In this document: positions 1-64,000 of the stretch, piece after piece | How positions within the stretch are numbered: the stretch's first letter is position 1 | Layout: the number at the start of each line of letters is the position of its first letter | Source of the DNA: Bryoerythrophyllum caledonicum | Lineage: Eukaryota > Streptophyta > Bryopsida > Pottiales > Pottiaceae | Assembly: GCA_963971425.1 (NCBI GenBank) | Contig: OZ020525.1 | Location: forward strand, 9,283,560 to 9,347,559 | DNA length: 64,000 nucleotides | Reading direction: 5' to 3' | Position numbers and translations under genes: made by a program | The notes under the pieces: model-generated | The model's input: the letters and a program-made list of their open reading frames with translations, nothing else | Databases searched by the model: none | Told to the model about the DNA's origin: nothing

Positions 1-330
1 GACTTGGTTTTGCCTTGGGTTTTGTGTAATAAGTGACCTCTGACGGTGCACGTCGTGTGGAGTGGCAGCCACCGCCGCCAAGAGTAGTTAATGTCACCTT
101 TAGAAGGTATCGTTTGGGTTTTGGACTCTTGTGTGAGTCCTTCGCAGTATAAGAGAGGAGTCCCGTGGCCTCTCTCCTCACTGCTTGATGTGTGTATTTG
201 CTTTCAGTTTAATTCTAAACCTACGCTCTGAGAAGACCTTCGATGGTTGGAGAGCTCGGATTGCATACATGGCTGTGAGTGCCATTTCAAGTAGTCCACT
301 CCTCAAGTCTATACTAACTGTCTAATAATT

Positions 331-487
331 GTTTCTTTGTTCCATCAAGTAGATTAGTCGGGGTGAATGGGAATAACAGGTGAGGTGAGAAGATAGCTAG
401 TAGGGGCGTGACTCCAACTCTAACCGTACAGTTGTTTCCTTGTTCCATCAAGTAGATTAGTAGGGGTGGATGGGAATAACAGGTGAG
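331..487. repeat. 54-bp direct repeat, two copies 103 bp apart
   Basis: Positions 331-384 and 434-487 are the same 54-bp segment with three mismatches; both contain CATCAAGTAGATTAG and end AATAACAGGTGAG. This is a local direct duplication of unknown origin. Confidence 0.85.
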
Positions 488-965
488 ATTGTATGTGTCT
501 AGAGGAGGACGAGGGGGGAGTGACGGATGTGAAAAGGGTCCTAGTGAGTCTTGAGTGACGTTCCGGCCTACCGGTTGGTGTCAGTTGTGAAGACTCGTAT
601 CATCCCCTGAAATATCCTACCTCCAACTGCAGCGGAAGTGGAGGGAGACTGAGAGGAGGACGGATAGTGGGCGGGTAGGCCCCTTGCTCACTTACATTAC
701 GCCGCTCTCAGCCTCGGAAACACGGGTCTAACATCCCTTCGGGGGGGATCTCAGTGACACCATAACCATCCAAGTGAGAGTAGATTTAGAAGGAGAGAAT
801 GGGAGGTAGAGTAGCTGTTACTTGTGTCAAACACTAAAATATCTGCGAGTCCACGGACTACCATCCGTGGTGATATAATCTGTATCCGGGTACTCGTGTA
901 CCCCAGATGTCTATAGTGTATATAGCTGTAAAGATAACCCCCCCTCCCTAACCGGGACTAAGTCG

Positions 966-1150
966 AGGTAGGTCCTTACCCGAAGGTCCCTACCTTCCGA
1001 CAAGGTAGGTCCCTACCCGAAGGTCCCTACCTTCCGACGAGGTAGGTCCCTACCTTTCGACGAGGTAGGTCCCTGCCCGAAGGTCCCTACCTTCCGACGA
1101 GGTAGGTCCCTACCCGAAGGTCCCTACCTTCCGACGAGGTAGTTCCCTAC
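966..1150. repeat. 37-bp tandem repeat with near-palindromic core
   Basis: About five head-to-tail units of roughly 37 bp are built from GGTAGGTCCCTACC and CGAAGGTCCCTACCTTCCGA; one unit is shortened to about 22 bp and the last is partial. The cores are near-palindromic, so each unit could fold into a hairpin. There are no unique spacers, so this is a minisatellite and not a CRISPR array. Confidence 0.8.
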
Positions 1151-1377
1151 ACGGGGGAAGCACTTGTACGGAGAGCGGGATGGTGGCTGTAGATAAACGC
1201 TCCGCCGTTGTAATCTAACCCTTTTCCTTCTTTTGATGTAATTATTGTGAGATAGGTAACCTGGTGTATATATAGATGAGTTGTTAGCCGTTGTAGTTCT
1301 CGGTGATTCTCTGTAGGAACGATTACCTTAAGGGTATCTTTGTGTTAAGATGTGAATAGTTGCCAATACGTACTACG

Positions 1378-1958
1378 ACAATTTTGCACGGCAACTATCG
1401 CAAATTCAAGATGTTCTGAAGCTTCAACTGCAAGCCGCCAAAGAATTTTACAAGGCATCTGCAGTCAAGTTTCGCAACTAAGCACATGCTTTCAAGTTGG
1501 AGATAAAGTATGGCTTCTTTGATGGAATATCAAGACCAAGCGGCCTTGTGACAAGTTGGACTATCGGAGATTGGAACCATTCGTCATCCAGAAGCAAATC
1601 AATCCAGTGGCATTTCGTCTTGAGCTGCCAACTACCATGAAGATACATCCATCCTTTCATGTCTCTCTTTTAGAACCTTATCGAGAATCACATTTTCCAG
1701 GGAGAGTACAATAGCCACCGCCTAGTATTGAGGTTGAGAATCACGAAGAATATGATGTGGAAAAAGTACAAGACTCGCAACAAAGGTGGGACAAGTTGGA
1801 ATATCTGGTACACAGGACCAGTTATAAATTATATCAAGAAACGAACGTGGGAACCAGTTGAGATCCTTACAAACGAATCTGAATTGGTACATGAGTTTCA
1901 TCAACTTTATTCGGATAAGCCTAGGGCTCCTCTTGGAACTTGTTGCTTAAGAGGGAGG
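1378..1958 (+). pseudogene. Ty3/gypsy chromovirus integrase C-terminus and chromodomain (broken)
   Basis: Reading across frames gives the end of a gypsy polyprotein. A helix-rich stretch (QLQAAKEFYKASAVKFR) is followed by the GPY/F-type segment ([31 protein letters not shown]) and then a chromodomain, with EYDVEKV at its start and TWEPVEILTNESELVHEFH at its end. In chromoviruses this domain follows integrase and reads histone marks to guide insertion. The frame shifts near 1500 and again inside the chromodomain, and stops interrupt it, so it is not functional. Protease, reverse transcriptase and the integrase core are missing on the left. The adjoining LTR agrees with this being the 3' end of the element. 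Confidence 0.85.
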
Positions 1959-1961
1959 TAA

Positions 1962-2282
1962 TGTTAGGGACATGACCTCTGGAACCTTCTAATTCATTTT
2001 ACTTTAGATTAGGCTTTAACTTTAGAAATCCTTTTACTTTGCTTTTACTTTAAAACTTGGATTTATTTTAGAAACTCTTTTACTTTAAATTAGAAAAAAT
2101 ATATATAGGGGTCGAGGCTAAAAAGTCCTTTAGTCTCAACAACGCATCTTTTGGAGCACTTGCTCACCTCTCTTCATGTTGTTTGTGTACTCATCTTGTT
2201 AATCCGAGTTCATACTAGTATATCTCTTGAAACTTATCCGAGTTTCAAAGTCCTTGTTTAATATTCTTGTATCTCTTACACA
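1962..2282 (+). mobile_element. 3' LTR of the chromovirus remnant
   Basis: A purine tract (GAGGGAGG, just after the last chromodomain codons) acts as a plausible polypurine tract. It is followed by TGTTAGGGACATGACC, a typical LTR start, and the segment ends near ATCTCTTACACA, giving TG...CA ends and about 320 bp. The start is clear; the end could be 2280 or 2282. No second LTR is in the window. Confidence 0.65.
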
Positions 2283-2450
2283 ATCATTTGAATATGCTAC
2301 ACCCCTTCTCTACCTCTAAAAATTGGTGAATGAGAACTAGATCATGCTTAACATGATCGTAATGGATTTGTACCTTCTGCAGTCCAAACATTTGACACCA
2401 AGTAAAGCCCAAGTCTGCTAGTCCACTCAACATTAGGAAGAAAGAGTTGA
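2283..2450 (-). repeat. Inverted fragment of the fold-back repeat family
   Basis: Read on the minus strand this matches 23505-23665 and 30605-30760, sharing GACTTCACTT-like, ACCATCATGTTAA-like and TAGAGGTAG-like blocks, with clear divergence. It is a short relic of the repeat described at 23101-24780. Confidence 0.6.
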
Positions 2451-2489
2451 TGAGTCATGCCATTGATTGTAGGGTGAGTTTCCATGTGG

Positions 2490-3249
2490 TTCCCCATAGT
2501 TCCCCACCGTGCTCCCAATTGTGTTCCCCAACGTTCCCATCGGTCCCAATACGTTCCCCATGTCCCCAAAGAGTTCCCAAATTCACATTTACACTGGGAA
2601 CCAATTTATACTTTTATATATTTTATCCAAATTTACCTTTAGTTTAGTGGGGCCCACCACACTGGTTGGGGCCCGAACGCAGGCTCATCCGCACACATGT
2701 GCGTGAGCTTATTGTACGTGATGGTATCCATGCTTTTGCCAAGATCCGTCAACTCTTTCCAGCACCCTCCCAAAGGCTTTGAACATCCCTATTGGTAACC
2801 ACAACATCCTCCGATGCTTTGCACGGTCCGATCGACGGACGGGATCAGTCAGGATCTGAACGGTGCAAGCCCGTCTTAGACCGAAATCATCACCATCATC
2901 ATCACGCTTTTCACAATGCTCTTATTCGCGACTGCTTACAATAACATCCACATGCCCCAAGTGGACGGCGACGGATTCTTTCAACCAGAATGCACCACCT
3001 GCAGCGTGTACGTGCAACGCCCAGGACAACAGACCACTTGGCATACAAACGGCTGCGGAAAATCGAAACCAATCCACAACTTATCTGAATGCCGCACGAA
3101 AAAACACCTATAAAACGCCATCGCAGCTGCGGAGTGAATAATCAGTCGAGTGTGATCAGTCGAGTGTAATCGAATTCTCACAACTTTCGGACGAGTTGGC
3201 AGTATCATTTGTCTTTGTCGTTTATCCTAGATCTCTGCAGCTAGCAGCG
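2490..3249 (+). promoter_or_regulatory. Upstream region of LEA-like copy 1
   Basis: A C-rich array of about ten GTTCCC(C/A) motifs lies at 2485-2600. Two ACGTG cores, the centre of abscisic-acid response elements, lie near 2717 and at 3010-3014. A CCAAT-like motif is near 3070 and a TATA box (TATAAAA) is at 3109-3115. With the TATA box about 135 bp before the ATG, transcription would start near 3140. ACGTG cores suit a stress-induced LEA gene, but short motifs alone are weak evidence. The block is near-identical in copy 2; copy 3 keeps only the proximal part. Confidence 0.55.
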
Positions 3250-4057
3250 ATGGCGGCCTTGATGGCGAACGCGAACGTTGCAGTGTCGATGAGCAGCCTG
3301 AGCTCCGGCGCGAGTTTGAGTGGCGTGAGGTTGACGCCCGCGACAGTGAGCTTGCGATGCGCTCCGGTGCGGTCGCGCCTGGTTATGGTGCGCGCGGAGG
3401 AGGGAGTGACGGAGCAGGTGTCGAACGCGGTGGAAGGCGCCGCGAACAAGGTGAAGGACACCGCGGGAGCCGCGAAGGGGAAGGTGGAGGACGCGGCCGG
3501 CGCGGCCAAGGGCAAGCTCGAGGAGGCCGGCGATTTCATCTCCGGAAAGGCCGACGAGGCCGGGAGCAAGGCGAAGGACGCAGGCCGCGACGTGGAGGGG
3601 AGTGCGAAGAGCGCCAGCCGTGACGCTCGGGGCGAGGCGGAGAATCTCGGCGTAAGGATCAGCTCTCCTCGTTTTCGTGACCGTCGCCTCTCTTCTTTAG
3701 AAATATTAGTGATGCAGCTCATGTTTTGTGAAACTTTGCCTTATCATCCGCATTGCTTGCTGAGAAACTATGTCTCCTTTTGTTGTTTCTTGGCACATGT
3801 CTTATGCTGCTCATGATGCTCATTTTCTATGATATTTGAATTAGTTCTTCCGTTTTTTTTGCTGAGAAATTATGTTTTTATATTTATTTTGTTATCAGGA
3901 CAAGGCGCAGAATGCGTTTGAGGACGCAGGCGACTCGGTGAAGGACGCCGGGAAGGACGCGCAGAGGAAGGCGGAGGACGTTGGCGACGCCGCTAAGAAG
4001 ACGGCCCGTGATGTGAAGCGCGATGCGGAGAAGGGAGCTGATCGCATTTCCAACTGA
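3250..4057 (+). CDS. LEA-like plastid-targeted protein, copy 1 (two exons)
   Basis: Exon 1 is 3250-3651, a phase-0 GT-AG intron is 3652-3898, and exon 2 is 3899-4057, giving 186 residues. The first ATG (3250) is chosen; the frame extends upstream only to a TTG. Residues 1-47 are rich in Ala, Ser, Val and Arg, lack acidic residues and end VMVRA, typical of a chloroplast transit peptide. The rest is Ala/Lys/Asp/Glu-rich with loose 11-residue repeats (AAGAAKGKVEDAAG, KADEAGSKAKDAG, DSVKDAGKDAQRKAED), the pattern of group-3 LEA proteins. Those are disordered, fold into amphipathic helices on drying and protect membranes and enzymes. The role here is inferred from composition. Base use is GC-rich, unlike the surrounding AT-rich elements. 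Confidence 0.85.
3652..3898 (+). other. Intron of LEA-like copy 1
   Basis: The donor GTAAGG follows a Gly codon and the acceptor is TTATCAG before GACAAG. The intron is T-rich (247 bp) and phase 0. It is identical in copies 2 and 3, although introns normally drift faster than exons. Confidence 0.85.
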
Positions 4058-4730
4058 GAAGGATGATCATTCCCTTCTTCATGTGCATAAATGTAATCTC
4101 GGATTAGTAGAGGGAGAGTCTTGGAGCTGTTTGATTACAGCTCATCAGTATTCATTAACCTCTTGAAGTTCTCAAGAGTTCCTTGAGGGGACTTTTGAAG
4201 GTTTGGGCAGGTTTTTATGCATCTTGTAACATTCAATTTGTAACATTTTCTTTGGAAACTATGGACATTTCTAGAAGCTGTTTGGGAGTAAATCCCAGTG
4301 GCGTTTAATAAAAAAGTTCTGCCATCCTAAGGAAAAACTTCTTGAGTACGGGTATGTTGGAACTTAAGAAACGTTTGTTAGTTAATTTCAATGAATGTGA
4401 AAATTTCAATACTAGCAACTAATGTTATTTCCATTGATGTTATCAAAAATGATTCTACTCTTAATGGAAAAAGAGCATACTAGTCCAAGTCAGATATGTT
4501 CCTTATATTGTTGTACAATGTGGTTAAGTTCTATGAAAACTTTAAATTTTCAAAAGAAAATGAGAGATTTTTACATGTTTTACTTGTTTTCACAACAATC
4601 TATGGTAAATACCTTCTTATTGGCGATTCAAATCTTCATTCTAAAACATATTGATTTGCAAGAAAATAAAGTGTGATGTGTTAAGTTTTGAAAATCCATT
4701 CCTTGCATAACTCTTCTAAATGTTGCTTTA
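4058..4730. other. 3' UTR of copy 1, then AT-rich spacer
   Basis: The duplicated block shared with copy 2 continues to about 4245, with one difference seen (C/T near 4158), and includes the 3' UTR. From 4246 to 4730 the sequence is AT-rich with no recognisable feature. Confidence 0.6.
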
Positions 4731-5479
4731 GACTACACTAGAGAAGTGCACCGGTTGGTCAAGAAAATTTGGCCAAGACATAGTTATTTGAAGCAACTAG
4801 TGGGATGTTGGATAAGATGGAAAGACAATAAAATAATGCGTGAAGAAGTCTTGAACGGTTTATAATGTAAACACCAACTAGTGACATCTTTCGGCCAACT
4901 TCACAAGGGGACTTCACAACCAAGAGAGTTAAGGTTGTTCAAAAGAAACCATAATCCCTAGTAGTCCCCATGGATATATTATGTAAGTTTTTGGGCTGCA
5001 ATTAACTTAAAAAATTTGTAACTTTTGCATCTAGTGCCCAAGTATGATAAAACTTGTTGGAAAAATGCATCTACTTGTCTAGTTTGTGTGGTAAAATTTT
5101 GAGCTCAATTCAATATATAATGTATTTTTGGAACTCATTTTAGTACATGGGGTTCAATTCTAGTTCTTGTACAGAAAACATAGTCAAGGATGAAGAAGAG
5201 AAATGTAATATTCATTGTATGAAGAACTGCTCTTCTTTGCTCTATAGTACATGAGTTCTTGTTCTTCCACTCCAATTTTCCTCTCTTTTATATTGGTCTA
5301 GTATCATGGATGGTAGGAGAGAATTTTTTTTCTTGCTCTTGCAATTTTTATGGTAATGAAGCACATTGTTATTGTTTCAACTATGGTGGTTCAAAAGTTG
5401 TCATACATAAGCACTATGCTTCAATTATGATGATGACCTTTATATTTGCGAGCAAGGAGAAGATAGTGCGGAAATTTGA

Positions 5480-6640
5480 TCCGACGGTGGATTTGCTTCA
5501 CAATTTCTTCTTAGATCATATTGTACGAAAATGTTCGAAGATCGTATTTGGATGAGTAAACCTACATTTTCATACTTGTGCAATTTGCTAGCACCCATTT
5601 TGACCACGAAAGATACACGATGGAGACGTTGCATTCCAATAGAAGATAGAGTTTCTTTGACCTTGCCAATTTATATAGAATGTCAACACCAAGTGCTTTG
5701 ATCATTGTTAGAGATACTTGTGAGGGAATTAAAAGGCTTTTGAGACCATTGGCTTTCCAGAGACCTACACTACCTCAAATGAAGCAAATTTGTGTAGACT
5801 TCAAGAGTTTGCATGAAATTCCTTACATTCTTGGGGCAATAGATTGTACCCCATTCCGATTATTGCTCCAAGTGTATATCCTTCTTCATATTATTGTAGA
5901 AACGGATTTATTCCTGTATTATTGCAAAGTGTGGTGGATTGTCACTGCAAATTTTGGGATTATGGCTGTAGTCGGGCTAGAAGTATACATGATTGGACAT
6001 TATTTCAAAAATTAGAGATTGGAAAGAAAACCATGTCAGGAGCCCTTATACCATACAAATTAATTGGAGATGTTGCATATCCAATGCGCCCATGGTTGTA
6101 TTCACCTTTCAAGGGAGGGTTTATCAAGAGAAAATGATCATTGGAATTTTATTCAATTGAATACTAGAATGGTTGTTGAATGTAATTTTGGCATTTTGAA
6201 GGGAATATGGAGGATATTATTGAAGATGATTGATATGCCGCTTTGAAACATTCCGGATATTGTTATAGTCTGCTTATGTCTCCACAATCTACGCATTATA
6301 CATGGAGAGCAATTTGATTTGGACTGGTCAAAGACTACTGAAGAAGACATGAAAAAGGCTAGAACACAATCATTTGGTGCATTGAAGTATGCAGATATAT
6401 TCCATGCACTTGAAGCAAGCATACTTGAAATGAGTAGCATACAAAACAAGTGGTGCAAGGAGAATTCAATGATCATGTGGAAAATGATACAACAAAATTT
6501 GAGGACATAGATATAGGAGATGAAACAAAACTACATTGCGTAGAGAGGATCAAAGCCATGTTACAAGAAGCTACTCAAACTCACATGATGTTGGCAAAAG
6601 TTATGATATGGATCGTCTTGCAAAAACAACAAGGATAACA
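5480..6640 (+). pseudogene. PIF/Harbinger transposase (DDE_4 family), broken
   Basis: Piecing the three frames together gives an IS5-like DDE transposase. The order is TTKDTRWRRCIPIEDR (N-terminal), LAFQRPTLPQMKQICVDF, GAIDCTPF with the first Asp (about 5835), YYCRNGFI, VVDCHCKFWDYGC, SIHDWTLFQK, GDVAYPMRPWLYSPFKGG with the second Asp (about 6068), RMVVECNFGILKG with the Glu (about 6168), and a C-terminal helical tail to about 6640. It would cut and paste the element using its terminal repeats. At least four frame changes and a GAIDG to GAIDC change show it is dead. It runs convergently with the Myb-like gene. Confidence 0.85.
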
Positions 6641-6705
6641 TTTCTTGTGGACTCTACTTATGACATATTAGAAAACTAGAGCTTATCAATGAGACGATCC
6701 ATTTA

Positions 6706-7142
6706 TTAATCTAGCTTCTCTAGCAATTTGTTAGTTCTATTGAAATGCTCCAACATTGCTGCTCCATTGTCTACCATTTTCCCAAAATAAAGTAAAGCTT
6801 GATTTTGGAATCTAACCTTTCTTAAAAGTAGTAAAGGTTTAGGTTGGGAAGCATGTTCATGTGATGAATCTTGAGATTCATCATGAGCTACATATTCACT
6901 ATCACCTTGTATACCACCATGTATATTGTCTATTGTGGTTGCACTCACATGTTTTATAATAGATCCTACTTGATGCCAGCATTGATCTGAGCAGTCATAG
7001 AACCTACATTCAATGTGTCTGTCATTCACCGAGATTAAATTAGCAAGTTTTTCCTCTTTGTATGACTTGGAAATGATCTCAAACTTCTTCTCACATGCTT
7101 CAAGAGTGCAAGAAAATCCGGGAATTGTAGCAAGCATTTGTG
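6706..7142 (-). pseudogene. Myb/SANT-like Harbinger accessory protein, 3' exon
   Basis: The minus strand encodes 143 residues with a trihelix/Myb-like feel: TLEACEKKFEIISKSYKEEK, then CRFYDCSDQCWHQVGSIIKH and a C-terminal helix ending ERTNKLLEKLD-like. In PIF/Harbinger elements the second protein carries a Myb/SANT fold and brings the transposase to DNA. A plausible splice acceptor lies just upstream (TTTAAG at about 7143). The matching 5' exon lies beyond the LINE at 21423-21870, so the LINE appears to sit in the intron. Function is inferred from context. Confidence 0.65.
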
Positions 7143-7615
7143 CTTAAAGTCAAATCTATGTATTCACATTTGCAAAAAATGTAGCATGTTGTTACAAAAG
7201 TAAATGTTTCTATATGTTAATGCATACAAAAATGCTAAAAAAACAATTTCAAACCTTTGCAAATGACTTTGAAAAATTACAGGCAACAATTATATAAGTA
7301 AAGAATGAAACTTGGGATGGTAAAGAGTTCAAAACTAACACATATATGATTAAAATATATTTTGATAGCTTAATAATGATAGAACTATTTTATGCCAAAA
7401 CATTTATGACATCATGGAAGTTGTAGTCATAAAAATGGACATTGGTAAATCAATACAAAATTACATGCACCAAAATGATTTTTGAAAACTCAATACTACT
7501 TATAATCATTTGAAGTTTAAGAAAAAAAAGACATAACAAAGTATTTCAACAATTTTTATTGAATTCAAACACTCAATGTAAAAGTTATAGGTTTTCAACA
7601 TTGAGAGCAATCTAA
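7143..7615. other. Intron remnant of the Myb-like gene and left LINE target duplication
   Basis: AT-rich and noncoding. On the minus strand it lies between an acceptor-like site at 7143 and the LINE, with the rest of the apparent intron at 21377-21422. The last 12 bp (7604-7615, AGAGCAATCTAA) are the left target-site duplication of the LINE. Confidence 0.6.
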
Positions 7616-10610
7616 GATGTCCAGCCGCAATAGGGAGATGAGGAGAGAGTAGCTCCGCAAAACCTGGTGAGGAGGGGTTTTTAGGTGTTAGGCGCAAACT
7701 AGGCACACAAGGCAATGAGAACTGTTGGGCCTCATTGCAAATCCCTCTATGTGACTTGTTTGCTGCTAAACGGTGTTTCTAGGATGTGGGGTGTGTTGGA
7801 AGGGATTGCAAGATTTAGATCTTTTGGCATAAGCTTGTATGGGTTGCAAAGATCTAGCACTAGTATGGGAGAGTAGATCTGAAGTGGGGCTCTGTGTTGG
7901 CCCAGATCTAGCACTAGATCCCGCATTACTCATATCAACTCTTGCACAAACAGATCTAGATCTGGATACCATACCACTAGTTAGAAACACCAGACCTATC
8001 ACCTCCTCAACTAAGGTACAAGCACATGCATATGAAGAATGACCACTACCCACAATGCGCACGAGATCAACGCCAAGTTACAAGATACAAGCAAGAGGTG
8101 CAACACTTCTCAAATCCAGCTAAGTTTGCTATGTATATTCTGCATTTTGATATGTCACAACATTACACTTACAAGGATGTTAGGAATGTTCTGGTTGCTA
8201 GCGCTATTGATGTCTGCATGCCTGACCACCGACTCAAGAGGCCACATAGCTACAGCTGCAAAGGAAGAACACTAGGAGCATACAAACGACACTATGCGAA
8301 GAACCACTCATTGAAGATCGCCGAGACCCCACCGCACACTCCCGACAAACCTGTGACACCAGCACCACGTCGACATCAATATTTCGAGATCAATCAAGCC
8401 ATCGCCGTATGCACAAGAATGGACACCAAACACAACGCCACAAGATCATCATCTCTCGTCAAGGTAAGTATTCTTACCCCCTTTCTATTCATAATATATT
8501 TTCTCCCATTTTCCTCCAGAAAATACTGCAACCTCTGCTGCCAAGCAGCAATCAGCAGAAGAATACGACGACGAAGAGTACATGAGCTGACAGGAAGAAA
8601 TACAACGAAGAACAAGATCCCTCTACAACCAGCTTCGAAGGTAGCACAAGCCTCTAGGTTCCATACCTTGCAAGACTCCACTAAGCAACCACCACAATGA
8701 CAATACCACTCTCAACACCAAGCACATCAACTGCATGACATCAACAACAACAAAAATTCAAGACACAAAACGAGCATCAGGTATGCACATACTTAGGTAC
8801 GCAACCTTACCAGCACTCCATCCCCTTCCCCTTGTACTAGGAGACCACCGCTAAATACTGACAGCAGGCTAGGAATGACCAAGGACACACAACACAAAGG
8901 AAAACATGGCCGACCACATCAACAGAGACGAAACCCTAGGCGCCACGACAACCTAAACGAAGAATCCACAGAAAAGCAAGATCCAAATCTCCACCTGAGT
9001 CATCTCAATCGACTAGCTGCAACCCAACGACTACCTGGAGCAGCTGAACGACCAAAAGACCAAATTCAAAGACGTTCATCGACCACAACCACATCCATCA
9101 AACACCAGCACAACACAAGGTATATATCACGTCCTAATCCCACTCCCAAACCCTCTTACATTGCTCTATTTTTTAAACACCCACTCCCTGCGTTGTGGAC
9201 ACAACGCAACATTCGAGCATCCCATAGGATAGACACGTACGTGCAAGAAGACGAGGAGCACCGGAGGAAGAGAGGGCCGAGATTCGCACGCCCAACTTCG
9301 ACACTCCTCGCTAGTGAAGAAAAGCCTACTCCCTCCCTGATTCATTTGATATCTTTTGTCTGGCTTGTTTGTGTATTGACTCACACTAACTTTACGTTGG
9401 CATGCCCGACACAGCTATTGCGACACCTGCAAACAACAAGAAAGAGATCGTGCAAGTCAGACGACGTCCCACAAGCATCATACGTAAGAGCGAAAGACAA
9501 ACAAGGTGGAGCCAACAAGACCTACCGCCGGAGTACGCAGCAGACCCCCACGAAGCCCCGACCCAAGATTTGGAAGCGGCTCAACCCGAATCACACATCC
9601 ACAACTATAACTCGGCGCATCGATTCGAAGACAGCGCTGCAACCACAGATCTGGTACTTGCACAATGTGGAGGGAAGCACGCACGAAGCAGAAGCTGAAG
9701 AACGCAGGGAGGGCAGAACTCGCAGACGAGATCTCAGACAAGAAGAAACCAAGAAAGAGATGAGACCCTAGAGTCCGGAGTCAACAATTCGTAAGCCCGG
9801 AGACGCGACTCCACACGACAGCCAAAGACGGAGAGGGAGCTCGCACAGGGTGGAGAGTTTGCAGCAGCAAACTACCTTGCTGCAGCGATCAAACCAACAA
9901 AGCGGACAGAACCCGCTGCAAAGGAAGCCCCCGCATCCTACACACAGGCGGAAGATACGAGTGAAGATTACCTGGCCAGCCTGAGCCCGACCCCTGCCTC
10001 CAAAAACGAGCGGTACTCTGAGCGCAACGAAGTTGTAGAACCTCAAGAGAACCCGCACCCAGCTGCCACCAACGGCTACCAACGACCCGCAGAATCCTCG
10101 CAGCCCAAAGAAGGTGGAGAACACCCTTGCCTGCACTCATTCGCAGCCAAGTGCGGCCAGTCGCCAGCAAAAACGCCGCACCAATAGCCCGCACAAGACG
10201 GCGAAGACTGTGAGCACCCCCTCCCGCACCCTGTCGCAGCCAACGGCTTCGAGAGAACCTAAGAACCGGACGAAGCTACAGCGACTCGAAACTGGGAGAC
10301 CCCTAAACCAACAAGACGAGGGTTTCAAAGGAGAACCTGCACCTAAAACTGAGGGCAAGCAATTCGAGACTCCCGAACCAGGGAATAACCAACTAGCCCG
10401 AGAACCTGTGTACGACCGTCCACAACCACCAGCACAACTCCAGCCTCAAAAACGTACCTCAAGTTCGTGCTATATCACACAAGGTGTGATTACTTAATTA
10501 GGTCATTCCCCTCTCACACTCTCTTTACAGTTTATTGATCTCTATCATCATTGGGGTTATTGTGCAACCCCATGGACATGTAAACCACTTTTAAAATTTA
10601 AACCAGTTAC
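7616..10610 (+). other. Long 5' leader of the LINE
   Basis: About 3 kb lies before ORF1. Open stretches at 8026-8700 and 8875-9771 exist but look like composition-driven frames (Arg, Thr, Pro, Gln-rich, no domain), so I do not call them genes. A cluster of AGATCT motifs lies at 7811-7961, including the 13-mer GATCTAGCACTAG twice (7851 and 7905). Several stretches look like introns: CAAGGTAAGT at 8460 to TTCCTCCAG at 8520, and ACAAGGTGTGATT at 10481 to CTCTTTACAG near 10529. They could be promoter, leader or captured transcript. Confidence 0.45.
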
Positions 10611-10778
10611 TTGGGAGGTGACCAATACTTTGGCACCTCCCATGTGTGTGTATGTGCAAAGGTCAATGTATACCACTTTCAATCTTTAGGTAATAGGTCA
10701 GTCAATTGCTTGTATCCCACCATTACTATCACTCTCCACCCTTTCTTGCTAACCTTAACTTCAAAAAGCCCTCAACAC

Positions 10779-12461
10779 ATGTTGGGGGGAGAAGTTAAGA
10801 ACAAGAGGATAAGGGGTACTATTGAGACAATATGCTCCACTCTAATTAACACTTTTGATCTTGATTGCTACAGCATGTCCCAACACCAAGATGTTGCTGC
10901 CTCCTCCAAGCGCTTGTTTGTTGATGTGGTAGAAGGAAATTCTTGCCCAGTAAATGTCAGTCAATATACTTTAGCCATCACAAACACCACCCAGAAAAAA
11001 GTGAAAGCAACAAGTTTGCCTTACACTGAATTCTGGCTTGGTTTCCACACAATGAATATAATTGCAAAAGAAAATGGGAGTTATAAAATTCCAATCGTTA
11101 GCATTGAGAAATTGGTCAAGTCCGGCCTAAATGGAAAAGAAGCTTTCGAAAGCTTCGAAGCAATGCCTACCTACCCATTCATCCCCCAAAATGAATGGCC
11201 ATCCAAAAGAGGAGATGAGAAAGAGGGGAACCATTTCAATCTCACTCAACTTCCAAGTGAAGTTGAGGTAGAAAATAATGGCTATGCATTGGATTACCAA
11301 GTTTCAATCCATTTTGAACTTGGGGAGCAAATATGGACGAAAGATATCGTCCTAGATATGGTAAAAAATAGATTAAAAGAAATGGACATTCCCACTGGGA
11401 CAGGCATTGGTGAGCCTATAGCCATCTTTTGCTACCACCAGTCCGATAATTGGAATGGGGTCCTTAAGCTACACCTAAAAAATCCGGTTGTAGATGGGAA
11501 GCGACTATTGAATGGGATAAGACCTTTCATTCTCATCTTGAATGAGGGAATCCCACACAAGGGGAAAGTATGCAAATCCTACGATTCCCTTGCCTTCTCA
11601 CATCTACTTTTGGTCAAAATCTCTGGTCCAAATCTTGTCAATAAGAAATCATATGATTTACATGCAGAAATTGTAAGAGAAAGTTTCGCCAGGGGTCATG
11701 ACTTTGAAGTGATAGGGGTAGAAAAGAAGACTTTCTCAGAATTTGCTTGGGTGAAAACTCCCTCACCGGAGCAAGCAGCCAAAGTAAAAGACTTTAAAGT
11801 CTCATTCTACAATGAGATTTTTTTGCCAATTTTTGCAACTCGGAAAATGGATGAAGATGAAATTGTAAAAAAGAATTGTCTCATCCTCATCGCTAAAAAC
11901 CTCAATAAAACGGAAACAGAAAAAGAACTTGGAGATGGAATCAAGTCCATTCTCGGTGAGGAGAATGTGGTTGATATATTCTTCAAACTTGAGCATGGGC
12001 AACATGTAGGGACTTGTAACATTGAGTGTCTAAATGCGGCAGTATATAAAAAGTATGTCAAGCAAAGTAAAAAACTTCATGGCAAATATGTCATGTTCAC
12101 CCCTCACCCAAAAAGTTTGGATGGAAGTAACAAACCAAACACGGATGAACTTACAAGGTTAGGGTTCTCAGATGTAAACGCAACAGTAGTAAATGCCGTG
12201 ATTGCCATGGAAAATGGACCAAACAAGGGAAACGGAGTTACATTGGACCAACTTCGTAAGGAAATGAAGACCATGAAGAGAGAGATCGTGCAAGAGGCAA
12301 GACAATATGCGGACATGGTACAAGCAAACACGGTTAAATCCCTCAGGGGAGAAATGTCAACTCTTCGATCTCAACTTATCCAAACTATCATGGCAGCAGA
12401 GTCACAAGCATGGGAACGGGAACAACGCGCCATAGAGGGTAAAATGGACACGTCAAACTAG
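10779..12461 (+). CDS. LINE ORF1 protein (RRM-like, C-terminal coiled coil)
   Basis: The frame is open from 10611; the ATG at 10779 (561 codons) is preferred because the upstream part looks like leader, and 10875 is another candidate. No family is recognised with certainty. The segment at about 11860-12110 reads like an RNA-recognition fold: a first strand LILIAKNL, then helices, HVGTCNIECL in the RNP1 position and KYVMFTPHPKSL as last strand. A second, weaker one lies near 11340-11630. The last 75 residues (LRKEMKTMKREIVQEARQY onward) form heptads typical of a coiled coil. LINE ORF1 proteins trimerise by a coiled coil and coat the RNA. Unlike ORF2, this frame has no stops, which is notable in a dead copy. 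Confidence 0.7.
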   Translation: MLGGEVKNKRIRGTIETICSTLINTFDLDCYSMSQHQDVAASSKRLFVDVVEGNSCPVNVSQYTLAITNTTQKKVKATSLPYTEFWLGFHTMNIIAKENGSYKIPIVSIEKLVKSGLNGKEAFESFEAMPTYPFIPQNEWPSKRGDEKEGNHFNLTQLPSEVEVENNGYALDYQVSIHFELGEQIWTKDIVLDMVKNRLKEMDIPTGTGIGEPIAIFCYHQSDNWNGVLKLHLKNPVVDGKRLLNGIRPFILILNEGIPHKGKVCKSYDSLAFSHLLLVKISGPNLVNKKSYDLHAEIVRESFARGHDFEVIGVEKKTFSEFAWVKTPSPEQAAKVKDFKVSFYNEIFLPIFATRKMDEDEIVKKNCLILIAKNLNKTETEKELGDGIKSILGEENVVDIFFKLEHGQHVGTCNIECLNAAVYKKYVKQSKKLHGKYVMFTPHPKSLDGSNKPNTDELTRLGFSDVNATVVNAVIAMENGPNKGNGVTLDQLRKEMKTMKREIVQEARQYADMVQANTVKSLRGEMSTLRSQLIQTIMAAESQAWEREQRAIEGKMDTSN

Positions 12462-12718
12462 CATTGCCAAACAACGCTGCAATAAATAAATACACTAAAG
12501 TATATATATATATATACTATAAAAGTATATTTACATACTACTAAACAAGGAAAAAAAACTACTACATGAATTTAAACAACAACATAAATGAAAACAACAA
12601 ATATATTATAGCTCATATGTACGAAATACATATCATAGAAATACAAAAAAACTACAAAAATATATGTAAAAAAAAATATAAAATAGTTTATCTATATAAT
12701 ACTAAAGAAAAACAAAGA
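12462..12718. other. AT-rich gap between ORF1 and the AAC tract
   Basis: The gap is A-rich with short TA repeats (TATATATATATATA near 12502). No gene or motif is recognised. Confidence 0.6.
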
Positions 12719-13158
<440 letters not shown>

Positions 13159-13299
13159 CACAAAAAGAAAAGAAAATACAAAAACAACAAAACAACAAAA
13201 CAACAAAAACAACAACAACATCAACAACATCAACAACATCAACAACATCAACATCAACAACAACAACAACAACACTCCACACCCTTCCCTCTAGTAGCC

Positions 13300-13383
13300 A
13301 TGAACATTACTCACTACAAACTATTAATTATACTTTGCGGAGACATAGAAACTAACCCCGGCCCAATGCCAAATGTCTTCTAG
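13300..13383 (+). other. N-terminal 2A-like ribosome-skipping motif
   Basis: Codons 13300-13380 give a short hydrophobic leader (HYKLLIILC) followed by GDIETNPGP, with D-I-E-T-N-P-G-P at 13342-13365. This matches the 2A consensus D(V/I)ExNPGP at every position, and 2A peptides are preceded by just such a hydrophobic helix. In 2A peptides the ribosome omits the Gly-Pro bond, releasing the upstream part. Some APE-type LINEs carry 2A motifs at the very N-terminus, where they can double as a signal sequence. A TAG stop follows five codons later at 13381. Confidence 0.85.
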
Positions 13384-14016
13384 AACCATCCAGAAACACA
13401 CAAAAGATTATAAAAAATATATTTTATTCCGAATACTATAAAACTCCACCCCGAATATCAACACCTAGCATCTTCCTTTGCACCACTTCTAAAAAATAAT
13501 CACATACTTCACCAAACTTACTCCATCCTCTACCCCAACATTTCTCACTACATACACTAAAAAAACAACCACCCACCCACACATATCTTATTCACCATAA
13601 TTACCACCCTCCACCCATCAATAGACGAATGCAACAATATCATTAACCATCATTCTACCAACACAAACCCAACACATTGGACAAATATATTACTAAATAC
13701 CCTATCCTCTCTACATAATCCCCCTGAAAGACATATAGATACACTCCACCCATACACCAAATTCCTAGAGGAAAACCAACACCTTTTTGAACACAAAACC
13801 TCGCTAAATAAAGACCTATACAAATTTATTCATAGCCAAACCCCACCCCCTTCCCCCGATGAACTACAACTAAAATTTTCCTACTTCCCGCACAATCTTA
13901 TCCTTGAAGCTCTTAGATGTTTCGAACCAATCCATGCTTACACGCACCCCACCCTGACACCCGCCCATATCTCCCCTCCACTTTGTAACCACCACAATAT
14001 AGACAATAGAAACACA

Positions 14017-14790
14017 TGTATAACTACATGGAACGCCTCAACCCTAAAAACTACCTTACCATGCATCCACAATCTAACCGCCCACACCAACACCCCGCCG
14101 GCCATAATTGCCATACAAGAAACTAAACTAACCGCTACTAAATCCACTAAATACATCCAAAAAACATTCCCCGATTATAAACTTATATTTATTAACTCTC
14201 ATTCTCTCACACGATGCATCCAACAACAAAGGCCATATACACCGGCAAGAGGAGGTCTACTCATGCTCATACACCAATCACATGCCTTCCTCGGGAATAT
14301 TACTAAAATCCCCACCCCGGCTAATATATCACCATATCTTCAAATTATTGAAATTACTAACCGACCCCTCCAACCATGGCTCATTCTCCATCTATACATG
14401 CCCTCACACATAGAAGACTCTAGGCTTATTCCGGAGATCCAAAATTCCATCACTTCACAAATAACTATACACACTAACCATACAATAATACTTTGCGGAG
14501 ACTTTAATTGAGATATTGCCCTTATTGGACGACAAAACGGAGAGGTCTTTACCCCCCCACTTGACATAGACTATCAATGGCAAAATTATACGGATAACCT
14601 AGAATTATTTTTAATCCCAACCAATATACAATACTCTCGTCAAGGTGGACTTAATTACACACACACTAGCCTAATTGATGGATTTTATATTAAAACACCT
14701 AACCATACCCAATATACATCTATCACCAATACCACAACCAACTTAAACTCGGACCACTTCCCAATCCAACTTAACATACCTCACAACACC
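14017..14790 (+). other. APE-type endonuclease domain of ORF2
   Basis: The exonuclease-endonuclease-phosphatase motifs are all present in one frame: TWNAS at 14023, IQETKL with the catalytic Glu at 14112-14129, LHLYMPS near 14383, CGDFN with the catalytic Asp at 14494-14508, SLIDGFYI at 14668-14691 and NSDHFPIQL with the catalytic His at 14746-14772. This enzyme nicks the target strand to prime reverse transcription. A TGA at 14509 interrupts it directly after GDFN, where Arg is usual. Confidence 0.9.
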
Positions 14791-15671
14791 CTTATAAGTA
14801 GACCTTCCATAGCCATCAACTCAAATGTTATTAAAATACTAAATCCCATCCCAAAAGAAAACCTTGATAACTTTAATACAATATTCTTTGAAAAAAACTC
14901 CCTACAAATAGACTCCCTTACAGATACTCTTTCTAACCACCAACACCTCGCACACATACAATGGCAAGAAGCTTGCAGGACTCTTGACAAACTTATCAAT
15001 GAAATCTCTACTACATTAGAAAAGACTTGTAAAGCGCCCCCGATTCCACAACTCACTCCTAGAACCTCGAAACAAGGTGGGTATCTCCCAAGAAAATTAG
15101 CCAAAAAATGGAAACAACATCTTGTCACATACCACACTATTCGTAAAACAATTTATATTGCTAAAACTAACCAAAACTGGCGAATCCACCCCATACTCTC
15201 CGAACTACAAAATCTCCGTCACCTCCAAATCCCACAAGTACCACCATCCAACACCCCTCACGAAGACTGGCTAAAAGACATTGCAACCATTGCAAAAGTT
15301 GCCAACAAAGAAGCTCGGAAAATTACTACAAAATATACAAGAGAATGTGTCAAAAAAGCCATCTCTAAGTATCGTCAACTATACGAAACTAGCCCAAAAA
15401 AGATTAATAGAAAAGTCTTTAAAATAATACAAACCTGCCACTAGACTGCATTTTAGATCAAAACAATAACATTCTAACTTGCCCAGAGGACATTGCAAAC
15501 GAAATACATTTCCAACAATCCATAAAGAATAGACCATCCACCCCCCCATGTCACTTCCAACCACAACATACATCAACATGCACGTGCGGAGTTAGGCAAT
15601 ACCCGTGGCATGATTTGGACGGATTTACCATTGATAAAAGAGGAGAACCAACAACACCTCTCCACACATAT

Positions 15672-16445
15672 TATAACAGAGACAAGAAGAAGAAGAACGC
15701 CGGTCCCCGAAAGGGGCCCGCGTGAATAAAGTGTCCGTTCATTCCACCACTAATTCCATACCCACCGGGCATGGGTTAGTAGTATGGAACTACTTTGCCC
15801 TTTCGAGGGAGGACACTATGAACCCAGTAACCAATACCAAAAGACCCAAGGTCCCAAAAGTCTCTAAAAGAAGGAGGAAGTGTATGAAGAAAGATGCAAA
15901 TGCAGGTTTATGGAGGGGGGTTTGATGCGTCAGGAAGGGGTTGGTTGTTTTCAAGTTTTCGTTTATGCAGGAGTATTGACATAGCATGTTGAATTGCAAT
16001 AGTGTTAATATTTAAAAAGGTGGTTTTGATTGAAGTGATGGGGATTTTAAATGTGTCTTCAAGGGTTGTCATTGAGGGAATGAAGGTGGTGGCTCTGGCA
16101 CCCGCGGTGATGACAATAAGGGGGTCTACTTTCCATCCTAGTGCTTGAATATCGTCAAGTAGTGGTTGGTGTTTGTTTGTTTTGTTTGCAATAGTGTGCG
16201 GAGAGAATCTGTCATTGCAATATGTGAATTCAATAAAGTGAATAGTGAGACTAGGGTCTATGTGGTTTGGTGGGGGGTCTTTGTATGAAAGTCCTCTAAC
16301 ACATAATAGATCCGGTTTGAATCTTGTATTGCAATGACATTTTAGAGTGTGACAAGTGCATGGTAATAGCCAAGGAGGGACCGTATTTTCTTGTGGGTTG
16401 TCATTAAAGGTTCCGGCATTCATGAGAATGAATATAACAAAGACA
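15672..16445 (-). mobile_element. Nested 5'-truncated copy of the same LINE family, inverted
   Basis: 15685-16432 is the reverse complement of 20614-21364 with scattered differences and includes the 3' tail (GAAGAAGAAG at the left end). It is flanked by a 13-bp duplication, TATAACAGAGACA (15672-15684) and TATAACAAAGACA (16433-16445), one mismatch. It is therefore an independent target-primed insertion of a 748-bp, 5'-truncated copy into ORF2 of a sister element. Confidence 0.95.
15908..16423 (-). CDS. RLE domain fragment carried by the nested LINE copy
   Basis: An uninterrupted 171-codon frame covers most of the restriction-like endonuclease. It contains RFKPDLLCV (the KPD motif typical of R2-type RLEs), FIEFTYCND (the acidic residue after the strand) and KTNKHQPL (the K..KY position, Tyr changed to His). 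It lacks the upstream zinc knuckle. It is a truncated 3' end and is probably not expressed, but it shows what the family's RLE looks like with less decay: the outer copy has KSD in place of KPD. Confidence 0.8.
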   Translation of the reverse strand: MNAGTFNDNPQENTVPPWLLPCTCHTLKCHCNTRFKPDLLCVRGLSYKDPPPNHIDPSLTIHFIEFTYCNDRFSPHTIANKTNKHQPLLDDIQALGWKVDPLIVITAGARATTFIPSMTTLEDTFKIPITSIKTTFLNINTIAIQHAMSILLHKRKLENNQPLPDASNPPP

Positions 16446-17420
16446 CTTATAACATGTGCCTAAAAAATTTGGGAACCAACAAAGCCCCAAGCCCGGACCA
16501 TATACCTAACTCAATCCTAAAAAATATGCCCCCTAGAATCCATGACCTTCTATCATTATTCTTCCTTCATTGTTACAAACAAAAATCCATTCCCGCATCT
16601 TGGAAAACAAGTTTTACAATCTTACTATACAAAAAAGGCAACCCATCCGTGCTACCTAACCATTGACCGATTGCCTTAGCTAACACCATTTACAAATTAT
16701 ATACTAGCACACTAACATCAATATTATCGGCCTACGGAGAAAAACACCAAATATTACACGAAAGCCAAGAAGGGTTTAGAGCCGAGAGAAGTACCACACG
16801 GCAACTTCAAACCCCCATTGCAGCTCTTAAGGATGCAAAATTCACTAATAAAGACATTTATATACTCTACATTGACTTCAAAAATGCATTCCGTTCCATT
16901 GACCATCCTCGATTGCTAGCCATTATGAGCGATCTCGAGTACCCGGAAGACGCAGTCACATTGGTTGATAATATATACTCCCAATCTACCACTACATACA
17001 CTAGAGAATTCTTTGGTAACACACGCCCTATCCCCATCCAACGTGGTACCATCCAAGGCGATACATTGAGCCCATACCTCTTTATTATTTTTCTAGAACC
17101 TCTATTGAGATGGCTTCAAAGAGGTAATAATGGCTACACATTTGGTACCTCAAAAGTAACCATAAACTCGGCCGCATATGCCGACGATCTAGCGGCCATC
17201 TCAGGACGTCTTAAATCACTCCAAATTCAATTAGACAAAATAGACAAATTTTGTCTATGGACCGGGATGGAACTTGGGGTCCAAAAATGTGCCGTAACTG
17301 GATGCCCTAACAAATCCAAAATAAACCCGACCGCCTTCAAAGCCCTTATCCAAGCTACCAATATCCAATATCGTAACCAACCAATTCCGGTTCTAAACCA
17401 AAACCAACCTTACATATACC
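16446..17420 (+). other. Reverse transcriptase domain of ORF2
   Basis: The LINE RT blocks appear in order: NKAPSPDHIPN, SWKTSFTILLYKKG, a stop at 16664 within N-H-stop-PIAL, ESQEGFRAERSTTRQL, IDFKNAFRSIDH with the first catalytic Asp at 16874, GTIQGDTLSPYLF at 17044, and YADD at 17177-17188 with the catalytic Asp pair. GMELGVQKCAVTG and an IYLGI motif (about 17412) lead into the thumb. Apart from the one TGA the frame is open to 18088. Confidence 0.95.
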
Positions 17421-18869
17421 TCGGAATAAACCTAGTCCCATCGTTAAAATGGAAAATTCAAATTCACGCTTCTACTACAAAACTTATTAAACAATGTAAT
17501 GAACTTACACTATGTCCGGCCACATTGCAACAAAAAATAAAAATGATTGACACCGTCATACGGCCAAGTATCTCATATAGTTTCTATGTGGTCCCTTATT
17601 CCATGCCCCCCATAAACAAACTTGATAAAAAAATCATAGCCATACAAAAGAAAGTATGCGGACTCCCTAATTGTACGCCCAATGTCATAACACAACTCCC
17701 CCACGAACTATTCGGATTAGAAGCTTTTTCCCTCAAAAATGCCTATCTACGTTGCATTGGAGAACAACTCCAAAATGCACTTAACGACAAGGGACGACTA
17801 GGACTAATTTACAGTGGACTCCTTCCGCACATCCTTGCCATTTATGGAGGAGCACAATACCTCCAAAGATTTAAAAAATTGGATTGCCTTCGGTCTCCCA
17901 TTACCCGCACACTTTTTCTACTTAAAACAGAAGGCCTAAAAGGCACACTAGAAGATTTCCTACTAGGCCCCGCGCCACTTGAACAAAATTGGGCAGATGA
18001 AATACGTAACCTCCCTAGACTGGACCAACAATTATCCGCCAAACTCCTACAAAACCTTTTCTCCGCAAACATTACTGATCTAAAATAAATTACACTACCA
18101 AATGGAACACACCTTATGGACGACAAGAGCTACAAAACATTCTACGGTACCCCTCACAAATTAATAAAAAGTGCACTAAATACTATTTTGTCAACTGCCA
18201 TGCCTCCCTATATGCCCAAACCCTTGCACCACCCATGCCCCACCTTACACACTCAAAGACCCGTACATCATTGGTCAAAATGACATCCACCCCAACATCA
18301 ACCTCCCATTAACCTCCCCCAACCCGCCACATTCACGACCATATGCCCCCCCACCACATATATTAAAAAATCCTTCCATGCACCCAATAAACAACATAAC
18401 CGGGCACAAACATAGAAAGTACATTGACTCTAACAACATAAGCAAACAATACACATCATACCTATGCCATTGGTCCCACAATAACACCACCTACACCAAA
18501 TGGCTCCCGCAAAGAAATCTTTTTCCTTGGCACAACCCAAACGCTTCCTCACAAAACACCGAAATCCTCACACAATACTACCTTAGAACCCAAAACAGTT
18601 ATTACTCAAATACCATACAATTACACCACCCCCAAGCACAACCTCGAGATAGCAGATTTGTCACGCCACCTATTAGTATCCCCCTCCTTAACATCTTTAC
18701 AATCGAATGCAACCCCGAAACTGACATCCTCGCACAAACAAATACAATCAAAATACCACAAGATAATGCCCGCATATACGAAAGTAATGATAGACATCTA
18801 ATAACCATACCACTCGCTAGACTACAATGGTTGTGGAACCAGTATCACAATGTATTACAAACCCCCATT

Positions 18870-19610
18870 AACATTGAACCAATACCCCAAACATTTGAAA
18901 CCGAAATTGTTTGGCTATATCAAAGATATAAGTACCGAATACCCAAAAATGACCCCCTTAAAAATGCACACTACACACTACCCGATCCTATCTTAGACTA
19001 CCTTATTACATCTCTAAATATCACACATTCATACTTCTCATCCCCCGTCACATGCTCCACAAAAATCTCAAAATTCTACTCTCCATTCGAACGTGATAAG
19101 ATTTTCGGTTCTCTTGGTAAAGCTTTTGATTATAGATGGAGTGGAATAGGCCTTGCACACCCTCACAACAAAGAAGAAACACAACAAGCAACACATTGGG
19201 CACGCCTAGCAGCAAACAATGATCCCAACCACAATATCACCATTATTATTACTCCCGACACCCATTGGTACCACAACTCTAACCCACACTTAGGCCCATT
19301 CCCGGACTCCCACATCATAGTACTATTTGAAGCGGACTCTATGACTTACAAAGAACCCACTATACCACCACAAATACAAACACCCCGCCTTGAACCAGCA
19401 ACCCTACCTATTCTATGTATACATCACCAAACCCAAGAGATAGGTACTCTAGAAAACCTCAAACATCTCACTTTGATAGCAAAAAATCTAAAAATTAACA
19501 AGGTACACACCGCAATTGTCCCTCCCACACCTGTTTCAATCCGTATAAACCGTAACAAAAAATGGTCTAAAACCCCCACACAAACATCTCCGCACTACCA
19601 GCTACCGAAT
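18870..19610 (+). other. ORF2 segment resembling an adenine-methyltransferase fold (tentative)
   Basis: This lies between the RT thumb and RNase H. It reads YFSSPV, then FYSPFERDKIFGSLGKAF, W-SGIGLAHPHNKEETQQAT, then a hydrophobic strand TIIITP. The spacing FGSxG..F...SG...(N)PPF..E...AT resembles PCIF1-like and retroelement-borne N6-adenine methyltransferases. The catalytic (D/N)PP(F/Y) would be replaced by HPHN, so any activity is doubtful here. This is a pattern resemblance read by eye, not an established domain. Confidence 0.35.
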
Positions 19611-19639
19611 TGAGCCTCCCTCTCCCCCACTACCAAATC

Positions 19640-20095
19640 AATACCGTCCTTAAATTTGATCCCAACTTTAGCTACTATACTGACGGTTCCTTTAAAAAAC
19701 CAACCGAAGTAAGCCCGGGCCATTGGCACCTAGAAAAAGCCGGTTATGGGGTATACAATTCAACCAAACAAATAAAATTAAGCAAAAGACTACATGGACT
19801 CCAAAATATTGTAAGAGCCAAAATGATGGCTATACACAAAACCCTTAGGATAATCACCACTCAATACCCAAACAAACCGGCTCACATTTTTACAGATTGC
19901 ATAAATGTACTATATCTCCTTAATACACACATAAAACACCCTACTTTACACAACAGTCACCTGGACAAAACTATCCTCACATCCATGGTTGTAATGCTCC
20001 AAAATCGCACACAAATTACTACACTCCACAAAGTCCGAGCTCATGCTAATATCGACGGCAATGAACAAGCCGACAAACTAGCAAAGGAAGGAAGA
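19640..20095 (+). other. RNase H domain of ORF2
   Basis: Motifs of RNase H1 are present: YYTDGSF with the first Asp (19682), VRAKMMAIHKTL where Glu is expected but AAA (Lys, 19820-19822) is found, IFTDCINVLYLL with the second Asp, and HKVRAHANIDGNEQADKLAK with the His and last Asp. The domain would remove RNA from the hybrid. The Glu-to-Lys change should abolish it. RNase H is found in several plant and algal LINE clades. Confidence 0.85.
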
Positions 20096-20454
20096 GAAAA
20101 AACCCACAAGAATGCCGAACACCCACACAAACACGCCCATGCCACCCCATATTACTTTCATAGATATGAATGGCCTTCTATGGGCGAAACCCCCGATAAA
20201 GGCCCCATACGATTCTTGGACAAATACCTCATAAAACATGATCTTGTAAATAACCTGGTAAAACTTACAGAAAACTTCCCCAATATTGATAAATGGACCG
20301 GCAACCCAAATATTCACAACGCATTGTCCAACAATTTTTGGAAAACCTCATAATTATGGATCCACAAATCACATGCCTAATCAAATTCCGCAGCGGACAA
20401 TACATGGGAAATGCCCGCAAACAACTCTTCTTCGGAATAGAAAGAATTCCTACA

Positions 20455-21138
20455 ATAACATGTCCAATTTGCAACACCACAGACCTGGACACATGGCTAT
20501 ATGTCTTGCTCAGGTGCCAAAACCCCCATATACACTCACTAATTGTCAAAAGACACAACAAAGCGGTATGGGCTATTCGCAAACTACTTGTATCATCAAC
20601 CAAATCTCGGTGCTTCATTCTCATGAATGCCGGAACCTTTAATGACAACCCACAAGAAAATACGGTCCCTCCATGGCTATTACCATGCATATGTTACACT
20701 CAAAGATGCCACTGTAATGCAAGATTCAAATCGGACATACTATGTGTTAGAGGACTATCATACAAAGACCCCCCACCAAACCACATAGACCCTAGTCTCA
20801 CTATTCAGTTCATTGAATTCACATATTGCAATGATAGATTCTCTCCGGACACTATTGCAAACAAAACAAACAAATACCAACCACTACTTGACGATATTCA
20901 AGCACTAGGATGGAAAGTAGACCCCCTCATTGTCATCACCGCGGGTGCTAGAGCCACCACCTTCATTCCCTCAATGACTACCTTTGAAGAAACATTTAAA
21001 ATCCCCATCACTTCAATCAAAACCACCTTTTCAAATATTAACATTATTGCAATTCAACATGCTATGTCGATACTCCTACATAAACGAAAACTTGCAAACA
21101 ACCAATCTCTTCCTGACGCTTCGAACCCCCCGCCATAG
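20455..21138 (+). other. Zinc knuckle and restriction-like endonuclease (RLE) of ORF2
   Basis: The frame opens with TCPICN (20458), a TW-L-VLLRC segment whose usual His is Tyr (TAT), and KRHNKAV, which matches the CCHC knuckle plus RHN of R2-type LINEs. It continues with RFKSDILCV (KPD expected; the nested copy has it), FIEFTYCND and KTNKYQPLL, the acidic and K..KY positions of the PD-(D/E)XK core, then GWKVDPLIVITAG. RLE domains nick the target in R2-like elements. Its presence beside an APE domain in one ORF places the element with Dualen/RandI. Confidence 0.85.
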
Positions 21139-21364
21139 TCTTACACTTACATCTCACTATACACGGCCTCCGTCTTTTGGAGACTTTTCGGGACTTTGGT
21201 CCTCTGTTCTGGCTATTGGTTACTGGTTACATAGTGTCTACCTTCGAAAGGGAGAAGTAGTTCCATACTACTAACCCATGCCCGGTGGGCATGGACTTAG
21301 TGGTGGAATGAACGGACATTTAATTCACGCCGGCCTCCTCTGGAGACCGGCGTTCTTCTTCTTC
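21139..21364 (+). other. LINE 3' UTR with two hairpins and TTC tail
   Basis: Hairpin 1 is at 21276-21294 (CCATGCCC, loop GGT, GGGCATGG). Hairpin 2 is at 21328-21352, with 11-bp arms and one mismatch. The TTC tail is 21353-21364. The nested copy has the same layout with paired changes in hairpin 2. Such 3' structures are read by the element's own reverse transcriptase in several LINE groups. Confidence 0.75.
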
Positions 21365-21422
21365 AGAGCAATCTAAAAATGTCGGTAAAAGAAAATTTAT
21401 CTAAATTGAATGAAGAGCATAC

Positions 21423-21870
21423 CTTGCTAGCACTCCTCTCAAACTTTGCAAGCATTTCACCTTGAATTGTATTAAGTTGCTCAACGTCACTATCGGGCCA
21501 ATTCTTCTTCTTCAATCTTCACCTTTTGGCTTTCTTCTTGGCTAGAGTTTTCTTCTATGTAGATCCACCTCTTCCCTTCTTTGTCGGTTCAACAATTTAA
21601 CATGTTCCTCTACTTCCTTCCCTCCAACGTCCAAATTGTTCTCACACGTTTCACTTTCTCCAATCAAGGCACTAGGGGTTGAAGAAGGATGTTGAATGTA
21701 GGACCTGAAGGCACTCTCATTTTGAGTTGGAGGACTGAAAAAATCCTCATACCCACATATTCTTGGCTGCAAGTGAACGGAAGTTGCAAGAAACTAGCCA
21801 TCCTTAGGGAGAAATAGTAACAAATATTAAACTTCTTCCTGGAACACAAGCTCCACAACCATGTTACTGA
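21423..21870 (-). pseudogene. Myb/SANT-like Harbinger accessory protein, 5' exon
   Basis: The minus strand reads GYEDFFSPPTQNESAFRSY, then, after a frame change, a basic stretch and WPDSDVEQLNTIQGEMLAKF, ending SASK just before a GTATGC donor at 21422. This suits the N-terminal half of the Myb-like protein whose 3' exon is at 6706-7142. At least one frameshift is present. The true start is not visible. Confidence 0.5.
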
Positions 21871-22062
21871 CAATTCAAAAACAATTTGAAATTCAACGGC
21901 AATGCATATGTCTATGCAAAATAATTGAATAGAATCCTATGCAAAAAAATGAAGTAAAATCCTTTTCAAAACACATTTAGACTATAGAAAATGACGTTCA
22001 ACCTCAAAAGCACAACAAGAATCAAAATGCAAGAACCTCAATAGCAAGAAAAGTTGCATGAA

Positions 22063-22600
22063 ATCCATCTAAGGCTGAACCTCCTTGTACTAAATTGTTG
22101 ATCAGTAACTCAAAACTTTTTGAGTTAGTTTCAAATTTATACCACTAGAACTAGACAAATGTAAAAAATGCGCAACTTTCTCAACAAAAATATTTTTAAA
22201 AGGACCTTGCACAAGGAATATACAAGACGCCAAAGTTGCAGCCTTCAAAAGTTATGCTAAACCATCTATGGCTGAACCTCCTTGTACTAAAATGCAAGTC
22301 AACCGCTCAAAACTTATTGAATTGTATTGAAATTTGAATCACAAAAACCAGAAAAGAATGCAAATTTTTCCAACAAAAAATCATTGAAAATGGACCTTGC
22401 ATGAGGAAGATAGAAGACGCCAAAGTTGTAGGCTTCAAAAATTGCTCTAAAAGATCTATGGCTAAATCTCCTTGTACTATAAATGCAAATCACTCACTCA
22501 AAACTTATTGAATTAATTTGAACTACAAAAACTAGCCTAGAATGCGCAACTTTTCCAACAAGTCTTTTTGAAAATGGACACTCAAGGAAGAAGTAGCAAG
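22063..22600 (+). repeat. Subterminal ~190-bp tandem repeat of the Harbinger element
   Basis: Three diverged head-to-tail units each begin near ATCTA(A/T)GGCTGAACCTCCTTGT and contain a C-C-AACAAA block and GACGCCAAAGTTG. The related element at 27785-30250 has three matching units at 29404-29930, so the array is a family feature and a likely transposase-binding zone. Confidence 0.75.
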
Positions 22601-23091
22601 AAGTTGAATTTCAATATTATCCAAAAAAGTTTGATTTTTTGCAAGCATCAAAATAATTATCAATGCATAAAGATTTGGAAACCTACTAAGAGCACTCTGA
22701 AAAATGAAGATCTCCGGAGGGGAATGCAAAGCAGAAGAGAAACACCTCTCATGGTAATGCAAATTGTAATAAGAAGGGCTATGACGGTTGTGCAATTAGC
22801 ACGGGCAAATAATATTTCAATGAAAATTGTTCTTCTCCATTGGCCAATTTCTTGTCCGCAGGGTTGAAGCTAGACAAGAAACTAAACCAGCAGAGAAAAA
22901 CTTTTATAAAAAGTGTTGCCACATAGCCGGCCATGTCATTTTTTCATTCATGTTTGAAGTTCTCTACCAGACAAGTCTTGGCCATAGTCTAAACCCAATC
23001 CGGTGAAGAACAAATTTTACTCCAATCATATTACTCCATTTTCCTAGAATTCTTGACCGGTGCACTCCTCCAGCATAGTTTTAAAGTAGCC
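22601..23091 (+). repeat. Right terminal region of the Harbinger element
   Basis: Noncoding and homologous to 29930-30250 (shared GTGTTGCCACATAG, CAAGTCTTGGCCATAGT and AACCCAATCCGG). It ends in the right inverted repeat at about 23050-23091. Confidence 0.75.
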
Positions 23092-23100
23092 CTAAATATG

Positions 23101-24780
23101 CTACACTTGTTCTCTACCTTTAGAAATTGGTTACAAGGAGCTAATATCATATCCTTTAAGGCTGGGTGATCCGATTTTGATCATCTTCGGAAATTTTGGA
23201 TTTAGCTAGCAGAAGCCAGAATCTTGATAATACTTACATTTCAAAATTTCTAGAGATGACAAGAATGAAGTGACACAACCTAAATCCTTAAATTCCAAAG
23301 GCATTTTTACACCAAAACACTTCAAAACTACTCTTTCTAGGCAATAAGTAAAAAAGAAAAAACAAACTTTTGTATCTATGTTAAATTGTAGGATCTCAAT
23401 CAAGACATTTAAAAAAGAATTCTCACGAGATTTCATAAACTTTGACCGTATGGATTGCAAAATTGTAGTGTTTGAAGTAGACAAAACGGTTCATTTTCTT
23501 TCGTGCATTGAGTGGATCAACAAACTTTGACTTCACTTTGTGTCAAAGTCTTGCACTATACAAAGTTTGAACTCATTACCATCATGTTAAGCATGATATT
23601 AGTTCCTTGTACACCAAATTTTAGAGGTAGAAAAGGGGTGAAGCATATTCAGAACAATTTTGCAAGGAGTGGAGATTCAAAAATTGCCAAATCACGTTTT
23701 AATTTTATAGTGAACTTAATATGTTTTAGAATGATAACAAGAAGAAGGTTCGTACCATATATTGTTGTGAGAAAAATAAAATGTAAAAAATATGAAGATA
23801 TCTAAGTTTTATGCAAAAAAGAAGAAGTTTTTTTGGTACCTTGCTCGATGATGTGTGACAATGAGTATAATTGTTTGACTTGGGTTAACATGCTATTTTC
23901 ACTTCAGACAAGAATTTTTTTTTTGACAATGTGAAATTGAATAATATTACTTCCTAATGTTGAAACTTTCACATTTAATAAAGTGTTCTAGCAAAAGTTT
24001 TTGAAGTTGCCCTATGTGCCCACTATCATGAAATTTTCCTTAAAGATTGCACAACTAGTTCATCAAATGTCGGATTTACTAAAAAGTTATAACCACACAC
24101 AACTTTTTGTAATGTCTAGTTCAATAAAAAATTCAAAAAAGAATGACACCACATGAATGTGGCCAAACCTTCAAGAGTCTCCTCAGGGAACTCTAGGCAA
24201 TTTAGGGATTAAAGGATTAACATGATGGTAATGAAGACCTTGTATAGTACAAAAAGTGAAGTCAAAGTCCGCTAATCCACTCAACGTAGAGAAAAAAAGG
24301 AATTGTTTTCTCTACTTCAAACACTGTAATTTTTCAATTTGTTCAGTCAAAGTACATGAAATTTTGTGAGTATGTTACTTAACCCTTTAGTACAAAGAGG
24401 GCCAATTTTGGTCATCCCCTTGAATTCCTCGATGAAACTAGCAAAAAGATTACGGTGTCAAAATCTTTCTGTTGGCTACATCCCGGAACTCAAGGGATTG
24501 ACAAGAATCGACCCTCTCGGAATTAAAGGGTTGATAAGTCTTACTTGAGATCTAATAGTTAAATTGCAGGTAAAAGTCTTCATTTACTTCCCTACTCATT
24601 TCACTAGAATTAGCAATTTTAAAGTTTTTTTAGTTTGAAATTGTCAACGAAATTATAGGGTTAACGTGCTTTCAACTACGGAGTGCCATTGCCTTAGTCC
24701 TTGAGCAAGAAAAGGGACTATGAATGAGAGATGTTGAATCTTCAACTACTTGTTTGTGGAGGTCAAATCTCTCTTCTTCC
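23101..24780. repeat. Diverged fold-back-like repeat, copy A
   Basis: This block is homologous along its length to 30340-31760 (shared GAGTGGATCA, ACCATCATGTTAA and CTACGGAGTGCCAT blocks). It also contains its own inverted pieces: 24218-24380 is the reverse complement of 23440-23600, and 23090-23165 is inverted relative to 23570-23650. No coding capacity is seen. It is a repeat family of unknown class with fold-back geometry. Confidence 0.65.
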
Positions 24781-25029
24781 AAGTGAACAACTGGTCCTAC
24801 TACATTAAGTAGACGCACATGACAACCATATGGGGCTTCATCTCCCAAATGTGGTCCCTAAAAATCCAGGTTAGGCTCCTCATATACACACCGGTTTCAT
24901 GGTAAAATTTGATATGGTTCCTAACCAAACCATTTGCCATATTATTCCCAATATTTGCCATATTACCCTCTTCAACCATAATATTCCCACAACGTTCCCA
25001 TTGCGTTTCCGATGAGTTCCCATGTTGTT
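24781..25029. other. Spacer with TTCCC motifs before LEA copy 2
   Basis: Noncoding. From about 24940 there is a ladder of TTCCCA motifs that continues into the duplicated C-rich array; copy 1 lacks this outer part. Confidence 0.5.
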
Positions 25030-25787
25030 CCCCATAGTTCCCCACCGTGCTCCCAATTGTGTTCCCCAACGTTCCCATCGGTCCCAATACGTTCCCCATG
25101 TCCCCAAAGAGTTCCCAAATTCACATTTACACTGGGAACCAATTTATACTTTTATATATTTTATCCAAATTTACCTTTAGTTTAGTGGGGCCCACCACAC
25201 TGGTTGGGGCCCGAACGCAGGCTCATCCGCACACATGTGCGTGAGCTTATTGTACGTGATGGTATCCATGCTTTTGCCAAGATCCGTCAACTCTTTCCAG
25301 CACCCTCCCAAAGGCTTTGAACATCCCTATTGGTAACCACAACATCCTCCGATGCTTTGCACGGTCCGATCGACGGACGGGATCAGTCAGGATCTGAACG
25401 GTGCAAGCCCGTCTTAGACCGAAATCATCACCATCATCATCACGCTTTTCACAATGCTCTTATTCGCGACTGCTTACAATAACATCCACATGCCCCAAGT
25501 GGACGGCGACGGATTCTTTCAACCAGAATGCACCACCTGCAGCGTGTACGTGCAACGCCCAGGACAACAGACCACTTGGCATACAAACGGCTGCGGAAAA
25601 TCGAAACCAATCCACAACTTATCTGAATGCCGCACGAAAAAACACCTATAAAACGCCATCGCAGCTGCGGAGTGAATAATCAGTCGAGTGTGATCAGTCG
25701 AGTGTAATCGAATTCTCACAACTTTCGGACGAGTTGGCAGTATCATTTGTCTTTGTCGTTTATCCTAGATCTCTGCAGCTAGCAGCG
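25030..25787 (+). promoter_or_regulatory. Upstream region of LEA-like copy 2
   Basis: Matches 2490-3249 with no difference that I could find: C-rich GTTCCC array, ACGTG cores (one at 25548-25552) and a TATA box at 25647-25653. Confidence 0.55.
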
Positions 25788-26595
25788 ATGGCGGCCTTGA
25801 TGGCGAACGCGAACGTTGCAGTGTCGATGAGCAGCCTGAGCTCCGGCGCGAGTTTGAGTGGCGTGAGGTTGACGCCCGCGACAGTGAGCTTGCGATGCGC
25901 TCCGGTGCGGTCGCGCCTGGTTATGGTGCGCGCGGAGGAGGGAGTGACGGAGCAGGTGTCGAACGCGGTGGAAGGCGCCGCGAACAAGGTGAAGGACACC
26001 GCGGGAGCCGCGAAGGGGAAGGTGGAGGACGCGGCCGGCGCGGCCAAGGGCAAGCTCGAGGAGGCCGGCGATTTCATCTCCGGAAAGGCCGACGAGGCCG
26101 GGAGCAAGGCGAAGGACGCAGGCCGCGACGTGGAGGGGAGTGCGAAGAGCGCCAGCCGTGACGCTCGGGGCGAGGCGGAGAATCTCGGCGTAAGGATCAG
26201 CTCTCCTCGTTTTCGTGACCGTCGCCTCTCTTCTTTAGAAATATTAGTGATGCAGCTCATGTTTTGTGAAACTTTGCCTTATCATCCGCATTGCTTGCTG
26301 AGAAACTATGTCTCCTTTTGTTGTTTCTTGGCACATGTCTTATGCTGCTCATGATGCTCATTTTCTATGATATTTGAATTAGTTCTTCCGTTTTTTTTGC
26401 TGAGAAATTATGTTTTTATATTTATTTTGTTATCAGGACAAGGCGCAGAATGCGTTTGAGGACGCAGGCGACTCGGTGAAGGACGCCGGGAAGGACGCGC
26501 AGAGGAAGGCGGAGGACGTTGGCGACGCCGCTAAGAAGACGGCCCGTGATGTGAAGCGCGATGCGGAGAAGGGAGCTGATCGCATTTCCAACTGA
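25788..26595 (+). CDS. LEA-like plastid-targeted protein, copy 2 (two exons)
   Basis: Exons are 25788-26189 and 26437-26595, with a 247-bp phase-0 intron between them. The 186-residue product is identical to copy 1: transit peptide ending VMVRA, then Lys/Ala/Asp/Glu-rich LEA repeats. The duplicated block (about 25028-26783) matches copy 1 over about 1.75 kb, with a single difference noticed, in the 3' UTR. It lies 22.5 kb downstream in the same orientation. Either a recent duplication or ongoing homogenisation explains this. Both promoters look intact, so both copies could be expressed. Confidence 0.85.
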
Positions 26596-26783
26596 GAAGG
26601 ATGATCATTCCCTTCTTCATGTGCATAAATGTAATCTCGGATTAGTAGAGGGAGAGTCTTGGAGCTGTTTGATTACAGCTCATCAGTATTCATTAACCCC
26701 TTGAAGTTCTCAAGAGTTCCTTGAGGGGACTTTTGAAGGTTTGGGCAGGTTTTTATGCATCTTGTAACATTCAATTTGTAACA

Positions 26784-27784
26784 TTCTTCTTTGACATTAC
26801 TCAAAGCTTCTTGTGTTAACAAATTTATCCTGAATCCGACATGTTAACTACGAAAAAAAACGAGTAATGCACCCGTATACCGGCCGGTCGATACCATGGT
26901 GTTTCACCGGGTATCGGAAGGGTTTGAGAGATGTGATCTTTGCGTAGTGATTGTGAAGCGCCTCAAGGACGTTGTCGTGGATTGTATGGAGTATGGTTCA
27001 GGTCTCGGTCTTTCTCTCAATCTGATCTCTGGCGGAGGTTGGGATAGTGTTGAAGGTTTTAAACTGTGTTGAACTCTGGAACAGTTTGGTACGAGGGAAC
27101 ATTGAGTTCTACTGTCTTGTAAAGCCGTAAACCGTGATGTTTCACGTTGCAAGAGTTTGGTATGAGGGAATATGAGGTTAACCGTTTGGTAAAACCCTAA
27201 ACCCTGATGTTGCACGTTGCCAGAGATGACGGAGTGAGGACTACGGCAGGCTTTTAGTTTATGTGTTTTGAGCTACTTTGGAATTGAATTGTGGCTTTGA
27301 GGTGGAGAGATTGGACGGAGTGAGGAGAGTGAGATGATTGGCTGTTTGAATGAGTGATTGAGACGAGTAGAAAGAGCGAGCGAAATGAGTGTACCGAGAG
27401 CAGCGAAGTTGCTGCAGAGCCTGGTCGTGGTCCTCAATCCGTTTGCGTTCGGAGTAATTGCGATTGAGTTTGGAGTAGACGGGAGTGCTGATGCGTCGCT
27501 GTACACGGTTGAGCGCCTTGAAGGCGACGGAGTGACAAGCACAAAGAAACCATGAGCACTGCCTGTGGCGGCGCTACAGCTGTTCTACACTGGGACCTGG
27601 CGTCCGATGGTTGCCTCCGCTCCTGGAAGTTAATGGTCGTTGGTGGTTTCGTGAGAGAACTGGGAGGAATTGAGTGAAGTTGTCGTGTCTTAAATTTGCG
27701 TTTGAGATAATTTGAGTTTGGTAATTTGAGTTGGTTGTTTGGGGGTTGTAATGGGCTGCGTCTTCTTTCTGGAGCTCACTCTCA
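26784..27784. other. Spacer after LEA copy 2 with a 71-bp diverged direct repeat
   Basis: The segments starting at 27084 and 27155 are tandem, diverged copies of about 71 bp (GTTTGGTA(C/T)GAGGGAA..., ...TCACGTTGC). A short CCCTAAACCCT sits at about 27198. A 65-codon open frame (27358-27555) has no recognisable domain and is not called as a gene. Confidence 0.45.
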
Positions 27785-30250
27785 GGGGGGTTTTACACTA
27801 TGGTGGAGAACTCCACCGGCCGGTCAAGAAGTTTCGGCCATGACATGGTTATTTGAGGCAAGCGGTGGATGTTGGACAATACAAAAAAAGAATAAAATAA
27901 TGCATGAAGAAGTCTTGACCGGTTAGTAGTGTAAACACCCAACGGTGAAGTCCACCAGCCAACTTCATAAGGTGAAGACCACCGGTGAACTTCACCACCA
28001 AGAAAGTTTATGCTAGCCAATGGAAACCACAATATCTAATGGTCCCCATGGACATCTTATGTAACATTATGGGCTCCGTTGAACTACAAAAATTTATATC
28101 TTTTGCATCAAATGTCCAAATGTAGTACGGTAACAGTTGTTGGGAAAAAAAGCCCCTACTTGTCTAGTTTGTGTGGTAAAAATTTAACATGAATACAATA
28201 TACATGTTAGCACACACAACCATGTTATAATTGATTTGTTTCAAACCTTTTAATTATTTGCTTGCCTTTTCTTCAATTACCACATAAGCCTTTTTGATGT
28301 TGACATTAGACTAGGTAACAACACATCTATATGCTTACTGAAGGTTCTACTTTATAATTTTTATACTACAAAAAAATTTGATTTGGTTGTTCAAAATTTA
28401 TTTACCAAAAGTCAGTAGGAAAATAAAAGGCAATATGAAGTTGGAATATATCATAGATATATGTTTTCTTATGGTCATATTGATTCCATATGGGTCATAA
28501 ATTGCATTCCATATCAATATTGACATAAAATCAATATTGTTTCAATCCTTCTTGAGATCATATTGTAAAAAGACAATATGAAGTTGGTATAAAATATTTT
28601 CAATACAATAATTTGTAAAATGAAATATGAAAAATAACACATAATTTGAAAAAAATATTAGTATGAAACTTTAGGACATTTTTTTTTTGTCTGGACAATA
28701 ATTGACCCAATTAATAGAAATGAAATGATTTTTGCATATTAGACGAGTGTGTAAAAGAAATCTCAAAAGATGTCATTATAAAAATAAAAATAAAAATAAG
28801 ATATACCTTGACAACGATTGATGTCCAAATATAAGGTCAAACTCAGAAGCAACTATTCTAGATAAAACATGTACCATCAATGTAAGTTGATTTTTTAATT
28901 TCCTTCCCGCTTTTTGCCTATGTCATCTTGTCCTTTCCTTTTAATTTCTTCAATGCGCCAACTCTTTGTAGATGAAAAATCATTTTCCAAATTAGCTTTT
29001 GATTTCTTTGAACAAAGGATGGATATCTCCCATCCACTTATTGTTATAAGGTCCCCCATGCATTTTTGGCCATAATCATCTTTCAAAATCTATATATTTT
29101 ACATCAAGTGTAAAAATGTAGTAAAACCTGCTGGAAAAAATGGTCCTACTTGTCTAATTTGTGTAGTAAAAAGTTCACATGAATTCAACATAAAATGTAA
29201 TTTTGAGAGCCATTTATTACACCGGGTTAACTCTACTTGTTTAGAAAACATAATCTAGCATGGAGTTTTTGGATTACAGTCAACTTTGAAAATCTAAGAA
29301 AAAATAACAAGCAATAAACTCCTACTTGAAACACAAGCCCCATAATCATGTCATTTACAAGTAAAGAACAGTTGAAAATCAATAGCAATAAAAATTTGCA
29401 AATATGCACTACCCCCTTCCACTAAAATGCACATAACACACTCAATACTAATCTAACGGACTTGAAATTTACACCACATAAACTAGACAAAAATACGCAT
29501 CTTTGAAAAAAACAATTGTTGTAAAAGGATCAATTACCAAGAAGTTATAGCACGCCGAAGTAGCATTGTTTAAAACTGACCCTGAATTTTATGGCAGAAC
29601 CCCCTTCCACTAAAATGCACGTCACTCACTGAATACTTATTGAATGGACTTGAAATTTGTACCACATAAACAAGAAAAAAAGCGCATCTCTGATTAAAAC
29701 AAGTGTTGGATAAGAATCTTCCACCAAGAAGTTACATCATGCCGAAGTTGCAGTATTCAAAACTGACCCTGAATTTGTTTGCAGAACCCCGTTCCACTAA
29801 ATTGCGCGTAACTCACTCAATACTTATTGAATGGACTTGAAATTTGTACCACACAAACTAGACAAAAATGCGCATCTTACCTATAATTTCTTTTTCAAAA
29901 CTGACACTCATGGAAGGAGAAACAAGAACTTGAAGTGCACTAAAATTCAGTGAATTTGGAGGGGGAAAGAATTTTTTTAGTAAGTTCTTCTTCTCCAGTG
30001 GATTGGTTTCTTGTCCGGGGGGTTGAGGTCGGACAAGAAACTAATCCAGAGGAGAGGACCTCTTCAAAAAAGTGTTGCCACATAGGCATCCATGTCATTT
30101 TTTCATCCATGCTTGAAGTTCTTCACCGGCCAAGTCTTGGCCATAGTGTAAACCCAATCCGGCGAAGAACAAATTGTTCTCCAATCATATTGTTTCATTT
30201 CCCTTGAGTTCTTGGCCGGTGGAGTTCTCCACCATAGTGTAAAGCGGGCC
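27785..30250 (+). mobile_element. Non-autonomous PIF/Harbinger element
   Basis: The two ends are inverted repeats sharing TTTACACTATGGTGGAG and AACTCCACCGGCC, starting GGGGGG on the left and GGCCCG on the right (read inward). The right flank is TTA and the left flank TCA, consistent with a TTA target duplication with one change. At 2,466 bp it has no transposase. The left 390 bp and right 850 bp match the autonomous relative at 4731-23091; the middle is AT-rich filler. Confidence 0.8.
29404..29930 (+). repeat. Subterminal ~188-bp tandem repeat (three units)
   Basis: The units begin AGAACCCC(C/G)TTCCACTAAA and contain GACTTGAAATTT and ACTGACCCTGAATTT. They are related to the array at 22063-22600. 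Confidence 0.8.
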
Positions 30251-30339
30251 TTAGGGTTTGACTGAAGGATGGCAAGATATGCATTCACATGAACAATGTC
30301 CCTGAATTTAGCAGGGCATCATTAGAGTTATTGGGAAGT

Positions 30340-31760
30340 CATGCGGAGTTTTGAATAGATACCTCCTCGTTTTAACCCCTAATTTACTTTGACGATTTCA
30401 TACCAAAAACACTTCAAAATTACTCGTTTTAGTGCAATGAGTAAGGAAGAGAAAACAAAACTCTTGTTTCTAGTTTTCACCATACGATCCCAATGAAGAG
30501 TTATAAAGTACCATACTCACAAAATTTCATAAACTTTGATCGCCCGGATTGAAAGATTATAGTGTTTGAAGTTAAGCAAATGGGTCATTTTTTCCCCTGC
30601 GTTTAGTGGATCAGAAGACTTTGACTTCACTTGGTGTCAAATTTTTGCACTACACAAAGTTTGAATTCATTACCATCATGTTAATCATGATGTTATTTCC
30701 TTGTACACCACTGTTTAGAGGTAAAGAAATGGTGTAGCATATTCACAAAAATTGTGCAAGGAGTGGAGGTTCAAAAATTGTCAATTCACGTTATATTTTT
30801 CTGTGAACTTAATATGTTTAAGAATGAGAATCTGAATGGTCAATAGGAAGGTTTACACCACATAATGTTGTGGGAAAAATAGAAAGTGAAAAATATGAAG
30901 GTCTTCAAACTTTATGTGGAAAGGAAGAGTATTTTTTGGTACCTTGCTCGATAATGTGCGATCATGTGTGAAAATGTTTGACTTGGATTTATATGCTATT
31001 TTTCACTAAAGACAAGATTTTTTTTTGATAGTATGAAAGGAAATAATATTATTTGTTAGTATTGAAAATCTTACATTCAATAGACTATTTTTGCAAAAGT
31101 TTTTGGAGTTGCCCGATGTGCCAGCTTTCCCCATTTGAACTTCAAAACCCTATAACTTTTTCATGAAATGTTTGATTTAGGAAAAAATTGGACTCACAAA
31201 GCTCCTAGTCATTTCTATCTACAATAATTTTTAAAAAAATAATGGTATTAATTGAGGTAGTAGAAACCTACCCAAACCTTCAAGAGTCCCATGAGGGGAC
31301 TCTTGGTAATTTAAGAGTTAATCAAAATCATCTCTAGAAAGTTTTTAAATGAGCTCAAAGGAAGGTTTTTTTAATTTCGGGTGAATTTTGAAAGAGCTTT
31401 GGTTAGTCATGAGCTTCATGGAGCTGAAGAGTGGATGGACATGCCTCATAGGTGGTCTATATTCCACTTGATAGTTTGATTCTTCAATGTCTCCAGTTTT
31501 TTGACAAGTTTTGAGTCACAAGGACTGTGCTTACCCCGTTAAGAACAATAGGTATGTACATTAGAATCAACAGTTTTAAAGTGTTTATAGTATGAAATTG
31601 TCAAAGAAATTTGGGGTTGACATACTGATAACTACGGAGTGCCATCGCCTTAATCCTCGAGCAAGAAAAAGGTCAATGCATGACAGAAGTTGAGTCTCCG
31701 TCTCTTAGTTTGAAGAGGTCAAATTTCTCTCCTTCCAAATAAATAGCTGGTTCTAAGAGC
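30340..31760. repeat. Diverged fold-back-like repeat, copy B
   Basis: Homologous to 23200-24780 in the same orientation, with many point differences and small indels. Noncoding. It lies just right of the non-autonomous Harbinger element, as copy A lies just right of the autonomous one, so Harbinger and this repeat may have been duplicated together. Confidence 0.65.
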
Positions 31761-32013
31761 ATGGCCACCAATCCCCAAACTCGATAGCCAGTGGTCCGGG
31801 TAGGATTGCAGCCAGGGTGCATTGCTTACTTACATATTTTTTTCTAGAATAGACCCTTCTTTTGGTTCCCATCATATGTGTTCATAAAAAATGAAAGAAT
31901 TTCAAACAATTCACAAGTAAACGTCGACACACAAGTAGAGGCACAAAGATAGAAAATTCAGAAATAAAGTACTCAAAATAAAAGCACGCAATGAATATTA
32001 AGTGCATTTTAGA
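31761..32013. other. Short spacer
   Basis: Nothing recognised between repeat copy B and CACTA element 1. Confidence 0.5.
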
Positions 32014-32186
32014 GATTACTACACTAAAATTTATGTTTAGTGTAGTGGTACAAATAGTGTACTTACCCTAGTACACTATTTGTAAAGAAGTTGACAATTG
32101 GTGTCAGCTGCCAATGTCATTAATGTAACCCTCGCTCAAATCCCAATAAAACCCCAATCATTCCAGCCCATGCTTTTTCTCATTTG

Positions 32187-32337
32187 CAACTTTCAAATGG
32201 CCATAAGTAATTCAAATTTTGTCGGAATTGAGCATATGAGTTGTTTTTTGGCATCTAAATTTTCTGTAGATGCCAAAAAACACCTCATATGCTCAATTAG
32301 GATAAAAATTGAGTGAGTTATGGCGATTTGAAAGTTG
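32187..32337. repeat. Long hairpin near the left end of CACTA element 1
   Basis: An imperfect inverted repeat of about 150 bp: CAACTTTCAAATGGCC at the left pairs with the segment ending TTTGAAAGTTG, and the centre pairs GGCATCTA with TAGATGCC around TTTTCTG. Confidence 0.85.
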
Positions 32338-33334
32338 CTGATGAGATACTATAAGAGCCCTCGACTTCTGGACCTTTTTCTTCACTTGTACTATTGATAC
32401 ACTAAATGTGCACAAGTGAAGAAATAATTTTAATATTTTTACCAAAATTGACAAACAAATTTGCAACCATGGAAATATGCCGGAGATTTGCAAAGGCCCA
32501 CCTCTGGACTTTTTGCATTGAAAGATGATATTCTAAATTTACTTTCTTTTTATATATAAGTTAGTACAATTTCCCAATATTCTTCTACCATAATTTTTTT
32601 TCCTTAAGATGCAATTTCTTTTTCCTCCCATTTGTAAGTTTTTTAAACATATTCATGAACAGTGCACATTGAGAAAAAATTTGGGCTAATAAAATGGATT
32701 CATAATAGAGGAATTTTGTTGTATAAAAGTCAAAGTTTGACAATTCCACCTCAAATTTTCTACCTCATAATATTAAATTTAGAAGTAGGCAATTTGTTGA
32801 AGCCCAACATCTCTTTCAAATTTTCTCTTTTTGGTACAAAATATTTAAAATTTTAAAAATCATTTGAAATTTTGAAATATAGAGTTAATAGGAGTTAGAC
32901 TTAAGCCTGACCCCCTCCCCTCTTTCAAAATTGCACTCTTTTAGGAATCATAACAAAATGTTACAATTCAATAATAATTCATGTAATTATTATTTTGAAA
33001 TTTAATGGTGGAGGTTAGGCTTGAGCCCGATTGGCCCCCTACATTCCAACATTGCACTCTTTTATTATGATTTACAAGTTGTTCTACAAGGATTATGTAC
33101 CATGTTAGAATGTATCACTTAAAACACATTATTTAAGAAAATGTCACATAGCATATGAAAATGACACAAATGACGATCAACATAGTATTTGTGGAATGTC
33201 ACAAATGAATACAATTGATACCAACCAAAAATAGACATACAAAAAAAGTTTAATGACAGATTTGTATAAAACGAAATATACATATTAACATCTCATGATT
33301 TGCACATGAAGTCAATTATAGTTGGCTTGTACGA

Positions 33335-33364
33335 AAAAATGTCACATGCGCATGTGACATTTTT
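33335..33364. repeat. 30-bp perfect palindrome
   Basis: Arms of 15 bp (33335-33349 and 33350-33364) meet without a loop at ATGC/GCAT. Confidence 0.9.
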
Positions 33365-34480
33365 ACAAATATTTAAATATTTTTATTTTCAACTTCAATG
33401 TCAATTTCTATGTAACGAAAGCCTAATGAACATAAATTGTCAAAATTCTAAACATGTGGACTTTATTGTAGAATCAATTATAGTAAAATTTTGAAGCTTT
33501 ACATAGATAGTGCAACTTTATGGGAGGAGGGTCGGGCTTGAGCCTAACCCCTCACACCTTGATATTTGGTATTTTGAATTTGTTATAAAAATTTAAATTT
33601 GGAAATAAAGTGTTAAAAAATGAAAATTTGAAATGGAAGGGGAAGGTTTGGGCTTAAACTAACCCCTCAACTTTCATATTTAAACTTTGAGTTGTAGAAT
33701 TTGTTATGAAATTATAGAAATGGTGTCAAAGAGTTAGATAGTGCAATTTTAACCTTTAAACTTTGATTTGAAGTATTTGTTATGAACTTGTAATCTTCCG
33801 CATTTCATATTAGGATGTCATAAGTGCATTATGAACTTATGATATAATATCAAGATTCAAAATTAGATAAACATTAGATTTACAAATTTGAATTGTGCCT
33901 AAGCGCACATATAATTTCTATTAGAATACATTTAGCAGCTTATATGGTGACGTTTACTGATTATTCGTGCATGTAGATTGATGTAAAACAAAAGTGCACA
34001 TGTCTATGTGCACTTTTTTTGAATATGGTATTAATTTATTATGTTCTCCAATATTTTTCTTCCATTTTTTTCTTTTTTCTTAGGAGTACACTCTTCCTTT
34101 CTTTCCATGTCTATATTCTCATTGTCACAAATGTTTCTCTTTTCTGAAGTTGTAATTTTTTTTATAAAAATTTCTAAGTTCTTCTTTACCCAATATTTTT
34201 CTTTCGAATATTTCTCTTTTTTCAAGTTGGAATTTCACTTTTCCTCCATATGCACGATTTTTTTTCAATATATTTGTTGCAAATTGTTGAATTCCAAAAG
34301 TACTCAAAAGCTACATTACTTTCAATGCACTAAATGTCCACAAGTAAATAAATATGATAATGCAATCGTTAATAGAAATGTCACAATATAAGCTTCACCA
34401 TATATTTGTGCAAGCACAATACAATCTTTATTACAAATGTGCTTAAACTTTGATTTTCAGCCAAGATATCCATGATTCTC

Positions 34481-34642
34481 CTCAGTCACAACTTTCAAAT
34501 GGCCATAACTCATTCAACTTTTGGCCGAATTAGGCATATGAGGTGTTTTTCGGCATCTACATTTTCTGTAGATGCCCAAAAACACCTCACATGCCGAATT
34601 CGGATAAAAATGAATGAGTTATGGCCATTTGAAAGTAGCTGA
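34481..34642. repeat. Long hairpin near the right end of CACTA element 1
   Basis: An imperfect inverted repeat of about 160 bp, homologous to the hairpin at 32187-32337 (same GGCATCTAC...GTAGATGCC centre), placed symmetrically inside the other end. Confidence 0.85.
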
Positions 34643-34904
34643 GAAGATTCTCTGGCAGCCCTCGACTTCTGGACCCTTTTCAGCCCTGGAGTGCTGGACC
34701 TTTCTTTGTACTTCTACTGTTGATACACTAATTGTGCACAAGTGAAAAAAAATATGCTGAAATCTTTATTAGAAGTGACAAATAGTGTATAAATTGACAT
34801 TTAGTGAATGGTTTTGTCACTACACTAAATGCCTTCACAACAATTGGTGTATGAGTTCGCATTTAGTGTATACTACACTAAACATAAATTTTAGTGTAGT
34901 GGAT

Positions 34905-35578
34905 CTAAGAACAACTTTATCCATCCGCAAACCCGGCGAAGGGCGTGGGGTCTGTCCATGTATTATAATCCATTAGCTTGCAAGAGAGCTTGGGCAAGGC
35001 CACCAGGCGGACCTTTGGCCTCTTTGGCCTACTTCACAAGGAAGCGGGGTTGGCCACCCGATTGATGTCCATTGGCTTTCGGTTCAAAAAACGACCACGT
35101 GCATTATAAAAGTGACCACTAGAGCACCAGAGTTATTACGCCACTCACGATACGATAGTCTGTTACTGAGTGCGATTGGAGAGAGTCGCTATAAGGTAAG
35201 CAGACGATCACAATCCCATTTGATTGTTGGTCACTGAGACTACGAATTATTTGCCATGCTCCAAGCAACACAAAAGACCCCACGCCATCTGCCAGGTATG
35301 CGGATGGGTGGGGGTGCTCTAAATCATTGTGATGGTATTGTATGAAGTGGTCACTCTCGGACACTTCAAACCGAACAAAATATTTTTCCAGATTATAGTC
35401 GTTCTTACACAATGGCCATCAAATTGGTGTCACATGGATATCACCTAGCCATTACACGGGTCTCAGAGGGTATCACCAAGACAAATATCTTGAATTTTCC
35501 AAAATTTTTGGACTCTCTCTATGCTTAAATAATTATGTACAAAACTCTCCGTATCCAACAACTCACCCTGCAATCAAA
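34905..35578. other. Unrecognised spacer before LEA copy 3
   Basis: Moderate GC with no domain in any frame. A TATAAAAG at about 35105 has no supported gene downstream. Confidence 0.5.
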
Positions 35579-36098
35579 ATCCATGCTTTTGGCACGATCC
35601 GTCAACTCTTTCCACCTCCCTAAGGCTTTGAACATCCCTATTGGTAACCAAAACATCCTCCGATGCTTTGCACGGTCCGATCGACGGACGGGATCAGTCA
35701 GGATCTGAACGGTGCAAGCCCGTCTTAGACCGAAATCATCACCATCATCATCACGCTTTTCACAATGCTCTTATTCGCGACTGCTTACAATAACATCCAC
35801 ATGCCCCAAGTGGACGGCGACGGATTCTTTCAACCAGAATGCACCACCTGCAGCGTGTACGTGCAACGCCCAGGACAACAGACCACTTGGCATACAAACG
35901 GCTGCGGAAAATCGAAACCAATCCACAACTTATCTGAATGCCGCACGAAAAAACACCTATAAAACGCCATCGCAGCTGCGGAGTGAATAATCAGTCGAGT
36001 GTGATCAGTCGAGTGTAATCGAATTCTCACAACTTTCGGACGAGTTGGCAGTATCATTTGTCTTTGTCGTTTATCCTAGATCTCTGCAGCTAGCAGCG
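35579..36098 (+). promoter_or_regulatory. Upstream region of LEA-like copy 3
   Basis: From about 35665 to the ATG it matches the other copies, including the TATA box at 35958-35964 and ACGTG at 35859-35863. The outermost 80 bp (35579-35660) differ at several positions and small gaps, and the distal C-rich array is absent. Confidence 0.55.
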
Positions 36099-36906
36099 AT
36101 GGCGGCCTTGATGGCGAACGCGAACGTTGCAGTGTCGATGAGCAGCCTGAGCTCCGGCGCGAGTTTGAGTGGCGTGAGGTTGACGCCCGCGACAGTGAGC
36201 TTGCGATGCGCTCCGGTGCGGTCGCGCCTGGTTATGGTGCGCGCGGAGGAGGGAGTGACGGAGCAGGTGTCGAACGCGGTGGAAGGCGCCGCGAACAAGG
36301 TGAAGGACACCGCGGGAGCCGCGAAGGGGAAGGTGGAGGACGCGGCCGGCGCGGCCAAGGGCAAGCTCGAGGAGGCCGGCGATTTCATCTCCGGAAAGGC
36401 CGACGAGGCCGGGAGCAAGGCGAAGGACGCAGGCCGCGACGTGGAGGGGAGTGCGAAGAGCGCCAGCCGTGACGCTCGGGGCGAGGCGGAGAATCTCGGC
36501 GTAAGGATCAGCTCTCCTCGTTTTCGTGACCGTCGCCTCTCTTCTTTAGAAATATTAGTGATGCAGCTCATGTTTTGTGAAACTTTGCCTTATCATCCGC
36601 ATTGCTTGCTGAGAAACTATGTCTCCTTTTGTTGTTTCTTGGCACATGTCTTATGCTGCTCATGATGCTCATTTTCTATGATATTTGAATTAGTTCTTCC
36701 GTTTTTTTTGCTGAGAAATTATGTTTTTATATTTATTTTGTTATCAGGACAAGGCGCAGAATGCGTTTGAGGACGCAGGCGACTCGGTGAAGGACGCCGG
36801 GAAGGACGCGCAGAGGAAGGCGGAGGACGTTGGCGACGCCGCTAAGAAGACGGCCCGTGATGTGAAGCGCGATGCGGAGAAGGGAGCTGATCGCATTTCC
36901 AACTGA
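36099..36906 (+). CDS. LEA-like plastid-targeted protein, copy 3 (two exons)
   Basis: Exons are 36099-36500 and 36748-36906. Exons, intron and proximal promoter are identical to copies 1 and 2, giving the same 186-residue protein. The identity stops about 30 bp after the stop codon: the 3' UTR is clearly different (TGTAATTTGGGTTTTGTAG against TGTAATCTCGGATTAGTAG). Sharp edges between an identical core and diverged flanks suggest gene conversion. Confidence 0.85.
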
Positions 36907-37593
36907 GAAGGATGATCATTCCCTTCTTCATGTGCATTAATGTAATTTGGGTTTTGTAGTGAGGTAGAGCTGCTTGATTGCAGCTGGAATTAGACGACGA
37001 GACTTGTGTAACTAGTTTGATTATTAATCTTGGACTTTGTGTAATTCTGAGCTTTTGAAATTGGACGTGTGGACGGAAATCTGTTCATTGTTTTGACAAT
37101 TGGCCCTGTGTTTTTGAAACCATGTCCCGAGTGTACATTTCTTCTGGGATAAACTTGGTTTCTTTGCAAGGATTATGTCTGTCGAAATTTTCACTGACCA
37201 TGTACTCATTTTCACGGACATACTCGCTGACTTGTTCTTGATGAGAAACAGTATGAGGAAACATGTTGCATCTTCATTTTAGTAGAGTGAGAACGATACT
37301 TCCCAATCGATTTTCTGTCATAGACCTATGGAAGTTATGAAAATTCGAATCCTTCTTTGTTGGTTCAAGCAGTGGATTTGGCTGTACGAGGCGGCAAGCT
37401 GCATACGGCGCAGTGAATATAGTGGTTTCCAGATTGTGGGCGCTGGAGGCGGTGAATCTGGATGAGGTACGAGACGCTACACTATGTCACAGCACCGGAT
37501 GCACAAGTCCTGCTCCGAGTAGGTGTGCAGGCTGCAAGGATGTGTGCCGTCATACAAAGGTGTGCTACTCAGCTTATTAGCCACCACACAAGT
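36907..37593. other. 3' flank of LEA copy 3
   Basis: The diverged 3' UTR runs to about 37010; the rest shows no recognisable feature. Confidence 0.5.
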
Positions 37594-38765
37594 ACAGTGA
37601 CTCTCAAAACTGAGTCAATAACTGCTTACATCAAATTTCAGTCAAAGTGATAGAAAAATAAAGACATAAACATTCAAATTTTTATTTGTGCATATTAACA
37701 ATCACAGTCTAGTACATCAGATCTAAAGTTTCATGCCAATTGTAAAATCATACAAGAAAAAAAAAGGATTCAAAAAAACAACATACACTGACTCGGTTTT
37801 GTAAGCTATATCTACTTACATATCAATAATTTGTCCAACTTCCCTAGGAAGCTAAAACAATTTGGATGCGGTTGCGCATGCTATGATAAAACCTTTGACA
37901 TTGCATAGGAGTGATAAAATTAAAAGAATCTTGTATACACTTTCATAACTCAAGCATTCCCTCAATGGCTGGTGTTGGATACTCATTTAACCTCCGTTTC
38001 ACAATTGCCCACACATGCTCAATCAGATTTAAATCAGGTGATTGAGGGGGCCAAATAAGTACATCAAAATCTTGCATTGATAACCAATGTTTGACTGATT
38101 TAGCAGTATGCTTAGGATCATTATCATGTTGGAATATAACATGAAAGGGATTGAAATGATACAATTTAATTGAATCCATGAGCTCATCTTGAAGAATCCT
38201 AAGATATACATTTTGTTTCATCTTCCCGTCTATCTTGTACATGTATTCCATGCCACGAGAAGTCATACAAACCCCACACAAAAATTGCACCACGTCCATC
38301 TTAAATTATTTGACTCACATGACGAGCTTGTAAATGAGATTTTTCATCCCATACCCAACATCAAGCACGACCATCAGATTGAAATCGATTGATCTTTGTC
38401 TCATCACTAAAAATCACCCTATTCCAATCATGCACAATCAAATCTTTATATCGTTGAACAAATTCTAACCTGGAACATATATTCTTGGCTGTGAGTAGTG
38501 ACTTCTTCTGCTTATCTAGAGACCCAAGACTTGCTTCATGAAGTGTCCCCTTCAGTGTGTTGGTGCTAACTACCACGTTCAGTTGCTCACTCAAATCATT
38601 TCTCACATCTACTGCAGTATTTAGTTCACTTAGTGTAATAGCTCTGATGCACGCTCGCCTTTGAGCATGGGTGATGCTCTTTGGGCGACCTCCTCTTAAA
38701 TGTTCTACATGGGGAGCATATCTTACTTGAATCCTTGGACATGTGGATGTTGCAATACTCGGCTT
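37594..38765 (-). mobile_element. Tc1-like transposon remnant
   Basis: At 37594, TACAGTGACTCTCAAAACTG looks like a Tc1-type end (TA then CAGTG). It lies 350 bp past the stop of a Tc1 transposase on the minus strand. No matching second end is seen; the copia LTR begins at about 38766, so the 5' side of the transposon was probably lost there. Confidence 0.65.
37943..38763 (-). pseudogene. Tc1/mariner transposase, DD34E type (broken)
   Basis: On the minus strand: a helix-turn-helix part (LRGGRPKSITHAQRRACIRA), LSEQLNVVVSTNTL, HDWNRVIFSDETKINRF with the first Asp (about 38410), a frame break near 38300-38360, MTSRGMEYMYKIDGKM, FQHDNDPKHTAKSV with the second Asp (about 38120), and PPQSPDLNLIEHVW with the Glu. 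Exactly 34 residues separate the second Asp and the Glu, the Tc1 spacing; usual plant mariner-like elements are DD39D. The N-terminus is incomplete and the frame is broken, so it is inactive. Confidence 0.85.
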
Positions 38766-38948
38766 GATGTACAGATACTTTCATAGATGAACAAATACGT
38801 TAGTTAGTACATTAGTTAGTACTTATCCTTATCTCCACAGATTACCTTATCTTCATAATATGCCAAATATAGTCAAGCCTGTGAGTATATGAACAATACT
38901 CATTCAAAGTATAAACATCTCTTATTATCAATCAATATCATTTTAACA
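38766..38948 (+). mobile_element. 5' LTR of a Ty1/copia element
   Basis: A short segment starting TGATGTACAG (or TGTACAG at 38769) and ending TTTTAACA directly precedes a primer-binding site. No 3' LTR is in the window. Confidence 0.6.
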
Positions 38949-38960
38949 TGGTATCAGAGC
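38949..38960 (+). promoter_or_regulatory. Copia primer-binding site (initiator tRNA-Met)
   Basis: TGGTATCAGAGC complements the 3' end of initiator tRNA-Met, the standard primer of plant copia elements, and abuts the LTR end. Confidence 0.85.
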
Positions 38961-39018
38961 GATCTTGCTTCGCCGCATATTCTCTCTAGATTACGCTAGC
39001 ATTGTCTAGTCTTCTATC

Positions 39019-40430
39019 ATGGAGTCTGTCCTTTTTGGAAGAGATGTTGCCCAAAAACACTATGGCATTCAAAATTATGCAGTCTAGTCCTTCTGGGTCA
39101 AAACTACTATATAGGATGAGAAGGTTTGGGAGGTTGTGGATCCGGACGTATCAATGGTTTTACTTACTATAACATATGCTGCCAAATCCTTCCTCACATC
39201 AACACCAAGGGTCACTTTGAAGGAAAAGGCACTTGCAATCATTCCTACAACACAAGCGATCCACTTATCTCCTGCAACCATCAGAGATTCTCAGCACAAG
39301 GCCATCAGGATGATTACCTCTCTAGTTAAGGATCTCGTACTCCCTCACATTATGTATTTCTTTGATCCCAAACAGATGTGGACTAGGTTGAGAGTTTCTA
39401 TGAGCCTGAGTCAATTAATAAGAGGTTGAGCCTAAAGTCCCAGCTTTATAGTTTGCGCATGAATGAGAAAATCAGTGTAGAAGAGCACCTTAGAAACTTC
39501 TACTCTAATACTACACAAATTACAAATCTCAATGTTTAAGTACCAGAGAAAGAACTTGTTGACATGATGCTTACCATTTTGCCAAGTAGCTGGGACGTGT
39601 TCCAACAAGCCATCATTGTTAGAGAGAACCTCATCTCGTTTGTTGAACTAGAATCTCTTTTACTCCGATAAGACAGCCTGCGTACGAGGTCTCTAGAAAG
39701 AGAAGACCTTGAGGAGACCATGGCGGTCTTTCATGACAACAATTGTTATAACTGACAACCGTGGCAGCAGATACACCCGCAGCCACATGAAAGGAAGTCG
39801 AGGAACACCTCGACTTGAGTGTCGAAGTAGCCTTGGAGGCCCAGACTCTGCAATCGTTGATCTCGTCCACAACCATCTCCTCAACTTCACGCCGGTCTCC
39901 ATCCACTTTATCCTGAGGGTTCTTCCAATGAATGTAGTTCTCTTGATCACTAGGCCGATAGGTGTGCCGCACGTCTACTTTTTAAAAAAGTACGTAACCT
40001 AGAGTTGCAGTTAAATTGGCGCAAAAACTCTTCCAATAAAAAACAAGTTCATCTGGCACTCAACTAGCCCAATCAAGCAAAACCTATCACCCACGACTTG
40101 GACAAAGTTGCAATTCCCGGGGTTGTTGAATTTTGTGCCGTCAAGGCCCGAGATTACCTAATCTGAACGTGATTTTGATTGGTTTTTGGATAGCGGGGCC
40201 AACGCCCATGTAACTGGCAATAGCCAGCTTCTCATCGATCTTAGAGAAGGTCCAAAGTCACAAGTCACCACCGTAGGTGAAAACACTCTTCATGTTGCTG
40301 CATAAGGTTCTGTGCAACTTGATGCTAATAAAACAATTTCCAATGTTCTGTATGTTCCTGGACTATGTAAGAATATCCTATCTATTAGAAAATTGGGTAG
40401 ATACAAGACATCTTACTCTGTTCGGCACAC
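39019..40430 (+). pseudogene. Copia gag and protease, truncated and broken
   Basis: Gag begins MESVLFGRDVAQKHYGIQNY at 39019 and continues through AIRDSQHKAI-like helices, FDPKQMWTRL, LYSLRMNEKISVEEHL and ILPSSWDVFQQAI, in shifting frames with stops (UBN2/gag-polypeptide pattern). The protease follows with DWFLDSGANAHVTGNS at about 40173-40220 and NVLYVPGLCKNILSI. The sequence leaves copia near 40430, before integrase. A dead 5' fragment. Confidence 0.8.
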
Positions 40431-40766
40431 GAAAATGCTAGATATGTGCTTGGGAGGACCCTCTATCTAGCTAGGACCAAACAACACTAACAAGACCAAA
40501 CGCACGGTGATGTTGTTGTAACAACTGTACACATCCAGTCAAAGATGTTGCTCGTCGCCGAATCAATAAGCATATGAAGAAGTAATCAAGAGAAGGTAGG
40601 TCGGGTGCAATGTGAGCCCCATCTTTAATTGCTTAGACAACTTTGTTGTGAATCCCATGGTCAATCTTCACGTTGCCTATGTCTGAATCCAAACCTAGAA
40701 CTCCAAATGGATGGCAACGCACCACACAGTGACAAGTCCACGAGGAATTCAAGCCATTTCATAGGG
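40431..40766. other. Junction between copia and gypsy remnants
   Basis: Nothing coding recognised; it may include the 3' tail of the minus-strand gypsy element. Confidence 0.4.
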
Positions 40767-41185
40767 TTAAACGTGGCTCAAAGACCTCCAACAATAAGGG
40801 CAAGTCCAATCTCCAAACTGTAGAATAGAAAGAGGCGGCGTCAAGCAAGCCATATGCCAACCATGTTGGCAATGGTCACAAAGCAACATGTTAGCCGCAC
40901 CCTTCTTTTTTCCACATACAGAACACGGAAGGCCGTTTGGCACAACAACCATCTCCAAATAAACGGAGCCATCAATGGATAAATGACAAGGGGCACAATT
41001 CTTAGAATGCTCTTAACACTCCCGGCCATCCTTGCCTTCCAACAATAAGATACTCCTCGATAACACGTCCTTCACGTAAAGAATAGTGCATGACTCCTTG
41101 ACGTTCAACGTCGTCGGCGCCTCACGCTGCAGATAAAAGTAATCCCCTGTGGAGAAACGTTGCAGAAGAGGCCGGTAGGCACCGC
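40767..41185 (-). pseudogene. Gypsy integrase tail with PHD finger
   Basis: The minus strand reads SGAYRPLLQRFSTGDYFYL, QREAPTTLNV, LLLEGKDGREC, a stop, KNCAPCHLSIDGS, then a C4HC3 PHD finger: CSVC...CDHC...HMAC...CPYC, within NMLLCDHCQHGWHMACLTPP. A PHD finger at this place would take the role of the chromodomain in chromoviruses (chromatin reading), which is an inference. It continues the integrase at 43839-44542 once the solo-LTR-like insert is set aside; the frame joins within CSGAYRP. The stop before the PHD finger and other lesions make it a relic. Confidence 0.8.
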
Positions 41186-41781
41186 TGTCGTGTTGTAAAT
41201 TAATATATTGTGTGAAAACATTAAAGATGTTGCCTTGGACATCGGATAGAATATGAGGAGAAAGATACAAAAGGTTAAGGTCGTGGAGAAATCCACGGTT
41301 TGGTTCAATGGGGGATAACCGGAGCTTATTAGTATAACTTGGAAGCCTGCATCTTGTCACTGTAGCTCAGGGAAGCGTAGGTGGCCGGTTGGCTGCTTAT
41401 TTCCTGCTTTCACTAGCAAGTACCAAGTTGCAACTATCCAGGCCGTTCAACGAGTTTGATAAAGCTCGAACCCGGAACCGGCAGGCAACAATCAACGGAC
41501 CTTGACAGCCAACCAAGTCCGCAACTTGGCGACCATTAGTGGACTTAAGGCGGCTTTATACAACTGTTGAGGGACTGTACAATGTCGCGACCTTGTCCTT
41601 TAGCCAGATCTTTTGATGCGGGCAGCTTTTAGTTTAAATAGAATTATTTATGGCTATTTGAGTAATTCAGTGAAGGCAAGCTTCTTAAAGAAGTTACTGA
41701 GAGATATAAAAAGGAAGATAGTTTCTTTGCCTCACATGTTTTGCTTCAAGCCAATAGCTTGGATTGCTTAGAGTTGATAGT

Positions 41782-42204
41782 ATGGATTCTCAAGACCCAG
41801 ATGAGTGGGAGTTGTCGTTATCGCAATTACCGGAGGATCCGTTTCAATCTTCTCAGCCATCAACTTCCAGACGGCGAGTGCGAGATGAAGCGGGGCCTTC
41901 CGAGCGTCGTGTTCAACCACGTCCAGATCCAAGTCTGCGGCAATTTGCATTTGTGAATCTACAACCGGACGCGAGAGCTCTAGTGATTGTATTGGAGGCT
42001 GAAGCTTCATTGACGGGTGGCCGTCAGATGGTGTTTGAAGGGTGTTTTGAAAATACCAATGAAGGCCAAATGGTGAGTCGCTTTTCTAATGAGATGGGCC
42101 ATCGTCTTTGGCTTCGAGGGCCGTTGACCTACTTAAGCGATGAACGGAGAGCGAGTTATGTTTCTGCGGTGCTCCGTCAAATTCTAGAGTTTTTATTCGG
42201 TTAA
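41782..42204 (+). CDS. Unknown 140-residue protein inside the solo-LTR-like insert
   Basis: I do not recognise it. The frame is also open from 41764; the ATG at 41782 gives MDSQDPDEWELSLSQLPEDP, an acidic start, followed by a Ser/Arg-rich linker (STSRRRVRDEAGPSERR) and a compact C-terminal part (ALVIVLEAEASLTGG, HRLWLRGPLTYLSDERRASY) ending LEFLFG. TATAAAAAGG lies about 75 bp upstream and AATAAA overlaps the stop, so it forms a small, tidy transcription unit. GC is higher than its surroundings. It may be an LTR-encoded accessory gene, a captured host gene or a chance frame. Confidence 0.45.
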   Translation: MDSQDPDEWELSLSQLPEDPFQSSQPSTSRRRVRDEAGPSERRVQPRPDPSLRQFAFVNLQPDARALVIVLEAEASLTGGRQMVFEGCFENTNEGQMVSRFSNEMGHRLWLRGPLTYLSDERRASYVSAVLRQILEFLFG

Positions 42205-42780
42205 ATAAAGGTAGAATCCATTCAGTTGTTAATATAGGAGTTTGTTATGTGTTTATGTTTATGTTAGATCAAGATCCAAGAAAGAAAAAGAAAAGAAACT
42301 AACAAAAGGTTTGACCGTCTTAGAATTCTTTTGGAACTTCACCTTTTGAAGCCCAATGGTTGGGGTTTCTTTCCTATCTTATCTAGATAGACTTTAGAGT
42401 GCTTTTGGAGGTTAACCAATAGGATTTAGATGCCCATGTGGCTTAGACGTGGGCTGATGTGGAAGGATAAGGGGGGGCGACTCTCTTTTCTTCTTGGTGT
42501 GTGTTTTTGGTGTGTAGAGAGTGCTGTGAGAAAATTCCCGAGAAGGAGATCGGGCGGTGTGTACTCGTTTTTTATGAGAATGTTATGAAAGTTTGTGAAG
42601 TTGTTCCTTGTGAAGTTGCGCTTCTTTGAGCGGTGTTTTTGTTCAAGTTGGAGTTCATACGCAAAAGTTCTGAGAGATTGAGTGAGGAGTAGTTGGCCGC
42701 TACCCAATTAGAGGAGCAGCAACTTCGGGCCTTCACCACGGCTTCGATACTTTGAGTTCGGACTTGAGATTTGAGAGAAG

Positions 42781-43190
42781 CATTCCTCATTGTATTAGCT
42801 TTCTAAGAAGCTATCTGTCGACTCATTTAGATGCGCTATGAAAAAGTTATAGCCATCTAAGTAGAGGAGAGTTCTGCCGTTTTGGAAGTGGGGAGGCGTG
42901 AGTTTTAAGCTTACACAACTTTTAGTGAGTAGATTAGTTTGAAGTGAAATTTAGAGGAGTTGTAGCTTATTAAATTAGCTTTCTATAAAGCTATTATAAG
43001 GCTCATTTAGAATAGTAATATAGAAGTTATAGCCGCCGAAGTTGGAGAGGGTTTGCTGCCATCGACATAAGAAGGCACAAACTTTGAACCTCCATAACTT
43101 TTAGAAGGTAGTTTAGAATAACTTGAGATTTTGGAGGGTGTTAGCTTATTGCACCAGCTTTCCAAAAAGTTATAGCACTTGACATTTGGC
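42781..43190. repeat. ~180-bp tandem repeat, about 2.3 units
   Basis: Units begin near TTGTA(T/G)(C)TTA...TTAGCTTTCTA and contain AAGCTAT..., GACTCATTTAGA-like and AAGTTATAGCC blocks; the starts are near 42788, 42968 and 43140. They are strongly diverged. Confidence 0.6.
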
Positions 43191-43351
43191 GGCTCGAACC
43201 ATCTGTGGCATCAATTAGAAGCTCGTAGCTAGTGTGGTAAAGAACTTTGGGAGGTCTTTTGTGTTTTTGAACACTTCAAGACTTGAAGATAAAAAGACAT
43301 GAAGACTTGAAGATAAGAAGACTAGAAGACTCGCGTGTTGTGGCTTGTGGC

Positions 43352-43430
43352 TTGTTATTCCTAGCCGGTTTTGGAGGCTCGTTGTCTTTATTTGTTATTC
43401 CCAGCCGGTTTTGGAGGCTAGTTGTCTTTC
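43352..43430. repeat. 40-bp tandem duplication
   Basis: 43352-43390 and 43392-43430 share GCCGGTTTTGGAGGCT and TTGTTATTCC, with two differences seen. Confidence 0.85.
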
Positions 43431-43838
43431 AATTCTGCTTCGTAAACTTTGTTGCGGCGAAGTGGGGTTAATGGCCCACACGGTCGTGTTTATGTTGTTT
43501 CCACCGGTGAGGCGCGATTGCTGGTCACCGTGGGTTTGAAGTTTAGGAGCCAATCTTTCGGACGGTCAGCTCGTGGTTTGGCCGTCCCGTTTTACCCGTC
43601 CGAGGCCGTGGTTTCTTATCACCTACCCTTACCCTTAACCCTTTAGAGCCATCACAGGATAGACCAACGGGGAGGAGTTTGAAGATTGAAGAATGAAGAT
43701 TAAAGATTTGAAGACAAGAGGATTTGGTGGTCAAGACTAGAGATTTATTTGGAGACAATCTTTGTTCTCAAACAATTTCTAGCAGCAGCTAGGATCTCCG
43801 CGATTTCCCAAAGAAAAACTCTCGCTACTCGACACCGC

Positions 43839-44542
43839 TACAAATACAAGCGCACTGTAAGGTATCACGGTGCTGAGCGATGGATAAGTTCTCCATGGCC
43901 ATGGGCATGGCCGGCTTGAAGAACTTTGCTCGATCCCGTAGATATAGGGCCCACACCTCAGGATCGTCCAAATCCACAAATGGAGCCAACTTTTCCCAAA
44001 CGGAACTCAATAAAATTAGCTCTTGCCTGTACAACAACTGATACGGACTGAAAGCAGCTAGTGAAGTCTGTCGGCTAAACTTGTACCCCATGGCGTTCCA
44101 TGGTATCATCAAATCTCAATCAAGGTACCCACTCTAAAGTAATCCATACTCCTGTATACTCATTGTCACGATCTAAACCACACACTCCACCAAATCATCC
44201 GCTTCCAATTGATCTCGACAAGTGGTACAATGGTCAATCAAAGCCTTGCTACACAAAGCTTCAAAATCCCCAAGGAACTCACGTCCCTGGTCTATCAAAA
44301 CCCGAGGTGGGACTCCAAAACGAGCCAACACCTCGTTGAGGAATGCCATGGCCGCCAACTCTAAAGAATTTTGTAGAAGAGCTACAAGCTCAATCCACTT
44401 GCTCAAATGCTCCACCATCACTAGACAAACTTGGCTCTACGTGGAATTACTACAAGTTGACCATCAAATTTCAAAGACCACCGATATCCTAGCCTCATAA
44501 TGGGCAAAGGTTGCAACTGCGATGACAAGGTGTTGAAGCTGG
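43839..44542 (-). pseudogene. Ty3/gypsy integrase core, middle segment of the PHD-type element
   Basis: Minus strand: LQPLPIMRLGYRWSLKFDG, PRRAKFV, MVEHLSKWIELVAL (first catalytic region), RFGVPPRVLIDQGREFLGDF with the second Asp region, EADDLVECVV where the Glu region lies, MGYKFSRQTSLAAFSPYQLL and NLSIAQHRDTL. A frame change lies near 44425. It joins RT-RNase H at 50129-51620 across CACTA element 2, and the PHD tail at 40767-41185 across the solo-LTR-like insert. Confidence 0.85.
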
Positions 44543-45159
44543 CACTATAAGAAAACCGTGTTTTAGGTGGTGTCAAGGTTGCAATGTGTTGTGTTTTTTG
44601 AGATGTCAAACTTTTGTCGGACAACCGCCGCAGTACAAGAATTTTTTTTGACGTTGCATGAAACGTGCTCGTGTTAAAGACAAAATGCGTTGATGTCACT
44701 GTGGACAGACACGTTTTGGAGGACGTCAATAACAACGTGGTTGATGTTTGAGTGCAACGTCATAGAAAACGCGGGAGATCTACGTCAGCCATTGCATTCA
44801 TTTTCACTGTGGGATGACTGCAGACCGCTACTCGGAAGTAAAAAACTTGAGCAAAATGGGCAGCTCCTCTACATTGATAGGCAAAACTTGTTTGTATGGA
44901 AAAATTGGCTTTGCTTACATGGGATAAATTATTCTGATGGACTTACAGGAAGACATAAAACTAAAAATTTATTAGTGGCTCAACTTAGATGCACATGTTA
45001 TATTATACATATATTTAGTATTCATAATATTTTTAAGTCGATAAAATATGGGATTATTTGCTCATTGATTTAAATTGGATCGCACAACATGCTTCTTAAT
45101 ATAGCAATTCTAGTCATTCATTCTTTAAATTCATTTTTTTAGAAGAATGAATTCCAAAA

Positions 45160-47290
45160 AATGACAAATGTTTAAGTGGTCTTGGGTTGTTAAAAAATTA
45201 TAAAAGTGGAAAAAAGAAATGAGGAAGGTGTAAGTGGTCTTGTAAGTTGTGATGTTTCAAATTCTAAGAGTAATTAACAAAAATTGGGAATGGACGAACT
45301 ATTCTAAAAATTGCAAGAGTAACTAAGAAAATGGAAAAGGCGAAAATAGTCTTTGGCTTTAGGAAAATTGAAAAGAGTGACTTAAAAAAAATGGGTAAGA
45401 TTTAGAGTTGTTGGGTTGTTTTAAAATTTTGAAGCATTAGACAAAAAATTTACGGAAATGAATGAAGTGGAATAAAAATGTTTTAAAAATGTCCCTACTT
45501 TTAATAGAATTTTTTTATAAATTTACAAGTGGTCTTCAATTTTAGGGTAGCTCAAAACAGTGAATAAAAAACTTTATGAATGGTTGAAGGGGTCTTGGGA
45601 TCTTTTAACAATTCCAAGAGTAAATGAATAAAATGGGAAAGTGTAAGTGGTCTTTGAGTTTTTTAAAACTCACAATAATGGATACATTTTATTAGGAAAG
45701 GCACCGTAGGTTTTCTTTGGGTACGTGTTTAGAAGTTACAATACTTAAAAGAGTGGATACAGAAATGAACCAAGTGGCAATGGGTCTTGGAGTGTTCTAT
45801 ACATAAATTGAGTGGTAAAGACAATGGAAAGGTGAAAGTGGTCTTTGGGTATCTTAAAACTCACAAAAATAAATAAATTCAATTAGGTAAGGTATAAGTT
45901 TTCTTCTGGATAAATTATTTAATGGACTTAGAGGAACACTTGAAACTAAAAATATATTAATGGCTTAACTTAAATGCACATATAACATATATTTTTTATA
46001 CATAATATTTTTAAGTTGATTAAATATGGGATTATTTGCTCATTAATTTAAATAATATCATATAGCATGCTTGTTAATATAGTAGTTCTAGTAATTCATT
46101 CTTTAAATTCATGAACTTGGTGGCAAATATTTGAGTGGTTGTTAAAAAATCACAAAAGTGGGGGGAAAAATGAAGAAGGTGAAAGTGGACTTTAAGTTTA
46201 GGAAAACTAAAAAGAGTGTATTAAAAAAAATGGATAAGGTTTAGAGGTGTTGGGTTGTCTTAAAAATTTGATGACAAACATAAATGACAACCTACTGCCT
46301 TTAAAAAATTAAAAAATAAACAGAATGAATGAATTGGTCTTAAGCTTCTCTGAAAATTGCAAGAGTGAACGAAAAAAAATTGGAGAATGAATAAGTAGTC
46401 TTTGGTTCAAGAAAGACTCAAAAGACTGAATAAAAAACATAAGAAATGGTTGAATTGGTCATCAAGTGTTTCTTACATCTAAAGATTGTAAAAAAATAAA
46501 AATGTGTGAGTGCTTATCATGTGTTTTTAAATAGAAACCCATTGAAGAAGTAATTGAAAAATGCTGAAGTGCTCTTCATATGTTTGGAAACTTGGAAGGT
46601 TAAAAAAAGTAAAATGGGAATGCATGAGTGGTCTTGGGTAGTTAGAGAAATTGCAAGAGTGACTAGAAAAAATTGGGAAATTAAACAATGGTCTTTTGTT
46701 TAGTCAAAAATAAAAAGAGTGAATAGAAAAAATGGAAAATGGGTGAAGTGCTCTTGAAGGGTTTCAAAGATTTGAATATTGAAAAAAAAATTGGAAATGT
46801 GTAAGTGTTTTTTGGGTCTTTTAAATTGCCCCGAGTTTGAAGAAAAAAATGGGAAAACTTAAAGTTGTCTTAGGGGGTTTTAGGAGTGAATTAATAAAAC
46901 AGGAAAGGTTGAAGTGATCTTGGTTGAAGTGCTTCTTGGTTGTTTTACACATGAAAAGACTGAAAAAAATGGAAAAACTTGAAGTGCTCTTCTGGTGTTT
47001 GGAAACTTAGAAGGTTAAAAACAAAATAATGCACATGGATGAAGTGGTCTTGGGCTGTTATCAAATTTGCAAGACTGAATGACAAAAATTGGGAATTTGT
47101 CAAGTGGTTTACCATTTACACAAAACTCAAAATAATGAATAAAAAGAATGGGAAATCGTTGAATTGCTCATGGGTTTAGGCATAAGTCTCAATATTATAT
47201 AAAAAAGGGAAAGTGTGTAAATGCTCATTGGATGTTTTATAACTAAAATCATTGAATAAAAAAGGCTAAGGTTGCGGGAAAATTGGGGTG
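45160..47290. repeat. ~75-bp diverged minisatellite inside CACTA element 2
   Basis: More than twenty units recur with the pattern AAGTGGTCTT(G/T)GG, a T-rich stretch, AAAA..., AAGAGTGAAT and AAAAATGGGAAA. Noncoding. Confidence 0.7.
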
Positions 47291-47764
47291 TTTATAAAGT
47301 TGAAATAGTAAATGCAAAAGTTCTACATGAGTCTACTTAACCGAGGAACATATTTTGCACTTCCTTATCACAGTGTTTATTTTCTTTGGCCTAGCCACTT
47401 CTTCATAGTTTTCCTTTTGAGTACAAACATTTCAAAATGGTGATGAATAGAGCTATGTATATTCCTAAATTACAGATTGGATGAACTTAATACATATTCA
47501 AAGAGCGGCCAAGGATGCAACAACTTGAAGAGAGTAGATAACCACACATGTTGTATTAATGGCTTTCCTACATTGCAAAATACACCATAATCAATAATAT
47601 TCAAATCATTCACTTACAACTTGAAGTTTTTCAACTATAGTTGGCGTTACAATTGCCATCATTTAAGACTAGACATCATCGAAGATGTCACCAAATATGT
47701 GTATGAAAATGTCACTACAAACATGGAGTATCCAAAATGACGTCCCCCATGACATTGGTGTCGA

Positions 47765-47864
47765 CATCCTCAACGGAACTACGTCATCCTCAACTTAACT
47801 ACGTCATCATCAACGGAACTACGTCATCCTCAACTTAACTACGTCATCCTCAACGGAATTGTTG
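47765..47864. repeat. 20-bp tandem repeat, five units
   Basis: CATCCTCAAC(GGA/TTA)ACTACGT alternates between the two variants through five units; each carries the ACGTC motif found in the subterminal zones. Confidence 0.85.
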
Positions 47865-47899
47865 TAGAAGACCGCTTAGAGCAGAAGTATTTAAACATA

Positions 47900-48540
47900 A
47901 AGATGAATATCATCAAAGGCCGGATCACCTTTCATCCATAGTGGATGAAATTTGTCGTATCGAAGGAAGAGCGGAAGGGCAACTTACACAAAAGCAACCT
48001 CCACATCACTCACACTTTACTTGTAGAAATGTGGGTGAGAGCAAACTCAACTTAGGTGATAGCAATGGCAGGTGGGGAGCGGCGAAGCTCACTACAATGC
48101 TAAGAGGAGGGAAATTAGGAGAACAACAAGGAGTAGAGAGAGGTGACTTGAAGGTTGGAGCAAAGCAATGGCGGCTATGGCGGCGGCTATGGCTAGAGCC
48201 ATGGAGCGGTGAGGACGGAACTAGCTGGGAACAAGGAAGGCAGTTTGCGGCAGATCAAGACGGCAAGGGGAGAGCTTAAAGGGAAGAAGAACAAGGACAA
48301 GAGGAGGTTTGGCCATAGCCAGCTAACCCCAGCCATAGTTGACCTCAGCCATGGCTAGGAAATCCTAGCTATAGCCAAGTTCAGTGCTCGCCACCACAAA
48401 GAGGCTGCAATTGCAGCAAGGGTGAGCTCAAGTATTTGTAAATTTACACGTTAGTACCTCCTTCTCCCGTGCTTTTTTTATACTCACAAAAGAATTATTG
48501 ACGTCCTTCCTTGATGTGAATGTATGCGCTTTATCACGTA
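47900..48540. other. Noncoding interior of CACTA element 2
   Basis: This contains an open frame at 47941-48279 with no domain and several short inverted copies of (G)GCCATAGCCA / TGGCTATGGC (about 48170-48375). Confidence 0.4.
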
Positions 48541-48909
48541 GACCATGGTGCTAGGGAGGCTACCGTTCGACCCCGAGGTAGATGTAGAAGTGGCAAAGGA
48601 GTACTAGCGGCAGCAAGTGGACAAGTGCAAGGTCCATCCTAATTACGCAAGAGAGATTGATAAGGTACGTAGTCGTATCGCCGAGATCAAGTATATCAAG
48701 CTATGAATACGGGCAATGAAGTAGTGGGTGAAGAGAACATAAAGGAGCAAGAGGCGGTTGAACCCCTTTCTAGCAATGAGGCAGACGTCCAAGTACACAC
48801 AAAGTCCATGAACTCCTTCTTTGGAAATTCTTTGAATCCTCTTGCCGTTGAAGATGATGTACTTTGCGACTTGAACGCGGTAGATATGACATCTTCACGT
48901 CAGTTGTGA
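48541..48909 (+). pseudogene. Possible gene remnant inside CACTA element 2
   Basis: 48541-48705 reads LGRLPFDPEVDVEVAKEY, a stop, then VDKCKVHPNYAREIDKVRSR, and 48703-48909 is an acidic open frame. The composition looks coding rather than repetitive. It could be a relic of the transposase or its partner, or a captured exon; I cannot assign a family. Confidence 0.3.
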
Positions 48910-50128
48910 CGTCCTGGTTGACATCGCAAATAACATAGTGTTATGTCATTGAAGACGAGGGCAGTTCCTCTAATTTACATGGAGCGTTGCTCTAAAATTA
49001 TAGATTGTCCTTTGCACTTTAATATGTCATCTCTATGAACTCTTGCAGAAAGAGAGTGAAGCACAAGGTGAGCCATCAACCTGTCGATGATGTGCTACAA
49101 AAACATCAAAGCAGACAACTACTGCCGTAGGAAGCAATGGCCCAACACCAAAGCGAGCCAATCTACCCAAGCCTCTACAGGTTCTGTTAAACAAATGATG
49201 CTACCATGACTTCATTGATGTCACAACGTACGAGCAGTGTCTTTTGGGATGTTTGAAACAACATCTCCCATTTTTTATTGCGTTAAATGAGACATGATGT
49301 ATATATCATAGTTGGATTTAGTAGAACATGAAGATGTATTATTTGTTGTTGTTATAGACGACGAATGCAACAACGGTGTTGTTGGGTTCACCACCGTGCA
49401 TCTTTCTCATCAGTGCTAACATCATGGCTTGTCTGTATTCATCTTTAGTCCACGCTAAAGTAGACACCACATATTTAGCCATACTTGTTGTGCATGTTAC
49501 AATAAATGTTGAAATAAACAAAGAGAATGTGCAAGTGAACATGGACTCCAACATGGCAAATGTGAATGTGAACATATTGTAGGACGGGTTGTTGACGTTT
49601 AGCATCAGCTCTCAATGTTCGATGTGGTGTTGTAAGAAACGCGCCATTATTAAGGAAAACATATTCCATAATATGGACATGTTTGACTTAACATCAATTC
49701 TAACAACCCTGGGTGGAGATAAAATGCCCAAAAATTGATGACGTCAGCTGGGGTGGACTGTACACGTCATGCCAGGGGATCTACGTCAGCAAAGTACAAA
49801 ATTTTACGCCACCGCGCGGTCAAATTGGTGTTGGATGAAAAAAAGTCCCACGTGGCAAAATCCCCCGAAATCAATGCTTATGTGGACATGTACATCCGTC
49901 CACGTGGAGCCTTTCCCAAAGCAATTCAGACCTTATTCTTTAAGACGTCATGATGTTGACAACCCCAAATCACCCGTGTCACATAAAATTTGGCATGTTT
50001 TTTGCCTGTCTCGGGAGTCGGTTGACGGATTTTAGGTGACATCAACATCAACGTCGGAGCATGTTTTTTTTGACATTCATACATGTTTGACGACGCGTTA
50101 CATAAAACGCAGGTTTTTTATAGTGTGG

Positions 50129-51620
50129 ATCTAACCCAAATACATACTTCACACCAAGAAACATATGTGGCAACCTTGTCATACATGCCAGTCCACCAAT
50201 ATTGGTTGCATAACATCAAATGAGCCTTGTCGCACACTAAAATGACCTAGGTCTTTGTGTACTTGCCGTACCAACAAAGCCATCTAATCTAGCCTGAGAA
50301 CTATGCGCCTAGTCCCATCCGGCCACACCCGAAATAAAAGGCGTTCTCACAATGGAACTTTGCTATCCGGTGCCCAAATCAATCATGCTCCATTGCAGAA
50401 AAATTGGAGGAAGTGTCCAATGTTGTAACTTGTGTAAGACTAGACCGTCTTTCTACACATTGCTAATAACTTGGGCCCTATTTGGTTCCTCATATCTTGT
50501 CAAATCAGGCAACGTTGATGCGGAGCCAGACATCAACGTGAGGTAAGCTGTTGCATGCCACATTGGGACTGACTCTCTGTCACAGTCCCTATGCCACCTG
50601 GCACTAGTCAGATCCTCCTCCAAAAGACTTTGATTGTGAGATAGACCATCCGCATCCAACTTTGTGATGCCCGCCCGATGTACAACCTCAAAGTCATACT
50701 CTTGAAGCAATAAAGCCTATATGGCAAACTTGCCAGTAAGCTTATTAGACTCCATGAGCCTCTTCAAAGGCTGATGGTCGGTCACCAACGTAAAACGTTG
50801 CCCATACAAATAGGTCCTAAAATGAGCTATGGACCAAACTATGGCTATAGCCTCTTCCTCATAGGATGAATAGCTGGACTCCGCGTTGTTGTTGCTCCTA
50901 GAAGCAAACGCCACAATGTACTTCCCTCCTTCATCATCCTTATGAGTTAACATTGCCTTCAATTCCATAGGATTTAAGTCTGTATGTAATTGAAAGGGTC
51001 GTGTAGCATCTGGACGCCGCAGCACAAGCGTTGAACCAAGCTTCAGCTTTAAAGTAGCAAACATCTGCTGTTGTTCCCGTCCCCAAGTCCATGGTTGATC
51101 CTTTCCCATGAAAATAGTCAATGGTTTAGCAATCAAGCTAAAGTTCTTGACAAACCGGCGATAGTAATTTGCCAAGCAAAGAAAAGCTCAAAGTCGTGAC
51201 ACGTCGGTTGAGGCAGGAATCTTCTTCAACGCATCTACCTCGGCTTGCTACATGCCAAAACACGTAGGAACAATCATATGTCCCAAATATGGCAACCGAA
51301 CGTGGAAGAACTTGCACTTGCCATGGTGAAAGCGCAATTCCCACTGCCGTAACCTCTCAAACACCGCCTAAAGATGCCTCACATGCTCTTGAGGGCTGCT
51401 ACTATTAATGTTAACATCATCAATGTAGCATCAGGCAAATGGAAAACCAGCCAACACTTGGTCTATCACCCTCTAATACTCACCGGATGCGTTCTTGAGG
51501 CCAAATGGGAGAAACTACCAATGATAAAGTTGATCTCTCCGATCGTCATTAACTCTCCAAAATGTAGTCTTCACTCGGTCATCCACCATTTATGGTAACT
51601 TGTTGTGTAAAGAAAGATCA
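50129..51620 (-). pseudogene. Gypsy reverse transcriptase, RNase H and H2C2 finger (PHD-type element)
   Basis: Minus strand, from 51620: reverse transcriptase in broken frames (a frame equivalent to SGEYQRVIDQVLAGF, then DDV near 51415, then WQVQVLP-like), ANYYRRFVKNFSLIAKPLT, RPFQLHTDLNPMELKAML, SSYEEEAIAIVWSIAHFRTY, FTLVTDHQPLKRLM (RNase H), LQEYDFEVVHRAGI, and finally YWWTGMYDKVATYVSWCEVC, the H2C2 integrase finger, at about 50190-50130. CACTA element 2 is inserted immediately after it. Many stops; dead. The 5' part (protease, gag, LTR) is missing. Confidence 0.85.
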
Positions 51621-51990
51621 ATAACCACAATATATTGAGAGTCCTAACCAACATCAAATAAACAAAAAACATATACTAAAATAAGTATACGTAGTACAAC
51701 CTCAGAGAATAACTAGTAAATCACAAGAGTAGTCAAGCGTCTCGCACTCCACAAAGGGAGAATCAACGAGTGCAAGTAGTGTAAGAGAATGTGGAGTTTT
51801 TACTAATGATAAACAATCACTTACAAGCAAAGATAATCACTAAACGCTCTCTAACTCACTCACAAAGCTTGACTTGACAAAGACGTTACCAAAATGAGTT
51901 TCTTTCTGCCATCACTGGCATACCACCCATGCCTTATCTAGGCCTCCTACGTCAAGTTCTCCACCTTAGTAGATAAAGCGCTTGCTGACC
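51621..51990. other. Unrecognised AT-rich segment
   Basis: No coding signal. It could include an LTR piece, but no partner is visible. Confidence 0.4.
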
Positions 51991-52418
51991 CGGCCCAGAT
52001 TCCTTGTTTTTTTAGGACATCAAGCTGAACAGGTGAGGACGTAGCCGGATCCGCGTAGACATCCACGAAAACGTCCTAACACTTGAGACGTCAAAAAGGA
52101 CAGCAGGATTTTTTAAATGACGTCTCGGAGAACGTGCCCCTGCCACGTCAGCGCAAGGGATTGTTCCCGCTAGTCTTGACGGGCAGGGGGGCAGTCCTCA
52201 CTTTTTCAAGAGTGAATAAGGGCGTGGCACCTCTTTCTCTCTCTCTCTTTTTTTTTTTTTTTTTCTCTCTCTCTCTCAGCTCGCTAGGATTTGTGTCTCT
52301 CTCTCTCTCTCTCTCTCTCAGCTCGCTAGGGTTTGTGTCTCTCTCTCTCTCTCTCTCTCAGCTCGCTAGGGTTTGTGTCTCTCTCTCTCTCTCTCTCTCT
52401 CTCAGCTCGCTAAGATTT

Positions 52419-52462
<44 letters not shown>

Positions 52463-53899
52463 TCGCTAGGGTTTGTGTCTCTCTCTCTCTCTCTCTCTCT
52501 CTTTCTGTGTGTACGCGTATAAGAAGTGAGTGCGCGTGTGAGTTGTATGTGCATTGTGTGTGCGTGAGGTGTTTATGTAGTTTCAGGTGTGTGTAGGTGA
52601 GACTTAGATGTGTGTATGTGTGCGTGAGGTTGTGTGTGCGGTGTGTGAGTGTGTGTGTTGAGTGAGTGCGGACGTCTACGGAGTCGTTACTTTCCCCCCT
52701 CGGCGACCAAGAAAGTGGCCCCAGCAAAGGTGGTAGGACATTCTAAACCGCCAATCTCAAAGGTCAGTTCGACATGCTCGGGGCTTGCTTTCCCTCCTAA
52801 TGCGTGGATGCCTTTGATTTTGGCTTAGGAGGGGGTTGAATTGGTTGCAAATGTATGCCAAAGTTCGATTCTGACCTTTGTATTCGTGCGCATAAGGGTG
52901 ATGGAAGTTGGAAGAAGTGAAGGGGACGCCCGCTTTGATGTTCGTGAAGACGTCATCCGGGACATTCACATGTGCACTGAAGATGTCGAAATGGACGTGT
53001 CATTGAGGTGAGGTCAGGACGAGTTAGGTTTCCGTCCAATGCAATGTCACTCGAAGGGCAGTAATCTTAGTTTGTAGGTCGCTAAACAGTGTAGTGAAAG
53101 TGATTAGTGCTCAAGTGGACAGGGTTTTCATACCTTCACTCGTTCTGATGCACGTTTACATGAACGAGTTCCATGTAATCCACACGCTTGTCTGTATGGA
53201 CGTCTGTGAAGTCGTTGGTGTACATGTTACAGTATTCATGCGTTCTCTCGTTTTCGATGACGTCTAAAGCAAACCGGTCGCCACAAACTTGTAGACGTCA
53301 CCGTTGCATTCCTCGAACACAAACAATGTTCAGTAGGACGCCGTTCTTATCAGGAGGATGTCTATAATTACAACCCCACAAACAAACTTGTGCACAAGAA
53401 TTGTCCCAGGAAACACCCCATGAAATAACGACAAGAACGTAGACGTTGAGGTAAACGTCTATTCGTACGTCTACGTAGACATTCAATAGTTCAGTGTGAT
53501 GTCCAGGAGGACATCATCAGCAACCAACAACATCCGAGAATGGGCGCCACATCAGCCGGTGCCACGTCATTTTTCCAGGGGTCCAAGTCAGATGAGAACG
53601 GGTCCACGTCGGCGGACATGTCATGGATGAAAAACATTGTGACGTGTTCCTGCCCATTTTAAAAAATCCCACGTGGCGCTAAGTTGGACGCCAAATGGCA
53701 CGCTCCAGGCCTTCGAAAATACCTCGTCGTTTTGGATGTCCCAAAAACTTTTACACGTTTCTTGGAACATCACGCCGATTTTCTTGGATGTCCAGTGCAC
53801 GTAAACACCCCCGATTTTAGTTAATGCCCCTTTTGATGTCCATATCAATAAAATGCCCGTTTATTTTGACGTCCCAGAAACCCTTGTTTTCTTATAGTG
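51991..53899. mobile_element. CACTA-like element 3, right end clear
   Basis: The right end, reverse-complemented, is CACTATAAGAAAACAAGGG, close to CACTA element 2, and the adjoining 800 bp are dense in GACGTC/GACATC motifs. The left end is uncertain: TTTTTTTAGGACATCA at about 52006 resembles the inner part of the terminal repeat, so the outer bases may be lost. No target duplication can be shown. There is no transposase; the element is probably non-autonomous. Confidence 0.6.
52225..52502. repeat. (CT)n array with a CT/AGCTCGCTAGG minisatellite
   Basis: Five tandem units, each a (CT)n run of varying length plus CAGCTCGCTAGG(G/A)TTTGTGT, follow a T tract. A GT-rich stretch continues to about 52670. 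Confidence 0.9.
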
Positions 53900-55989
53900 A
53901 CACATCCGTGCAAACATATGCTATACTAAAATAGACGACCCTATGTTGTCCAGAAACCCCCCCCCCCCGAGCTCACGTATCTCCAAGGGACATAAACCCG
54001 GCCCAACCTATGCACAATTCGTGACCTAGATCTAATCACAGATTCTGGAAGGGCCTAAACCATAAACTGAATTCGGTGCCAAATGCCATGCATCCATTGT
54101 ATGACACCTAGAAACCACTAGCTTCAAGATTACATACAGTATCCGAAGAAGCGTATCTCAGATACTTTAGAACTTGCATGTAACAAAGTCGTTAAGGTAC
54201 ACAGAGATGGTCTGGTCTCCATGGTGGGGATGCATGTCGATAAAAGCCCACATATTCGTGCATGATGCCCCTAAATCAACCCCCATTACAAGAAGTATCG
54301 CGTATTGCACAACTCCTTCTCACCCTAAAGCCGCAACCTCCTTCAACCTGCATGTCATATGCATCTCACCATGAAACTGGTTCCAAACCACTTTGATGTG
54401 CGTTGTAGACCGAGCCTCTTATTTTCTATGTGTATATCATGCAGTGGTAAACGACGTCTTTACAGTGGAGTAGACCTTCTAACTTCAGAACAGACCCTAA
54501 ACAATTACCACCAAAATTACCTCAGAATGTCGAAGGTTAAGAAAAGTCGACAACAGTGCGGCCGTACCAGTGACCGTTTTTTGTAGACGTAAACATTCCT
54601 CGGCTTGGCGTCTGCAGAGGAATTGAGGAATGACGACCAACCTACGGCGTACTTCACATTCTTCCGATGCCCAGGTATAGTGGGCTTCTTTCTATTTGGA
54701 CAACACGTAGTGGAGTGCGATCTTAAACCATCCTAGAACTCGTTGTATCTGGGGCTGCGGACACAGTCAAGATTAGAAGATGTCATTGTCGACGACAATG
54801 TCGCTTCACCAAAACTCCAGCAACATTCACAAAGAGGAAGAAAGGAAGGACTTACCTAGTACCTTGGTATGCGGTGTGAGATTTTGGTGGACTCGCGATC
54901 AAGGCTCCGATTTTTTCTCATGTTGTGTGTTGCATGGACCATGCTCCTCGAAGTTTAAGGATCAAGCGTGCACTCGGCGCAGAGACCATCTTCACCACCG
55001 CCGCACTCACTCAATCCCCTGGAGTAATGACTTACGGCCGCCATGCAACTCTCCAAAGTTTGAGCGTCGTCCTCATTAAATTCCTGCATAGCAAGTAATT
55101 CAACAAGAAAATCCACTGCCATTCGGCTGACAGCTTTTCTGCATTCGAGGAAGGCACGTGTTGCAATCTAAGCTGCCCAATCCTTTACTGTGTTTCAGTA
55201 TATTACATACCGCAGGATATGAAAAATATACCATATATACAGCGAAGAATATCAAGAAACTCACTGCCCGAAAAACTTGATTTGACCCAAAATTATGGGA
55301 AAAAAACCATTTTTTAGGAAAAAATTATGTTCAAAGATAGATTAATGTATGATGTATATGATTCGATAAGTAATCGAAGCAGGAAACACCATTGATCCCT
55401 ATTTTAGGAGCCTTGATAGCATGTTTTTTAGCAATAAAAGTGAAAAGAACTTGCCGATCTAGAATTTCCAATCAAAATATATGAACACATTGTGGCGTGG
55501 ATGTGTCCTAAAAGTTTCAAAGTATTTTGCATCCTAGAACTCTAAAAATCAGCATATTTGTTGGATTTTGTATACTTGTGACAAGTATGTACTGATGAAA
55601 GATATACCTAGATTGGCCAAACCGTTAGTCAAAACTAAATTTGCCTGTGGTTTCCAAACTTTTAATCAAGTTACCTTCCACATTCCATCAGTGGAATTCA
55701 AAGATTGGTCGATCATTTTCACTTTCGGGCAGTAGAAGGTTTGTGACTATTTCCAAAGCCATTTGTGACACTATTTATATACCACCTTAGTGGACTTTCA
55801 CCCTCATGCCCATATTCTACAATGTATATTCCAGAATCACAGCATATTATTAGATAGTATGAAGAAACTCCCTCATGGTGTCCACATAAGGGCCTTGTGC
55901 CATCTAAAAAGAGGCCAAGGAAGTAGAAATAAAAAATTAACAAAATAAATGCTCCATACTAAAGTAGCTCCCATCAAAATCCCACTTCA
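53900..55989. other. Unrecognised stretch
   Basis: No domain is recognised in any frame. A C10 run lies near 53960. Open frames at 54780-55079 and elsewhere look incidental. From about 55200 the sequence is AT-rich. Confidence 0.45.
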
Positions 55990-56009
55990 CGATAATAATG
56001 TAACTTCTA

Positions 56010-56820
56010 CAAATAATTCTTCTTCTTCTTCTTAACCTTCTATTCTTCCTCTTCTTTCCTTCTACCTCTTCTATTCTTCTTCTACTTCTACTTTTCTTCT
56101 TCTTCTTCTTCTCCTCCTCCTTCTTCTTAACCTTCTATTCTTCCTCTTCTTTCCTTCTACCTCTTCTATTCTTCTTCTACTTCTACTTTTCTTCTTCTTC
56201 TTCTTCTCCTCCTCCTTCTTCTTCATCTGCTTCTTCTATGTCTTCCTCTTCTTCATCTTCCTCTTTTTTGTCTTCTTCTTCTTTTTCTTCTTCTTCTTCT
56301 TCTCCTCCTTCTTCTTCTTCATCTGCTTCTTCTATGTCTTCTTCTTCTTCTTCATCTGCTTCTTCTATGTCTTCTTCTTCTTCTTCATCTGCTTCTTCTA
56401 TGTCTTCTTCTTCTTCTTCTTCTTCTTCTTCTTCTTCTTCTTCTTCTTCTTCTTCTTCTTCTTCTTCTTCTTCTTCTTCTTCTTCTTCTTCTTCTTCTTC
56501 TTCTTCTTCTTCTTCTTCTTCTTCTTCTTCTTCTTCTTCTTCTTCTTCTTCTTCTTCTTCTTCTTCTTCTTCTTCTTCTTCTTCTTCTTCTTCTTCTTCT
56601 TCTTCTTCTTCTTCTTCTTCTTCTTCTTCTTCTTCTTCTTCTTCTTCTTCTTCTTCTTCTTCTTCTTCTTCTTCTTCTTCTTCTTCTTCTTCTTCTTCTT
56701 CTTCTTCTTCTTCTTCTTCTTCTTCTTCTTCTTCTTCTTCGTCTTCTTCTTCTTCTTCTTCGTCTTCCTCTTCTTCTTCCTCCTCTTCTTCTTCCTCCTC
56801 TTCTTCTTCGTCTTCTTATA
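56010..56820. repeat. (CTT)n microsatellite, about 800 bp
   Basis: A pure CTT run (about 56402-56740, near 113 units) is flanked by interrupted CTT/CCT. A 98-bp segment with CTTAACCTTCTATTCTTCC is tandemly duplicated (about 56030-56126 and 56127-56224). The poly-Ser and poly-Lys frames are by-products. Confidence 0.95.
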
Positions 56821-56861
56821 GTTCAACTCTTCCATTTCTACTTCTAGTTCTTCTACTCCCG

Positions 56862-57495
56862 ACAAACGACCCTCTCGGAAACGAGACGTACACATCCAAA
56901 AATACTTGGAAGACAAATACAAACAATTTTTTGAATTCTCACCAAAAATCCTGTTGCCTCTAACTTCCAAAATAGAACTCCGATTCCAAATCCAAGGATA
57001 GATATGGATTCAGAAGTGCCTAATTAGTTGGTTTTGATATGTGATGCCAAAAAATTTGAAAAAAAATAAAAATAAAAATAAATCGGCCAAAGCTCCACAA
57101 ATGACCCTCTCGAAAACGAGAGGTACACATCCAAAAATACTTGGAAGACAAATACAAACAATTTTTTGAATTCTAACCAAAAATCTTGTTGCTTCTAACT
57201 TCCAAAATAGGACTCTGATTCCAAATCCAAGGATAGATTTAGATTCACAAGTGCCTAATTAGTTGGTTTTGATATGTAATGCCAAAAAATTTGAAAAAAA
57301 TAAGAATAAAAAAAAGTCAGCCGAAGCTCCACAAATGACCCTCTCGGAAACGAGAGGTACACATCCAAAAATACTTGGAAGACAATTACAAACAACTTTT
57401 GAATTCTCACCAAAAATTTTGTTGCCTCTAACTTCCAAAATAGAACTCGGATTGCAAATCCAAGGATAGATTTGGATTCAGAAGTGCCTAGTAGA
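56862..57495. repeat. 234-bp tandem repeat, 2.7 units
   Basis: Units start near 56862, 57097 and 57331, each with GACCCTCTCG(G/A)AAACGAGA, CATCCAAAAATACTTGGAAG, a TTTTGAATTCT block and AGAAGTGCCTA. The last unit ends exactly next to the polypurine tract of the gypsy element that follows. Confidence 0.9.
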
Positions 57496-57502
57496 AGTGT
57501 AG

Positions 57503-57516
57503 CCCCCCCCTTTAAA
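57503..57516 (-). promoter_or_regulatory. Polypurine tract of gypsy element 2
   Basis: On the minus strand, TTTAAAGGGGGGGG lies 14 bp after the pol stop codon (57530-57532), where plus-strand priming would occur. No LTR beginning with TG follows; tandem-repeat DNA does. Confidence 0.6.
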
Positions 57517-57529
57517 GGGTAACTTGCCC

Positions 57530-60250
57530 TCAAGTTACATACTTTTTGAGCCTGTAGCCATTATAGCGTGTTGCATATACGTTACCTGCAAAATCTTGTA
57601 ATTCCACGGAACCCTTATGATAGAATTTAAGTATTTTATATGGTCCAAACCATCTCATTTTAAATTTCCCTGGGAATTTTCTGAAATTGACTGTCATAGA
57701 GTAAGACAATCATTTTCTTTTAGAATTTTAGGTTGTAATTTACTATCATATTAAGTTTTCCTTTGTTTTTGTATAGCTTCCATGTTCATGTAAGCTTGGC
57801 CTCTAATTTCATCTAGACGCTCAAGATTATCTAATCTTTCTCTTAAAGATTGTTCATCATCTAATCTTTCAGAAATTGCCACGGGTAGGGAAGGTAATGC
57901 CACTTCTATTGAGAGCATAGCTTCCAATCCATACACTAATTGATATAGGGTTGTTTTAGTTGTAGTTTTTATTGTACATCTATATGCCCATAATGCATTA
58001 TTCAATTCATAATCCCAATTAGATGCATTTCCTTGTAATGTCTTAGTGATGATCTTGCAAAGAATACCATTAGACTTCTCAGTTTGTCCATTAGCTCAAG
58101 GGTGATAGGGTGATGATTTACGGTGCTTAATAAAATACTTTTGCAACATTTTCTCAATAGTGTCATTGATGAAGTGAGTTCTTCTATCACTTATAATTTC
58201 TTTTGGACACCCAAACCTAGTGATGATATATTCATAAATGAATTTTGCAACAATGTCTGCATCATCATTTTTAGTGGCAAGGGCCTCTACCCACTTAGTC
58301 ACATATTCTGTTGCAACCAAGATATAACGTTTTTGACCCTTACGACTAGGTGGTTTAATGGGACCTACAAAGTCAATTCCCCATTTTTCAAAAGGAATTT
58401 GTGCTAAAATTGGTGTTAATGGCATGCCTTGGTGGCTGTCGGTTTACCGACTCGCTGACAAGGATCACATTTTTTAGCATAATTAGTGGCATCGGCAAAA
58501 AGTGTGGGCCACCAATATCCTGCTCGCAATGCTTTTTGAGCGGTAGCCCAACCTGCAAAATGCCCTCCACAGACATCATCATGACAGCCTATTAAAATCA
58601 TTGACACTTCACTAGGGTTTACACATCGCCGAAGTATATCATCTTTACCTCGCTTATAGAGAACACCACTAATCATGGTGTATGGTAAAGATTGATGGAC
58701 TAATTTAATTTTATCTTTGCTAGTGTATTCAATAGGAAAAGTAGCCTTAGTTAAATAGTAGATGATGTCGGCATATTCTTTTGGAATTACATCAAATACC
58801 TCCACATCCTCCTTAACGAAAAAGATGTGTGCATCTGGAAAGTTATCATCTATGGATTGTGGATTTATAGTCTCACTAAGTTGGGATAAAAAATCTACAT
58901 TTTAATGTATTTTCCCTGGTCTGACATTAATGGTAAAATCAAACTCTTGTAATAGCAAAATCCACCTTGCAATTCAACCACTTAATTGAGGCTTATTGAT
59001 CATATACTTTAAAGCATCATGATCAATATGGAAAGTGAATTTATAACCCAACAAATAATGTCTATATTTTTTAACAGAGAAAATCATGCCAAGACCTTCT
59101 TATTCAATCACAAAATAATTCCTTCCTGGGGCACTCAATTGTTGACTTACAAAGTAAATTGGTCTATTATGACTTTAAGAATTTTTCTGACTTAAGACAC
59201 TTCCAATTGCCATATTAGAAGCATCAACATATACTTCAGAAGGCTTTGTCCAATCTGGGGGAATTAGGACAGGTGCCTTACTAAGACGACGTTTTAAATT
59301 GTTAAAAGCTTTAGTGCAATCATCTATCCATACCCCTGGTAGTAAAGTTTGTTTTGTTAAAACATTCAAGGGTACTGCTATAAAAGCAAATTTATAAATA
59401 AATCTTCTATAATAACCCGTTGCACCTAGATCATTTTAATCCTGTCAAATGTTCAGGTATTTCCATTTTAAGAATAATGTCTACTTTGTCTGGGTCAACC
59501 GATATTCCATCCCATAAAACAACATGACCTAATAATTTACCACATACAGTGGCAAACTAAGACTTAGTAGCATTTATAGATATGCCATACTCTCGACATT
59601 GATCAAAGCATTTCTTTAAATCTTGTGCATGATCATTCTTAGAACCAAACACACAAAAATCATCTAAAAAGATCTCCATAAATTTTCTAAGATATTTTGT
59701 AAAGGTTTGAGTGATAACTCTTTGGAATGTTGCCGGAGCATTGCACAATCCAAATGGCATGATGTTATATGCAAAAGTCCCCCAGTCTGTAGTGAAAGTG
59801 GTCAATGGTCTATTTTCTGGGGCAATATGCACTTGATTATAACCCGAGAATCCATCAAGGAAAGAATAACACTCATGACCAGCTACACCATCCAGGACTG
59901 CATCAGAAAATGGTAAAGGAAAGAAATCTTTCTTAGTTGCTTTGTTCAACTGTCTAAAATCCTGATAAATACGGATCTTACCATTCTTTTTAGGTACTAT
60001 GATAATAAGTGAAACCCACTCACTAAATGGCACGGGATAAATGAAATTACACTCATGTAATTTATCAATTTCCTCTTTAACCATTAGAAAATACTTTGGA
60101 TTCATCCTATATTGCCTTTGCCTAACAAGTTTAGCATCCGCTTCCAGGATAATTCGATGTTGACAAACATCAGGAGGTATGCCTTTCAAGTCTTTGTAAG
60201 TCCAAGCAAAGGCATCTTTCTCCTTCTTAAAGAATTCCAACCATTTATTA
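57530..60250 (-). pseudogene. Gypsy element 2 pol: reverse transcriptase, RNase H, integrase
   Basis: Minus strand from 60240: FAWTYKDLKGIPPDVCQHRI, PVPFSEWVSLIIIVPKKNGK, FLDGFSGYNQVHIAP, TFAYNIMPFGLCNAPATFQR and IFLDDFCVF (the catalytic pair, about 59660). RNase H follows with SEVYVDASNMAIGSVLSQK (about 59200). Integrase has CHDDVCGGHFAGWATAQKAL...CDPC (H2C2), WGIDFVGP (first Asp), IISDRRTHF (second Asp; Gly expected before Thr) and QTEKSNG (Glu, after a stop), then KFKMRWFGPYKILKF and GYRLKKYVT at the end. There is no chromodomain, so it belongs outside the chromoviruses, near the Athila/Tat group. Stops are frequent between 58800 and 59560. Confidence 0.9.
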
Positions 60251-60987
60251 TATTCTTTAGAACTTAATTCATCATATTTTAATAGGCTTAGGATCTTCCA
60301 TAGTGCCTAAATTTATTTCTAAAGTATTTTTACTAGAGGATGAACACTAGGTATTTTCTTATCACCTAGCAACTGATCCAAGTCTGATACATAATGAAGT
60401 TCCTTATCTGATTCTCCCTCAGTAGTAATATTAAAAATAGGAGCATTTTGCCATGCTTCAATAGGTGAATCCGAGTCATCGACTTGACTGTGAGGGACAA
60501 AATACTCTCGAAGACCTAAGCCTTTAAACGTAGGCATGTCCTAGACAACATTAGTGTCTTCAGGCTCAGATTCTGAATTGGAATCAGTAGTCCAATCTCA
60601 ATCATCATCCTGGGTCTCACCATGATAGTTTGCACGAAACATATTAGGAAGAATGATTTTATTTTTATGCTTCCCAATTGTTAAAGTTTCTTTACCCCAA
60701 TCGTCCTTGGCTTTGGCTAATGACAACCAAGGTCTGCCAAGAAGGATAGGATATGTGGAAATGGACTCACTCACCTTAAAGACAATATACTCAATTTTAG
60801 AATCAATTCCACCAATTATTGTATTTAATTGTATCAATTTTTCCAAAGGTTTGACTCTACTTTGATCAGCCATTTGTAGAATAATAGGAGTAGGTGCTAT
60901 GTTAGTTATGCCTAACTCTTCCATAGTGTCAACATTCATGAGGTTAACACTACTCCCACTATCAATTTGGACTCCATCAATTAAAGT
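60251..60987 (-). pseudogene. Gypsy element 2 protease and linker
   Basis: Minus strand: LIDGVQIDSGSSVNLMN gives the retropepsin active-site DSG (about 60960), followed by MNVDTMEELGITNIAPTP, the flap-like strand region and YPILLGRPWLSLAKA. A TGA interrupts just upstream. An acidic linker (EAWQNAPIFNITTEGESDK) joins it to reverse transcriptase. Confidence 0.8.
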
Positions 60988-62110
60988 TCAATCTATAATT
61001 ACATCAACTGTGGGTGCACCTGGATCCAAAAAAATATCATGAACATTCATAATTCTATTATGTTTTTTCTTTTTTAAAGGTATAAATGATTCTTTTACTA
61101 TTTGTTTCGAACGCTTATAAAAAGTAGGTTGTTCCAGTGGTTTCATGGAAGTACTTGGTTTTTCCACATTTGGAATTGTAGGTAGAGCTTCCTCTGGCAA
61201 AGTAGGTGTTATAGGTACTTGAGTAGGATTTTCCCAAGAATCACTACTTGTCATTTCTATTATTTGTGGTGATGGTTTAAAAATTTCTGGTCTTTTCAGT
61301 GTAGTTGGCATATTTCTATCAAGCACAGGATTAAGTTTTACTTTACTATAATCACTCTCTGAGCTACTAATGGGTTCTTTTTCAAGGGCCTTCTTGGCTT
61401 GCGATCTAGTGATACAGACATTTTGAAGAGTATCAATAGCCATATAGTTAACATTTCTATTATTAGAAGACTCTACTTTTTGAATTTGAACTTGTTTCCT
61501 AACATTAGGAAACTCAGTAATTATGGTTGTGCAAAAGGTAGAAACATGCCCTGTTTGCCCACATCTCCGACACAAGGGATTAAAACCGATTTGTTGGCGC
61601 TCATTTATACATTCCCTAGAATAATGACCTGGCTCTCCACATCTATAACATACTACTTCCTTATTTCTATCTTGGTTAGGTCCTCTCCAAACTTGGTGTT
61701 GACTGTAACCATTATTTCCTCTTGATTGGTAATTATTATTTCTTGGTCTGGTAAAATGTTGTTTGGATGTAATTCTATAAGGTTGTTTTTGGTTATTATT
61801 TTGAGAAGGTTGCTCTTGTACTAAGGCCTTAACTTCCTTGATATTTCTACAAGTAGTTATATCATGGCCCTTTGCACCGCAATAAGCACATTTAAGTTTA
61901 GGCATTTCTCCTTTAGGATATCTACACTCGGTGGCCAAGTATCCATGTCCCTTACACTTACTACACCAAATATTAGTTCGTTGATTCGTAGCTTTAGGTC
62001 TTTTATTTCTACCTTCATTAACTTGGACCGACAATTCCTTAAATTGTTAATTGAAAGGTTTGTATTTCACTCTCCCATAACACCATATTTGTTATATTGG
62101 AAGATTTCCA
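60988..62110 (-). pseudogene. Gypsy element 2 gag C-terminus with CCHC knuckles
   Basis: The open frame 60988-62034 holds four zinc-knuckle positions: CSKCKGHGYLATEC (its His position reads Tyr), CAYCGAKGHDITTC, CYRCGEPGHYSREC and CRRCGQTGHVSTFC. Then comes a Ser/Pro-rich linker to protease (LEQPTFYKRSKQIVKESF near its end). These knuckles bind the element's RNA. The rest of gag, the primer-binding site and the LTR are missing beyond about 62110. Confidence 0.9.
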
Positions 62111-62546
62111 TGATTTTGAAGATATATGATCTTTGAAGTATCAATGGTAACAGTAAAAGAAGCATATACCATTATTCCAAGCTTTATTCAAAACTTCATG
62201 AAAAAAAGTCACAAAGAACACTCATTTACCCCGAGGCAAAACACAATCGTCCTATCACTAATCAAATGGTCTAGGGAGTTCCTCCATAAGCCTCTACACG
62301 CGTCTTCAAAAAAACCCTCTGACGTTGCCTAGTCCATGTTGCGCCATTCTCTTGCATTCATGGGCTCTCTAGAAGACGCTGCAAACCCCGCCTACGCACC
62401 TCATCACTGTTTGATTTGGGCAGAGAGTATCGGCGGGTAGGGGAAGGAGAGCATTTGTCTCTAGCAGCATTTTTTCAAAGAATACGGGGGCGGAGACATT
62501 TACCAGATGATTCCTGCACAATAGGCGCCACACACAATCCAAAGAA
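62111..62546. other. Unrecognised stretch between gypsy element 2 and the small inverted-repeat element
   Basis: No domain is recognised. On the minus strand a pyrimidine-rich stretch ending GTGCAG near 62515 could be a splice acceptor of the phosphatase gene, but nothing confirms it. Confidence 0.35.
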
Positions 62547-62548
62547 AT

Positions 62549-63363
62549 ACACTTTAGGTCGAATACTCCTACACATCACACATGAAAATTGTATCAATAA
62601 GATCCATCCTAGTGCACTTTAGGTCAAATGGAGCTAAAATGCAGAAGGGAAGATCCACAGACAACATTTAACATCCAACGAATAAAAACAAAATCAAATA
62701 AACCAAAACTACATGAGTGTAATGTAGCTCAACAACAAACCAAAATTGCCTAGGCCAAAACGACTCAATAGTGCAATAACTTGGAGGTTAGCATAACATG
62801 CACCGCGAGCAAGCGTTGGGAAGTAGCATCCCTTAAACCGTCATAGAGAGTATGCTTTGCTGGAGTACAATTATCCGGATTTAGACGCGGGGACCGTGGA
62901 ACTGAACGAGGCCACTGTGGCGAAGGTGAGTTGTTCCTTTCATGAATTGGCTCCCGCGCAATAGGGCTTTCAACAACTCCGTCGTCCACTGCCATGGTGA
63001 AATAATCCATGGTTGACTGCTCGGTTGCAGCAGAATGCAACAAAAACCCTTTATTTCGAAGAGAAAGGGTGAACTCCTCTGGGCCCAGCAAGGAATCCAC
63101 GGAAGCCCGACAATCACAACCCTGTAGAATTTCCAACCAAAGTGACGCTTACATACCTCAGAACAATAGATGAATACTCCAATCATTCAAAACAGGACGA
63201 CATTCCGTCAGCAGTGAGTATCCATTCCCTACAACAAACAAAGTGGTGAAACATCTCGGTTTCATTTATCAAAAAAAATATATACACAAAAAATGGTCCA
63301 ATAAAATTTACAAAATAGAGCTTGAATCAATCGGTATAGTTTAGCTCTATCCGACCTAAAGTG
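62549..63363. mobile_element. Possible MITE with TA target duplication
   Basis: The left end CACTTTAGGTCGAATA (62549) matches the right end read inward, CACTTTAGGTCGGATA (63363), with one mismatch, and both are flanked by TA. A second, longer but less exact match to the right end starts at 62615, so the left border could lie there. The 815-bp interior has one 123-codon minus-strand frame without a recognised domain. Confidence 0.45.
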
Positions 63364-63453
63364 TAATAAGCATCTAAGCATTTCCAACGGCATTAAGAGC
63401 GGAGATTCTGAGACGCTTGGATTGCGTTCCAGATACTCGCAGACTGACCACAC

Positions 63454-64000
63454 GTCTTCTAATCATTATAGAACATCTCCCGGTCCGAGGGATGTTTGGC
63501 CCGGTACTACGCTAGACCACCCGGAAACATATGAAGGTCAAAGAGATGTGGCAGCAATTCCTCTAGCAGTACAGAATCATCTCTCGCACCATCATGTTTG
63601 TACGACCATGATGGAAGAAGAAGGACGTTCTCCGGCAAATTGAGCATATGCTTAATCGGGCTGTCGTCAATGACAAGCATATTCGCCGGAGTATACTCAC
63701 GACCCAACCTATTGAAGAGATGGTTCGATAAGGTCTTCAAGAAGATGTCCTTCTGAGTGCCAGATTCCTTCATGTAGATTGTTCTGCTACCGACTCTACG
63801 CTCGGGAACCCTATCGCAACTCTCCTGACTAAAGATCCTGAGAGGGTATGAAGAACTATGCTGAAAAAGATATTTACATATCTGACGTGTTGTGGATTCC
63901 ATCATGGAACTCCAGATCGTGATAGTGGCAATCTTAGACAACCTCATGAGGAATTCAACACAACCAGGGCGCACTCGGACTAGTTTAGGGCCTACTTCGG
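63454..64000 (-). CDS. FCP1/NIF-like HAD phosphatase, 3' part (gene runs off the window)
   Basis: The minus-strand frame is open from the window edge: KLVRVRPGCVEFLMRLSK, ITIWSSMM (motif II Ser), RTIYMKESGTQKDIFLKTLS with the motif Lys, then NMLVIDDSPIKHMLNLPENV (motif III DDS) and DDSVLLEELLPHLFDLHMF. The DXDXT motif I must lie beyond 64000. FCP1/NIF-family enzymes dephosphorylate phosphoserine proteins such as the RNA polymerase II tail; the substrate here is unknown. Either the frame stops at 63507-63509, or a 62-bp intron (63459-63520, GTGGTC...ATTAG) is spliced to read FPEDVWSVCEYLERNPS and stop at 63262. I favour splicing because the joined reading continues sensibly. Confidence 0.75.

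What the first reader, a model, noticed from the sequence alone, without database searches (positions are those of the whole stretch)
7616..21364. A Dualen-like LINE carrying both APE and restriction-like endonucleases in a plant-type genome
ORF2 has a complete set of APE motifs before the reverse transcriptase (QETKL, GDFN, IDG, SDH) and, after RNase H, an R2-type knuckle with RHN and a PD-(D/E)XK core (KSD here, KPD in the nested copy; E; K..KY). Dual-endonuclease LINEs (Dualen/RandI) were described from green algae. A full-length copy with a 12-bp target duplication in a genome rich in plant-type CACTA, Harbinger and copia elements would extend that group.
Basis: partly seen in the sequence, partly recalled or inferred. 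Interest (0 to 1): 0.92.

Follow-up and report, generated by a model that had tools for sequence, protein, structure and literature searches.

The report
Dual-endonuclease plant LINE with cap-methyltransferase-like domain
This is a broken but full-length copy of a jumping gene that carries two different DNA-cutting enzymes, and near-identical unbroken sisters show that the family is young; the surprise is a further part, related to the enzyme that marks messenger-RNA caps, which nearly all of the relatives that could be checked also carry.

Summary
Window 7616-21364 is a full-length, decayed LINE with a 12-bp target duplication, APE endonuclease, reverse transcriptase (RT), RNase H and an R2-type restriction-like endonuclease (RLE). 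The RLE model's five best PDB matches are all R2, though none reaches E 0.001. Its RT groups with green-algal elements of Dualen architecture, 100/100. The host has TTTAGGG telomeres and holds open sister copies; six differ by 0-3 nt in 9,855.

(1) Between RT and RNase H lies a domain related to CAPAM/PCIF1, the mRNA-cap m6Am methyltransferase (Pfam E=4.8e-10; six best PDB folds all CAPAM). Of 91 RT-selected Dualen-type relatives with at least 700 residues after the RT, 90 have it; of 45 with both endonucleases, 45. In this family the catalytic NPPF reads HPHN, yet dN/dS is 0.21 (one pair): kept, probably non-catalytic (inferred). (2) A StopGo/2A motif (DIETNPGP) lies in frame about 215 residues before the APE, here and in all nine sister copies read, so ORF2 protein is probably released by ribosome skipping.

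Dualen-group member, new variant; functions inferred.

The parts
7604..7615 (.). target-site duplication, left copy AGAGCAATCTAA
   Evidence: exact 12-mer also at 21365-21376; 0.0018 expected in 13 kb by base composition
7616..21364 (+). whole LINE copy, Dualen group, decayed
   Evidence: TSDs; 5' and 3' ends shared with sister subfamilies
7616..10601 (+). 5' region; its first ~170 nt share AGCTCCG, CTGGT and GTTAG with sisters A and B
   Evidence: three sequences
10602..12461 (+). ORF1 (stop to stop, 619 aa); no Pfam match over a cut-off, no PDB match; 32% over 491 aa with ORF1 of sister B
12721..13150 (+). (CAA)n / Asn-rich spacer between ORF1 and 2A (limits approximate)
13300..13365 (+). 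StopGo/2A-like stretch MNITHYKLLIILCGDIETNPGP, in the frame of the APE 215 codons downstream, now cut off from it by stops
   Evidence: same place in 9 of 9 sister copies read
14011..14790 (+). APE-type endonuclease (in-frame TGA at 14509-14511)
   Evidence: Exo_endo_phos E=0.0018, below the cut-off
15672..15683 (.). target duplication of the nested copy, left (TATAACAGAGAC)
   Evidence: read by eye
15684..16432 (-). nested, 5'-truncated, inverted copy of the same family (3' end, KPD-type RLE)
   Evidence: 541 nt 92% and 151 nt 89% complementary to the element's own 3' end
16433..16444 (.). target duplication of the nested copy, right (TATAACAAAGAC, 11 of 12)
   Evidence: read by eye
16445..18085 (+). 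reverse transcriptase (in-frame TGA at 16664-16666)
   Evidence: RVT_1 E=2.3e-27; trees
18354..18626 (+). small beta-beta-beta-alpha domain, perhaps chromodomain-like (weak); some relatives have a PHD finger in this interval
   Evidence: model secondary structure; Chromo sub-threshold; PHD
18744..19589 (+). CAPAM/PCIF1-like methyltransferase-fold domain; PF12237 match 18885-19256
   Evidence: E=4.8e-10; 43 of 43 rows of A1, window included; Foldseek top six all CAPAM
19158..19169 (+). HPHN, at the place of the catalytic NPPF of CAPAM
19670..20095 (+). RNase H (RAK instead of RAE in this copy)
   Evidence: PF00075 E=3.4e-12
20461..21110 (+). CCHC knuckle, RHN and PD-(D/E)XK restriction-like endonuclease (KSD here)
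21139..21364 (+). 3' UTR with (TTC)n tail; last 165 nt strongly conserved
   Evidence: mean column identity 82% over window, nested, A and B
21365..21376 (.). target-site duplication, right copy

Best explanation
A dead, full-length copy of a Dualen-group LINE whose family moved very recently in this genome. Shown by sequence: in the window copy and in sister subfamily B an ORF1 (sister A has none inside its target duplications); a low-complexity spacer ending in one or two 2A motifs; then one protein (2,341 residues in A and in B copy C4b) with APE - RT - beta/alpha domain - CAPAM-like domain - RNase H - knuckle - RLE; a conserved 3' UTR with a (TTC)n tail; target duplications of mostly 12 bp. 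Inferred mechanism: the ribosome skips at the 2A and frees ORF2p with an N-terminal proline. ORF2p binds the conserved 3' UTR of its own mRNA and starts reverse transcription at a nick in the target (target-primed reverse transcription). APE and RLE divide the two strand cuts, or the RLE with its knuckle mainly binds target DNA; which does which is unknown. RNase H removes the template. The CAPAM-like domain, kept by selection but without NPPF in this family, most likely is a non-catalytic RNA-binding part, perhaps gripping the capped 5' end of the LINE mRNA so that complete transcripts are copied to the end.
For: Domains. RT set with Dualen-architecture algal elements. Recent activity: 150 PF12237 matches scored in the genome, 42 with E=4.0e-11 and 50.6 bits, 33 of those in an open frame of exactly 3,087 codons (my recount); six of these differ by 0-3 of 9,855 nt. 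TSDs of 12 bp in 5 of 6 A copies and 12, 12, 13 bp in three B copies. 2A in frame in 9 of 9 copies. dN/dS between A copy C8a and B copy C4b: RT 0.06, RLE 0.09, RNase H 0.11, APE 0.12, CAPAM-like 0.21. NPPF changed to APPA or SPPG is the standard inactive PCIF1, and its helical domain binds the m7G cap (PMC10544176, passages read).
Against: No activity was measured. CAPAM's cap-binding helical domain was not shown to be present; the Foldseek match spans 265 columns at TM 0.38. dN/dS rests on one pair of copies. One of six A copies shows no TSD. Of the nine copies read, C15b ends 67 codons early, C2b is interrupted, and C4b has QRD where A has QGD in the RT, so fully motif-intact copies were seen only in A. 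22 of 83 wider relatives read NPEY, which might be catalytic. Pfam finds no APE in the A piece at E<=0.05.
Confidence: 0.85

Rival explanations
1. The CAPAM-like domain is an active adenine methyltransferase that marks the element's own RNA cap (m6Am) or its new cDNA, protecting it from decapping or host recognition.
For: PCIF1/CAPAM is the cap m6Am writer (PMC10544176). Of 83 wider relatives 22 read NPEY, 2 HPPF and 1 SPPF at the catalytic place. Adenine methyltransferases occur in DIRS and cytosine ones in LINE, DIRS and Gypsy elements (PMC5890265, passages read).
Against: In the window's family 65 of 121 rows read HPHN, 107 of the 112 filled rows begin with H there and none reads NPPF (9 rows hold a [DNS]PP[FYW] string somewhere else); changes at the same Asn and Phe inactivate human PCIF1.
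Confidence: 0.2
2. The CAPAM-like domain is a relic without function.
For: Catalytic motif lost; weaker constraint than RT (0.21 against 0.06).
Against: dN/dS well below 1; 90 of 91 testable Dualen-type relatives retain it.
Confidence: 0.08
3. The element is an ordinary plant L1 and the RLE motifs are chance, or two elements were fused by nesting or misassembly.
For: The window copy is broken and holds a nested copy; holding its RT with human L1 is not formally rejected (AU p=0.06).
Against: RLE fold matches R2; 45 relatives hold APE and RLE in one protein; 33 copies in the genome share one 3,087-codon frame length.
Confidence: 0.02
4. RLE is the working nuclease and APE a leftover, or the reverse.
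For: PMC4640811 (passage read) holds that APE-type LINEs arose by replacement of RLE by APE, which allows redundancy.
Against: Both are under similar purifying selection (0.12 and 0.09) and the motifs of both are present in the two copies checked.
Confidence: 0.15

Closest known systems
Dualen/RandI group of LINEs (Chlamydomonas and other green algae; LINE/Dualen also annotated in cryptophytes)
   Same: APE before RT, RNase H and RLE after it; RT in one set with Haematococcus, Pleodorina and Parachlorella elements
   Different: No Josephin/OTU-type cysteine protease in the window, A or B pieces scanned; 2A before ORF2p; CAPAM-like domain, which my profile also finds in 4 of 5 Haematococcus proteins but which no paper seen here describes; (TTC)n tail, where the 8 green-algal RandI families tabulated have (ATT)n or (CTATTT)n (PMC3747384, tables read)
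R2 LINEs
   Same: C-terminal knuckle and RLE with matching fold
   Different: R2 has no APE, RNase H or CAPAM-like domain (recalled)
CAPAM/PCIF1 cap m6Am methyltransferase
   Same: Methyltransferase fold, FGSxG region aligned
   Different: Embedded in a LINE; NPPF replaced by HPHN; no WW domain reported by Pfam at the N-terminal side
StopGo/2A in non-LTR retrotransposons (Trypanosoma L1Tc, sea urchin; PMC4981915, passages read)
   Same: D(V/I)ExNPGP within a LINE protein
   Different: Here in a dual-endonuclease LINE of a plant-type genome; PMC12846837 (passages read) found no natural StopGo use by plant viruses
DNMT-carrying retrotransposons (Symbiodinium LINE and DIRS, Klebsormidium Gypsy; PMC5890265, passages read)
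   Same: A retroelement that took up a methyltransferase
   Different: Cytosine DNMT, in ORF1 of the LINE; not CAPAM-like

Membership tests
Dualen group (PMC4640811: LINEs encoding both APE and RLE) | APE upstream of RT | tested here: met
   motifs in window and in two sister copies; Pfam scores below the cut-offs
Dualen group (PMC4640811: LINEs encoding both APE and RLE) | RLE downstream of RT | tested here: met
   alignment, fold (top five R2, none at E<=0.001)
Dualen group (PMC4640811: LINEs encoding both APE and RLE) | RNase H in ORF2 | tested here: met
Dualen group (PMC4640811: LINEs encoding both APE and RLE) | RT in the Dualen clade, apart from R2 and L1 | tested here: met
   (100/100); references were algal elements of Dualen architecture, not the original Chlamydomonas sequences; L1 alternative AU p=0.06; long-branch warning
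Dualen in the narrow sense (Chlamydomonas) | cysteine protease (recalled from the 2005 description; paper not held) | tested here: not met
   no protease by Pfam in window ORF1/ORF2 pieces or in A and B pieces
L1 | RT in that clade, no RLE | tested here: not met
   RLE present; RT apart from human L1 (AU p=0.06)
RTE | RT in that clade | not tested
   no RTE sequence in hand
CAPAM/PCIF1 family | methyltransferase fold (PF12237, which PMC7641849 identifies as CAPAM-like methyltransferase; passages read) | tested here: met
CAPAM/PCIF1 family | catalytic NPPF | tested here: not met
   HPHN
CAPAM/PCIF1 family | m7G-cap-binding helical domain | tested here: inconclusive
   fold match 265 columns, TM 0.38
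StopGo/2A | (D/G/C/N)(V/I)ExNPGP in frame before a downstream product | tested here: met
StopGo/2A | ribosome skipping activity | not testable with these tools
   needs a translation assay

The most novel reading that the evidence does not exclude
A CAPAM/PCIF1-derived domain is a standard, overlooked part of the whole Dualen group (APE - RT - PHD or chromo-like reader - CAPAM-like - RNase H - RLE). In the plant family it has lost catalysis and reads the capped 5' end of the LINE's own mRNA, so that only complete, capped transcripts are copied and inserted full length, while a chromatin-reader slot and two nucleases choose and cut the target.
Probability: 0.25. Interest if true: 0.9.

Novelty: new variant of a known kind. 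Interest (0 to 1): 0.8.

Why it matters
Dual-endonuclease LINEs are read as the bridge between RLE-type and APE-type LINEs (PMC4640811, passage). A family with dozens of open, near-identical copies in one plant-type genome makes the old question 'what does each nuclease do?' testable with natural proteins. The CAPAM-like domain is, as far as the listings show, not described in a retrotransposon; its presence in nearly all testable relatives suggests that handling of the mRNA 5' end may belong to how these LINEs insert complete copies. 2A in a plant-genome LINE would be a natural use of StopGo where plant viruses show none.

Tried and rejected
Chance RLE similarity: rejected by the 24-row alignment and the R2 fold matches. 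Misassembly or fusion: rejected by 33 genome copies with one frame length. TGA read as Arg, since two in-frame TGA sit where sisters have Arg: not favoured, because the sisters have AGA and AGG there and end with TAA and the window copy also has TAA/TAG stops; a genome-wide code test was not made. Chromodomain in the beta-beta-beta-alpha slot: only 1 of 16 members (E=0.015) and one A copy (E=0.045), no PDB sequence match; kept as a guess. Known ribozyme at the 5' end: no Rfam match at E<=1 in 7500-21500, and in two sister loci only one miRNA match far below its cut-off. RLE and CAPAM-like region by sequence against PDB: R2 not found for the RLE profile, CAPAM only at E 0.16-0.21, so folds were needed. 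Relatives in viral contigs and genome contigs: none confirmed. ORF1 against PDB: none. Second structural comparison (pdb_via): not available. Host by a plant gene family (PF03514): not completed; telomere repeats used instead.
Full report
THE OBSERVATION. The element lies at 7616-21364, flanked by AGAGCAATCTAA at 7604-7615 and 21365-21376; by base composition 0.0018 exact matches were expected in the 13 kb upstream. On the + strand there are ORF1 (10602-12461) and pieces of ORF2: 13561-14511, 14512-15444, 16667-18088, 18180-19613, 19571-20353 and 20293-21138. An inverted nested copy of the family's own 3' end sits in ORF2, with an 11-of-12-bp target duplication that I read by eye.

THE RLE IS REAL. 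A search with the RNase H-RLE end of a relative gave 34 proteins. I aligned 22 of those 34 with one protein and the window (24 rows): the knuckle cysteines, RHN and the D, E, K and KY of the nuclease core are invariant or at least 90% conserved; the P of PD is present in most rows. The window copy has KSD; most relatives and the nested copy have KPD. The predicted structure (mean pLDDT 68, 24 sequences) has five R2 retrotransposon chains as its best PDB matches, E 0.0017-0.0054, probability 1.00; no match reaches E 0.001. A sequence profile of the same alignment did not find R2 in PDB.

THE RT PLACE. A search with the RT region among proteins of suitable length gave 130 hits, 120 listed. Those named by organism are green algae (Parachlorella, Haematococcus, Pleodorina) and, at the far end, the oomycete Globisporangium. 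Haematococcus P0217 has Josephin, APE, RT and RNase H by Pfam and the RLE by my profile, which is the Dualen architecture; Pleodorina P0248 has Josephin and APE and ends in the RT. A quick tree of 69 chosen rows and a careful tree of 26 chosen rows both put the window with these. In the careful tree the 19 Dualen-type rows form one side of a branch at 100/100, with R2, Globisporangium-like, two unnamed and human L1 rows outside; the program warns of long branches meeting there and of human L1's odd make-up, and in the quick tree of the window's make-up too. Joining the window family to R2 is rejected (AU p=0.0004); joining it to the very long human L1 branch is only marginally disfavoured (p=0.06). 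A profile of 15 relatives scores R2 above L1 in PDB for the RT (279 against about 186 bits).

THE CAPAM-LIKE DOMAIN. A search with 18180-19610 gave 122 homologues, 120 listed. All 43 rows that I aligned and scanned (42 relatives and the window) match PF12237; they were chosen by similarity to this region, so this shows identity of the domain, not its frequency. The model (pLDDT 80) has the six CAPAM/PCIF1 chains as its best matches, E 1e-9 to 5e-8, then a gap to 0.02. By sequence alone CAPAM is at E 0.16-0.21. PMC7641849 (passages read) states that PF12237 is not a WW domain but a CAPAM-like methyltransferase. To ask how common it is I used the RT-selected set: 120 proteins, 114 without the six most distant. 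A first profile built from family members found it in 83 of 120; a second profile built from those 83 found it in 96 (E<1e-3), among them 4 of 5 Haematococcus proteins at 1e-28 to 1e-30. Of 91 Dualen-type proteins with at least 700 residues after the RT, 90 have it (the exception is P0259); of the 23 shorter ones, 6. Of 45 with both APE and RLE by domain score, 45 have it, each in the order APE, RT, CAPAM-like, RLE. An earlier count with the first profile and other thresholds gave 43 of 46, in that order in 41 of 43. Reversed sequences gave nothing better than E=0.29, and the six distant RT proteins nothing significant. The set was gathered by RT similarity to this window and capped at 120, so it is not an unbiased sample of the Dualen group, and no original Chlamydomonas sequence was in hand.

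ITS ACTIVE SITE. CAPAM's NPPF aligns with HPHN. In the 121-row alignment 65 rows read HPHN, 107 of 112 filled rows begin with H there, none reads NPPF, and 9 rows are gapped; in the wider set of 83, 22 read NPEY and the rest are mixed. In human PCIF1, NPPF changed to APPA or SPPG is used as the inactive form, and the helical domain binds the m7G cap (PMC10544176, passages read). Between copies C8a (A) and C4b (B), dN/dS is 0.21 for the domain (RT 0.06, RLE 0.09, RNase H 0.11, APE 0.12); window against C8a gives 0.16 with near-saturated dS. I infer a kept but probably non-catalytic function.

Between RT and the CAPAM-like domain the model shows three strands and a helix. Chromo is hit only weakly and not by sequence in PDB. 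In 4 of 4 relatives chosen because a PHD finger was listed for them, the PHD finger lies in this same interval. Other relatives carry OTU, Josephin or a cytosine DNA methylase.

SISTERS AND 2A. In the window's own genome (437 Mb, 894 contigs) PF12237 gives 150 scored matches among 2,614 candidates, so counts are lower bounds; by my recount 42 share E=4.0e-11 and 50.6 bits, and 33 of these lie in an open frame of exactly 3,087 codons. I read nine copies: six of that subfamily (A) and three of another (B). Frames: 3,087 codons in all six A copies; 2,881, 2,814 and 2,359 in B copies C4b, C15b and C2b, so C15b and C2b are not whole. The six A copies differ by 0-3 nt in 9,855. In all nine a DIETNPGP motif lies in frame before the APE; the three B copies have two in tandem. 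The stretch after the last 2A is 2,341 residues in C8a and C4b; the twelve APE, RNase H and RLE motifs that I checked and YADDL are present in both, but C4b reads QRD where C8a reads QGD in the RT. TSDs are 12 bp in 5 of 6 A copies, none found in C4a, and 12, 12 and 13 bp in B. The window's ORF1 is homologous to B's ORF1, 32% over 491 aa, E=3.6e-72; the A elements have no ORF1 match inside their TSDs, while ORF1-like sequence lies in the flank of two of them, C8a and C10a. Window ORF2 DNA is 68-71% identical to A and B, so the window copy belongs to another subfamily. The 3' end is strongly conserved and ends in a (TTC)n-type tail in the window, nested, A and B copies. A 2A motif also occurs in 6 of the 120 RT relatives, one of them from Haematococcus, several hundred residues before the APE.

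HOST. Of 14 chromosome-end stretches read, 8 hold long TTTAGGG arrays (70 or more tandem pairs), 5 hold 1-5 and 1 none; this repeat is the green-plant type by common knowledge. The gene-family search for the host did not complete.

LITERATURE. Dualen as the APE+RLE group: PMC4640811 (passages). Core-Reinhardtinia: PMC8226300 (passages). Cryptophytes: PMC12747079 (passage). Green-algal RandI 3' repeats: PMC3747384 (tables). DNMT-carrying retrotransposons: PMC5890265 (passages). StopGo: PMC12846837 and PMC4981915 (passages). The 2005 Dualen paper and the 2013 2A-LINE paper are not held. Searches listed no paper that, from its listing, reports a PCIF1/CAPAM domain in a retrotransposon; only the best 10-25 of each were listed and the library lacks most subscription journals, so this is weak evidence of absence.

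VERDICT. The finding stands and is larger than stated: a Dualen-group LINE in a plant-type genome, from a family that moved very recently, with a CAPAM-like domain that seems general in the group and apparently unreported, and an ORF2 protein probably released by 2A.

Noticed in passing
window 3142-3816, 25680-26354, 35991-36665: Three places with a 224-aa ORF and opposite-strand ORFs of 172 and 151 aa at the same offsets, so probably one repeat; no Pfam match for the + ORF of the first or the - ORF of the second. Sequences were not compared.
   Followed up: partly
window about 50700-62100, - strand: Ty3/gypsy-type pieces: RNase H, integrase zinc-binding, RT and CCHC knuckles.
   Followed up: partly
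P0218 and P0262 (relatives): Dualen-type LINE proteins with a CAPAM-like domain and also a C-5 cytosine DNA methylase after it; in P0262 it lies before RNase H.
   Followed up: partly
P0181, P0178, P0203, P0250 (relatives): PHD finger between RT and the CAPAM-like domain.
   Followed up: partly
P0259 (relative): The only long Dualen-type relative in which no CAPAM-like domain was found; outermost of the Dualen-type rows in the 69-row tree, on a long branch, and listed with the Ulp1 protease model PF02902.
   Followed up: no
L019-L022 (C2a, C4a): Flanks of these A copies hold pieces of other copies of the same family; C4a lacks a recognisable TSD.
   Followed up: no
L013, frame starting at 5014, residues 613-641: A second, decayed 2A-like stretch (LLILIGGDINTRPN) in subfamily A that aligns with the stretch before B's second 2A.
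   Followed up: no
P0053: A piece of this LINE family is filed under a Candidatus Nitrosocosmicus MAG, presumably eukaryotic contamination.
   Followed up: no
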